From: Tetrahymena elliotti 4EA
Lineage: Eukaryota; Ciliophora; Oligohymenophorea; Hymenostomatida; Tetrahymenidae
Direction: 5' to 3'
Assembly: GCA_000231825.2 (NCBI GenBank)
Contig: JH720384.1
Coordinates: 1-64,000, forward strand
Length of the DNA: 64,000 nucleotides
Shown: positions 1 to 64,000 of the stretch, piece by piece
Position numbering within the stretch: the first letter of the stretch is position 1
Layout: each line of letters begins with the position of its first letter
Program-made: the position numbers and the translations under genes
The notes under the pieces: model-generated
What the model was told of the DNA's origin: nothing
What the model saw: the letters and a program-made list of their open reading frames with translations, nothing else
The model's database searches: none

Positions 1-287
1 ATTGAATACTATAAAATTAGAATAGAAAAATAAATTTATAGAATTCTGGTAGATAATGATTTAAAACAATAGGAAATATAATTACAAGTAAGTGGAATTT
101 TTAATTTGTGTAAGAATATCGGTGTATTTCAATGCAGATAGGATAAAACAGTTTATTTAAAAAGATCATTATTTTATTTAAATTTTATGCTAGTTTTTAT
201 CATTTAAAATAAAAAATGAGTTCTGAAGAACATATAATGCTATTATTTTTTAGTTTAATTTTTAGCCACAACTTTTAGGTTTTTTGA
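1..287 (+). CDS. Possible 3' end of a gene cut by the window edge
   Basis: Weak candidate. Frame 1 is open from base 1 to 87 using the ciliate code. It is followed by a good intron, GTAAGT at 88 and TTTCAATGCAG ending at 137. The frame then continues in phase to TGA at 285-287. Visible residues begin IEYYKIRIEKQ and end HNFQVF, 78 in all. No domain is recognisable, and in DNA this AT-rich an open stretch of this length can arise by chance because only TGA stops translation. The canonical splice sites are the only real support. Confidence 0.3.
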
Positions 288-2567
288 TCAGAAATACTTA
301 AGTTTTTCTATTTTTTTGTAAATTAAAAATAGATTGGCTTAAATTGGTGAATTATTTTGTTTGAATTAATCAAATTTAAAAACTGTGCTTTTTAATATGA
401 TAAGATTGATTAATTTTTTTTTATTTATGAAAAAGAAAAATATATTTTTGTCCTGAATTTTTTATTATCTTTTTCAATAGAAAATTATCTTTTTCTAAAT
501 AATATGACTGTAAATTATAATTTGGATGGCCACTATAGGGTACTATTTCTATTATAAAATAAAATATTGATTAGAAATAATTTAAAATAGAGGGGATCTC
601 TTAAAGACTTTTTTTATTTCTAAATTTAGTATTTAAAGTAAACGCTTGAGTTTGTTATAAAATAGAAGATATTTTATTAAGTTAATTAAAATTTAGTTTA
701 AATATGCTTCTACAATTAAGTGGTAAAAAATAAAATTACTCATGAAAAATGTTTATCTAAAATTAGAAATTATTCTCAAAATTTATAATAGTGTTATGTA
801 CATATCAATGAATTAATAAAAAAATGGCCAAATATTACTGTAATGTATGCGTTATGTATGACATATTTAAAGAAAAATAAAATAGTCAAAAAAATAAAAA
901 ATAATTTGGGATGAAAAGATGTACCTTTTTACTGTATGGAAAACAAATTTTAAGCTAAATCTCCTTCAAAAAAAATATAAAATTATATTTATCTATATCC
1001 TTATCAAAAGATTAATTTAGGTGTGCATGAATTATTTTGAAGCCTTTATTGATAAAAAATTATCACTTTTAATGTGCATTAATTAAAGATGAAATAGTAA
1101 TAGCTATTATTAGATAATCTGTCTAGTCTATTTTTTTAAGAATAAGGAATTACACTGTTTAATAAAAAAGAACCAAACGAAATTAAAACATTTTAGAAGA
1201 TTAAATTAAAAGGTGGAGATTTAACATAATATTTACAGATATTACATTTGTGGTATTTTAGAGATCTTGAAAATAAGAAAATGAATTAATACGAATTTTT
1301 TAAGAAAGTAAATTATTATACCAAAATTTTATAATTTACAAAAAAATCAAATAGACAAATCTTATTAATTTATTCATAATTCACCCATTTTAATGGATAT
1401 GAATAGATAGATACTAGGCCAAGAAAGATATATTTGTAATCAAAGAAAAAAAAAAGATACTTCATTTACTTGTTAAACTTAAGCTGCTATTACTAGTTCT
1501 CTAGACAGCTATTCGTAGTGGAAAATATTAATTTTGCTATTTTTTTGTGAGATATTATGGAGATACTACTGGAAAGGAAAAATGATTCTTTAGTTATATT
1601 TTGAAAGGATAAAAGAAAATCTTAATTAGTTTAAGAATTCAAAAGATGTATGTAGTTTAGAAATATTGATTACTACGCACATATCGCTTTATGTAAGACT
1701 TGGGTTTATTAAAAGATACTCAAAGAATAGTATAGCCTATTTATTTGTTAAATGTAAATTAAATGAAAATCCCTCTTTTACATTAGAAAGAAAAAGGATC
1801 GAAAAAGAGGAATAATTAAATGATTATTAGGGATTATAGATATTAAATAGATATATATATAATTGCAAATATTGGATTAAATCATAAATTAAATTTGAAA
1901 ATATCGACAGTCTGTTTTAAATAAAAGCGTAAAAGATTAATATAACAAACCAAAGTTAGATTTTATTTAAGGCTAAATATCGTAAGACAATTTTATACAG
2001 AAATACTTTTTTAGGAAACATTTACTTAATTGCGTTAATTAGAAATAAATGCACCCCCTAAAAATATAAAAAGGAAATGTGTGATCTTTTCTTTCATAAT
2101 ATGTAAACAATTAAAATAGACAATTTTTTAATATCTGAAAGCTAAAAAAAGGGTATGTAATCCCCTTCTTTCAATTTGATCCATCGGCTAGCTAGTCCAA
2201 AGAAAAAATACATTAAACTGAGCGAAGTGGTTCAAATTTCAAGCAATATTGAAGCTGTTTATAGTAACCACCATTTCTTAAATATTTATATGAAAATTAA
2301 ATTTAAATGTAGGATTCTTTAATTAAGCCAAGGTAATAATTACTTCTAGGTTGTGATTAAAAAAAACTGACTAGTTAAAAAATATTAAAATTAACCTATT
2401 TTTTTTTGGGAGTATAGGCGCTATCTACTTTTTTTAATTGCGTAGAGGAAAGAATAAATCTTGATAATAATTAAATAATAATAAAAAATAAAAATTAATT
2501 AATAATTTGATTCAACAAAAGAAAAATCAAAAATATTAACCTAAATTCATATTCAAAATTAAATATA
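288..2567. other. AT-rich spacer
   Basis: I see no convincing coding segment on either strand. The sequence is a patchwork of A and T runs with no repeat above chance. The 5' flank and promoter of the gene starting at 2568 must lie in its last part, but no recognisable promoter motif stands out. Confidence 0.5.
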
Positions 2568-3197
2568 ATGTTGTCTTCTTCTAACTCATTCGAAATATCT
2601 GAACAAAGCTCTCCCTCTATGACTAACATCTCTAATTATGCTGAGGAGGCTGACTTAGAGAGTCTCAGTGAGGAATAACTCTTTGCTATGATATTGGATG
2701 ATGTCTCAGCAAATAATGTTTGCTAATAAAGAGATTACAAGATATATTTAACTTAACTTTACTATTCCTTTAAATATGAATGGGTTGATTTTGAAGAAAG
2801 AGATGATAACTAACTTTTGGAATATTTTAATTTTTATAAAGAGGCCAACAATACCATCAAAAACCTCATAAAAAGTTTCATCACTTACGTTAATAAGAAG
2901 AGTGACTGCCTTATCCTCGAATGTATGGACATTCTTGAAAAAGACAGCACTACTATAAAAAAATAATTCAAAAAATTCTGTGACCGCCACGCAATTAATA
3001 ACAACTTCTTGGTCAGATTAATTGAAAGCGAAAGATACGGAAAGCAATTCTAATATTATCTCCGTCATTATGCTTTACAATGGCTCGTGCAGAGCAAGGT
3101 CAACAACAAGCCTGCCCACATGATCGGCATTTTCCTTTCTTTAAGATGTTTCTAAAATTCAACAATTTTGTAAAAGATTAATTCTTATAGAAAATGA
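2568..3197 (+). CDS. Hypothetical protein, 209 aa, single exon
   Basis: ATG at 2568 (context ATATAATG) opens a 210-codon frame ending in TGA at 3195-3197, with TAA read as Gln several times. Base composition is clearly richer in G and C than the flanks and codon use is typical of ciliate coding DNA (AAC, GAC, TTC, CTC, ACC), so the gene is real. The first ~45 residues are Ser/Glu/Asp-rich and acidic (MLSSSNSFEISEQSS). The rest looks like a compact helical domain with aromatic and basic residues (YKIYLTQLYYSFKYEW, ERYGKQFQYYLRHYALQWLV). There is no signal peptide, membrane segment or cysteine pattern, and I do not recognise the family. It ends in a basic tail (KINSYRK). The next gene downstream converges from the minus strand more than 5 kb away. 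Confidence 0.85.
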
Positions 3198-6100
3198 GCA
3201 AATTAAAAAGCATAAAAAGTGCCTAGATTGTTGACCATGAAAATAACGAACAAACAAATTGCAAAATTAAGATTAAAATATTTCGATAAAATTAATAATA
3301 ACTTATAAATCTAAATAATAATTCAAATAAATAAACTAAATTTACTTTTACTTTCACTATAAAATACATAAAAAATTAATAACTACATAACTATTCACTC
3401 CACTCACTCAATCACTATTCTTTAAATTGACACTTCTTGTCATAACTACAAACATACATAAAATCAACCATAAATACCTATACACACATTCTAACACTCA
3501 AACAAACAAATAAATAAATTTCCACACTCAAAAAAACTCTTACTGTTACTTTAAACTTATTAATTATTGTTATAAGCATGTGAAATAAGTCTAATTCTCC
3601 ATTTTAAACTGCAAACTAAGAAATTAATTAAATTATTAATTCATGTTTTATTGTTTTTTTTATAAAAATATATTTTTGTAAGCTTTAAATTTATAGTCTT
3701 ATTAACCAATTTTTCCATTCTATAAATTACGCAGGAGAACTTGAAAAAGCAAACAAATATTAAACACAAATAATATCAAAGTGGTATTTTTTTGTCAAAA
3801 TAATAAATAATTTCTTCATGGCTAAATTAGTGATCATAAATTAAAATGTAAATAATCAGTATTTTAATTAAAATGGTGTAACAGATATTTTTTGGTTGAA
3901 GTCAAAGTTCAATTTTTCTTTTATAAATTATTTGGTTGCTAGACAAAAAACTTAAATTGAATCAGAAAGCAACTTCAAATTAGGTTGATTTAAAAATTGA
4001 AGCAATGAAGAATACAACTTTGCTTTTTGATTATTATTTGGCAGAAATTATCATGAAATATGTCTGTTAAGAGTTATTTGGTTTGAATAAAAATTAACTT
4101 TTTTATCATGCATATTTTCTTTCAAAAATTAATTGAAATTTCAATTTGAATTTTTGCATTGAAAGGAGATGAATAATTTAGGTAGAGTAGATGAAGGAAT
4201 GAATTATTGATTATTAAGTAAATTTTAGGGATTTAAATAAAAATTAAAAGATTGAAATGTAATAATTAAAAGCTATTTATAGATAATTAGCATATTATAC
4301 TTAAATACATTTCTTATTGTAAATACACTTATCTGAGTGATTCTATTCAGAAAATCAATAATTGTAATTGGAGGCAGAAAATTTCATAGGCTAAATAAAT
4401 GATTAAAACTGTCAATTTCTAATCATTAAAACACAAATTAAGCCTACATTTTATTTTATTCAAATAGATATTTTATAAACAAACAAGCACATTTTAAATT
4501 TTTATTCTTCACATCAAAACAAAAATAAATTTGGCCAAGAAGATATAAAATATTATTTTTTAATATAATAATTATATTATTAGAACTATTAATTACACAG
4601 ATATAAAAGGCAAAATTTTATTTTTTTACTTAATAAAGATATTGGGGATAATACTATTTTGTGTTCGTGTTTGTGTTTATCCGTTCGTGTGTGTCTTTTA
4701 ATTTACTTTTTATAAAATACAACAGATTGTAAAAAATCATCCATAAATTTGCCTAGCGAGAGATATATCCCCAAATGAAATAGAAAAATGGATTGCCTCA
4801 TTCTTCTTTAATTTTATATTAGGACATAGTAACTAAAAGCCAGAAATACCAATCCAAAATTTTTGTAAAAAATATGCTTTTTTCATAGTATTTTGGACAT
4901 TGTTGTTTGCTTAAAGAGAAATATAAAGATAGTAATATTACAATTAGTACTGTAATAGTTATAAACTAGGTATTTTTTAGGAAGGACTCTTTCTATAAAT
5001 GTAACACCTTATAAGGGAGGATATTCTGATATTTTGCATAACGTATTTCAGTGTATAGAAATCCTATTTAAAAGGATTTCCTCTTCATGAATTTACTTAA
5101 CTTTGAGATAGCATTTAAAGAAAAAATTTGGTTATAACAAATAAATCAAATTTAGTTAGTTACCCTTAATTAATTTTTAGATATTTTTCATGTAAACTCA
5201 AATACTCGCTCACATTTATTTCTCTTTAAATCTGCAATTAAAAGTTAGTAAGCGAGTAAATAAAAACCGGATACAAAATATGTATTTTATAAGCTACAAG
5301 CAGGTCAAAAATTTTTTAAACTCTCTCAAAACGAATTTTCTGACAAATGGTGATAGAAAATACAATAGCTAACTAATCTCTCAATCCATTTCCTATTTTT
5401 TATACACTAGTACAGCCTGTAAAATTTTGAGTGATGTACTAGCCTAGTTTACTGTCCAATAATAATAATGAGAAAATAAAATCGTCTACTAATCCAAAGT
5501 AAGATTTTTTAAACAAAGTATAAAAGACATTAAGTCTACAGACAAGTATTTTGTTTGTCTCTTGATAGAAACTAAATTACGCACCCATTTAAAATAGAAA
5601 AATCCTATAATAGCTACTAAGAAATAAAGACTTTTTCATTTAATATTTTTGTTTAGCAAAGCAGATTAATAAAAAGATAGATATTGAATTTTAGAACAAA
5701 AAATCTGTATTATTTGATGAAAATTAAAAAAAACAAAATTTTTTAAACAAAAGTTATTTCTTTCTCTTTTCATTCATTTATTTAGTTAGTGTGTAATCTA
5801 ATCTTTTTCCTCATCATATTTAAATATTGTTAAATTAAAAGCTATTTGTGATTTGTATAATAATCTTAAAAAAATTCTTGCTTTTTTCTATTAAAAAGTG
5901 TTTCAGATAATTTTTAGAAAAATAATCAATCAAAGATAAGAGTTATATATATTGTTTGTTCTTTTTTGGGCTGTAGATTGCCTTATAATCTTTAGTAATA
6001 AAGAGATCTTCCTTTATATACAATTTATTTGAAGATTTTTGATTCTTTACTTAAACTACCTACCTACATACAAACAAGCAAATTTGTTTATTCTAGATTA

Positions 6101-8551
6101 TGAAAAAAAATAGGCTGAGTACAATTTCTGATTGAAATGAACTGTTAATAAGATAAAACAGACTAGCTTACAAGATATATTAAATTTAAAGTCCCTATTG
6201 ATGTGATTTGTTGTTTTAATAGTGTAAACTTAGAATAGAAAAACTGAAGTAAATTAGCTAATTGAAGAAGAATCAACTTACTAACTAATCAATATTCTTA
6301 TTTAAATTTACATATAATATTAATTACAAATTAATGAGTCTATTTTACGTGAACTATTCACTGATTATAATTAATTGAATAACGTAATTAAATCATCAAC
6401 AAGCTTTATATATTATCTACTTATTCTCCATGTAAACAATTTTCAGAAGAAAACCAGCAAAATTTCTTCACCATTTTCAATAAAATCTTTCATATAAAAT
6501 CTTGATATTAGCCTACTAAAGATATGCGCTTCTATTTAAATAGAAATATGTGTTTTTAATCAAATATGCATTAGTTTAATATCAATAAAATTTTTCCTTA
6601 TTAACATCAAAATGATGTCAAAAAAAAGGAATCATTTTAGGAGAATACAAATCTTAATTTATATCACTATAATGTTAAAATGACCTCTTCTATGCTTAAA
6701 TTATGATTTCTGTTGATTTCCTTAATTTTTTCTATTCCAATTATCACCTCTTGAAGAGTTTGCTGAGTAAATTAGGAGAGTGATAAGTTAGTTATTTATG
6801 CTTTCTTCTACAAGTAAACAGATACAGAGCTTTTTTTTTGTATTTTTCTGTAGATGGAAATTGATTATTTGTATAATATTCCCTCAAAAAGGGATGCAGT
6901 TGCTCTTTTTTATCAAAATATTATACATTAAAGGACTATTTTCATAATAGCGGTTTAAAATGAAAAATTTGATAGTCGATGAAGATTTTGAATTCAAAAT
7001 GAATGCCTCAAAAGCCAGTCTTTATTTTATTAAAAGTAAATTTAAAGGATACAAATTTATCAAAAGAAATCTATATTTTCTTGAAAGCCTTGTATTTTTG
7101 CAAAATTCACAGCTGAGCTTAATGATTTGTGTCATTTTATAAGTCTAAGAAAAAGAAAAGCTTTTCTAATACAGTAATTTGAAATGATCTTTGATTTTGA
7201 TATGTATTTTTTAAAAAGTGCATCTAGTGCTATTCAAAACAGAGCAAATACCAAATCAATTCGAAAATCAGCAAATAAAATAAGCATAAAATAAAATGTC
7301 AGATTTCAAGCAAGTAAAGGTAATTTTAGTGGCCAAAAGAGTAATCATTAATTGTTTTTTCATTTAAAACGTTGATGATGATTATATTTAATGAAAATCC
7401 TCTATTCTTACATCATAATAAAAGTCAATGAGGAATTATAAGATAATTATTATCTATTTCATTTTACTTCCCTCTAAAATCACACGATTAAAAAAATTTA
7501 TTAAATAATAAAATTGTATCTATTTCTTCTATTTCAAAAAATCTAATTAAAATTTATAAAGCCTTGTAATTTGATTATAAAGAGAAAACAATCAATTTTC
7601 TACCAGATTTTTTAATTCTTGATTATTGTTTTAATATTCCTTTCTTAAAATCACAAAATTCATTTTGGTTCATTAAAACGAAATAAATTAGTATCACTTC
7701 CACTCATCTTTAATTAGCCTTTATTTTGCATGTGTCGTCATTAATAAGCTTTATCGTTGTTAAGCAATCAGCTTCATAAAGATACATTTTCTGAAAGTAA
7801 TTAAAGCGATATTAAATATATTACTTCGAGTAAGGTAACATTTTTTAATCTACCAAAGTATTTATTAGTTTCACGCACCTAATAATTTTTATTTATATTT
7901 TTGCAGAGTGGATCAAAAAAACTTTAATTTACAAGTATAGCCATAATAATAGGTTTAAGATAACTCAAAAATTATGATAGTGCTTTAGACTGTCTCTAAA
8001 AAAAGGTAAATAATCTATTTTAATTTGGATTAATGACCTAAAAATAACTTAAGACTAAATAAACATCGTTTATTTAAAAATGTAATTAATAATAAAAATC
8101 CAGACTGATTAGCTTTTCCTTTGGTCAGTAACTGGGAACTTAATTATTGTCTCTTATTTCGTAGACAAAATGATGCGAATTATCTATTTATTTTAATTTT
8201 TGTAGTATTAGGTCAAGTTTATAAAGTAATTCTTAAGTTTTTAGCTGATTTAATTTTGCAATTCCGCACAAAGAATGGCTCCTTTAAATTTTTATTTAAA
8301 TTATTGAAAAAAGAAATCCTTAACAAATAGATGTTGAAGGACTACTTTATTTCTTAATTTAATGAAACTTTTCTTTTAGTTATTCAAACCAAACACACAA
8401 AAAAAGGAAGGTGCTTGATTTACAACTTAATTTGGAAGTTGAGACAATTTTTAACAAATAATGCAATCAGTTCAAAGAAAGAAAAAGGGGTTGTTACAAA
8501 AATAAATTTTGGATTAATTTTCAAGTTACTAAATACATAAAAACTTATATT
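3198..8551. other. Long AT-rich intergenic region between convergent genes
   Basis: 5.3 kb without a confident gene. The first part (about 3260-3560) is strikingly poor in G on the plus strand, rich in ACA, CAC and ACT words. Near 4660-4700 there is a short GT-rich stretch (GTGTTCGTGTTTGTG). One small open frame is listed separately at 6960-7187. Beyond this I see nothing but AT-rich sequence. This is the longest gene-free stretch in the window apart from the microexon region. Confidence 0.5.
6960..7187 (+). CDS. Small open frame, possibly spurious
   Basis: ATG at 6960 (preceded by AAA) runs to TGA at 7185-7187, 75 residues with the ciliate code. The first 25 residues (MKNLIVDEDFEFKMNASKAS) have plausible coding composition. 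The remainder is hydrophobic and basic without a recognisable motif. It stands alone in a long spacer and could be chance. Confidence 0.15.
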
Positions 8552-11500
8552 TCATCTTTAGTAGGTATTTATATCATTTTGTTGACTATAATCGTCTTCT
8601 TCATCTTCATTCGGCTATATTACATTTATATTTTTTTACATATAAGAACCGCTTTGCTAGTTCTGGCTTCTTATGTTTGTTAGTTACCTTGTGTTTTGGT
8701 TTTAATGTTCAGCAAAAATATCATCATCTTCATCTTCATCATTCTACTGATTATTCAAATAGTTGCCACTTTTTTGCGATTACCCATCTCCTAGATTGTA
8801 ATCATCACCTTGAACCTTTTCACTCTTCTATTGGCTATCTTAAAGAGGAACTACTTGGTTCTTTTTAGCTGGTTCAGAAGCCTCGTAATCGTCGTCTTCT
8901 CCTTTTTTACTAGATTCTTGTTTACTACTTTCTTATTAGCTCATCCAATCTTCAGGATTAGCCTTTAAAGGAACGATATTGATGGGGTCAAAGTAAATGT
9001 CTTCCTACAGAACTGTCCATAAATATAAGCCAGAATAGGCAAAGATAAAGACAAAGGATAAAATTATAAAAATTATTGCCATAATTCTTTTTTGTTGGGA
9101 AGGGGAGTCGTCATTCATACAGTTTAAGCAAAGAATGATCATTACAATTAAAAATAATTCGCAAGCAATATCACGGCGCTAAATCAAATTAAAATGAAAA
9201 GGTCTTGTTATTAACAAAACAATTACATTTAAAAGTCTCACAGCTATGCAGAAAATAATTTAGTAAAACACATCTCCACTTAAGAAAACCAGCACAGCTG
9301 CATAAGCAATTTTTGTTAAGTAAGGATAAATTATATAATATTTTCCTCTTTTTAAATTGAATTTCAGTCCGTCAAACAAATGTAAATATTTCTCAAACCA
9401 GTCTGTTCTCTTGTGTAATTTTTGATAAAAAACATATTTCTTCATCAACACTCCTCCCATAAACAGCACTCCAAGAAATGATAAGATACAAAGGATGAAA
9501 TTTAATGCGGACAAGATCGTTGCAAATGATAATGATTGCAATTACAAGAATATCGAAATACATAAATAGTAGAAAATAAAGTCAAATAACCTGATATAGG
9601 CATCCCACTGCATTACTTCTTTTATTTTTTCTGTGACCTGAGTGACTTAGTCTATTTCAACAAACCTGTAAAGTAGCAAATTAATTGCTTGTAAAAGAGA
9701 TAGAATGATGAAACACAAAATTATCGTTCCCAAGATTGTATGAATGAAGCTGCTGTTTAATAACTACTTCTAAATGATCAAATTGTCCTTATCAGCAAAA
9801 TTTTTTAAGTCACTTGAAGACAACGGGATAGAGTCGAATATACTGTACATACCTCTCAAATTGTATACTAAGTCAGCCTGCTAAAAGAGTTAATAGCTAA
9901 AGACATCCAGTCTGATATTGAAGAACCTTTTAAACAGAAATAAATTTCAATTCAAACTCTTAAATTTAAATGACAAAATAAAAAAATGAATTTCCTTTCT
10001 TATTTTTTATGAATAAAACAAATGAAATATCTTGATAATTAGATAAAACTATTCTTTCAAATGTTTATTTTGATTTTTTAAAGTTATTTTTCTTTTAAAT
10101 AAACAAAAAATATTACCTCATCAAACCAATCACTTAAATAACTTCAACATATTTAAAAACTCTTCCTTAACCAAAGTTGTAAAGATAAACAAAAAGTGGT
10201 CCCAGCAAGACAAAAGAAAAAGAAATGAAAACCCATGAAACAGCTACAGCAGCATTATTTTCTTCGCTAGAGTAGTAAATGTAATAAGGTAAAGGAACAG
10301 TAAAAGGTGTAAATTGAGAAATGAGAGTGTAGTTGTAAATATCTTGGATGTTGTTTCTAAAAGACATTGAAAAATCAATATTTGCAATAAAATCTTAAAC
10401 GGTTTTTGTGTAGTTAAATTTAACCTTTATTGTTTATTCATCAATAAATTGCAGCGTGTAATTGTAGTATTTAGAAGACAGTCCTGTTATCTTGATGACT
10501 ACATCCTGTTGCGTGATGTTAACAGGAGGATTTTGTATTTTTCTGTCAAATTTTACAAAGATCACTGTATAATCGATGTTAGATTGGTAACCTGAGACTT
10601 TAGGAGGTCTTTTTTCATAACAAATAGAAGGACCTTCATTATTTTCTAAAATACAAGCATAGTTGTTTTCTATTTAGCAAGTAGCAGAACATCCATCTAA
10701 GTTCTCAGTATTTCCATCATCGCATTTCTCTGAAGATGGCTAAAAGTATCCATCTCCACAAACATTTGGCAAAGAAGAACAAGTCTTTCCATCAACCTTA
10801 TAACCTAGAGAAATAACGGATAAAAATTTCAATAAAAAAATAATAGAAATCGATAAAAATTAATAATAAAAATAATTTTATTTGTATATTATAAGCACAA
10901 AATACATTTAATGTGATTATATAAAAGTATTATTGTTTAAAAGAAGTATTCAGCTTGTTAATTATCAATTAAATAAAGCTCAATTTATTATTAGCTTATA
11001 TGTGGCTGTAATAACTTTAATCTCAATTTTAAACAAACTTTAAAATTTTAATTTATTGATGTGTTAAATGTTATCAAAATTCATTCATTTTTTAAGTAAA
11101 AAATTCATGTTCATTTAAATAAAACATTTTGAGATATTTTCGGATATTTAAAATTTCTTTTGAATATTTTTTGATTAAATTTAAATTACCAATTGCACAT
11201 TTTAAGCATTGACTTTGTTTATCATCACAAGAATAGCAATTAGGGTCTAAACCACATAATTTACAAGTCTAGGAGGTGGGATCAAGGAAATAGAGATCAG
11301 CACATCCTTAACAATCATTTGATTTGGTACATTTTGAGCATGGGAATGGACAACGAGTGCATTCGTTTCCTAATACAGGATTTAAGGTTGGATAAAAACC
11401 AGTAGGGCATTCTTAATAGCAAATACCTTCAGCTATATAATAGTTGTTTTGGCAAGAAAGACAAGATGATTTCTAACTATTTAGACACTTTTTACAGTTA

Positions 11501-14500
11501 GTGTCTGAGCAATTTAAGCAAGATTAAGTAATCTTATCTCTGTATTAACCATTAGTGCATTATTTGTCACAAGATGCAGTCACTGGATTCTTGTAGTGAT
11601 CTGGGAAACATAAAGTGCAATCTTTAATTGCTTTGCTGGTACATTACAAACAATTACTTGCGCATTAAAAGCAGCTTGATCTACCTCCTACTATTATCTA
11701 AGTACAACTGTATCCTATTTCTATTTTACATTCTGAGCTGCACCCATCTCCATTCTAATTTATTTCAAAAAATTTTTTCTATTAAGAAATTCAATAAAAA
11801 TAATTTTTTACATTCAGATTTTCATCATCACATTCCTCGTTAGTATCAATAACACCATTTCCACAAAGATTGGTGCAAACTGATTATGCCAAATTTAGAC
11901 CAGTGCAAGAGTAATTCAATTCAATTTTACAGTTTTAATCGCAACCATCTCCTGTTAAAATATTTCCATCATCACATTCTTCATTATACTATTTAATTCC
12001 ATCTCCACATATTGGTAAACCTAAAAAGTTTTTCAATAAAAGCAGTTAAAATTAAATGTTTTCAAATAAATGAATTTTATATTACAAACATCACTTGTAG
12101 TTGTAGAACCACCTTAGCATATAAACCCAGTTAATACAGCAGTACAACTATCATTGCAACCAGTAGGTTAACCACTTATCTTTGGCCCAGCATCACAAAC
12201 TTCATTAGGCTCTCTAATACCATCTGTGCATGGATTTGCTATACTAGAAATTTGAGTGCAAACAGAATGAGTAGTTGGTGAAGTATTAGTACAAAACCAA
12301 CCAGATTCTACTTAGCAAGAAGCATTGCAGCCATCTCCAGTAGCATTATTTCCATCATCACATTCTTCATTGCCATCAAGCTTTCCATTTGGGCACTTTA
12401 ATTTAATATTTTTAATTTTCAATAAAGTTTGTAAATAAACAAATATTTACAAGTGGTTAACATGTATCTGGAGAAGTACTTGAACCTCCTTAACAATAAT
12501 AACCAGAATCAACACTACAATTTGAGCATCCAGTAGTTTTACCATTATCGCATTATTCATTTGTATCTCTTCTATTATTTCCACAAAGAGATAAAAGTGT
12601 TGTACATGGTTATGCACTACAATCTTTTAATATTTAATTTAATTTATTTTTAAAAATTTTTCTTAAATTAAAAGAAAGAAAAATAAATCATATTATTTAA
12701 ATCTGAGGAAAATTACAAAATCCAATATCAACAAGGCAATTGGTACATCCATCATTTGGGATTGTGTTACCATCATCACATTCCTTATTTATTTTAATTA
12801 ATATTATTTATGATATTCCAAAATAGTAATTAAAAAATGTACTTCATTAAGATTAACTACACCATTTCCACACAAAGATACACAAACACTAGGATTAGTT
12901 CCTGTACATTAGTAGCCTGTATCAACAATACAATTAGAACATCCATCGCTATCTATTTAATTACCATCATCACACTATTCATCTTATTTGATATTGAAAA
13001 TAAAATAAATTAGATTAAAATTTTCAATTAATTTTTTTACTGGTTTAAACTTTTCCATCTCCACAAGCTATTATGCATTTACTAGGCATAGGAGTATTGG
13101 TGCAAATATAGCCTGGATCAACTTAGCAATTAGTACATCCATCATAATCTATAAAATTACTATCATCACATTACTCTGACCCATCTATTACGCCATTACC
13201 ACATAATTAACATAAACCGTTATTTGGATTAGCAGCTTAAGGAGAACATGAAGCTGCTGCTACGCAACTGGTTGCTTTCAAATAGTAATTTGTTGCACAA
13301 GCAACACAAGAATAAGTAGGAGTTCCAGAAATAACAGTACCAGTACAATAAGTACATGTTGAACTACATGTTGAGCAAGTTTTAACATCTTAGTTATTTA
13401 CACCAAATTAGGATGTATCACAAGCTTTTTATTAAAATAAATCATTAATTTAAAAGAAAATAAAAAAATTATTTACATGAATAACAAATTCCATATTGTT
13501 CATAATAACCTGCTGCACAGTTTAAGCATAAAATTGATGAATATTTAGCAAAGGCTATTTAGCAATTTGATATGCAACTAGGACTGTTAGAATATACTCC
13601 TAAGCCAGAATAAATCTTTAATTAAGTTAACTAAATATCCCCTGTATATGAGTTCAAAGTACTACCTATTGTAAATCCATTTAAAACACTTTCATCCCAA
13701 ACTGTACTTGTGTACAATTTTTGATAATTAGAAGTAGTTAAATCTCCATAATCTAACTTAAAAATGTAATAATTGTAATAAGGAACAGAATTTGTGTAGA
13801 AAGCCAAGCTAATTATAACTTGAAACCAAGTAGTTGAAGGAATAACCTTAGAATCAGTATAAACTTAATTATTAATCACAATTTTTATGTTACGAGCTTA
13901 GTTAGTTAGAACATTTAAAATATTGCTAGCTGTCTTCTTTGACAGCAAAATTACATCTTTTACACCATCCGTCAAATCTGCATCTGTATTTACTGTGAAC
14001 CCTGCAGGGTATTTTATCCAAAAAGATATTGTAACACCCTAATTATTATAAAATATTTGTTTATTATTTATTTAAATCCCAAAAGAATTCAAAATATTAG
14101 TTAAATATAAAATTGATTTCAATCTTTATTTAATTATTTTTAATTTATTTCAAATATGAGAAATAAAGGATTAAAAAATGTAATTTTACTCTAAAATTAA
14201 AAAATTCTTTCTCCTTCTTTAGAATTATTTTTATTTGGTTTAACTAAGGCAACTATTTTGTGCTTTATATCATAATTGTTTTAATAAATAATCCAAATAA
14301 TACATTCACAATTTTAAAAAATACTCCTTTTTTTTGTTCCTCAAAATAGTTTTTTTTTAATTAAATTATGCTTTACCAAATTTTCTAATTAAAATAAATG
14401 CTTTTTGTATTTTTTTGTGGAAGAAATTACTTTAATAAATATCTATTTCTAATAAAGTTAATTGTTTATTCTTCGTAAAAATCAAATATGTTCACTTTTC

Positions 14501-15847
14501 TTTTTAAAACAGTATTTATTAATAACAAAATGATAATCTTTTCAAATTTTATTTGATATATCTTCAGAAACTACTCTAAAAACAAACTTATTTTATTAAT
14601 ATTTTAATGATTTGCTATTCTTCAGATATTTTCATTTAAATTCCATGCATGAAATATTATAATATTAGTTTTAAATTATTATTGGTTTTATATTGAATTT
14701 CAAGCTTAAAATTCTAGTGTTTCATAAGTTACTGTTTAATAAAATTATGGAGTAAAATACTTTAATAATTATTTACCTGTTAGCCACTCCACATAAAATC
14801 CTAAACTGTGACAAGTTATTATAGCCTTAAAGTTAAACCCTTATCAGATGAAAGTGGAAAGCCTAATGGATCAGAAGATTCTGATTATGAAGTAAACCCA
14901 AGTACTGCATCATTTCTAACAGTTTAGCCACTAAAATCAATGATTTATTAATTTGCATTTGAATATTCCAAACGTAAATATAAGAGTGTTTGCTAAGATA
15001 AAGAGCCATCTGTAAGAGCTTAAATCATCCATTAGTTAGATGTAGAAGGTAAAACATAATTAGAATAATAAATAAATTTATTTATTTATCCACAAAACTT
15101 TACATTTGTTCCCCAATATAGCAAATTTAGCACTGCATTTCCATCAAAAACAGAATGAAAATTGGCACCAGGACTAATATTTTTTGAAAAAGAGATATCC
15201 GAAGCTGGAACAATATTAGGCTACCAACCAAAATAAGAAATATAACCTGAAGTAATGCTATAGGAGACAAAAATAAACATCCACATATCATCTAAAAAAG
15301 CAAATGAATTGGTGTCACTCTATGAAACTGAAGCTAATTATTAAAAATAAGAAATGCAGTTAGTTAGTTATATAAATTAACTCTTATAATTTTATCATGT
15401 CTTTTTGCTTCAGTCTGTCATATTAAAGCTAATATCATTATTATTGAAAAGAGATTAATCTTAATATTTACCTGTTGTTGAGTATTTGATTTAAATCTTT
15501 CTACTACCAGCAGTCCTATCTATAAAAACTGATAATCTAACTCCCTAATTTGTTATTGGAGTAGTATCACTAATACTTTCAGTCATACGAAATAATGAAT
15601 AAAGGTTTCCTGATGCTAGTGAAGAAATTTTAACCCAAGAGGATGCAGAGAATTACGAAGCTGCAAATTAAATTTAAGTAGCATCTCTATTGATCTAATC
15701 AGATGGCTAAGAAGGATTAGAGCAAGCACCTGAAACTATGGAATTCTAAATTACATAAACCTTACTCGGAGAGCATATTTATGCATTTGTTTTGATAATA
15801 AATATCAAAGCTATGAAAGAAAAGTAGAATATTGAAAATATTCCCAT
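8552..15847 (-). CDS. Giant cysteine-rich multipass membrane protein, 1801 aa, 12 exons
   Basis: Exons, 5' to 3': 15847-15472, 15333-14777, 14038-13477, 13424-13041, 12982-12843, 12783-12717, 12623-12451, 12395-12086, 12020-11812, 11754-11190, 10804-10117, 9926-8552. They sum to 1802 codons with every junction in phase. Residues 1-22 form a signal peptide (MGIFSIFYFSFIALIFII). Residues ~25-450 contain two segments that look like concanavalin/LamG-type beta folds (e.g. GVTISFWIKYPAG). Residues ~480-1180 are a chain of disulfide repeats of the DUF4215/myxo type, CGDG..N.ECDDGN...GDGC..C, mixed with furin-like CxxC repeats. Near residue 1315 there is a membrane helix, and the last exon carries about six more, followed by a Gln/Asp/Glu-rich cytosolic tail. 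The plan suggests a surface receptor or adhesion protein; the ligand is unknown. A similar protein lies at 51752-58132. Splice boundaries were chosen by frame and by continuity of the Cys repeats. Confidence 0.92.
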
Positions 15848-16956
15848 ATTGTTAATATTGTTAATTATTTGCTAATTAATATAATCGTTTTAGTTTAACT
15901 ATTAGTTAGATTATTGATTTCAAGTATATTAGAAATAAAAACAAATCATAGACTATCTATCTATCTTGAATCTTAAACCTCCAAATTAAAATCTTCTACA
16001 ATTCACCTGATTTTTTTATATGTATTTCACTAAACAATACAGTAAGGAACATTGTATGTACATATTTTTAATATTATAAAATCTATCATTTTGTAATGGA
16101 TTTTTTTTTCATCCATTATAAAATAGAATTTATTCAAACAGTAATAAACAACTTGTTTTATCTTTTAATTCTTTAAAATTATTTAAACATTAGACATAAA
16201 TTTTGTTTAGATTACTTACTATCTTGATAGTTTTTATTTTAGAATTGCTATTTATTTCCAAGTATTTTAGTTTTTAATCAATTTATATTAGTTTTAAATT
16301 GTTAAATAAATCTCAGATCTTTCTATTATTATATTAATCAAGTTGATAGATTTTTTGTATTGAATTTTCTTACATATGTATGCAGTAATACCCTTATACA
16401 CTATAATCTCTACTAGTAATTAATTCTTTGCTGCTTTTAATTCTTAGTATCTTATTGGTTAATTTTCTTATATGATTAAATTATTTGTAAAATAAAATTT
16501 CTAGTATTATAAATACATATTCAATATTTTTATGTTCTTTAAAATTTATTGAATAATTGTAACAAACTATATCTTTAGTTAAATTTTAATTAAATAAAAA
16601 CTTCAAATTGTATTTTTAGATTAAATCTACTTTTAAATCTTAAAATATTTTATTTTATTATTAAATAGTTTCTTCATCATTTAAATGAAATATTTCTAGA
16701 CTCTTTATCAATTGAAAATTTTTATGTTTATCAGTAATAGATTTAATATTTTTAAAATTTTGGCCATAATTTAAAATTTCAACTCCATTTAATAGGAATA
16801 TCAAGTGATTAAAAATACTTGACTTAATATCTCATAATTTATTAATACATTATTTACTTAAAAAATTAATTTTGAAAAATATTGAGTAATTACTAACACG
16901 AAAAATAAAGTTTGATTTTTGCTTTTTTAACCAAGATAAAGAAAGAAATTAAAAGA
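15848..16956. other. Head-to-head intergenic region
   Basis: This 1.1 kb lies between the start codons of the divergent cysteine-rich gene (minus) and the coiled-coil gene (plus), so it should hold both promoters. It is almost pure AT sequence, and no specific motif can be supported. Confidence 0.5.
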
Positions 16957-18645
16957 ATGAAAAAAGTTCTACAGATAGATAAGTTAAGGTTAGCTATCGG
17001 GTTTGAATGCAAAATTAAAATAGTAGTAGAAATAGGTATTTTGGATTGCTAGAAAGTGCACCATTAAAAAATTACAGATTTATTTTATCAATTAAATAGA
17101 TGAAAATAGATTTAGTTTTTTAGTAGATTCATAAAAAGATAATCAGACAAATACTTTCAAAGTAGATTAAGAGATTCCACTCTTCAATTTATCAGCTAAA
17201 GTATATACATCTATGAATTATCTTGTTTATCAAATATTTATATTTTATTCTAAAAATAGTTGAGTATTAAGGTTTTTATCATTGTAAATAATGTAAGCAA
17301 AAATGCTGGAAATGTAGAAATATTAGATATCACTTAGATTCCTTAGAATGGTAACTCTTTAAACAGATTTATAGCAGATAGTTTATATATATTTAATATA
17401 AAAGATGTTTATATTTTGGAAAAATGCCCTGACAAAAATGCAGCTTTAATTTTGTATCTCTAAGATTAGCCAAAAATAATGTAGAATTTTTATATTCTAA
17501 GAATTATGTTTTCAACATTTGCAATTAAAAAAGAGGGATGATGAAATCAGAGGCAGATAAGCAATAAAAGTAGCTTGCTTAGGCTATTGAAAATTAAAAG
17601 TAGAGCTTAATTTAGATAGAATTATATAAAAAATAACTTGAATAAGCAACAAAATCTTATTCTTAGCAATAGCTTCTTTAGTAGCTTTAAGAAAGTCAAT
17701 AGGAAGTGATAGAAATTAAAAAAAATTATGACTAGAAAATTAAAATTATTGAGATTTAATATGATGAAATGGTTGCAGAATTCGAAGATCTCAAGAAATA
17801 GCTTTAACAAAAGTAGCAATCAAATTAAATCTTGTAAGAAGATCTCAAAAAATAGAAAGATGAAATTGTAAGCTACAAATAAAAATTGCAAGCAATCAAT
17901 GAACAAATAAAGAAGCAAGAATAAAATAATTCTTCTTCTTTGCAATAAAATAAATAGCTTTAAAATGAAAATCAATAGCTGAAATTAAAATTAAAATAAG
18001 AAGAAACAAATATTTAAGGATTTTAGAAAAAAATAAAAGAACTAACAATATTAAAATAGACTTTAGAGAATGAAAAACAATAAATCTTGGATCAAGCAAA
18101 GCAAGAAATAGTTAAAAGAAATGAAGCAGCTGACCAAATCAAAGAAAAATTTAAAGCAGTCTTGGAAGAAAAGCAGCAAGAAAATAACAAATTAATGCAA
18201 TAAATTTAAAACAAGTAATAAGAAGACCAAAAGACAGGTACAGAATTAGAAAAAGCATATAAAAACTTGTAAGCTAAGTATTCTCAACTTGAACAAACAT
18301 ATTCTATAAATAAGGTAAAACTTTCATCAAAACAAATTTAAAAAATAGTTTGATTTAGACTAATACAGATATGAATCAATCCTTTATTTTCAGATAATTT
18401 TCCTAATTTTTATTCTTTTTTGAGATAAATTTTTAAAAAGATTACTAATAAAATAATAGGCGAAATGGGCTAAGATTGATTTGGATTTAGAAAATAAATC
18501 TATGTAACTTTAGACTATTAAAAATTAACATCAGCAATATGAATAAGAAATTGTTAAATAAAAGCAAAGAGTTGGTGATATCATCAACAAAGCAATGGAA
18601 ATTGGAGGATCTGATTTAGTAGAATAATTAACTTGTGTTTTGTGA
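16957..18645 (+). CDS. C2-like N-terminus plus long coiled coil, 455 aa
   Basis: Exons 16957-17035, 17100-17200, 17260-17480, 17534-18314, 18460-18645, giving 456 codons in phase with TGA at the end. Three short introns (53-64 nt) break the first third. Without them the frame meets TGA codons, and with them the residues read smoothly, which supports the joins. Residues 1-134 have the alternating beta pattern and NTFKVDQEIPLFNLS-type core of NT-C2-like domains. No clear calcium-binding aspartate set is visible, so it may be a scaffolding C2. Residues ~135-440 are a classic heptad coiled coil, extremely rich in Gln, Glu and Lys, many of the Gln encoded by TAA or TAG. The C-terminus (INKAMEIGGSDLVEQLTCVL) is not coiled. 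The likely role is a structural or cytoskeletal/ciliary protein; this is inference. It converges on the microexon gene. Confidence 0.85.
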
Positions 18646-20066
18646 TTCATCATTTCATTTTTATTTTTGTTCTAAAAATAGTAAAACATAATAAAAGCTA
18701 TTTTTTTAATTTTAAGATAATTATTTAAAATTTATAAATACATTATCGTTTTAAGCATAAACAATTAAATGATTAAAGAAATTAAAGCTTTTAAGAGTCA
18801 ATGAAAGTGTTTTATTTTATCTTCATAGTTATAAATTAGATATTAATATTAAAGTTTTTAAAATTTAGTTTTAAAAAATAATAAAATTTGAGGAAATAAA
18901 TATTTCATTTATTTTGTATTTTATTCTCTAATAAATAAGTCATATTTTTTTCTTAAAAATAATATCTCAAATACAAAAAAGTTAAAAAATCTGTTTTGCA
19001 AAGTGCTTTTTTTGACTAACATTAATTCTAAGTACTATTTATTATCAATAAGTTTTGTAAAAACTCATTTATTTTTCTAAAAAATTATTTCATTTTTATA
19101 TTATCATAATTGTACATATAAGTTTATTTTCTTATCAACCAATATAAAAGAACCATAAAATATCTCAATAAAAAAGTAAGTAAAAAAGTAACTGCTTGTT
19201 ACATTTGTCACATTTTGTTCTTTTAATCTTTACCTTATGAACTTTATCAATTATTTCATAAATCATTATTAAAATTTTAATTGAAAGTAACATATAAGAT
19301 ACAAATGAATTATCAAATATTCAAAAAGTTTATTAAGATTCTAAATCTTTAAAAGAGAAAAATACCCAACAAACTTTTTAAAATTTTGTTTAGGGTAAAG
19401 AAAATGAATTTATTCATTTTTTATTTTTTTATTTATTTTCTGTAAATTATACTCACTTCTGATTGAAATAAAGAAAATATTATATTTTTTTTAAAATAAG
19501 TATTTTTATAAGATTGACTATATCAGTATTTATCTAAGGATTATGATATGATGATTAATTTATTTATCTGATAATTTAACAAAATTTATCTTTATTATAA
19601 AATTCAAATTTTTTAATTTATTTTGTCTTATTTTTATATTCAATTATGTAAAAAAATAAATAGGAAAGTTATAAAAATAGTAATGGTAAAACTTTAAAAT
19701 AAAAGTAACTCAAATATCGATTAATTTAATAAATAAAATTAACAAGATAAACTAACTTGCGATATATCCAGATTTTTCAAATGAAAAAATAATCAATTTT
19801 AATTTTATTAAAATAATTAAATTTAATAAATCACTTTCTCTGTTTTTATTTAAAAATTTGGAAATGTTTTACTCCTCTAGGTTTCATATTTTTAATTACC
19901 CTAATTTAATAATGAAAATATTTCCTAACTTATTTAAATAATTTTAAATTTTACTCTCTATGTTTAGATTATTAGTGAATATTTTGTTATTCCTTAAAAA
20001 CTTACCAACTATTTTAAATGTAAAATAATTATTTCTAAATAACAAAAAGCTTTTTTATAATTTTAC
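18646..20066. other. Spacer between convergent genes, with box continuation
   Basis: The first kilobase (18646-19800) holds only AT-rich sequence. From about 19830 onward the AG-NNN-GTAA boxes (minus strand) of the microexon array continue past the predicted stop triplet; see the separate entry at 19835-20008. Confidence 0.5.
19835..20008 (-). other. Splice-like boxes downstream of the predicted stop
   Basis: On the minus strand the pattern AG-triplet-GT continues after the TGA triplet at 20067-20069: TTG at 20006-20008 (TAG before, GTAAG after) and AGA at 19955-19957 (TAG before, GTAAAA after). Less regular sites follow at 19900 (one base, G), 19873-19876 and 19835-19837 (AAA, followed by GTGATT). 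They may be 3' UTR microexons, an alternative C-terminus in another phase, or remnants. Spacing (48-60 bases) matches the main array. Confidence 0.45.
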
Positions 20067-23000
20067 TCACTAATTTTTTAAATAATAATTTTCATCAATC
20101 CTTCATCAAATGATATGCAATTTATAAGCTTTACAATCTAATTCAGTGTTATAATGTTTTGATGATTTATATTATCATTCAAATAAAATTTTACTAACTA
20201 TTTTTATTATGGATGTAATTGAATTTATTCTTTTCAAAAATAGAATTTACTATCTATTTTCAAATGATATGAGAATATTTATGTATAAATAATTGTAAAG
20301 AATTAATGAATTTATTACGTGCATGCTATTTTAAATTTTTGAGAGTTGAACTTTATTATTTTTTCAAATTTTTTTAAAATCTTTACCAACTTTTTAAAAA
20401 CATTAGTTTAATATTTTTTTTATAGAAAGAATCATATCTACTTCCTATTTTAAATTAATGTTATGAATAATATATTAATATTCCATTTACCAATCATTAA
20501 AAAATTACGGTTTATATTTATCATTAAAATAAATTTAGTTTTTTTAGATAAACCTAAATTAATATTTTAATTACTCCCTATTTTAAAATTTTATTCAGTT
20601 CATCATCTCCAAAAGTTAAAGAATTTAAAATATAATTCTGACCATTCGCTTCTATGAAATCTAAATAAATCATTAATTATTTTTCAGTTGAAAATTTGAA
20701 ATAATTTTACTCGCTATTTTGATTTAAATAAAATAATTTTTATGTTGAATTTTGAAAGAATATTACCTATTTATATTTTTTTTAAAATTATTATTATTCT
20801 AAATAAATAAAAATATTACTCTTTGCTAATTTTAGTTCGATATTCAATTATTATTATTATTAATTTCCAATTATCTAAAAATATTACTAGTCGCTATTTT
20901 AGTAAATGAATTATTTCTTAATTTTTCTTCTGATAAATGCTTCAAAATAATACATGCTATTTTAATTTCAAAGAAAATAAATAATTTTGAGTTTAAAGAA
21001 TTTAAAATATAAAAATCTTTTTAAAATGTTAGATTTTTTATCTTTTTAATTGAATTATTTATTTACAAGCTGTTTTTATCAGAAAATATATTAGCAATCT
21101 ATATCAGCGTTTATCTTAAAATGATTTAAGAATATAAATTACTTCCTTTTTTATTTTAAAAAGAATTAACAATTAAAGAATATTTTAACTTAAAATAAAT
21201 TTTACTTGCTAATTTAAATTTCAAAATATTTGTAAATTATTTTATTTGCCAAAACTCATTAAAAAAATGAATGAAGAATGTTTAAGTACCCACTATTTAG
21301 ATTAAACAATTTTTAATTATTTTTTTTCAGCAATATTTTTAAAATTACTTTTTTTCAAATAAAAAGAAAAAAAGAGTGAGATTGATTTTTATTATCAAAA
21401 AAATTTTTAATTTACAATCTATTGCAAAATTTATGAAAGATTTAGAATATTGAAATACTCTTCATTAGTAGTTTACAATCTATTTTTGATAATAAATTAA
21501 TCCATTTTCTTATTTCCAAAATTTTACGAGCTTTTTTATTATGTGATTCATTAAGTAATTAACTAAGCAATTTAAATGCTAAGATTTACACTCTAATAAT
21601 AATTTAGAAATATATCTATCATATTCATCAAGTTAAAAAGATAATTTGTTGAAAATTTTACCTTCTGTTTTAAAATTAAATAAGTTAGAAAAATAAATAA
21701 ACATAAAGAACAATTTTACCCACTTTAAAGTCAATTATTTTAATTTAGTTTAACAATTAATTAATGAATATTAGTTTACATTCTAATAAAAAAATAATTT
21801 TTCTTAGACGTATTTTTCATATTTCCAAAAATTACCTATTGCTATGTAAAATTGATTAATATCATTCTAAGCACTCAATTCTTTTTACCTATTTTGAAAT
21901 ATTAAATTTATTTTATTTTTTTATTGAATCTGTATTGATTTTTCAATATTTCAAATTTAAAATCAGATGATCTTAAATATTTAAAGGATTTATACATTTT
22001 ATTATCACTTACTTGTTAAAACTTCTTAGAAAAAGTATAATCTATTTTATTTCTAATATTTAAATTGATTAAAATTTTATTTGGAGACAAACACAATAAA
22101 TAGTAAATCAGTATAAAAAAATTAAATTGTTTATATAATTTACCAGTAATTATAATCATTTTATTGAAATAATCCAAATAAAAAAAAATACTACCTTATT
22201 TTATTCAGAGACATTTAATTTAACAAAAATTATCCCAGCAAGTATGGTAATTTCAAATTATTTCTTCCTTTGAATTAAAATAATATATAAAATAAATAAA
22301 GGATTAATTTTTGATATTTCACCTATTTAAATAGTCTTTATTTTTCTATTTATAAGATATATTTCAAAATTCCCTAATTTTGTAGAAATATTAGCGAAAA
22401 TAAAATTTTTTTCACCAAATTATTTTAAATTAAAATTAAATTAAATTTAAAATAAAAGAAATTTTAAGTATTATGCTAAAAAAAATGATCAATTTCAATT
22501 TAACATCAAAGATTAAGTATTTTTGATATTTAAATAATTTTATGGAATTTTCAAATAATTACCTGATTTTTTAAGTTTACATGCATTTCTCATCATTGAT
22601 AATAATTTATATTTACCAACTTCAAAATTAAAGTAGTTAAAGTAATTTTAAATAAAAAGTTTTTTAGATTTATTAATAATTTTGTCTTTTTTTTAAAAAA
22701 AATATGAATAATATTTTACTTTGTACTGAAAAATTTATTTATTTGAGGTTTGATGATTCTTTGAATAAAATTTACAATCTAATTAATTTAATACAGTAAA
22801 CAATTAATCATAATCTATGAATTAATGAAATGAGTAATAAGATTACTTCCTATAATCAAACTTATCTCTAAAATCTTCTATTATTTTTCTTAAATATTTA
22901 CATGCTTTTTCCATTAAAAAAAATTATTTTAAGCTCTGCTCAACTAAAAAAAAATTAAATTTACTTTCTATTTATTTTGGAAAGATTTTTGAATTTAGAA

Positions 23001-25417
23001 GCAATTTATTTCAGGTATTTAGAATTATTTATTACTTCCTATTTTATTTAATGTTTTTATTTCATAATATTCTATTTATTGGAAATAAATTACTTGCTAT
23101 TAAAAGAATCAAATTAATTCTAAAAATTCAATTAATCTTTCAAAAATGCTACTCTGCTCTTTACAAATTAAATTATTAAAACTATTCATTTAAGATTTAA
23201 AAATATTTACGTTAAATCCCTAAAAATTACAGGATAAATGGGTAAGAAAAAATCTGTTTTTAGTAAAAGCATCAAAAATGTACTTCCTATAATTGTATTT
23301 TTAAATTTATCTATTATTTATTAATTCTTTATTTTTTAAAATATTACTGACTATTTAAATTTATATCATATTTATATCTTTAATTAGAAAATACTAAATG
23401 AGTTACTAACTATTATCAAAATAAAAATATTTTATTTTAAAAAATTAAATGAAATGAAATTTACAAGCTAAATTTGTTTTAAATTTTAATGATTCTGATT
23501 AATTGTATCTAAGTTACTGTCTATTTAATTATTTATTTAAATCAAGAATTTATTTATCAAAATAATATATTAAATAAACTTTTTTAATTATTAAAAACTT
23601 AAAAAATTATTACCCTCTATGAAGAATTATTGTTTTTAAGCGTAAGTTAAGTTAAAATGACTTAAATTATTTACATGCTTTTTAACACATTTTATTCATT
23701 AATTAAAGAAAGAAACAATCTAAAGCTTACTATCTATTTTCCATATTTATCATCAGGAATCTCAACATAATTATTGAAAAAAATACTCCCTAAGCATTAT
23801 TAATAATTAAAAAATTTAATACTCCTAAATATCATTAAAAAATTAAAGATTACTTTCTAGTTATATTTTATTATATATTTGAAGTGTTTGCTCATATTCA
23901 TAAAAAACGGATAAATCAACTACTTTCTATCATTGTTTAATAAATTTTTGAAAATTATTTTCTGAAATCAAATTATAAAAAAAGTTGAAATTTTACTTGC
24001 TTCATTAATTTAAGATTTATTAGTCAAATTAATAATCAAATTTGTTCATATTTATTACTCACTGTTTTATTTAATATATTGAATATGTATTCATCAAGCC
24101 TAAATAATTAATTATTACTAACTATTATGTTAATTAGAAAAAATTACTTAATTAAATAATTTAAAATTTATCTTTTACAGGCTATTTTTATTTTGAAAAT
24201 AAATTCAACATTTATTTTTAAATCCATATTTCTTCAAGAATATTAATTAACTACTAACTTTTTTAATATAAAAATAAATTAATTATTCATCTTAGTTTGT
24301 AAAGGGTGTAGTGTATTTATTGAAATAAAATGAAATAGTTTTGAGTATATTAGAAGAATTATTATAATGTTATTTAGATTTTTATAGCTTATTGATTTAT
24401 AATTTTTAAAATATTACAAATTTTGATATACTTACTGGTCATGACCAAATTTAAAAAATGTAAGTTTGAACTTGAGATTGTTTTATTTAATTCTATTATC
24501 TACTTTTATTGTCTATATTTTTTTTAATTTTTGAATTTTACTTACTTCTACTTAGCTTATCTGAGCTTTTCGTAAATTAAATTTTATGTTTTCTTATTAT
24601 ATTGCAATTAATTATACTTAGTATTTGAAAAAGGAATATTAAATTGAAGAGTAATTAATAATTTTTGCTTATTATATTATTTTTGTTGAAAATAAATAAT
24701 CAAAATATATTTTAATATTTTATAATAATAATTCTCAATATTTTAACTTTGTATTCATAAATACGTTAATCATCTTTCAATCTAACTTTCAAGAATATTA
24801 ATTAATTACTATCTATTTTTAATATGAAAATAAATTTAGTGTGTGCCTTTCTTTCTAAAATCCTTCAAGAATATTAATTAATTACTAGCTATTTTTAATA
24901 TGAAATTAAATTATTTTCTAAAAATTGTATAAAATAAAAAATTACACTCTGCTTGATAATAAAAATTTAATAGAACCAACTGATTAGGTAAATATTATAG
25001 AAATAAAATAAACAGAATTTCTATATTTTACAAACTATTTAGATTTTATTTGTTGATTTAATCTACTTGATTAATAAGAAAAATGGAATTTTTACTATCT
25101 TTAAATAAAATAAATAATTATTTAAAATAATAATTTAAAAAAAATAAATTTACCCTTTGTAGAATATTTCTCTTTTTGGCTCAGTTTTTCATTTCGAGGA
25201 GAAATATGTGGTTTTATTTAGAAGTTGAAAGCAAAGCAAAAGCCAAATATACCTTAAATATGAATAAAAAGATAAATAATATTTTGTATCAAAAGCAATT
25301 ATTTGTCAAATAATAACAATATTTAAATATTATCAATTGTGATTTTAACTTTATTTATTCGATATTCCTAAAAAAACAATAAAACCATATTATATAAATT
25401 ACAGTTTTTTAAAACAT
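20067..25417 (-). CDS. Putative microexon gene: dozens of 3-base exons
   Basis: Minus strand. Exon 1 is 25417-25403 (ATG TTT TAA AAA ACT) and exon 2 is 25367-25154; exon 2 leaves one base over. Then about 60 sites of the form (T/A/C)AG|exon|GTAA follow at about 50-70 base spacing. Most exons are 3 bases, some 6 or 9, and three change phase: GA (23823), AAATGCAT (22581-22588) and CATGCAC (20319-20325). Between the boxes the sequence is unrelated AT-rich filler, while the triplets vary and are about one-third G+C. Joined in this phase, no TGA occurs until the TGA triplet at 20067. The 3' half uses well-behaved codons (reading GRVSLFGKNF, then IDYKDESEWE, then NCMHILI). The two other phases there give rare CGA/CTC codons or an early stop. 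Total about 170 residues, family unknown. Region 22022-22562 and sites near 24540 are not resolved, and the exon 1-2 assignment is tentative. The alternative is a 5 kb intron with recursive splice points. Confidence 0.6.
24234..24912. repeat. Three dispersed copies of one intron-microexon unit
   Basis: A unit of about 48 bases, beginning TCAAGAATATTAATTAA and running through the splice box into TTTTTAATAT, occurs at about 24234, 24789 and 24865. The flanks are nearly identical, yet the triplet inside the box differs: TTA, ATA and CTA on the minus strand. This is the only place in the array where whole units are recognisably homologous, and it suggests that the array can grow by copying an intron-exon-intron unit. 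Confidence 0.8.
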
Positions 25418-25951
25418 GCTTGGATTTTTAATTTAAACAAATATCAAATTCAAAATGAAACAAAACCTTTCTTTTTGATTTCAAAAATGCTTTTTTTTGA
25501 AAAATTTTGATTCATTTTGTAATAGATATTTTTGTCTATTAAAATTATTGAATTAAAATATAATAATTAAATGAGATAGATATGTACCTAAAAAATATTT
25601 GATTAGTTAAAAAAATACAATTTTTGGAATTGAAGAAAATTGCAAATTCAAGTAAGAAGCTAAGTAGAATTTTTATTCAAATTATTATACTTGAAAGGAG
25701 ATACTTTATTCAAAATCTAAGTTTGAATTTTAACATAGGAAACATTAACAAATAAATTTTGATATCTTTGTTTGAATTTATATGATAATTGATAACTTTA
25801 CATTTGATTTGTCGAACATATTTGCTAATTTATCTATTTACTTGCTAATTAGAATGTAAATGAGCAATTTTTAATTAAAATTTTAAATTGATATAATACT
25901 AAGTTACAAACAATAGATAAGATAATAATTAGTCTTTACTTTTGATATATT
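25418..25951. other. Head-to-head promoter region
   Basis: 534 bases between the proposed ATG of the microexon gene (minus) and the ATG of the XK-related/LRR gene (plus). It should contain both promoters. It is AT-rich with T runs, and no specific motif can be supported. Confidence 0.45.
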
Positions 25952-28900
25952 ATGAATTGGCTTAAAATATAGGTTGCTGGTAGGAGCTTAAGGGAATTTT
26001 TGCATATTACAATAGCTTTTTTCTTTATGATGCAAGGATTGCTAGATATCGTTACTGATATTGTATATTATCGAACTAGAAATTTCGAAAGCTATTTTGT
26101 TAAGAAGGTTCATCTATCATTTTTGATAATTTCTCCAATAATTTAATCTGTTTTAACTTTAATATTCTTAATGAAAAGAAAATCATCTATGAAAATGAGC
26201 TTACTTCAAAGTATTTATTGCAGTCTATGGTCTATGTTTCTAAACCAACTGAATATATTAGGATTTATCCTTCCATATATATTATATTCGAAATTTTAAA
26301 TTATTTTTAACAAAGAAATTATGAAGAATAATTATCTAAAGGAATCGAAATTGTAGGAGTAAAAATTAAGACTCTGGATGAATTTGTAGCCTTCGTTTGT
26401 TGACACTTTCTTCTATGATGACAACTAAATATTCGAATAAAATATTTGCTTTTTAGTTTAGGCTTTGCTATAAAGTGCTCCATAACTAATAATTCAGCTA
26501 ATAAATAATAATATGAATGATGAGTGGAATTGGTTTAATATAATAAGTCTGCTACTAAGCTTAATATCTTTAGTTAGAACTGTTGGAATTATTTATGTTA
26601 TAATTGATAGATTTTTTAGGTAGATCACATACCTCTCATAGTATTATGATAAGGATAAAAAGTTTGCTATAAACAAATAACTAGTAGTTGACACTCTTTA
26701 GTTGTCTAAAAATTTATAAAAAGTTAGGAATCTTCAAATAGTAGAAGATTTATTTTTATATTTTTAAAAGCATGAATATCCCTTAACAAAAGATGTCATA
26801 TAAATGGGATTAAGTTTCTTGCAAATGCATAAGCTTAGAAGACTTACTTTAGATTTTAGATTTATTCTTGATAAAAAGTGCATCAATTCATTTAAGCAAT
26901 TATAAAAAATAATACCTTAGCTTAAGAATTTAGAAGTTCTTTATATTAAGTGTGATTTCGAATATGACATCGAGTATATCGATGGAAGAAATTATCGTGA
27001 AATTGAAAAAAAAAAGAGAAAACTTAGTCTAAGGTAGTTTATTTTTAGAGTAAATAATAAAGTAATATTATTAAAAAATTCTATTTATCTAGTCGAAAAA
27101 TTGAAAGAGAAGACTAAAATCGCGAAAAAGAGTTAGATGAATAAAAGTTTGAAATTAAAATTCCGTAAGATAATTTATTAAATTATTTTAATTTTCTATT
27201 TTTAAATTATTCTTCAAAATATTTTAATGGCTAGTGTTTATTTCAAATAATAATACTAATAATACTGATATTTGTAATAAAGTTACTATCCAAAAAGTGT
27301 TTATTTGACTATTATTTCTTAATATTTTCTATTTTTAAATTATTCTTCAAAATATTTTAATGGCTAGTGTTTATTTCAAATAATAATACTAATAATACTG
27401 ATATTTGTAATAAAGTTACTATCCAAAAAGTGTTTATTTGACTATTATTTCTTAATATTACAAGCCAACTAAAATACAAGATATATTTTTCAGAAAAATC
27501 TGTATAAAAATCCTTCCTTAAAACAATTAAATAAATTCATTTTATTTATTTAAAATTGTTTTTAATAAAAAGTTCTTTAATTTCTCACTCAAAAATATAA
27601 GAGGGATAAGACTTACTTTCTAGTTTAAATCAATAAGATTCTTAAATATAAAAAGATTAGCATGTCGTTATTAGTCTTAACGATCCATCTAATAATCTGG
27701 CTACTCCACTTTTTTAGGTTAGAAAGAGCTCTATGCCATCAACTTTAGGTCCTAATTTTAATTTTCCATAAAGAAAATCTCTTTATGTTTAAGATTTGAT
27801 AAAGGTAACTTAGTTTTAAGAAGTCTCTTAGCATAGTATAAATGTTAAAGGAGATGGAGAAATTCAACATACTCAAACTGGTAGATAGGAGGAAAGCATG
27901 TGGTTTTAAAGCAGTAGAAGGAACGATACTTAAAGTCCTTTTATAGGAGGTAGTCCTAATTAAAATGGAAGTCCATAATCAGATTGGAAAATACCAGAAA
28001 ATCTAAGTGGAGTAGAAGAAATTTAAATAGAAGAAGAAGAAGATTTGGAAGATGATAAAAGATATGATTTTGAAATTGATATTAAGTCAGGAATGTTTAT
28101 TAAATATAAAATATAAAAGTGTAATTTTAAACCACTCTAAGTGTGTTCTGAAATGATTCATAAAAGTGACATCTACTTGAATCTGTTTGTAAAAAAGGGC
28201 AAAATCAATATGGAATTTAAGCTGACTTAGCATCAGAATGAAGAGGAGAAAAAATAGAAATATGATATTGAAATTGACGAATCTATTGAATTTGATAATA
28301 TTAATTTTGTCAATATTATATCTTCTGACATCAAGTAAGCTATCTAAGAATGCCCAATAAGTTAAAGAAAAACACTATTTATGCAAATTATTTATAACAA
28401 AAACATATTGACAGCGAATATGAAAGAAGCAATATCAAAATCAATTCCTTTCCCTAAAAACAGTGACTTGTATGTATTTTAATATGAAAAACTTAAGCCA
28501 GTAAACAAGTAAACAATCTAATTTAAAGATGCAATAGAAACAAAAGATAAATTTTTGAGATTTATTCTTATTCCTAGAGATAAAGATTAAAAGTAAAAGC
28601 AAAGAGTTTATATTTGGAATAAAATTAAAAGTACAGAAATTGGTTTTATCTAAGGAGTAGGAAATATAGGCCAAACTTACAAATAAAAGATCTTTACATT
28701 TGATGAAGACTAAGTAAATAATACTATTTAAGTTGATAAACATTCTCTTAAACTCCTCTCTCTAAAATCATTCATCCAAAAAAGCAAGCTAAAGCAAGTA
28801 GTCCTCTTTTGGAGGTATATTTTTTATATTTGAAAATCAATTAATTATAATCTATCTGACTTAAAAAAGTGGAAAGATGGAAAGTGCAGACCAAATAAAA

Positions 28901-31900
28901 ATCTTAATAAAACATTTCAAATCTCTGCCTTAGAATACTTCAATCAAAATTATAGCTGAGTAATTAAATAAATTAGTATTTTATTTAGTTAAGCTTATGT
29001 GATATTAATTAGTTAATAGGAATTTAATTACATGTCGTTCTCTACAATATCTTAATCTTTGCTAGACTTTTAATCTCTTAACATCTACTTTAAAGATCAA
29101 CATTTAATAAGTGAGAAAGAAGGATACATTTTTAGAGATTTATCAAATTCTTAAATTCAAATAGATGATGATAAATTAGACCTTGCCTAGCTTGTCTAAA
29201 ATAAAGAAAAGTACTCCAACTCATATTTCCTCTAAGTTTTATCAAAGTAAGATTTTCATTTTCTCATGTTCAATTCAAAAATTCTTTTTAATTTTTCTTC
29301 AAAAAGTGGATTATAAATTTCAAAGAATCACATATTAATTCTTTGCAAAGAACTTCAAGACATCTAAAGAATATAACATCTTAACCTCTAAGTTTAAAAT
29401 AATTGCATTTAAGTTGATGGAAGCAATATCTTATTCACTCATATGAAATAATACACTCAACTTGTTCACTTAGAGCTTGATATAGGGTATAATTTAAAAT
29501 TATTTATTTTTGATAAATTGAATATGAGAAAATAGCTATTTTACTGTGAAAATTATTTGAGTTTTCTTAGATTTTATGTTTTTACACATTGATTAAATAT
29601 TATTTTTAAATGAATTTTTTCCAAGAGATTTTAAGATCTAAACATCCACCCTAATTAAAATTTTTGTAAATTTAAATATTTTAAAACTAGAAACAACTAA
29701 ATATGCGATGAAGGAGTTGCATATTGTTCAAGTTTTATAAATGACTCACTAAAATTAAAGGTTTTGGTTTTAAATCTTAAGATGAATAATTTGACAGGAA
29801 AGGGATTGAATTTATTAGCTGATGCTCTTTAAAATAAGAAAAAATTACTAGAGTTGAAGCTTGATCTTTAGTAAATAACATTCTATACTATTATAATAGA
29901 TATTAAAAACTTATTAATTTAAAATAGATAAAATATAATTGACTCAAAACAAATATAAAGCTTAGCTGATTGTTTAAAGAATAAGAATAAATTAAACAGT
30001 CTAGAAATAAATCTCAACAAAAATAATATACAAACTTAAGGGTGTGTTTAAATATTTTAAAGTATTTCGAATTTGAAGAATATTTCTATTCTCAACCTTT
30101 CTTTTGAGTAATTATTTCTTTAGTACAAAATTATGAATTAAAATTGTTATTTATTTACAATAGATCTAATTGTATTCAAGGCTAAGCTTTGAATGAACTC
30201 TCTCAAATGTTACTTACAATCAACTAAGATCTTCATACTTTTTCTTTAAATTTAGGAAGAAATAAATTAAATGATCAAACTGCATTTAACCAGTTATTTA
30301 GCTCTATCCAAAATTTTGTCTACATTAAAGAGCTAAGCTTACAATTTAAGTAAATTTTTCAAATTTTTCTTTTAAAATTAAATTTATTTGGTTTAGTAAT
30401 TGCTGGTTCCCTCAGAGTTCTTTAATCTACCTCTGCTCTTGCTTAGAAAAAATAAGAAAAGTCCAAGTATTAAGATTAAATTTAAAGTAAGAATTATATT
30501 AAATAATACATATTTATAATTTTAAAACATTATAAATGATAGCAAAAACTACATAAATGATGATGGAATAATTACTCTTTCATAAATCTTTCAAAAAGTA
30601 AATCTTTTGAAAGTTCTTGATTTAGATCTGTCTGAAAACATTATTAAAAATTCTGCTTTGGAAATAGTTAAATCTATTTTCACTTATTTAAATGTTTCAG
30701 AGGTTTTAAATATCAATCTTAGGTAAAATTTTATTTCAAGAAACATATTTTTATATATCAACCTCAAAAAATAGAGAAGCTTTTGTTTCAAAGTAATTAA
30801 AAAATCCTGTGGGTCTATTCACACCCTCTCAAATAACCATAAAATCAATCACTTTGAATATAGGGTACATTTATTTACTAAAAATTAAAATAAATTTTTT
30901 ACTTATCTTTTTAATAATTAGAAACTCCATTGAAAATGAAATAAATTAAAATGTGTATATGGTTGGTTATCTCACTTTACTTTAAAATGTTTAATAGGTT
31001 GACTTAAATCTTGAGTAAAATTTATTTATTTTAAATTAACATTTCTTACTTTTAAATTTAATCAAAAAAGAAATTGCATAGAAACAGATAATGTGTTGAA
31101 AAAGACTTTTAAGCAGATTTTTGAGAATCAGAGTTTCACAAAGATTAATTTGAACTTGAAGTAATTCTTCAATTAAAACATAAAAATAAATTAAATATTC
31201 TTATAATATCAACAGGGGGACTAAAGTGAAAAACAATCTGATGATTGATTTAAAAAACAATTTGAAATAATAAAAAAATTTAGAAAATCTAAGTTTGAAT
31301 ATTTCAAATAACAACTTAAATGTTGAGAATTTCAATGAAATTTTTGATAAAATAAAATGCAACACTAACCTTAAATCTCTTTAACTAAGTGTTGAGTAAA
31401 ATATTTGATTTATCTTTAATATATTCTTGATAAATTTTTTTATTGACAGAGAAAATACCTATGATCCAGTTGTCTTTTGCAATACCTTTGGAAACTAAAT
31501 AATTGCATTAGAAAAGTTAGAATCAATAGATATTTAGCTTGGAATATAAACTGTTGATGCTCAAGAAGCTGATTATCTTTCAAGCTGCTATCCAGAATAG
31601 CTCAAAAACTTGAAAGCATAGATATAATTTAACTCAACAGAAAGTATGAAAAACTACTTCACTGGTATTTCAAAATATAAATAGCTAGAATATCTCGAAT
31701 TATAGTTTAATGATAAGCTTTATAAATATTAAGAAATATCAGATGCTATTAAGAATTTTGCTGAGATTATTTTAGAATTTAAGAAATTAAAAATATTAAA
31801 AATAGACTTTAGGTAAATTATTCTAAAACAAATCAATAATAAAATTAAATCGTTTAAAAAGTGGATGTGATTTAAGTATTCAGAATATGAGTATCCTTAT

Positions 31901-32477
31901 GAGAGGTCTTCAAAAATTAGACTACATTGAACATCTAAATATAAAACTAGAATAATCCTTGCTCAGTGACGATTGCATCTTAACAATGATAGAATATTTA
32001 TAAAATTTTAATAAACTGAACAATTTCGTCATAAATTTAAAGTAAATATTTTAATTATTAAAAATTATTCTAAAGAATAAAATTAATTTAGAAAAAATGA
32101 TATCACTCCAAAGGCGGTACTTGAAATATTAAACTGGGCATTGAACACTATTTCTCTCTACACTTTAACAATAAATGTTAAGTAATTTAATTAATAAAAT
32201 TATACACAAAAGCATGAATAAATAATAATTAAATTAAAAGTTAAGAATTGCAAGGAAGGATGTCAAAAAATACTTAAATCTAATCAGTTGTAGAAAAGCT
32301 CATTTTGAACAACAAAAATATAATAATAAATAACATGTAATTTATCTATTAAAATTATTAATTTTTAAACATTTTTTATTATTTTATCATAGAGAATTCA
32401 GCAACAAAGAAGAAGAAATAAATATTTCAAAATTTATAAGCAATTTATATCAAAGTGTTTTTTCTATAGTCAAATGA
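25952..32477 (+). CDS. XK-related-like membrane domain fused to leucine-rich repeats, 1661 aa
   Basis: 19 exons: 25952-27164, 27638-28814, 28870-28975, 29020-29246, 29307-29486, 29691-29870, 29928-30107, 30164-30349, 30397-30486, 30543-30722, 30775-30864, 30922-31014, 31071-31160, 31216-31395, 31450-31812, 31862-32041, 32092-32181, 32241-32336, 32393-32477; 1662 codons. Residues 1-250 have several membrane helices and the motif ALLQSAPQLIIQL, characteristic of XK-related proteins (lipid-scramblase family). A cytosolic linker with an acidic stretch (EEIQIEEEEDLEDD) follows. Then about 20 leucine-rich repeats of the ribonuclease-inhibitor-like type (e.g. LTGKGLNLLADAL; KKLLELKLDL) run to the end. 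From exon 4 on, all introns are phase 2 and most exons are exactly 90 or 180 bases, one or two repeats each. The join 27164/27638 is the least certain; without it the first frame stops at TGA 27266-27268, a 438-residue protein. Confidence 0.83.
27191..27456. repeat. Exact 133-bp tandem duplication
   Basis: 27191-27323 is repeated directly as 27324-27456 with no difference that I can see. It lies in the first intron of the XK-related/LRR gene, or over its stop codon if that intron is not used. Perfect identity in AT-rich, presumably neutral sequence implies a very recent event or an assembly artefact. Confidence 0.95.
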
Positions 32478-33254
32478 TGTTTCAAATGTATCAAATTTTT
32501 ATTAAGTAAATGCGTTTAACAAACAAACAAACAAAAACAAAGATCTATTTTATTCGAAATTCTCAGTAAGTTTATCAAAAACTCAAAAAATATGCTTGAA
32601 TCAAATTTAATTTGAGATAATTCTTTCGTAACGTCAAAAACGTTTTAGCTAAAAATCAAATTACATGTAAAATTATGTCAAATTTCATATTCATTTACAT
32701 AAAATATTTATTATCTCCTTTGCCTCATTTGCTAATTTATTTTTTCTAAAAAGTATTTCTAAATATTTAAAATGTTTTTGTTCATTCAAATCATCATTTT
32801 CTAAAAATTTATTTAAAACAAAAAGTTGATGTAAAATAAAAATCATTTATTTTTCATATTTTTAAATAAGAAAAACTTAAAATACTATTGAACCAAATCC
32901 TAAGTTTATGATTTGTAATTAAGAAAATAAGAGATTACTAAAATTAATTTTCTAGCATGATGCATGTGATAAGAGTGCAAAAACAGATTAATGAAAAAAT
33001 TAAATGACTGAATGAATGTAAAAAGCAGGTTCGGAATTCGTTTTTAGTTGCAAATAGTAAAAGTGATGAAAAGGATAGAATATATTTAATTAGCATATGT
33101 ATTTTAGATGTTTTTCTTCTTGAAAGTAGCAAAATTTACTAAGAAAACAAAATTTGTTTTTACGGATTGAATAGCGTTTTAAAAATCAATTAAATTAAGA
33201 AGATAATTGAAAATAATCGAACTCTGATTATATATTAAGAGAACATTCAAAAAT
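32478..33254. other. Spacer between tandem plus-strand genes
   Basis: 777 bases, AT-rich. No coding segment recognised. A short AAAC-type run (AACAAACAAACAAACAAAAAC) begins at about 32519. The last 250 bases must hold the promoter of the next gene. Confidence 0.45.
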
Positions 33255-34907
33255 ATGAAAATACGAGGTGGTGGGTATTCTATTTCACGTCGTATATTGA
33301 TTGTATGTCTTCTACTTGCTGTGATTAGCCAAGTAGGACAATGTGTGAGTGCTAAGTAGAGAACGAAATAGAAACAATCATAAAAAAATATAGACAATAT
33401 TGCCTAAGTGGAATCAAATAGTGATATCAATTAAATTGAATTGAGTTAAAATGAAACAAGTAATAATAGTAAAATAGAAGATCATTAAAGAGATTAAGAA
33501 ATTATTTCTCAGTAAAAAAATATAAGAAAAGAAGAGCATAAATTGGTTGATATGTAGGAGAAGCCAGGAGTCTTCTCTCTTGTTTAAAAACAAGTAGGCA
33601 TTCTTAAATCTGTATACATGAATTACTACTCTAAGCTCACTCTTCATCTTGGAGGCTAAAGGGATATTTACATTGCAATAATTGCTACTATTATGGTCTT
33701 TTTTGTTATTTTTATGACTCTTGCCAACAACAGGCAGGATTTCCCTTTCCTTCGTAATCTTGATTTGCAACAGGCTTTCTAAACAAAATCAAATTATGAA
33801 AAGAAAAAGAAACAAATTGAGGAAGACGAATAATTTTACAATAGCTATAACTTAAGGTATTCCAATCATTTAGTCTTAACAAATTTTCTATTTTTAATCA
33901 TGCAAGTTTCATCAAAACTAAATGACTTTATATTGAATAACAAACTATTTTATACTCATTTTGGAAATAGAATCTTTTTATATTAAAATATTCACCATTG
34001 TTGCTTTTTATTTAGAATATTTAATTATGACCACCTTATTTCCAGTAACTAACTACATTATTTTTTTACAATTAAAAGTAATTCTAACAACAAATCACTG
34101 AACAACAGTGAAGGAGATTCCTATTTGAGTGCTAGCGATTATAAGTTGTAGAGATAGTAAGTTGATATTTTAAATGCTCTTGAATGGCAAAGAATGAAGG
34201 ATAGAGCCTTGAAATACACTTCCTTTGAAAATAACCCTCTCAACAAGCAAGGAAGAATTAAATATGAGCAAAATAGGATTAAACACATAGATGAAACTAT
34301 TGATTTCCATGAAAACAATATTGATATTAATGATTTACTTAAGGAATTGGATAACCAATCTATTATTGGCAGCAAAAATTCTTGCAGCTCATCCATATCA
34401 TCAAATGCCTGCCCTTAAACAAACACAATAGTGGTTTGAAACAAAATAGAACCAAAAACAAACATCATTGATTATTGAAACTAATAATAGGATTAAGATA
34501 ACTCTAGATAAAGTTTGCTGATTAATTATTCATTTATTGGGCAAAAAGAATATTTATTGATAGATAAATTGAATGAGTAAGGAATGATCAATATTGATGA
34601 ATAAATGATTCCAGTTCTTTTACCTTATGTTTTATAAAATGTTTTTGTCTTAAACGAAGACATTTATATACATTTTACTTATATTTAAAGTTGCTTGATC
34701 CGTTCGTTTTTCCAAATTTAAAAATGCCTATTTGGTTTATGTTTAATATTATGTTTTGCTATAAAGGAGTTTAAAGTTTTGTTTATTCATATATATTAAC
34801 ACATTTTATTCCATTTTTAATTATTCAATTTTTATTTTTTGATTGATAAACATATTTTTTTTGAAGTTTTTAAGCTATTTTGTCTTCTTTTCATTAAATA
34901 ATAATGA
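33255..34907 (+). CDS. Single-pass membrane protein, Q/N-rich
   Basis: ATG at 33255. Exon 1 33255-33856, exon 2 from 34079. Exon 2 is open to TGA at 34437-34439, giving 320 residues. However, an intron 34431-34490 (GTGGTT...AATAATAG, 60 bases) would remove two in-frame TGAs and continue in phase into coding-looking sequence (GQKEYLLIDKLNEQG), with the next TGA at 34905-34907 (456 residues). I favour the longer form, but its last ~70 codons look less coding. Residues 14-32 (ILIVCLLLAVISQVGQC) are a signal peptide or signal anchor. Residues ~33-120 are polar and Gln-rich. Residues ~152-172 (IYIAIIATIMVFFVIFMTL) form a strong membrane helix. A cytosolic region with charged helices follows. Family not recognised. 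Confidence 0.72.
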
Positions 34908-36351
34908 AATGAAAACTAATGTTTCAAGTTTTTACTGAATTATTTTAAATTTCGATTTACTTACTTACTTACTTACTGAATGAATTAAATAATTAATTTT
35001 ATAGTGAAACTTTTCATTTTGCTTTGTGATCAAAAACTGTAAAAATATCAGATGCAAATAATGTTTTATTAACAAATTTTATCATTTAAAATTCAAATTT
35101 TAGACTAAGAAAATTACCGCTAAAATAAATATTGACTAATTTTACTCTTAATTTATGTTTAAACATAAAAGATTGGTAATTCTATCTACTATTTGTCAAA
35201 TTGTTGTTTTTCGATTTATTTTAACTTTTCTTTATTTTTTGAATCTAATTCGTATATTTTGATTCTTTAATTTCTTAAGAGAATATTAAATATTAACAAT
35301 TTTGCATTGAACTTTTTTAAATATTAAACAAAAAGGCAAAAACGGGTAAAGAACCAGTTTATTAGTTTATTATTTCTACAAAAATAACTTCCAAACAAAT
35401 TTAAATTTTGATAAATTCTACTAATCTCTTAAAACACTTGTTAAAGCATTATCAAAAGAGTATAGATACTTGAATGCTCTAAGATTCATAAAATATATTA
35501 ACAATATTTTGGATTAGATTAATATTATCATACTACAAATTATTTCTAAAAAGAATTAAAATTTTATAAATTTTTCATATCTCTAAAAACATATTTAAAC
35601 TATTATTATCATAGAATAAAGGCTTTATAGAAATTAGCATTTAGATTTTGAGATTTAAAACTTTTTTTATTTTTAAATACGATGAGAATCTTAATATTAT
35701 TGAAAAGATTTTGAAAAACACTATTTCTAGATATTACTGTTTCTAAAAATATCTTTAATATGAATGTAAATTTAAAAATAAACCAATATCTAAGAGCTAT
35801 AGTTCAAAACATAATTAAAAAACATAAATTAATCTTTATTAGAAATTAGTTTTTTAATTTTAAATATGATAAGAATTTTATATGAATTTTATTGTGAATT
35901 ATATATGAATTTTATTGTATATTTTTTTGAAACAAACTTTTAATAATATGAAATAATTTCATAATATTTATTCAAAATTTAAAATTTTACATTAAAAAAT
36001 ACTTAAAAAATTGCACAGGAATTATTTAACATAGAAAAAAATAAAAAACTTATACTTCTTAACTTCTTAATTAAATCTCTTAGAAATTCTTAAAATAAAA
36101 TTAATTTTCTTTTTTTGGTATTCCTCTTGAAAAATTTCAGGATTTTTATTCAATGATTTCTAAATCAAGTTGGCTTATTAAAGGTAATAAGTCAGTTTAT
36201 TTTTATTTTATATATTTTTTAAGGAAAACAAAATTAACTAGAGGCACTTTAAAATTTTTTTAAAGCATGAATAACACTTATGAATTTAGAAATTACAAAT
36301 TAAATTTATAATATTAGCAAAATATTTTTAAAGTAAATAAATAATTAGAAT
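34908..36351. other. Spacer between convergent genes
   Basis: 1.4 kb, AT-rich. It includes a short TTAC tetranucleotide run at about 34959-34978. Nothing else is seen. Confidence 0.5.
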
Positions 36352-37387
36352 TCAGAAAGATTAATAATCAAAAATAAAATCATCTCCTATGATGTAATCA
36401 TCTGTATGAAAGCTTTGGTGCTATTATTATTATAATTATTCTTCTTCTTCTTCTTCTTCCTCTCCCTCTTCATAATTTATTTATTAGTCATTATAATCTT
36501 TTTTTTGCTAATTATAGAAATACTATTAGTCAAACACTTTTAATTTACAAGCATCAATAACAGAATTAGTGCTAAAAAATTTATCTGGTATATCGTTTGA
36601 AAGAAATTTTTCTAGATAATTTAGACTAATGTAGATTAATGGATCATACATAGAGAGGATATAGATGAATGAGCCTCTGCCAAAGAACCTTTCTCCCTCC
36701 TAGTATTGTAAAAATTTGACACTTGAGTATCTTACTTCAGATTATAAGGATAAAAAATATCTTTCAAACTGTCTCTATTAGCCAAACTTAATCTTTGGAA
36801 ACAAAATTCTAACTACACAATATTTCCTGCATCATTTGATAAAAAATTTAAATTAATTTAAAATAGCAATGAAGTTTATTTATTACCACTCAGGCTACTT
36901 ATCTAAAATTTCTAAGATATTATCTTTTATGTTTTCAAGTAAATATTTTTGTTCCATTTAATCATTTTCCACTTTCTATTTTAGAAAAAATAAATTGCAA
37001 AACTTGATTGAAATAAAATAATTTTACGATTTTATTTTTAATTTAAATATTTTAACTTTTCAAATAAGCTGTTATATATTTAGCATCAATATTTAATTTT
37101 AAAGCTGCTTTCTTTATTGACATAGCATTGTTTTCTGAAAACATTTCAATTATTTTCTTTTTAGATTCTGAGTCTAGCTATTCTCCACACCTTTTCTTTT
37201 CTATATAAATTTTCTGTCTAATAGCATTTTATGATCTGACTGTATAAAGACGCACATATTTTAGTTAAATTTTATCCAAATCAAAACCAAGCTCTTTAAG
37301 AATAACTCTAGATTCACCAAGACTATATTTCATTTCCTTTAAAATCATAATTGCACCTCTAGCAAATCTGGAAATATGTTTACCCAT
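36352..37387 (-). CDS. Protein with two helix-turn-helix-like segments, 296 aa
   Basis: Exons 37387-37057, 36971-36887, 36826-36352; 297 codons in phase. The two introns are required because each skipped segment shifts frame or contains TGA (e.g. the in-frame TGA at 36834-36832). Residues 5-50 (RFARGAIMILKEMKYSLGES) and 85-110 (KKKIIEMFSENNAMSIKKAA) are basic helical segments resembling tandem helix-turn-helix units such as those at the N-terminus of Tc1/mariner-type transposases or in Psq/homeodomain-like factors. No DDE catalytic domain follows. The middle is an unrecognised alpha/beta segment. The C-terminus has a nine-Glu run, a poly-Gln run and an acidic, aromatic tail (DDYIIGDDFIFDYQSF). 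A DNA-binding role is an inference, and a domesticated transposase origin is possible but unproven. Confidence 0.82.
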
Positions 37388-38300
37388 TATAAATAAGATA
37401 AATTGACATAAATATTAATAAATTATAATTAATTACCCAATAATTCAAATTTTTAATTTATGAAACACAATTCAAATTATTAGAGGGAAAAATCAAAAAA
37501 ATATAATCTTTTCAAAACACAAAAGAATACAAAGAAAAAATTAAAAAATAAACAAAACATAAAATAAGATTCTTGAACCAACATATATACAATTTAATAA
37601 TTATCTCTAAAGATCAAACTCTCTTGACTTGTGTGGAGACAACTCAAGATAGTGATCTTAAAGTTTTTAAAACCCATACTATAAAATGATTTATTTTAGC
37701 ATCCCGAATCAATCGAAAAAATCATTCATGAGATAATTATATAAAATTGTATATTTTCAAGGAAGAATTGCGGGTCTGCCAAAATTGCTTTAAAAAAATA
37801 GCTGCTTAAGCACCTATAAAGCACATTAATCATGTTAAAATATATAATTAGTATTATTTAAAATATAGGAACATCAATCATCCAACCCTCTCAGATTATT
37901 CCACGCTCTTGCCTCTTTAAAATAAAACAAAAATAAAAAATTTAAATAAAAATACATAAATAAAATTATTAATTGAATAAATTAAATAACAAATAAATAA
38001 ATCAAATAGATAAAAAGACAAATAAATAATAAATAAAATAAAAACTAAAAAGAAATAACATTAAATAAAATTTGAGAAAAAGAAGGAGATATGCTGAAGT
38101 TTTTTATTGATTTTTAAGAAAAAATTAAAAAAAGCTTCACTTTTTTATTTATTTTGTTTTTGATTAAATAATTAATTTTTATTAAAAAGATTGATTTTTG
38201 AAAATAGATAGATAAATATTAATTAGATTTTATTACAAAGAATAGGAAAACTATATCAACATTTGATAATTAATTAGAATATAAAGTAAAGGGATTTTAG
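37388..38300. other. Head-to-head intergenic region
   Basis: 913 bases between the divergent HTH-like gene (minus) and TRAPPC2 (plus). Two pockets, about 37600-37730 and 37862-37920, are less AT-rich than the rest, and the first contains hairpins (listed separately). 37920-38060 is made of AAATA and AAATAAAT-like low-complexity sequence. Confidence 0.45.
37610..37667 (+). ncRNA. Candidate structured small RNA (hairpin plus T run)
   Basis: An outer 7-bp stem pairs 37610-37616 (AAGATCA) with 37653-37659 (TGATCTT). An inner stem pairs 37623-37632 (CTTGACTTGT) with 37639-37648 (ACAACTCAAG) with one mismatch, closing a six-base loop, GTGGAG. A T5 run follows at 37663-37667, as at a polymerase III terminator. 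Another 7-bp hairpin lies just downstream (37686-37692 with 37719-37725). No A/B box or snoRNA box was recognised, so this could be a promoter element or chance. Confidence 0.2.
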
Positions 38301-38933
38301 ATGTTTGTTATTGTAGGATAAGGTGATGTTCCTTTGTATGAGGCAAGCTTGAATAGTAATAAATATTAAGATGAGTTAGCATTATATGAATTCTTTTTTG
38401 TTTATTTTAGAAAAATAGGAAGCATAATCTCTAGTAATTACATAATATTTTTCTATACATTCTTCACTTGATGTCATAGATGAAAAATTGCAAATTACAA
38501 ATTAAAAGGAATTAGATATGTATTAAATTAGTGTTATGAATTTATTATTAATATCATCTTAATATAAAAGGTTTTTCAAGAAAATAGATAGATGTTATGA
38601 TTAAGATATTTATGCTTTTGTTACTGCTACAAGTAATTATTTTAAAGATAATAGAAAATTAGATTCATCAATTATTTTACAAAATAAAGATATAAAGTTA
38701 CTTCTTTTAATATCTGAAAAAACTAAGGAAGAAAATGTGTAGAACTTCTTTTTAGAAGCCTATGAGAATTTAAATAAAGTAAAAAATTTTATTGTAATTT
38801 TAAAAATATTTATATTGATATAAAATATATTAAGTAATTAATGAATCCTCTTTATACACTCAATACATAAATTACTTCTCAAAGATTTGATGAGTCAATA
38901 AAATAAGCAGCAAGGAAGCACCTTAACCTTTGA
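38301..38933 (+). CDS. TRAPPC2: TRAPP complex subunit 2 (sedlin), 173 aa
   Basis: Exons 38301-38355, 38411-38778, 38835-38933; 174 codons with TGA at 38931-38933. The N-terminus MFVIVGQGDVPLYEA is the hallmark first beta strand of sedlin. SIHSSLDVIDEKL matches the conserved helix 1 segment (AALDLVDE in animals). IYAFVTATSNYF matches the fourth strand region, and the C-terminal MNPLYTLNTQITSQRFDESI matches the MNPFY motif and final helix. The length of 173 is slightly above the usual ~140 because of an insertion around residues 45-60. The product is a longin-fold subunit of the TRAPP guanine-exchange/tethering complex acting in ER-to-Golgi traffic. The ATG follows GGATTTTAG. Both introns are 55-56 bases. 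It converges with TAF6. Confidence 0.92.
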
Positions 38934-39685
38934 CAAAAGAGAAACAATATTAAATTATCTCTATGAAAAATAAATAGAAAATTGAATTGAATAAAAATGT
39001 GTTAAATTTTGTATATGATTCCAATAATTTTGAATTAAACATTAATCAAAAAATATAAGAAGGAAAATATAGTTAGCTTCAATCTTTCTAAATAAATTCA
39101 AATACTCAAAACATTTTATAATAATCCTAAAACTAAAATATTATTTTAACATAAAATAAATAAACTCAGTTTATTTACCTTTTGTATTTAAAACTAATTA
39201 TACTAATTTTATTTAATCACCTAAAATAATAATAAAATACTTATTGAAGTTGTGTGTTTTTAATTAAATTGAGTTTAATATTCATCAAAAAATCAAAAAT
39301 GAAAATAAATTGTGTAAAATCTTTTTTAATTTGCATAAAATAATCTAAAAAATAAAAATATTATTTTAACTACAAAATTACTCATCCTACCTAATTCAAA
39401 GAATATTATTTAGATAAAAAAGATGGAAATAATTTAAAAATACTTAATTTAATTCTAATTAAATAAATCAAATTTAAAATTTAATGGGTTTATTTATGAT
39501 GTTTTTTTATTGATTTTTATGTATATTATGCATTTTAATAATAATATTGAAATTTCTTATTATTTGCTGAATAACTCAAATTTGAAAAATCATGAAATAA
39601 ATTTAATAATAATTGTTGATTTTAAAGAGAATCAATAAAATTTAATGAAAAAATAAGCAACGATTTAATAAATAAAAATACAAAA
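38934..39685. other. Spacer between convergent genes
   Basis: 752 bases containing the 3' ends of TRAPPC2 and TAF6. AT-rich, with no other feature seen. Confidence 0.5.
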
Positions 39686-41787
39686 TCAAAGCATTAAATT
39701 CATGTAAGAGGGATTATATTATCTTTCATCTAAGTATTTTAATTATATGGGCATATTATTATAAACAAGTCTAATTACTAGAGGATTGAGTTCTGTAATG
39801 AATTGCTCTTCTAGTTCTTGGAAAAGGAGAGCTTCTGTTTTGCTGGTAGCAAAGGAGTATTCATTGAAAACTTTTAAAACGAGAAGCTTTATATGGTTAT
39901 TTATATAAGTATTTAATATTTATTGTTTTTTGAATATTTTACCTTTAACTCGTTTAAGAGATTGTGAGCTTCATTGTTACTTTTGATAATATTTTAAATG
40001 TTTTCCTTAATTTATTTTTACTTTTTAGCTCTATCTGTTTCTTCAGTTTAATTATTATTTTCTTAATACTCAATAGCCATACTACTTTCATTATCACTTT
40101 ATAAACTTTTTAACTCACTTCTGTGCTATGAGCGTATATTAGCAGAAGCTAAGCAATTTAAATCTTTTCTAAATTATTCATTCATGAAAATTTACATAAC
40201 TGTAGGTAAAATTAATTGTCTAATTATATTGGATTCGAAGTGGCTAAATGTTGTAATTATTCCCAACAACACTTAATAATTGAGAACTTTTTAATTGAGG
40301 GTTTCTTTCAAGATACCAAGAAGAGTGTCACAAATATTTTACTTAAGAGTGATGTATTTAAAAGTGAATCTATTTATTAGGTAAGAGAGATTTTATGCAC
40401 TTTATTCTCTGAATTGTATTTCATCAACACATTTATTTGTACTCAAAACTGAAGCAGTTATGAAATGAATTAAAATTTTTATGATTATGTGCAACTAAAT
40501 TTATAAATAATTTTTTAATATTTTATTGATTAAGAAGGCTAATTAATTTACATGGAATTCTATGTTAATACCAGTATTTAAAATAATAGAATGTAAAATC
40601 TTTAAAATTATGTATTTTTTTGAAACTCCATTTTTATTCTCCAAATCATAGTCTTGATATAAATAATTAAGCAAAAATGGTAGCAAACTTGTTAAGCCAC
40701 TGTTCGTCTTCAAATTATTCAATACTGAGTTATTAATAATTCATTTATATTACACATTTATTTGCTTTTAACTTACTTATTTTTAGTTTAGGTGTTTCTT
40801 TGAAAGGAGAACCTGGAGGATTTAATTTAGGATTGTCTATTTGTTCTTCAGTTTCTGCAATAACTTTTGTTATTTCAACAAAAAACTTATTGATTTCTTC
40901 ACTAAGAAGAGATCTAGGTTTATCTTTGATTATATTAAAGTTCTTAGAATATTCTTCCTTTTTAAGTTCATCATATTTTAAAATAGCGGCCTTGTTTTCT
41001 ATTAAAATAATCAATATGAATTACAATTGCTTAATTCTTTTGGATATTTTACTAATAAATTTATTTTCGTTGATAGGAGGTATTTTGCCATCGATTGACA
41101 TCCACCAAGCTGTAATGGTGGGCTGCATTACTTATCTCTTTAAACTCTTAACTTGAGCCTCAAGATAGCTTTATAAATCTCTTTCCTTTTTTGATTTAAA
41201 TTGGATATTTATTTAAAATACTTTAAATTGCGCACTTTTGAATGATAAAATCTAAAATAAAAATAGATAATTTACTTCATCTTATTTAATCCAATAATTA
41301 GCATGCTTTTTAAATGAAACCTTTTCTGAAACATCATATCCAAATATTTTCTGATTAATTTTAAAGCAAAATTGAGTATAAGTACCATATTATTGAAGCT
41401 ATGCTTAATCAAATAATTACATCATAATAGTTTCTATCCTTCAAGGCATATTCCACATCAGAAGTTGTTAATTTATCCCTTTTGAAATGCTTCATAAATT
41501 TTATTGAATCCTAAGATTTTAAATTTAAAAAAAAGAGTTAATGCTGCTACTTAAATCTCATTTAACTATCAAAAAATCTATCAAGATTGAATTTATTTGA
41601 TTGATATGATATATGATTGACAAGCTAATTCCAATAAATCTAATTGTTAAATTTCTACTTCTATCAAAGACCTTAACTCTATTTCAACTTAATTGCATAT
41701 TTCTTGAGAAATTTCCTTATCTACTTTATCTATACTGAATCCTTTAAGCAACTCCTAAACAAAATTATTATCACGAAGTTCAGCCAT
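39686..41787 (-). CDS. TAF6: TFIID/SAGA subunit TAF6, about 588 aa
   Basis: Exons 41787-41659, 41510-41421, 41398-40777, 40724-40552, 40494-39943, 39886-39686; 589 codons in phase. Residues 10-75 form the TAF6 histone fold: SIDKVDKEISQEICNQ, then SIKFMKHFKRDKLTTSDVEY, ALKDRN. It is followed by the linker HANYWIK and the conserved AWWMSIDGKIPPINEN (human HWLSIEG...IPENP). The TAF6C HEAT-repeat domain starts at RSLLSEEINKFFVEITK and runs to a diverged C-terminus. The protein pairs with TAF9 in TFIID or SAGA. Oddities: frame and homology demand a 22-base intron at 41399-41420 (GTAATTATTT...GCATAG). Two further GT-AG segments, 41252-41275 (24 bases) and about 54 bases within exon 3, are multiples of three without TGA, so they may be retained or removed; removing both shortens the protein by 26 residues. 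The C-terminal exon starts at AAAG|CTT (39886) by frame. Confidence 0.92.
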
Positions 41788-43000
41788 TCTCTACTTTTAT
41801 AAAATTACCGTGTCTCTAAATATATACAAAGTGAATTAATTAATTAATTTCAAATTTATATCAATCTTAAGATTTTATATTAAAAAAGATCTAATTTTTC
41901 TGGTTAATTAAATAGCATATATCAAAGCTATACTCAATATTAAAATGAAGATTTAATTAGAATTTATTCTTAGTAAGTAAATAAACATTTCTTAAAAAAT
42001 TTTTTTTAATTATTTAGAAATTTAAAGTATTTTTTAAGTTTAAAAATCTACTTTGCATCATTTTAAAAGTAAAATAAATTTAATACCAAATAAGTAATTA
42101 AAAATACTTAAGATTTATAGCTAAGTTTTGCTTCAAGCTTTGAAATCAATTGATTTTTTAAAATATTTTAATTGAAGCTTATTTATTTGGATGTTTTGCT
42201 ATAATCATTTATTTTGCATGGCTTAAAATCTATATTCTTAGAATTTTAGTTTAAGATATAAATAAACTATCTTTATCAGATAATGAATGAATAAATTAGA
42301 TTAAAGTGCTATTGTGATGAAATTTAATTTTTATTTTTTGAACTGATGGTCAAGCTTCGGAAATATTTTTTAGATATATCTTGAGAATTATTAAAAATGT
42401 TATTTAGCTTTGAATTTAAGGATACAGCAAAACAAATTAACTATGAAAAAAAACAAACGAAAAAGTTTTGTCTAAAATTGATTATCTTTAACAAAAATTT
42501 TTTTGTGGTTTTTGCATTACTTTTAATTTACTTAAATTTTAGAAAACTTGAGAGTAATAATTTTGTAAAATAAAAACAATTAAAAAGAAAAGTAAAATTA
42601 TTAAATAAGATATCATGTTTTCATTTAAGTTTCTATATCTATATCAATTACTTCATCCTTTCTACCAGATATGCAGTAAATTAAATTGAATAAATAATTT
42701 AGAAAATTTTGATTCATATTGAATTGTAAAAAAAGAGATATATAAATATAATATAAACAAAGATAGACTTAGAATTTAAACATAAATGAAAACAAATTAA
42801 ATGACTATTAAATATTATATAAAAATTGAATATTTTATATTGTATTTTCTTTGTGCTATTTAAGATTTTAGAGATTATTTTATAAACAGAATTTTAAATA
42901 ATTTATGGTTGGTTGGTTGTTTGTTTGTTTTTATTTTTTTGTTTTGGTTGATTGATTGATTGATTAAATATTTTATTTCCTAATTGTGAAAAAGGCTTTT
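41788..43000. other. Spacer between minus-strand genes, low-complexity tract
   Basis: 1.2 kb between the start of TAF6 and the stop of the transporter, both on the minus strand. At 42906-42965 there are runs of GGTT, GTTT and GATT tetranucleotides. The rest is plain AT-rich DNA. Confidence 0.5.
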
Positions 43001-46000
43001 TCATTTATTTTCCTCAGTTTTTAATCCTAATGTGTTTTATTAGGTGAATTTTTTTTCAAGAGTAACATATTATTCAATTGATGCTTCCATAAACATCTTT
43101 TCGATTTGTTCTTTATTTTTACCAGTAGTGTCTTTCATGTTGATCATCATGTAAATCACAACAAAGAAAGTTACTATTGGGAAAACTATCATAGTTACTT
43201 CTGCTCCTGTAGCATCCAACAAGTAAGGTAAGAATTAGACTGTTGATAAACTAGAAAGCCAATAAATGCAACCAAAGAAACCAACTCCAACTGGGGGTAA
43301 AATTTCACTAGGATAAACTAATTAATTAAAGAAAAATAATTTTATTAATTTGAATAAATTTAATAAATTACTCCAATGAACTGGTGCAACTGATGTGGCA
43401 AAAACAAATTTGTAAAGCAAAATCAAATATTTTTGAAGAGGTTTGTAATCACTCCATCCAGTGATACTAAAGGCAACTAGAGTAATCATACATCCTATGA
43501 GTCCATGGATATAAAGATTTTTTCTTCCAATTTTTTCAATTAGAAATATGGCAAACACAGGACCAAGAATATCACCAATAGGCATAATTGCTGTGAATAA
43601 CTAAGCAGTGCTTGCACCTTAAGATTCTGAGATAATATTATAAGAATAAACGTTAATAGCATTACATCCAACATAACCAAAACCAATAGTGAGCATGACT
43701 ACTACGGATATTCTGCTCCTGTACTTTGGTCCAAAAAGTTATTTCCATCCTATGTTTTAATTACTAGCTTCTTTAGAAAAATTATTTAAATCAGTGAATT
43801 CATCATGGACTACTTCTTCTGTAAAGACTCTATTTAGTACAGCTTTTGTTTTTGGTTCATTTTTATCATGGAGATAAAGATAAGGTGCTGTCTCATCTCT
43901 GAAAAATATTAAGAAGACAAAAATAGATAATAGGCAAAATGCGATAGGCAATCCATACATTAATCTCCAGTAACTATTAGTAGCACTATCTTTTGGGTCG
44001 CTTGGTAATCCATATCCAAGCAAGAAAGCAAGTAGTATACCAAAACCAAAGTATTAAGAGTATATAATTCCACTGATACCTTTGTATTACTTACATGCTA
44101 TTTCTATTGAATAAAGAGGTCCAATTGATGACCATCCACCAAAGCTTAACCCAACTATTAAACGTCCTATTATTTTATAAAAAATTAATTAAATTAATTT
44201 GAAGCATTAAAAACTTAAAATAAATTATATTTTTATTAAAATATATCAATAAATTTACTACTTAATTGAAAAATAAAAATATTTCTTTTATTTAATAATA
44301 TGCTGTAATGCAAATCCTCATTAATAATTAACTTATTAAATATTTCAAAAAATAATCTATGTTTTGGAATTTTTTGAAGACTATGTTTTTAATTTTATCA
44401 AAAAAAGTGTAAAGGGAATCCCCGCTTAAAATTTATTTCAGAATTATCCAAAATAATCACATAAATCTTTTGGTATTTATTTAATATTAAATTTATTACG
44501 TATTATTGATGATTAAATACTATCAATATCTAATATTTTGGATATTTTTATACTTACCTTGAGCTAAAACAATTCTTGATTATTTTTTCTTTGAAATGAT
44601 ATTTGAATTATTTGTTTTTTGCTGTGTTGTAAGAAGAAAATCATTTTATTTTTAATATTTTCCATATTTCTACTTGAAATTTGTTATCATTTTAATGTAA
44701 AATAAACATTTAATGGTGTTGTTTATTAAAATAATAATTATTAAATTAGTAATATATAATAAGCTATTTTAGTAAATACTATTTTTCAATTTTTGAGGGG
44801 GTTTGTCAAAAAAGAGTAAAAGAAATTTAAAACTTTAAGATTTTACCTAATAACAAAGCTCCTGTATTAGCAATAAGAGTAATGGCATTTCCTACTAAGG
44901 AGATGATAAAGAGAATTATCAGCATTCTTCTACGTCCAAAGCGTGCTGCCATTCCACCAGCAAAAAGTGCAACGATGGCTGCAACTGCTTAAGGAAGAGA
45001 GTTGATTAAGGAATACTGCAAGGTTTTTTCATCATCAGTCCAATCATATATGTAATTCATGTGGTCAGACAATGTATTAAACAAACCCATGTTATATGCT
45101 AATAAAAAATCAGTAAAAGCAGCATGATTAACCATAAACCAGAACATTAACTTGTTTTTCAAAAGATTAGCTGCAAAAGGCTTAGATGTTTCATCTAATT
45201 TGTTAGTTGTTTCACCATTAGCTGTAACTATTTCGTTATGATGAGTTGCACGATTTTCATCCTTATTAAATGCTTTAAGTTCATTAATGTTTTAGTTTGT
45301 TGTTATCTAAACACTATTTATCTCACTTTAATTTTTTATTTTTTTGCTATTTTGCTAGCTATCATGAGATTGGTCCATGTGAGCATTCTTAATTTTTTAA
45401 AACAAATAGTCTTTAGATTTAAAAAAGTTGATGAAAAGAAAAATGTTTTACATGTTCATTTCTAGCACCACCTAACTCAATTTAAAAGACCTAATCTATG
45501 TTGAATAAAATAAATAAATAAATGCTAATGAATATTTAATTCAGATTTAACATATTAAACACATTTTTATGGTATTGTAATAAATTTTAATTTCATCTTA
45601 AGTAATAGTTCTAGATAAATAAGTCAAAAAAGTTGTGGATAGAACTAAAATTTCCTAAGAAGTAAAGGGAGTTTTTTGAAATTAGTCAGCTTCAAATATG
45701 AAATATAATCATATTAAACAAGAGCATGTGTATAGCTCGTTGTGAGTTATTAAAATAATAAAGGAGAAATATATGTGCATATTGTTTATTTGTTCTACTG
45801 AGCGTAGGTAAGCAAATAAGCAAGCAAATATAACTAAAAATTAGAATTAAATTAAAAAAATACCAAAAATTAAAGCTTAACTTTAAAGTACCATATGAAT
45901 ACTAACATAAAAAATGAATGATTACCTGCTTGAATATTTTCTGTTTTGACTTCTTTATTAGAACTTTTACGCTAACTGTTTATACGAGGCTAATTATTGT

Positions 46001-46007
46001 CCTGCAT
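43001..46007 (-). CDS. MFS sugar-type transporter, 542 aa
   Basis: Exons 46007-45926, 45471-45452, 45261-44847, 44166-43372, 43317-43001; 543 codons in phase. Exon 2 is only 20 bases and the third intron is 680 bases. A 55-residue polar N-terminus precedes twelve predicted membrane helices. Family signatures: GGMAARFGRRRM between helices 2 and 3 (the G-R-x-G-R-R motif), GLSFGGWSSIGPLYSIEIA in helix 4, IEKIGRKNLY at the second R-x-G-R-K site, and HWIYPSEILPPVGVG matching the PxxYxxEIxP region of the SLC2/sugar-porter family. The C-terminus is polar (KDTTGKNKEQIEKMF). The protein should move a small organic solute such as a sugar, polyol or organic cation across a membrane; the substrate cannot be read from sequence. 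The gene diverges from the TBC gene. Confidence 0.93.
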
Positions 46008-48474
46008 AGCTATACTTTGTATATTGATAATTGATTAAAATGGTAATTTCTTTATTTGTTATTTGATTTTTAGAAAATTAAAGAATAACTAAATTTTTAG
46101 TTAAATATATATAATTTCTTTATACTTCTTTTCTTATTCTGAGTGATTAAATCTACCGATTCATTACAAATGATAAATTCATCTGATAAATAAATCACTA
46201 AAAATTGATTTAATTTCATACGTAATAATTATACACAATTTCAATTAAATTTATCTACAAACGCAATCAAAAAACTAATTGCAAAATTTATCTTTTTTTC
46301 TATCTCTTCCTCGCGATTAATTATTCTTTCCGTTCTATTTTATAAATCTTATTTCTGCTTTCTGCCTTTAGCTCAAAAAATACAAATTTATATTCTAGAT
46401 GCCTTTAAGCTAAGTATAAACTCTTTATTTTCTTATTTTGTCCTTCATTTTTATTTATAAATAATCTATTTCTGTATTATGAATGGCAGTGAATCATATA
46501 AAGCTAGAATCATATTTTCCTTACTTACTGGGAATAAGTATATTCTATTGATTCTTTTATGAAATTTATTATTAGGTTCAATTATAATTAATCATCCTCA
46601 TTTAGATTTTTAAATTTATTTTTTCTCCTTAAGCTAGCGCTGTAATAATAACAATAAGAAATGAACCTTGTGTTTTGAAACACTTAAATCTATAAATGAA
46701 GTTCCAAAGTAAACTCAAAAAAACTTTGAAAAAGCCTTTCAATTATTTAATCTCTTCAAAATAAATCATGAAACTAAATTCAATAAATAAGTCTTAACTA
46801 TAATAAATTATTCCAAAAAAATAAGCTAAGACCCCCCTATTTCTACTTAATCTTAAACGAAATCAGACTTAATTAAGATTTACTTCTTAACCAGTTAATA
46901 AAAGAATTTAATTTCTTTTGTTTTCGCTGTAAATTAAATACAAAAAACCTTTTAAAAATAGTTTTATCTTAAAAACCTCATTAAAATATGAATTTAATTT
47001 ATTTATGAAAAGAAGTATAATAATTATTGATTCAGATATTATTTATTGAGATAAAATTAATATATTAAAAGAAAAAATACTAAAAATTATTCTTATCAAA
47101 AATGTAAAAAATATGTAAAAAAAAATAATCCATCTTAAAAAATATACAAAACCTATTTTTGTAATAAGAATTTTGTAAAATAGAGATAGGTTTTTTATTT
47201 AAATGATAGTGATTAAACTTATTTTTATACTTACAATAATATTTATTTACCCATAATTAACTAGCAAATTTTTTTGCAAATTTTTAAAATACATCATAAA
47301 CAAAGTAAGTATAATTTTTATAATTACTTCTTTTTAAGAAGCAAATATTAAATAATATCATATAAGTTAAAGCAAAATTAGGTACAAAAATATTTATAAT
47401 TTTAATGAAATAGAAAAAGACAAAATTTAATTTAAATCCTTATATATAAAAACAACAAAATATCTTTGATATTGAGCAAGACAAATCTTACGAAAAAATT
47501 AGAATCTCAATTATTTTTTGTTAAAATAATATGTTAAATTAAAAATTTAAGATTTGTTTCTCTTAAATTAACTTTTTATTACTGAAAATTTTAAATTACG
47601 ATCATATTTATTTTACCCATAAAACATTTAAAAAATAATTAGGATTTGTATTTTTGCTAATTATTTTGTAATACATTTTTATTTTAGCTGAAATCTACGT
47701 AATAAATACTAATAAGAATAATATTTACATGAAAATACTGAACTAGGTTTAAATAATATATTTTTGTATTTTCATTTTTAACTTTAAAAATTTGATCAAA
47801 CAAAAAATCAAAATATATTCTAGTTGTTTGTTTTTAAATTGATAATTGAAATGACATTAATTTTAAATAAATAAAGTATTTAATTTAACTAATGATTTAT
47901 CATTTTTTTTGAGTAAAATATTATTCATTTCAATAGAAAAAAGATAAATATCTTCACTCATAAATTTTGGATGTTTTTTTTATTTTAACAATTTTAAATA
48001 ATATTTTTTAGATTAAAAATTTAATTAAAGTTAATTTATAATTTGTTAGATTATTAATTTATTTTGGCTTTTAAAAAATAACACATTAACAATATTGATA
48101 TTCCATAGTATTTAAAAATTTTAATTCGAAAAAGAAATGATTTTCTGGGTTTTGAAATGTTTTCCAATTTGAAAAGTGTTTGAATTTAATATACTACAGA
48201 TTTTAACAGCATAAAAGGGGAATTAATAGTTTGAGTTAATTATTCTATTAAGAATTATAAATTAAAGCCTATAAATAAATAAACTTGTATTATCACGCGT
48301 ATATTTATTTGTATTACTAATAGCTTTATCAAATATAAACTTGCTTGAAAAATATAAAATAATTAGCAAATAAATAGTCAATAAAATCCTTATCAACAGT
48401 ATTTTTTCAGTAGACACTGAGGGAAAGTAATTAAAAGTAGGTTTGGGACAACACAATTATAAAATAGGTTTAGA
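46008..48474. other. Head-to-head intergenic region, 2.5 kb
   Basis: It lies between the transporter (minus) and the TBC gene (plus). AT-rich throughout, with no coding segment recognised on either strand. The promoters of both genes must be here but show no identifiable motif. Confidence 0.5.
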
Positions 48475-50050
48475 ATGTCAATTTTTAACAAGATTAAGAG
48501 AGTTTTTTCAGACAAAAGTGATGGGTAATTTATTCTTTATTTTTAAGTTTGATACATCATTTCTTGAATAATTTAGTTGAAAACCAAAACATATTCAATA
48601 GAAAAATATAATTTTAATTATCTTAAATAATTAAAAAAAATATTTTATTCAATAGGGAAGAAAAAAAAAGCCACAGCGATATAGTTAACAAAGTTAATTT
48701 TACATAAATATACAATAAAAATGAAGATTACGTACGTATAGAAGATAGCAATATTGAAGAAAGCAATAATGAAACCAGAATTAAAAAATTCTAGGAATTA
48801 ATAAACTAGAGAATCATAGATTATGATAAGCTCAAGGCATTATCTTGGGATGGAATACCTTAATGTAATAAATTCAATCTAATTTATTTCATCTTTACAA
48901 GCAAATTTAAAGCATTTTTTTCAACTTTCAAGATAAAATTTCATTTAAAATGAATGAATTAAAAATAAAAGTTTTAATGGATTAAAAAATAGCGATTGAG
49001 ACATTAATTATTTTTAAATAGCAAATAAAGTTATATTAAGCAGAGGATGGTTGATTTTTTAAAGTTTTAAATCAATTGATATTGACAAAATATCTTAAAA
49101 TTTCAAATTTTATAGTGTTATTTAGTCATTTTGTTTTTTGATAAATTATAAAAGGTGTTAGAGGGAAGGCTTGGAGAGTGCTGTTGAAGTATCTTCCAAC
49201 AAATAAAGATACATAGGAAGCAGTTATGGCAAGGAAAAGGAAAGATTACAAAGATATGGTAGCTACTTATTTAGAAAATGTAAATGAAAATGAAAGAGAT
49301 ACAAATGAATAAAAGGGATTAGATTAAGTTATAAAAGATGTAAAAAGAACTGTTCCTAATTCTAAGTTATTTCGTCATAATAAAATAGAGGAAATATTAA
49401 TTAGAATCTTATTCATTTGGAACGTTCGTCATCCTGCAAGTGGGTATGTTTAGGGCATGAATGATGTTCTTTCAACTTTTATCATTGTATTTGTAGGAGA
49501 ATATTGCAACTTAGATTTAGAGACACTCGACATCCCTCCTAATTTTGAGAAACTAACTGATGATTAATTTTTGGAAATAGAAGCTGACTCTTATTGGTGT
49601 TTAAGCAAAATATTAGATGGAATGCTTGATAATTATACAAATAATTTTCCAGGAGTTAAAAAGTAATTTGAAAAAGTATAGCAAGTATTAAAGAGATTAG
49701 ATAATGATTTATTAGAGCATATCTAAAGCAGACTTGATAATTTTTATTAAGATGTATTCAAGTGTTCTATATGCTTACTCCTTCGTTAGTTCTCTATAAA
49801 GGTAGGTTTAAGACTGTTCGATACATATGTTAGTGATGACTCTTAAATATCCCAATATTTCATTTATTTATACAGTGCTATTATTTTAAAATGGTCTCTT
49901 AAAATTAAAAAACTTAAGCATGAAGAAGATATCATCAACTTTTTTAAAGAGCTCCCAACCACTCAGTGGAACGAAAGTGATTTAAAAGTAATTTTGGCTG
50001 AAGCTTACGTCTATAAAACTCTTTTTGAAACTGGTTAAAAGTATAACTGA
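48475..50050 (+). CDS. TBC1D22: TBC1D22-type Rab GTPase-activating protein, 384 aa
   Basis: Exons 48475-48524, 48656-48864, 49155-50050; 385 codons, TGA at 50048-50050. The TBC domain covers residues ~75-370: LSWDGIPQ, GKAWRVLLKYLP, then DVKRTVP with the arginine finger (DxxR), LFIWNVRHPASGYVQGMNDV with the glutamine finger YVQ, EADSYWCLSKILDGMLDNYT, and LRLFDTYVSDDSQ. HPASGYVQGMND and the EADSYWC...DGMLDNYT block are typical of the TBC1D22 (Gyp1-like) subfamily. The catalytic Gln is a TAG codon at 49451-49453, direct evidence for the ciliate code. It is expected to stimulate GTP hydrolysis on Golgi or endosomal Rabs. The 90-residue N-terminus is short and charged, shorter than in animal TBC1D22. 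Confidence 0.94.
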
Positions 50051-51751
50051 TATCAGTATATTATATATATATAATTTTATATAGTAATTTTATTCCATAA
50101 TTTAATATTTCTAATTATTCTAAAAATAGAAAAAGAAAATATCAGCTATTTCCTCCAAAAAAACAAACAAAAAATCACAATCTTTATTCTTTTACTGATT
50201 TATTTATTTATAATAAAAATGCAATTTTTTATAAAGATAAAATAAATTGATAAAACTCGAAAAAGAGAAAAATAAATTATTAAAATAATTACTTTCTTTT
50301 AGAAAATAATTAATTCTAAAATTTTTTATGATAGAAAATATTTTTAGGTTTAGTTCAACATCTTTAATAAAAAAGTAAGAATTTAAATCTAATCATTAAG
50401 CTATCAAAGTACTATGAATCTTCCAAATCCATAAAACTCCTTATATTACCTCTATTTTTAACCCTATTTTACAGATTATAAGAGTTTACTTATCATTAAT
50501 TTTAGTTAAATTTTCAAAAATTTAAGTATTTTATATTTTTAACAAAGTAACTAAAAAACTCCAATGAATAAAAAAAGATTGAAGCTTAAATTTATTTTCA
50601 GAAATTATTTTCAATGAAATTTTATATTAAATTAATAAATTAACTACTTTTATTGTTGAAATATATATTTTTAAATAATTTCAATATTTCTTATCCATCA
50701 CCATCAAATAAGAAATAATAAAAAAGATATTTGGTAAAATTTAAGCAATTTTAAGAAAAAAAATAAGGATTGCTAACTTTAACTTTAGGGTATTTATTGT
50801 GCTAATTCAAGTATCTTTAAATCCTGATAATTAGATTTCCGAGAGATTTATATAGATAAAAGAAATGATAAAATTTAAATGATGATTGAAATTTAATTTT
50901 TTAAATCGGCTCTACTACTTTATTGTGAATTATATTTTTTAACCCTCTTTACCCAATTATATTTTACTCAATTGATTTAATAAACATTGTGAAAGAATTT
51001 ATAAGTATGAGAGATATTACGTAAATGATTAAAAAAAGGGAAATAAAAAATCTTCGTCATTAATTAAGGTAGGGTAATTTACTTTAAGATTTTATCAATT
51101 TCATATAACTATGTAATTTTACTTTAACATGCAAATAGACTGACGAAGCACTGATCCACATATTAATACATATTTTTTTAATCAGTATTAAAAAATGTGT
51201 AAAGAAGTATAGACCTTAAAGATGGTATATATATTTATTGAATTATACATTTAATGAATATAAATGTAAAATCGATTGATAATAATCTAATCCATGCACA
51301 TGCACTTTTAAAAAAAGAATTTGGTGCTTAAAAGTTTAACTTACTTTTTTTATAAGAATATAAGGTAAAATTAATAAAAAATTCGTGGTAAAAATCACTT
51401 TTTTAATTGTAAATTAAGTTAGGATGAATTTTTATCAGGCAGCGATTACTACTTATATTTGCAATTTTAACATGATTGGAAGTTAATGTTAAGCTCATTT
51501 ATAAAATCAAATACCCATCGATTTTTTTTGAAAGTTATTTATAATAACCACATAAAACCCCAGCTTGACTCATTTTCTATCAATTCTAATAGTAAATTTT
51601 TAATGCCTTTCTGTTTTAAATATTAATAATAAATAAAATCACCATTTAATCTAACAAAAGGAAGATTAAATTGCTTATTAATTTCTTATTTTATATAAAT
51701 AATTGTAATTGATAAAATTTGAAATCTTTTTAACTTTTTTAAGCCATCAGG
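50051..51751. other. Spacer between tandem plus-strand genes
   Basis: 1.7 kb, AT-rich. Nothing coding recognised. Confidence 0.5.
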
Positions 51752-54700
51752 ATGTATTACTTTTATTTAATTTTGATTCTCCTCTTATTCCAAGACATAT
51801 TTGGATATGAGGCTTAAGAATTTGGAAGTTTCTCTATGACTCCTTTACCTGATAATATTTGTGATATCCCAAGTACTCAATGCAGTTAGTTCAATCTCAC
51901 TTCATCTCAATTGAAAGCTAACTAAGTAAACGTAATCACTGCTTATGGATTTTTTACTCCTTTGCTTGACAGTGACACTTCTACACTTTTCTAAATATAT
52001 GATAAGAATCAGACTAATCTAAGATTTGAGATTAAAGTACAACCATAGCTATGTTTGTTATACATTAAAACTCTCTAAGATGTGGACAATAGCTTGGTAG
52101 TTCAATAAATTACATATTCATAATTTAATTGTGACTATTTTAATCCATAGCCTTTTGAATTTTTAATTTCACTCAATTATTAGGATAAGTAAAATATATC
52201 TTAAGGTTATGTAAATGTCTTTTTAAATTTTAATGGCTAAGGGACTCCCTTCTATGGATCTATCATATTCCCAATTCCAGTGCAAAATTATCTAAGCAGT
52301 ACTTCTGTTCTCCAAGTTTGTTAAAGCAAAATATATGGTAACCTGAAGAATTTAAGAGTTATCTATAATTACGAAATTAACCTTGACTATTCCTTAATAG
52401 ATAATGAAACTCTCTTGAAATTAATTGAGAAATAAAGTTACTTAAAAGGAAGTTTGCAACCTGCAAGTTCTCCTATTATTTATAAGATGGATTACTATCA
52501 TAATTTTTAATAATACAATTTCTATGATCTTTATAAGTAAAAAATTGGGAAATTTGATTTATCTGGGCTTTTAATACCTTTATAAAAGCTCTCATCTGTT
52601 CATCTTGTCTATAACTCAGGATTTCATTTACCTTTGTAGAGTGCTGATCTAAAATCATCTCCAATTGAGTTTGGCTTGACTATGAATTTAAATTTGAAGA
52701 ATATATATTAAGTGCCTTTTAAAATCATGTAATAAAACACTCATAAAAGTAGTTTAATTCATTGATTATTATTTAATTAAAAATAGGCTTAAAGTTAACT
52801 TCAATGAAGGAACTTATAGTAAGTTGGAGGATCTGGAATTTTTACTTCCTACCCCTTAGCAAATATAAGATTCTTAAAATAGTTATGTAGATACCTTTAC
52901 TGTAGGTATGTTTTTGAGGTTCGATTTCAATTAAAATATGATAGAAATTGTTAAATTTAATGAATATACAAGTTAATACTCTTAATTTAAAGTCTCAGAT
53001 TCAATAGAATATTTCTATCTTAATTACAAAATATTATCATTAAAGGACATTTAAATCTACAGAATTAATCCTTCTTACAATCGAAGGATATTACAAAGTC
53101 CTTAATCTATACATTTGGAAATTCTTGATGTTAGAGTTTACTAAGATAAATTTGGAATTGAATTTTTATCTCAAACCTAAGAAACATTCCTCCATAATTG
53201 TAATATTGCCACTGGAATTCAACAAAAAATATGTGTTAGGTGTTAAAATGGATTTCTATTAAATCATAACGGTACTTGCTCTACCTAATGTGATGAAGGA
53301 TACTATAAATTAGGAAGAGATTGCATTAAAACATGCGCCTATGGAACATATGATAAAAATTGTATAATTCCAGGTAAATAATATAATATCTTTAATCACA
53401 TTTCTATTTTAATTCTTCATAAATTTTTTCTCCTAATTTTTTTAAAAATATTCTAAAGCTTTTGAATTTTTTAGGAAGACCCATCATTTCTAAAAAATTT
53501 TTTATAAAGACACAGTTTATAATATTTAAATTAATATTTTATAAAATAGCTGATTGTAATTATTTGTCATAATCTATTAACCCATCTTGTGAGAATAATA
53601 ACCAAAATTGCCTTGCCAAATTTGGAAATTAATGCTTCTAGTGCACAAATAGTACTATTTAGTACTAGTCATAGTGTTTAGATTATGATACAGCTTAAGG
53701 TATGAGTATTTTTATTTATGGTGATAATCTTACAGCCATAGATTTTCCTCTAGGGTATGTTAATAGTACACACTGTGATTAAAATAATTAATATTATCAA
53801 TAAGATTAAGAATGTGTTTAAGAATGCTCTGTTGGATATTTTTTGAATGAAACTAGTTCACAATGTGAAAGATGTTATAATATGATATACTATAATAAAA
53901 CAAATATATGTATTTAGACTTCAAATTAGAATTGCTTGCTTTATAATTAACAAATCCCAGAATCTTGCCTTGTATGTGAAAATGGTTATAAACTGAATGA
54001 ATTTTCTAGATGCATCAAGGAAGTTGAAAATTGCCATGAATACTCTGCTAATAATAATTGCATTAAGTGTAATGATGGGTATTTTCTTTAGTTTTTAGAA
54101 AATTAAGATGGTGAGAATGGTGGTGGTGGTGGTGGTGTTGCTGCCAGATTTTTAATTGGATTATAGTTATCAGCTATAGATTAACCTTCAATTTGTGTAA
54201 AATAGTGTTCACCCTCATATGTATATTAAATTTTCTTTGCATTTACATTTTTAATAATTTTATTTTTTTTGGCAAAAATAAAGGTTTTAGATTATACGAA
54301 TTTACAATGTATCTTATTAGCTGAGAGGCCTCCTCCTTGCCTAGTAAAGAGTGGTTTAAGATGCTTAAAATGCGATTAGGATTTCCATTTAGAATGTGGG
54401 TAATGTATAATGTATGACACTGAAAGTTTTAATAATACCAATCTTCTACCTATCAATGGAAGACTCAATAATAATTCTACTGAGAATAGTTGTAGATATA
54501 ATTATACAATGCTTAACAATGAATGTTATTATAACTACCCTCCTGATGGGTACTTTTAAGATCTGGAGACAGAATAAATTTTATCTTGTGATTAATCTTG
54601 CTTTAAATGCTAGAATTTAACATCTTGCTTAGTTTAAAAAATATAAGGATAAGGTTGTTAGAAAGGATTTTTCCAGCAAGATTAAGGATGCTACCCTTGC

Positions 54701-57700
54701 AGTTATGAGTGCTCTGAATGTTCAGGCCCTAATAATGGATAATGTTAAAAATGTACAGATGGCTATGTTTTATCTGGGAATACATGTGTTATATAATTCC
54801 CTACAACTCATAAAAGTATTATGATAGATAATTCTAAAAACTGCTTATAATTTAATTAAACAACTTCACAATGTGAAAGATGTATTTCAAATATTGTTCA
54901 TTTATATGTAGATTAATATGGAGAGTGCTCTACTTATTGCTTTTAAGATTATCCTATAGCGGATACTGTGAATTTAAAATGTGTTTAACAATGCCCAGAG
55001 GGTACTTTGTTAGATAATTCAAATCCAGAATAATAAAAGTGTACTTAATGTGGAGTTAAAAAATATTATGATGGAGCTTCTTGCTAGAATTGTAGTGATA
55101 TTAATTGCGCTTAGTGTTCAAATGGAAACACTTGTGATTTATGTGATAGTGGTAGCTTTTATCTTACTGATGAAAATCAATGTATAAAGTGCTCTTAACC
55201 AAATTGTCAGGCTTGTAGTAATGATCAAACATGTTTAAAATGTAGTGAAGGTTACGATTTAATTAAAGGTGAAGGTACCTCATGTGAAAATAAGTGCCCT
55301 TAATATTAATACAGAGACTAAATAGATAATACTTGTAAATAATGCATATCAAATTGCAATTAATGCTTAGATGATAATACTTGCGTTGTTTGTAATGAAG
55401 GCTTTGAATTTCTTACTTAAACCTAATAGTGTTCTCCTGTTTGCTTAACAAATCAATTTAGGAATGCTCAAGGAGTCTGTATTGAGTGTGCCTTAAGTAA
55501 CTGTGAATTATGTACAAATTTGATTTAGTGTAGTGTTTGTAAACCTGGTAATTTCTTAGATTAGCATAAATTGTGTATTTCTAATTAGTGTTCAGATGGT
55601 TAGTTTTTTGATTTTAATAAATTAAGTTGCTAAAATTGTAGTACAGGTTGTAAAAAATGCATCAGCTTAGATAAATGCTATGAATGTTAGAAATCGAATG
55701 ATCCGTCATAGAACTACTTCTTAAGTCCAGTCTAAATAGCAGTGGCTAACAGACTTTTAAAATAATTTTAAAAAAGATTTCGTTTTGTATAAGATTCTGC
55801 TGTTTTATATGGAAATTGTTTTATTTAGTGCACTAATTAATAATACCCAGATAAAACTAATAATATTTGTTGTGATCCTACTTGCTTAACTTGTGATGGC
55901 TTTTAATCAAATAACTGTTTATCTTGCCCTCCCTCATATTCTCTATAATCTGATATAAAAACTTGTTAGATATCTTGTAAGCTAGGTGAATATATTTCAG
56001 ATAGCTCATCAAGTCCTGTGGCAGCTTTAATGCTTCCTCCTTCATATGATAGCGTTTTATAGAAATGCAAAAAATGCTTACCTGAATGTGAAACATGTTC
56101 TAATGGAAACAGTTGTACAACATGTAAAGTTGGGTACTATTTACAGAATGACTAATGTGTATAGTAATGCACTACAGGATAATATAGATTAGATCCCATT
56201 TAACACAAAGTTTGTTGTGATTTATCTTGTGATTCTTGCTTTAATTCCTCAGATACTGGTTGCATAAATTGTTTTGATGAGCTTTACTCTATTGACAAAA
56301 CTAGCTAAAAATGTACTTATGACAAGATTAAAGCAGAGAAACTTTAACCAAATAAAAATATCACTAATACAACTACTGATAGTGTTGCTATACCAAAGTT
56401 ATATTGTCATTGGAGTTGTTCTAAATGCTCTGACTTTGAGTATGACTCTTGTCAAGAATGTGTTAGTCCTGAAAGAATATTTTACAGAGGAACTTGTAGT
56501 TGTCCACCTGGATATGAAGATATTGGATCAACATGTGAGCCTTCAGAAAATTAAGGAGATAAAGCTTTCATATCTCTTAATTATATTGTTTTAATATCAT
56601 TTTTTGCATTCACTTTATCTGGGAAATATCCTCTTTTTTCAATAAATGTTTTATTTATCTCTTAATTTGCTGGTTACTTTACTTACTTCTAAGAGCCTGC
56701 TAATGTATATAACAAAGATTATATTTATAAGGCTTTCAACATAGATAATTTGGCATATTTCTTCCCTAATCCTTTAAAGTCATCTTTCTTAAGAAACGTT
56801 GATCCTCGTTATGATTAAGAGTATATCGAAATGCATGAATAAATTCCAAATGACTTTAGATACATTCTAAATGAAAAATCTTAGAATTTCCTATTTAATG
56901 TTTTTCCCTTGATTTTGTTTTTTTTACCCTTTTGTGTCTTCTATTTGGTAAGCAGATTTGCTAAAGAGCCAAGTAATTCAAGTTAGAATAGGTTTTATTG
57001 GCTTTATGGAAAAATACTTTAAGCTCTTAGGATGAGTATGCAGTGGAATGTTTTCTTATTGATTATGATTTTTAGCTATCAAGAAATAATTACATTCTTA
57101 GCATTATAATTCTAACACATAGATACTTCTAATGGTATAAACACTACTGGAATGTTGTTTTCTTTTGTTGGAGTTGCATATGCAGCTTATGTTCCAGCAA
57201 TCATTTATTATGGCATTAATGTAGCATCATTCGATAAACACACAAAGTATGGAGTACTTTTTATGAACTGCATCAATGACACTTCTTTTTCAGGAAAAAA
57301 CTAATTACTTGTCATGCTCATATTTAAGGCTGCATTTGCAATAATATTTGCTTCTGGAGATAATGATAAGGGTAGTTCAATCCTTCTAATTTTATTGATT
57401 TATGGAATATACAGAGTAGCTGAGATAGCTTTAAACTTCAGAACAACCTAACGCTCAAAAATTTACTTGCTAATAAACTTAGTCATAACTTTGCTGATAT
57501 TTATTTTAGCTATTTATGCCTACAGCTTAAGTAAATACAGAGATGCTAATTTATCTAAATTTTACAGTTATGACTTTGCACAAAGTTAGATTAAAGCTAT
57601 CCTTGTTTTTATTTTTACAATTAAAGTATTAGTAATGATAGTTGAGATGGTAGCATTGTTATTCTTTTATAGCCATGTTCAATATGTTTACCACAAAGAT

Positions 57701-58132
57701 TTTTAGTGGCCTTCTAAATCTTCAAATATTAAAAATTCTTCAAGCAGTGTTTCAAAAGGCTAACCTAAAATCTTAATAGATAAAGAAACCATACCTCAAG
57801 TTTCAGATTAAGTGATAAATGGTATTTCCAAAATGCTCAATTAAACTAACACACAAACTATGAACAACCCATTTTTAATGCTATATCCTAATGCTAATAA
57901 CTCTTTAGAAATGTCATTAACATCATAAATGAATGCTAATATACAAGAAGCTCAATTAACATAAGATTAATCAAACACAAAAGGAAATAGTAAACCTCAA
58001 AGTGAGTACAACAACAGTGAACTGTGTTCCCCAGAAATAAAGTATTCTTAACGACAAACTCCCACAGATAATAATATGATAAACTCGTATGAAGATAACA
58101 AACAAAATCCCTTTTTAATATAAAATGAATGA
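51752..58132 (+). CDS. Giant cysteine-rich (furin-like) membrane protein, 2014 aa
   Basis: Exons 51752-52728, 52787-52905, 52945-53373, 53550-54220, 54284-58132; 2015 codons in phase with TGA at 58130-58132. The last exon alone is 3849 bases. Residues 1-20 (MYYFYLILILLLFQDIFGYE) are a signal peptide. Residues ~20-490 are a large ectodomain of unknown fold. Residues ~490-1490 hold dozens of CxxC...C furin-like/growth-factor-receptor-type repeats (e.g. CNICV and CxxCxxGY-type units), with a run of six Gly codons around 54118-54135. Residues ~1490-1870 contain about nine hydrophobic helices, and 1873-2014 is a Ser/Asn/Gln-rich cytosolic tail. The order (signal, Cys repeats, multipass domain, tail) parallels the protein at 8552-15847, but exon structure and repeat types differ. 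Probably a plasma- or ciliary-membrane protein; ligand unknown. Confidence 0.93.
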
Positions 58133-58756
58133 TTTTTTAATAAAATTTTGTAATAAATTTATTTATATTTTCTAACTAAAACCGTATCAAATTAAAAAAA
58201 AAAATTTTATTTAAATATTTAATTTAGAATTGAATTATACAAATAAATAAAATTTAATTTTGGCTTTAAATTTATCAAAAATAGAAAAGAAATTGACAGA
58301 GAATTATTTATTTTTTGATGGCTAACTTTGAACAATTAAAAAAATGAAAAAAAAGACCATTCATTTTTATATATTTATGTTTCTTCTCAATAATTCCACA
58401 TATTTACTTTAATGTTTAAATGTAAATAATTAATGGAACTAAGATTAAATGAAGATTGGTATGAAAAGTAGTTAGATTTATCTACAAAAAACAGTTGATG
58501 ATGCAAACAAATATCATTAGTTTATAATTAACAAAAATGAATGAATATAATATCATAATAATTAAAAGATTGAATGATTATGGAACAATTTACAAAATAA
58601 TAAATTAATTAAAAAGGAAACGATAACAAAAATAATAATTAATAACTAATCGATTAATTGATTGATTGAAATATATAATCATTTAAGAAACTATAAATAA
58701 TCATTGATTTCATAAATTAAGGATTTTATTAATTATAGCATCGCATACATAAACAA
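58133..58756. other. Spacer between tandem plus-strand genes
   Basis: 624 bases of AT-rich sequence. Nothing further seen. Confidence 0.5.
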
Positions 58757-60412
58757 ATGGAAGGAGGTAGATTTTATAAAAGCAAAATATCAGTAAAATA
58801 GAGTAACACGTTATTTTATAAATACATTTAGGAGGTATGAATAACTACAAGGGTGTTATGCTTTGTAGTCGTCCTAATGAACCAGTCAAGATAGCTGTTG
58901 AAAAGTATTACTTTTGTTACAAATATATTAAGATTTAAATCAATTTATAATGAAAAGGCCCTTTTGCTCAAGAGTTGAGGGTTCCTAGTAACTTGGTCTT
59001 AATCCTGTTAAAAAGGAATTTGCAGTACCTTTAAAAAAAAAGAAAAGTAAATATTTATTCAAATACAGCTTTTGTTATTAGTATTGCATATAAATCAAAT
59101 GTAATTACTATAATAGAAATTAACGAAGCTTTGCAACGTCACAAAGATTGGTTGGAAATTTATAAGTTAAAGATGAATCTTAAAAAGGAAGATGAGGATG
59201 AAATGAGAAAAAGGGAAGATGAGAAGTTTGTTAAAGTTAAAGAAATAGCAGCTAAAGATAGAGAAAGAACTAAAAAAATGAAAGCTGATTTCGAGCATGT
59301 TAATTAAAATATAAATAAAATTTTAGGTGATGAAAATCCATAAAGTCCTAAGAATAAATTAGTTAGATTGACTGAAAAAAATTTAAAGAAATTAGAAGAA
59401 TAAAATTAAAATGAAGAGGCATATAAACCAGCTGATTCAGCTAAAAAAGAAGTAAAAAAGCCCAGCAAAAAAGACACAAAACCTAAATGGGCTTACACAG
59501 AAAAAGTAAATTTTTATAGATTAGCTAATAAGGAATTATTTTGACATCAAATAAAATTAAGTAATTAGAGGAAGACGAAGATAAGGAATGTGATGATTTG
59601 CTTGACTTTGTCAATAATTTGGATTATGATTAATATATTAATGATTTAGAAGTTTAGTCTATGGTTAAAGCAATTAAAAGCAGGATCACTGAATTGTAAG
59701 ATAAAGAAAATTGGAAAGAAAATGCTATGAATGATATCAAAATTAAAAAGAAGAAATAAAATGAATAAAAAGCTGATTAAAATGATGATGTTAGATCAAA
59801 CGCTACTTCTGTTCTTTCAGAAGCTCGTTCTCATTAATCAGAAAGAAGTCTATGTATTAAATTTTAGTTTTCAAATGAAATTAATTATTAATATTCTTTA
59901 AACTATTAAAAAATAGAGAGCATTCAAAGCTTAAAGGATAAGTTAAATGAATAAAAGAAAGGAAAAACTGAATGGGATGGAATGGTATATTTGTTTTTAT
60001 TATCTTATATGATTAATTTAAAATATATTTCATTTTAATTAAGAGCTAAGCAGATGCTAATAAGCATAAGGCTACTCTTGAAGAAAGAATTGCAAAGCAT
60101 GTTGCTGATGAAGTCTTAAGAAATTATAAAGTAAATTTCTTACATTTTAGCCAATTTTTAATTTTTTTCATAGCATTTAGGAGCTGTCCATTCAAATCAA
60201 TCTATAAGAAAACTCCTCGAAAGAGAAGCACAAAATTATATAAATAAAGGTATATCAAATTTATAAAAATAGTTCAATACTTAATTTACTTTAAATCAAA
60301 TTTAGGTAATGTTGATGGACCAGTAATATCTGTAGTAAAGGAAAATACATTAAGAAAAAACGAAATCGATCCTAATAATTTACCTTATTTACACAGAAAC
60401 CCAGCTATTTGA
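58757..60412 (+). CDS. Charged coiled-coil protein, 417 aa, 8 exons
   Basis: Exons 58757-58766, 58832-58904, 58958-59046, 59117-59505, 59562-59984, 60044-60130, 60174-60249, 60306-60412; 418 codons with TGA at 60410-60412. The first coding exon is only 10 bases (ATG GAA GGA G); translation could alternatively begin at the internal ATG at 58837 (MNNYKGVMLCSRPNEPVKI). The N-terminal block, with PFCSRVEGSQQLGLNPVKK, looks conserved-type and globular or extended. It is followed by a strongly charged coiled coil (EALQRHKDWLEIYKLKMNLK; EDEMRKREDEKFVKVKEI), an acidic stretch, and a C-terminal helical part ending in PNNLPYLHRNPAI. The style is that of ciliary/axonemal coiled-coil proteins, but I cannot name the family with confidence. 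All joins preserve frame. Confidence 0.85.
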
Positions 60413-61336
60413 AAATTAAAAAAATTAATCTAATTTATCATACATTTTATAGATTTATTTCAATATTTTCTATGTATAGTAAGTATCTAATTGCTATCAT
60501 AATTTAATCAAGCTTAAATTATATTTTAGTTTAAACTCTAATCATTTTTTTAAATTAGAATTTCTTCATCTAATTCCTCAAACTCTAAATTCTGAATCAA
60601 AAATAAGAAATTTTGTGATAATATTATTTATCTCATAAGAAATGACTTATATATATATATAGTACCCTAGGGTACTGCCCTTTTATTTGTTTTTTTGAAG
60701 GGCTACATACAAATAGAATACGTATAATCTAAAAAATTAATATATTCAAAATTTTTTGTTTTAAATTAATAAAGCTCTTTAATCATGTATTTTATTTAAA
60801 AATAAATAATAAGATTTTTATTCAATTTTCAAATTATATTTAATTTTATAATTCAATAAAAACATTTGGCTGATTGGTAAAATAAAAAGGAATAAACTTA
60901 TTTTCAAATAAACTAAAAATGAAAGAAAAGGGAGTTTTAGTAATTGACAATTTTTTTAATTTGAATTTGATTGGATACTTATTTAAATAAATTATCTTTT
61001 ATAAAAAAAGTTAATAAGTTATTTAAATTGATTATTAATATTATTCAAATTTTTTGAATAGATAAATTAGATATATTATTGAATATAAAATATGAAGTTA
61101 TGCATAAAAGAGATTAATTTTATTAATAAAGTATAATATTAGTAGTAGACAAAGAGCTTAATTTATTTTTTTTTCAATCATATTAGATTTTCTAAGAACA
61201 TTTCATTGAAATGTATGGTTAAGTATTGTGTTTGGTGGTTATTTTTTTTGGGGTATAAGATTTAGTTAGTTAATTTTTTTTTTGGTTTAATTTGATAAAT
61301 TATCTCTTTTTTTAATTAAATATGTATTTTTCATCA
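60413..61336. other. Spacer between convergent genes
   Basis: 924 bases, AT-rich except for a compact GC-richer palindrome/hairpin at 60661-60710 (listed separately). Confidence 0.5.
60661..60710. repeat. Perfect 16-bp palindrome plus adjacent hairpin
   Basis: 60661-60676 reads AGTACCCTAGGGTACT, a perfect palindrome immediately after an (AT)n run. Directly following, GCCCTT at 60677-60682 can pair with AAGGGC about 15 bases downstream across a T-rich loop. The element is the most GC-rich patch in this spacer. It could be a transcript 3'-end structure or a protein-binding site. Confidence 0.6.
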
Positions 61337-63244
61337 TCAATTAAAAATAACTGCTCTGCAAAGAGGGCATTCATCTTTTTACTTTACCCAAGTTTCAATA
61401 CATTATTAATGGAATATATGCTTTGAGTCACAGTTTAAGACAACAATAGTCTCATCGTTTTAGTATTCGTTCAAACATATACTGCATTCCTTAACTTGAT
61501 CTGGATTTTCTGTTTTTACAAATTTCTCTTTTTTGAGGCTTTACAATCTTTCTTTCAATTTCTTTTAATGTTTAAATCTCTAGATAATGATTCTTGCTCT
61601 TGAGAATATTATGATTACTATGAAAACTACAAGGAGAATTGATACAAAGAAAACTAGAGCAAATGCTTGGATATGATCGAGTATTAGATTAGCCCAGAGA
61701 GTGATTAAGAAATTAGAAGATAATTTTGAGGAAGACTCAGCTGTAAATAAGAACATACAATTTAAGACAGTAAGAGCAAAAACTACCATTTTCATTATAT
61801 ATGACAAGAAAAGTAGTAATGGCTATTATTTTAAAAGGACTTATTTAATCTTATTCATAGACTACTTCTAAGGCTATAAAATAAACTCTTCTTAAGGGAA
61901 AAAGTATTATTGGAATGATTTGACCTTTTACTTTAAGAAAAGTATTTCTTCTTGCTTTCTTTTAAATTCATCATCATCTTTCATTTATTTTAAGAATTTC
62001 AACAAATCTTTAATTGTTGCAAGACTTTAATTTACAATCTAGTTTATTTTTTATCTGTTTTATTCAAGTTGGTTATTTTGATCAGAATTGAATGACATTC
62101 TTTAGAACCCAAACATATGAAGAAGTTGATCAACTGTATTACTAGCTTATTAGTCCTATTACAACATCTAAAAATATTAAGCATTCTATGTTTAAATTTA
62201 TTATTGTAATATAGTTTGACTGTTCTTAATGCTGTCTATATGATCTTAGAAACAAACTTTATGTTAGTTTAGTTTTTGTTTTAAATCACCATAATCTTCT
62301 ATTTTTTCATTTAAAATATTCATTTCCTTATTTGTTAAATACAACTCAACTAGATTCTTAATTAAGTACATCAACACAAGTGAGGCACCTATCATTTCAA
62401 AATTGAAATGACGGAAACCAATAAAGACTGTACCCAAGATAAAGGCCATTTTAAAAAAGAATTAAGTTATGATGATCTTTTAATAATGCGTTAACTTTTA
62501 ATATAAACTTGAGCAGAATTATCCATCCAACTCAGTTAATGGATTATCAAACTCTTGCTACTTAAGTTTAGTCAAGCTATCAATCATTTCAGTCTAAAAT
62601 TTATCAAGCTAAACTAATTTATTGATACTTTGTCCACTAAACTCTTAAATTCCAATACCAATTTATTGTAGATATTCTCTATTGTTGTTATTGTTATTAT
62701 TTTCTTTTTATTCTTCCATGGTTAGATCACTATCAGTTTCCATATTATTTTAGCCTACCTCATTTTACATTTAAAGTTACTCTTGCAAAAGCTACTGATT
62801 GTAAGCCTCAACGGAATTCAAAAACTACTCATAATTTGCTAACTATATTTGATTCTCTAAATCTGCTTATTACTAATTATCTGATGCAGCTATTTCTCGT
62901 ATCTAATTATTTGACTCTTATGCTCCATTCTGAGTTCTGTTTATCATAAAAAACATTTTAGTTATTTATCAACTTAATAAATATTTCAAATAAATTGCTT
63001 AATAATTAATAATTTACGTTGAATTTTTTTTAATCAGTTATGAAACATGGTTCTCTACTGGAACATTTTATATAGTGTATTCTTTATCTCCTTCTAGAGT
63101 TATAACTTGCTAAACATTCGGCTCTTGATTTTAATTCAACTCTGCTTGAAGTGAAGCTATGATTTGCTGATCTTCTCTATCTTGTTAAAAGCTGTGCCTT
63201 AACAATTTGTTTTTTATGTCCAAAAATTTATCTGGAATATCCAT
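61337..63244 (-). CDS. RING-H2 membrane protein, 608 aa
   Basis: Exons 63244-63018 and 62936-61337; 609 codons, TGA at 61339-61337. The single intron (81 bases, GTAAAT...ATAAACAG) is required by frame. Residues 1-250 are Gln/Asn/Glu-rich and likely coiled (QLANYEQFLNSVEAYNQQLL; a seven-Asn run). Around residue 262 is a hydrophobic pair (MAFILGTVFIGFRHF; IGASLVLMYLIKNLVEL). A second coiled segment follows. Two further membrane helices lie near residues 455-520 (MKMVVFALTVLNCMFLF; ALVFFVSILLVVFIVIIIF). The C-terminal ~45 residues are a complete RING-H2 finger: CSICLNEY, then C, H-IFH, C, and CPLCRAVIF as the last pair. It is probably a membrane-anchored E3 ubiquitin ligase; the substrate is unknown. 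Confidence 0.92.
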
Positions 63245-63927
63245 ATTTTTTAATTTCTTTGTCAATCTATATATCAAAAGTGTTTTTTTTTTACTTTCTA
63301 TTTAATAGGTTTTGTAATCTTTTACTTAAATAATTTAAAGGATAATTAAAAATTTTGTCAATTAGTTCTTGAATTACTTATGATTTCCTTAGAATAGATT
63401 ATTTAATATTCACAATTCAAAAAAATTTTTTCGATCAGCAAATAGTCTAAGAAGTTAACAATTAATGTTTTTACTTGTTTAATAATCCTAGCATTACATA
63501 AAAAATTTACAATTTTACTACAATAAAAGCAGTGCAGCTTTAAATAGAATAAATTTTATATCATCTTTTTTTAGAATTTTATACCCAAATAAAATAAATC
63601 TAAAGTAGCAATTCAAAATAATTTAAAACTCCAAAAATGTAAAAAGGCTAACCATTTAAATTAATTAATTAATTTTAAAATAAGCTTTACAAGAATTCAT
63701 AAAGAATTTTTAGTATTTATATAAACTTCACAATAATATACTTAAAAAATAATATAGACAAATACCCAAAGATTTTATGTTTAATGTAATTTTTCATTTA
63801 AACCGATAATAATTTTTATTTTAAGTCATTAAAATCACATTTTTTTAATAAGTTAAAATAATGTAAAATTTTTATTAAATATAATTCTATAGAATAGACT
63901 GACTAAAGTAGTTAATTATAAATATAT
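63245..63927. other. Spacer between minus-strand genes
   Basis: 683 bases upstream of the RING gene and downstream of the gene entering at the window edge. AT-rich; nothing else recognised. Confidence 0.5.
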
Positions 63928-64000
63928 TCAATCTTAAGAATCTTCTAAATCATTAGAAGACTCTTAGTTCTAAAATATAAATTATCCTTCGTCTGTGTTG
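63928..64000 (-). CDS. 3' end of a minus-strand gene (partial)
   Basis: The reverse strand from the window edge reads a polar acidic tail (TDEGQFIFQNQESS, then NDLEDSQD) ending in TGA at 63930-63928. Its composition is richer in G and C than the spacer and it uses TAA/TAG as Gln, typical of coding DNA here. The rest of the gene lies beyond base 64000, so nothing can be said of its function. Confidence 0.6.

What the first reader, a model, noticed from the sequence alone, without database searches (positions are those of the whole stretch)
20067..25417. A gene apparently split into about 60 exons, most of them 3 bases long
On the minus strand, 19.9-25.1 kb contains box after box of the form TAG-NNN-GTAA (plus strand TTAC-NNN-CTA). 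Only the splice-like flanks are conserved; the triplets vary and the 45-75 bases between boxes are unrelated AT filler. That is what an array of short introns around one-codon exons would look like, and not what a degenerate tandem repeat looks like. Clear sites (minus order, plus coordinates): 25096 ATA, 25032 TTT, 24946 AGT, 24886 CTA, 24810 ATA, 24179 CCT, 24119 TTA, 24059 TGA, 23997 CAA, 23854 AAA, 23787 GGA, 23731 ATA, 23675 CAT, 23614 AGG, 23518 ACA, 23465 CTT, 23407 TTA, 23348 TCA, 23284 GAA, 23094 CAA, 23036 GAA, 22965 AAA, 22902 CAT, 22847 GAA, 22776 ATT, 22617 TTG, 21780 AAT, 21720 TGG, 21662 AAG, 21590 AGT, 21528 CTC, 21477 ATT, 21416 ATT, 21290 TGG, 21206 CAA, 21143 GAA, 21067 CTT, 20954 CAT, 20711 CGA, 20575 GGA, 20442 GAA, 20387 TTG, 20251 ATA, 20195 TTA, 20135 ATT. 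Exons not of length 3 are 6 (20820, 20888, 22720, 23153), 9 (20643, 23211), 7 (20319) and 8 (22581). Joined, they read in one open frame. Triplets are about one-third G+C by my hand count, against about 15% in the sampled intron filler.
Basis: partly seen in the sequence, partly recalled or inferred. Interest (0 to 1): 0.97.

Follow-up and report, generated by a model that had tools for sequence, protein, structure and literature searches.

The report
Protein tail encoded codon by codon
In a Tetrahymena-like ciliate, a 5-kb stretch carries about 58 splice-flanked pieces, most of them one codon (3 bases) long; they are predicted to be spliced into a protein tail that some related genes in the same genome share, which would make it the most finely chopped gene design I know of.

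Summary
In detail: on the minus strand AG-NNN-GTAA occurs 44 times against 1.24 in dinucleotide shuffles. It is not one odd gene. Genome-wide, three boxes in a row occur 383 times, against 6 for the reversed pattern and 4 for a 4-base version. Splice-signal chains without exon-length preference in 14 array loci give 511 of 549 short exons as multiples of 3, 405 exactly 3. One family, this window included, reads open with introns after the second codon base; six of its eight tested arrays end in a split TGA. The window's joined peptide beats all 500 exon-order shuffles against three of five paralogs. Several arrays form the tail of protein kinases; others, in phase 0, follow other genes. Between two recent copies the mini-exons differ at 19% of sites, the introns at 4%; two older pairs do not show this. 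No protein with the clearest paralog's tail was found, and literature listings showed no such arrays. RNA was not available, so splicing is inferred. The window's own copy may be partly decayed: two long gaps, two odd donors, no kinase seen.

The parts
19955..25098 (-). whole array: 58 mini-exons (51 of 3 nt, five of 6, two of 9) separated by introns of 48-130 nt, except two gaps of 552 and 775 nt
   Evidence: table (the 9-nt exon there is listed two bases off; correct 20643-20651)
25154..25252 (-). candidate last ordinary exon upstream of the array (99 nt, ends ..TCTACAAAGG|GTAAAT); its frame into the array is unresolved
   Evidence: gene-model Viterbi; sequence
24810..25098 (-). first block: ATA 25096, TTT 25032, AGT 24946, CTA 24886, ATA 24810
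24258..24809 (-). 552-nt gap without clear boxes (long intron, insert or weak exons)
22617..24257 (-). second block of 26 mini-exons, phase 2 peptide about YYLYDKKKEYIGHFYQKDLTADKKNMKFTN; includes 9-nt 23211-23219 and 6-nt 23153-23158, 22720-22725
21842..22616 (-). 775-nt gap; paralogs L049 and L010 encode a few more residues here; an AG|GTAA site lies at 22562
19955..21841 (-). third block of 27 mini-exons, phase 2 peptide about NRIGRVSLFGKNFIDYKDESEWENCIYQFD then stop
20766..20767 (-). zero-length exon candidate (TAG|GTAA) that divides a 106-nt intron into two of 53 nt
   Evidence: sequence; a zero-length site is conserved between paralogs L009 (6878) and L010 (5760)
20643..20651 (-). 9-nt exon AAGCGAATG with an unusual donor GTCAGA
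   Evidence: assigned partly by the reading frame of the family
20319..20325 (-). CAT(GCAC): read as CAT with donor GCACGT (GC-AG) to keep the family frame; a 7-nt exon would shift it
19955..20008 (-). predicted stop codon TGA split over two mini-exons (TTG 20006-20008 and AGA 19955-19957), as in L009, L010, L016

Best explanation
The array is most likely the 3' part of a protein-coding gene whose C-terminal tail of about 65 residues is cut by introns at nearly every codon, and its mini-exons are predicted to be joined by ordinary splicing. Shown by sequence: AG acceptors (mostly TAG) and GTA donors (mostly GTAA) flank 3-, 6- and 9-base units at roughly 50-70 base spacing, like ordinary introns of related genes, and the same layout with a similar peptide recurs in paralogs. 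Inferred: because a 3-base exon is too short for exon definition, the introns are removed by intron definition, one after another (probably 5' to 3', co-transcriptionally), each step joining one more codon and placing the next donor beside the growing exon; zero-base sites (AG|GTAA) that split overlong introns would act as pure stepping stones. In the kinase family the joined codons, in phase 2, form a tail ending in a TGA split between two mini-exons. The tail is inferred to be a fast-changing binding or recognition domain, attached through a coiled coil to a kinase in family A and to other proteins in family B.
For: Box excess 44 against 1.24. Genome-wide three-box arrays 383 against 6 reversed and 4 for 4-base boxes; strict form 121 against 0. 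Splice-signal-only chains in 14 of the 18 array loci in hand: 511 of 549 exons multiples of 3, 405 of length 3, no such bias in reversed sequence. Stops by phase in the same 14 loci: family A (8 loci) 17/18/5, four of the five phase-2 stops terminal and the fifth from a box the chain skipped in L016; family B (6 loci) 0/10/4. A gene model with no exon-length preference gives L016 as one 95-exon gene, 75 exons of 3 bases, from kinase to stop (Pkinase E=1.2e-34); the model forbids in-frame stops. The window peptide in phase 2 scores 91, 61 and 60 against L010, L009, L049, above all 500 shuffles of its exon order. Downstream of kinase hits, two of four places fetched together held full arrays (L048, L049). 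12 of 26 listed array loci lie within 8 kb downstream of a kinase match on the same strand. Recent copies L048/L049: exons 46/240 differ, introns 163/4187, p=2e-17; 47 observed against 12 expected after base stratification.
Against: No RNA evidence was obtainable. No Pfam or PDB match to the tail, none found among annotated proteins and no unsplit copy found in the genome, the last two being weak negatives. The match of the window peptide to L016 and L048 is weak (82 and 25 of 500 shuffles reach it), and phase 1 also scores above all or all but one shuffle against L009 and L010. In cruder chains L018 had one TGA in its phase 0, and L020 three in phase 0 and none in the others, so L020 fits no assignment made here. 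Synonymous change in the L048/L049 exons is also raised (pS 0.246), and the excess of nonsynonymous codons is similar in all three phases (28, 28, 26). The acceleration is strong in one of three pairs only (L009/L010 odds ratio 1.2; L013/L015 exons slower than introns). I chose two window exons (CAT, AAGCGAATG) partly by the family's frame. Of seven stretches fetched downstream of kinase hits, five have no strong array (L045, L046, L047, L050, L051).
Confidence: 0.9

Rival explanations
1. Stepping-stone reading: the array is one long intron removed by recursive splicing, the triplets being mere by-products of ratchet sites and carrying no protein information.
For: A zero-base AG|GTAA site is conserved between L009 and L010 and another sits midway in a 106-nt window intron.
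Against: Units of 0 bases are rare (7 of 549) against 405 of 3 bases. The peptide is shared with paralogs best in phase 2, internal stops are absent from that phase and the array itself carries the predicted stop.
Confidence: 0.05
2. The family is real but the window copy is a decaying gene fragment: the array remains while the kinase part is gone.
Against: The 58 units in order keep one open phase up to a terminal stop at the family position, which neutral decay would in time break; some family members may lack a kinase.
Confidence: 0.3
3. TAGNNNGTAA is a DNA or RNA binding-site array (regulatory or chromatin element), not exons.
For: Only the flanks are constant; the triplets vary.
Against: A fixed motif would not give 6- and 9-base versions, a reading phase without internal stops, or an association with the 3' side of kinase genes.
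Confidence: 0.02
4. The raised divergence of mini-exons between L048 and L049 reflects targeted mutation or codon-cassette exchange rather than selection on the protein.
For: Synonymous changes are also raised above the intron level, and 11 of 80 triplets carry two or three changes while the flanks are nearly identical.
Against: 26 of 31 changed codons are nonsynonymous in phase 2, though the other phases look alike in this, and core residues (IGRVSL, YEL-F-stop) are kept.
Confidence: 0.2

Closest known systems
Schistosoma micro-exon genes (MEGs)
   Same: Very short exons interspersed with introns; described range 3-81 bp (PMC10526429, start of abstract seen in the listings). That they are multiples of 3 is recalled.
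   Different: There introns are long (up to 5 kbp) and products are secreted (same abstract); here dozens of exons are exactly one codon long, introns are about 60 nt, and several parent genes are kinases.
Tetrahymena LRR genes with arrays of 90-bp exons in phase 2 (PMC6564038, passages seen)
   Same: Same genus, exon arrays of fixed length, uniform intron phase (2, as in family A), rapid evolution.
   Different: Exon length 90 against 3; LRR repeat units alike at the nucleotide level in many of those genes, while most introns here look unrelated to one another; family B is in phase 0.
Recursive splicing through zero-nucleotide exons (recalled from the fly and vertebrate literature, no call)
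   Same: AG|GT sites and stepwise removal.
   Different: Here most steps would leave one codon in the mRNA, and the steps are about 60 nt.
Plant and animal microexons (recalled, no call)
   Same: Exons of a few bases can be spliced.
   Different: As recalled, those are isolated exons flanked by normal ones; the L016 model has up to 37 one-codon exons in a row.

Membership tests
Spliceosomal micro-exon gene | Exons of a few bases flanked by canonical splice sites | tested here: met
   (sequence signals; not transcripts)
Spliceosomal micro-exon gene | Exon lengths multiples of 3 (symmetric) | tested here: met
   511 of 549 in 14 loci
Spliceosomal micro-exon gene | Mini-exons present in mature mRNA | not testable with these tools
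   no RNA data
Schistosoma-type MEG | Long introns between short exons | tested here: not met
   window introns 48-130 nt but for two gaps of 552 and 775; mean 60.6 over 361 gaps, counted only between 38 and 90 nt
Schistosoma-type MEG | Secreted product with signal peptide | not tested
   no signal-peptide tool was run
[quoted passage not shown]
   exons mostly of 3 bp; no LRR family among the matches of the tail peptides
[quoted passage not shown]
   family A phase 2, family B phase 0
Protein kinase superfamily (family A parents, not the window copy) | Pkinase domain above the curated cut-off | tested here: met
   L016 120.4 bits against 31.7; 32 Tetrahymena homologs
Recursive-splice intron | Zero-length AG|GT sites with nothing left in the mRNA | tested here: not met
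   7 of 549 units of length 0, 405 of length 3

The most novel reading that the evidence does not exclude
A new kind of gene design: a whole protein domain written one codon per exon, in dozens of genes, so that every residue sits on its own cassette with about 60 bases of intron on either side. The introns would let single codons be exchanged or mutated independently among paralogs, making a hypervariable recognition tail on kinases and other proteins, and the spliceosome would read it out codon by codon.
Probability: 0.35. Interest if true: 0.98.

Novelty: new variant of a known kind. Interest (0 to 1): 0.95.

Why it matters
Exons this short cannot be recognised by exon definition, and here 75 of them in one gene model, up to 37 in a row, would have to be joined accurately, step by step, for the gene to work. 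It offers a natural test bed for how small an exon can be, for the order of intron removal, and for why evolution would cut a domain at each codon. It also suggests that gene annotation misses whole domains: T. thermophila kinase proteins P0002, P0006 and P0009 agree with L016 up to a few residues before its array begins and then continue into tails unlike the L016 tail, and no protein with the L016 tail was found in the protein search (five candidates, none at E<=10).

Tried and rejected
Pooled triplets in phase 0 first looked non-coding (TGA not depleted; codon-usage score negative); this was resolved when loci were split by phase. First gene-model runs had a PWM offset error (fixed) and over-spliced flanking sequence; only array parts and conserved kinase exons are used. 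Even the L016 model skips part of the kinase's C-terminal lobe that T. thermophila homologs have. Plain dN/dS was uninformative (pooled pN/pS 1.12, 0.68 and 0.66 in phases 0, 1, 2). An unsplit copy of the L016 tail was not found, but the search scored no candidates. The unsplit kinase copies at C4 and C32 run into other sequence and gave no clear tail. No Pfam or PDB match for the tail. A minor cluster of AG-NNN-GTAA sites at 4.7-5.8 kb on the plus strand of the window has no regular spacing and looks like background. Structure prediction was not attempted, because spliced peptides are not letter-for-letter translations of a locus. The chain tests were run on 14 of the 18 array loci in hand; L012, L014, L017 and L020 were left out. 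Literature: of ten searches, eight looked for very short exons or gene structure in Tetrahymena or ciliates, in open-licence PMC papers only; 28, 71, 88 and 89 list 15-25 of 67-2,335 papers, so absence is not proved. Searches were aimed at known papers. Seen: PMC3274533 (one passage), PMC6564038 (12 passages), PMC5014332 (term search without hits), PMC10526429 (start of abstract in listing only).
Full report
OBSERVATION. The minus strand of 19.9-25.1 kb carries box after box AG-NNN-GTAA. I counted 44, against a mean of 1.24 (maximum 6) in 1000 dinucleotide shuffles of the same region; the stricter TAGNNNGTAA gives 30 against 0.44. Other spacings are at 0-6, with k=0, 1, 6 and 9 mildly raised, partly through overlap with k=3 boxes. 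The plus strand and the other 58 kb of the window show no peak of this size. I add the 6-base CAATAG at 21836 and five triplets, among them two (20006 TTG, 19955 AGA) that carry the predicted stop.

NOT ALONE. The window lies in an assembly of 90 Mb in 134 contigs. The genome is Tetrahymena-like: long frames are open only if TAA and TAG are read as glutamine (the 1592-aa frame at 53.4-58.1 kb has 106 such codons), and the closest kinase proteins are from T. thermophila at 73-75% identity over 60% of the query, so it is probably another species of the genus; no name was given. Three boxes in a row occur 383 times in the assembly, against 6 for the same pattern read backwards and 4 when the middle is 4 bases instead of 3. 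A strict version gives 121 against 0; the 100 of 121 places that were listed fall into 26 separate loci (clustered by eye within 15 kb; the listing stops before this window's contig). I fetched 16 stretches picked from the first hits; 15 of the 16 have more k=3 boxes on one strand than the other spacings, L012 weakly, and L011 is flank. Seven further stretches lie downstream of kinase hits.

LENGTHS. In 14 of the 18 array loci in hand (L012, L014, L017 and L020 left out) I let a dynamic programme choose the best chain of short exons from donor and acceptor scores and intron length alone, with a flat prior on exon length 0-30 and no knowledge of stops. Of 549 exons chosen, 511 are multiples of three: 405 of 3 bases, 60 of 6, 20 of 9. 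The reversed sequences give shorter, lower-scoring chains with at most one 3-base exon each. The site matrices were trained on TAG-NNN-GTA boxes, but length itself was not rewarded. Window introns run from 48 to 130 nt outside the two gaps. Twelve introns between kinase exons of four related loci are 48-70 nt long; 8 of the 12 begin with GTAA and all end in AG; these were placed by the same matrices, so their likeness is partly built in.

PHASE. Taking each triplet as a codon gives TGA stops in the window and in several loci, which at first looked like evidence against coding. Sorting loci by family resolves this. In family A (window, L009, L010, L013, L015, L016, L048, L049) TGA counts in phases 0/1/2 are 17/18/5 over 471 codons; four of the five phase-2 cases are the last codon of an array (window, L009, L010, L016), and the fifth arises where the chain skipped one box in L016 (GTG), which the fuller model includes. 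L048 and L049 also end in a phase-2 stop when their shared boxes are read; for L013 and L015 no end was reached. In family B (L018, L019, L021-L024) the counts are 0/10/4 over 239 codons, that is phase 0. In cruder chains L018 had one phase-0 stop and L020 (not assigned) had three in phase 0 and none in 1 or 2. In L009 and L010, tandem paralogs, the phase-2 reading has exactly one stop, at the same final position in both.

WHOLE GENES. A gene model without exon-length preference gives L016 as a single 95-exon gene, 75 exons being 3 bases long and 37 of them in a row, running from a protein kinase domain (Pfam Pkinase, E=1.2e-34) through a coiled-coil-like stretch into the array and to a stop inside it. 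The model forbids in-frame stops, so its openness is not independent evidence, and it skips part of the kinase's C-terminal lobe present in T. thermophila homologs. L010, L012 and L014 also have the kinase exons. A search for this kinase in the genome gave 164 matches. Of four places whose downstream DNA I then fetched together, two held a full array (L048, 48 boxes; L049, 51 boxes), while L047 and L050 had 4 and 6 boxes; L051 (3 boxes) and the 2.7-kb stretches L045 and L046 had none. Of the 26 listed array loci, 12 have a kinase match within 8 kb upstream on the same strand (both listings capped). Family B is mixed: by eye L018, L019 and L023 start with paired cysteines and coiled-coil-like sequence, L021 has a zf-TRAF match (E=1.9e-5, just below the curated cut-off), L022 an acidic stretch, L024 is unclear. 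In L018 and L019 the exons shrink towards the array: 111, 12, 9, 3, 3 ... and 168, 69, 12, 9, 3 ....

THE WINDOW'S PEPTIDE. Joined in phase 2, the window's exons read YLVQYYLYDKKKEYIGHFYQKDLTADKKNMKFTNCNRIGRVSLFGKNFIDYKDESEWENCIYQFD-stop. Local alignment to the phase-2 peptides of L010, L009 and L049 scores 91, 61 and 60, above every one of 500 shuffles of the window's exon order. In phase 1, L009 and L010 also score above all or all but one shuffle (58 and 60); in phase 0 the best case is reached by 38 of 500 shuffles (L010). Against L048 and L016 the phase-2 match is weak (25 and 82 of 500 shuffles reach it). The exon lists were typed from the models, leaving out uncertain pieces. At the DNA level the only match above 90 bits between the window and loci L009-L024 is 121 bp of L016; L048 and L049 were not compared that way. 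Two window exons were assigned partly by the family's frame: CAT at 20323 (needing a GC-AG donor) and AAGCGAATG at 20643 (donor GTCAGA); the table has the latter two bases off. The window copy also has two gaps (552 and 775 nt), no kinase among the listed matches, and an unresolved junction with the exon upstream. I therefore hold the architecture as well established for the family and leave open whether this copy is intact.

EVOLUTION. L048 and L049 are recent copies: their introns differ at 163 of 4187 sites, but their mini-exons at 46 of 240 (p=2e-17; 47 of 240 in the pairwise alignment). The AG and GTA were required in both copies, so their identity is by construction, but the bases just outside them differ at only about 2%. 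Stratified by base, 47 exon changes are seen where intron rates predict 12. In phase 2, 26 changed codons are nonsynonymous and 5 synonymous; the other phases give 28 and 7, 28 and 4, so this ratio does not itself pick the phase. Such change limited to the 3-base units is hard to explain unless they are used as exons. The older pair L009/L010 shows little excess (54 against 47-48), and in L013/L015 exons differ less than introns (0.18 against 0.28), so the acceleration is not general. Because synonymous change in L048/L049 is also raised (pS 0.246), I cannot separate selection on the protein from exon-targeted mutation or exchange.

MECHANISM. Shown: the signals, their spacing, the phases, the peptide shared with paralogs, the stop at the array's end. 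Inferred: splicing itself; intron definition; stepwise removal. A conserved zero-length site (TAG|GTAA) splits one intron of L009 and L010 at the same place, and a like site cuts a 106-nt window intron into 53 and 53. Such sites would leave nothing in the mRNA and look like stepping stones that keep introns near their usual length, which fits stepwise removal; they are few (7 of 549 units). The function of the tail is unknown by homology (no Pfam or PDB match, no protein found); a variable binding domain on a kinase is my best guess.

KNOWN OR NEW. The closest printed things I saw are Schistosoma micro-exon genes (exons 3-81 bp, long introns; start of abstract only) and the 90-bp, phase-2 exon arrays of Tetrahymena LRR genes (PMC6564038, passages). 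In what I saw, neither has runs of one-codon exons. Among 12 of the 32 homologs that I read, T. thermophila P0002, P0006 and P0009 match L016 up to EIKxQEKKDExP and then continue into tails unlike the L016 tail; P0011 departs slightly earlier, and its tail shares a short piece with P0009. This is expected if annotation ran into unrecognised arrays; I could not read their DNA.

Noticed in passing
window 27191-27459: A perfect tandem duplication of a 133-bp unit (2.0 copies, 100% matches) about 2 kb upstream of the array.
   Followed up: no
L051 (C40:368674-374673): The kinase copy at C40:367 kb is at most about 1% different from the one at C40:350 kb over about 1 kb, yet the 6 kb downstream hold no mini-exon array, so arrays may be gained or lost between recent copies.
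   Followed up: partly
L018 about 3305-3620, L019 about 3640-4110: Exon lengths taper from ordinary to one codon (111, 12, 9, 3 ... and 168, 69, 12, 9, 3 ...) at the start of family B arrays.
   Followed up: partly
L014 3900-4850 and L015 1270-2090: Array stretches made of similar repeated units (roughly 70 or 140 bp), unlike most introns elsewhere (offset blast matches; unit spacing).
   Followed up: no
L020: An array whose triplets give TGA only in phase 0 (3, 0, 0), unlike family B; family and phase not settled.
   Followed up: no
proteins P0002, P0006, P0009, P0011: Annotated T. thermophila kinases leave the L016 alignment near where its array begins, probably mis-annotated array starts.
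   Followed up: partly
window 53354-58132 (+), 43001-44245 (-), 8552-13277 (-), 61337-62968 (-): Ordinary neighbours: a 1592-aa frame with a weak Furin-like match, a sugar transporter, DUF4215 repeats, and a RING-finger protein.
   Followed up: no
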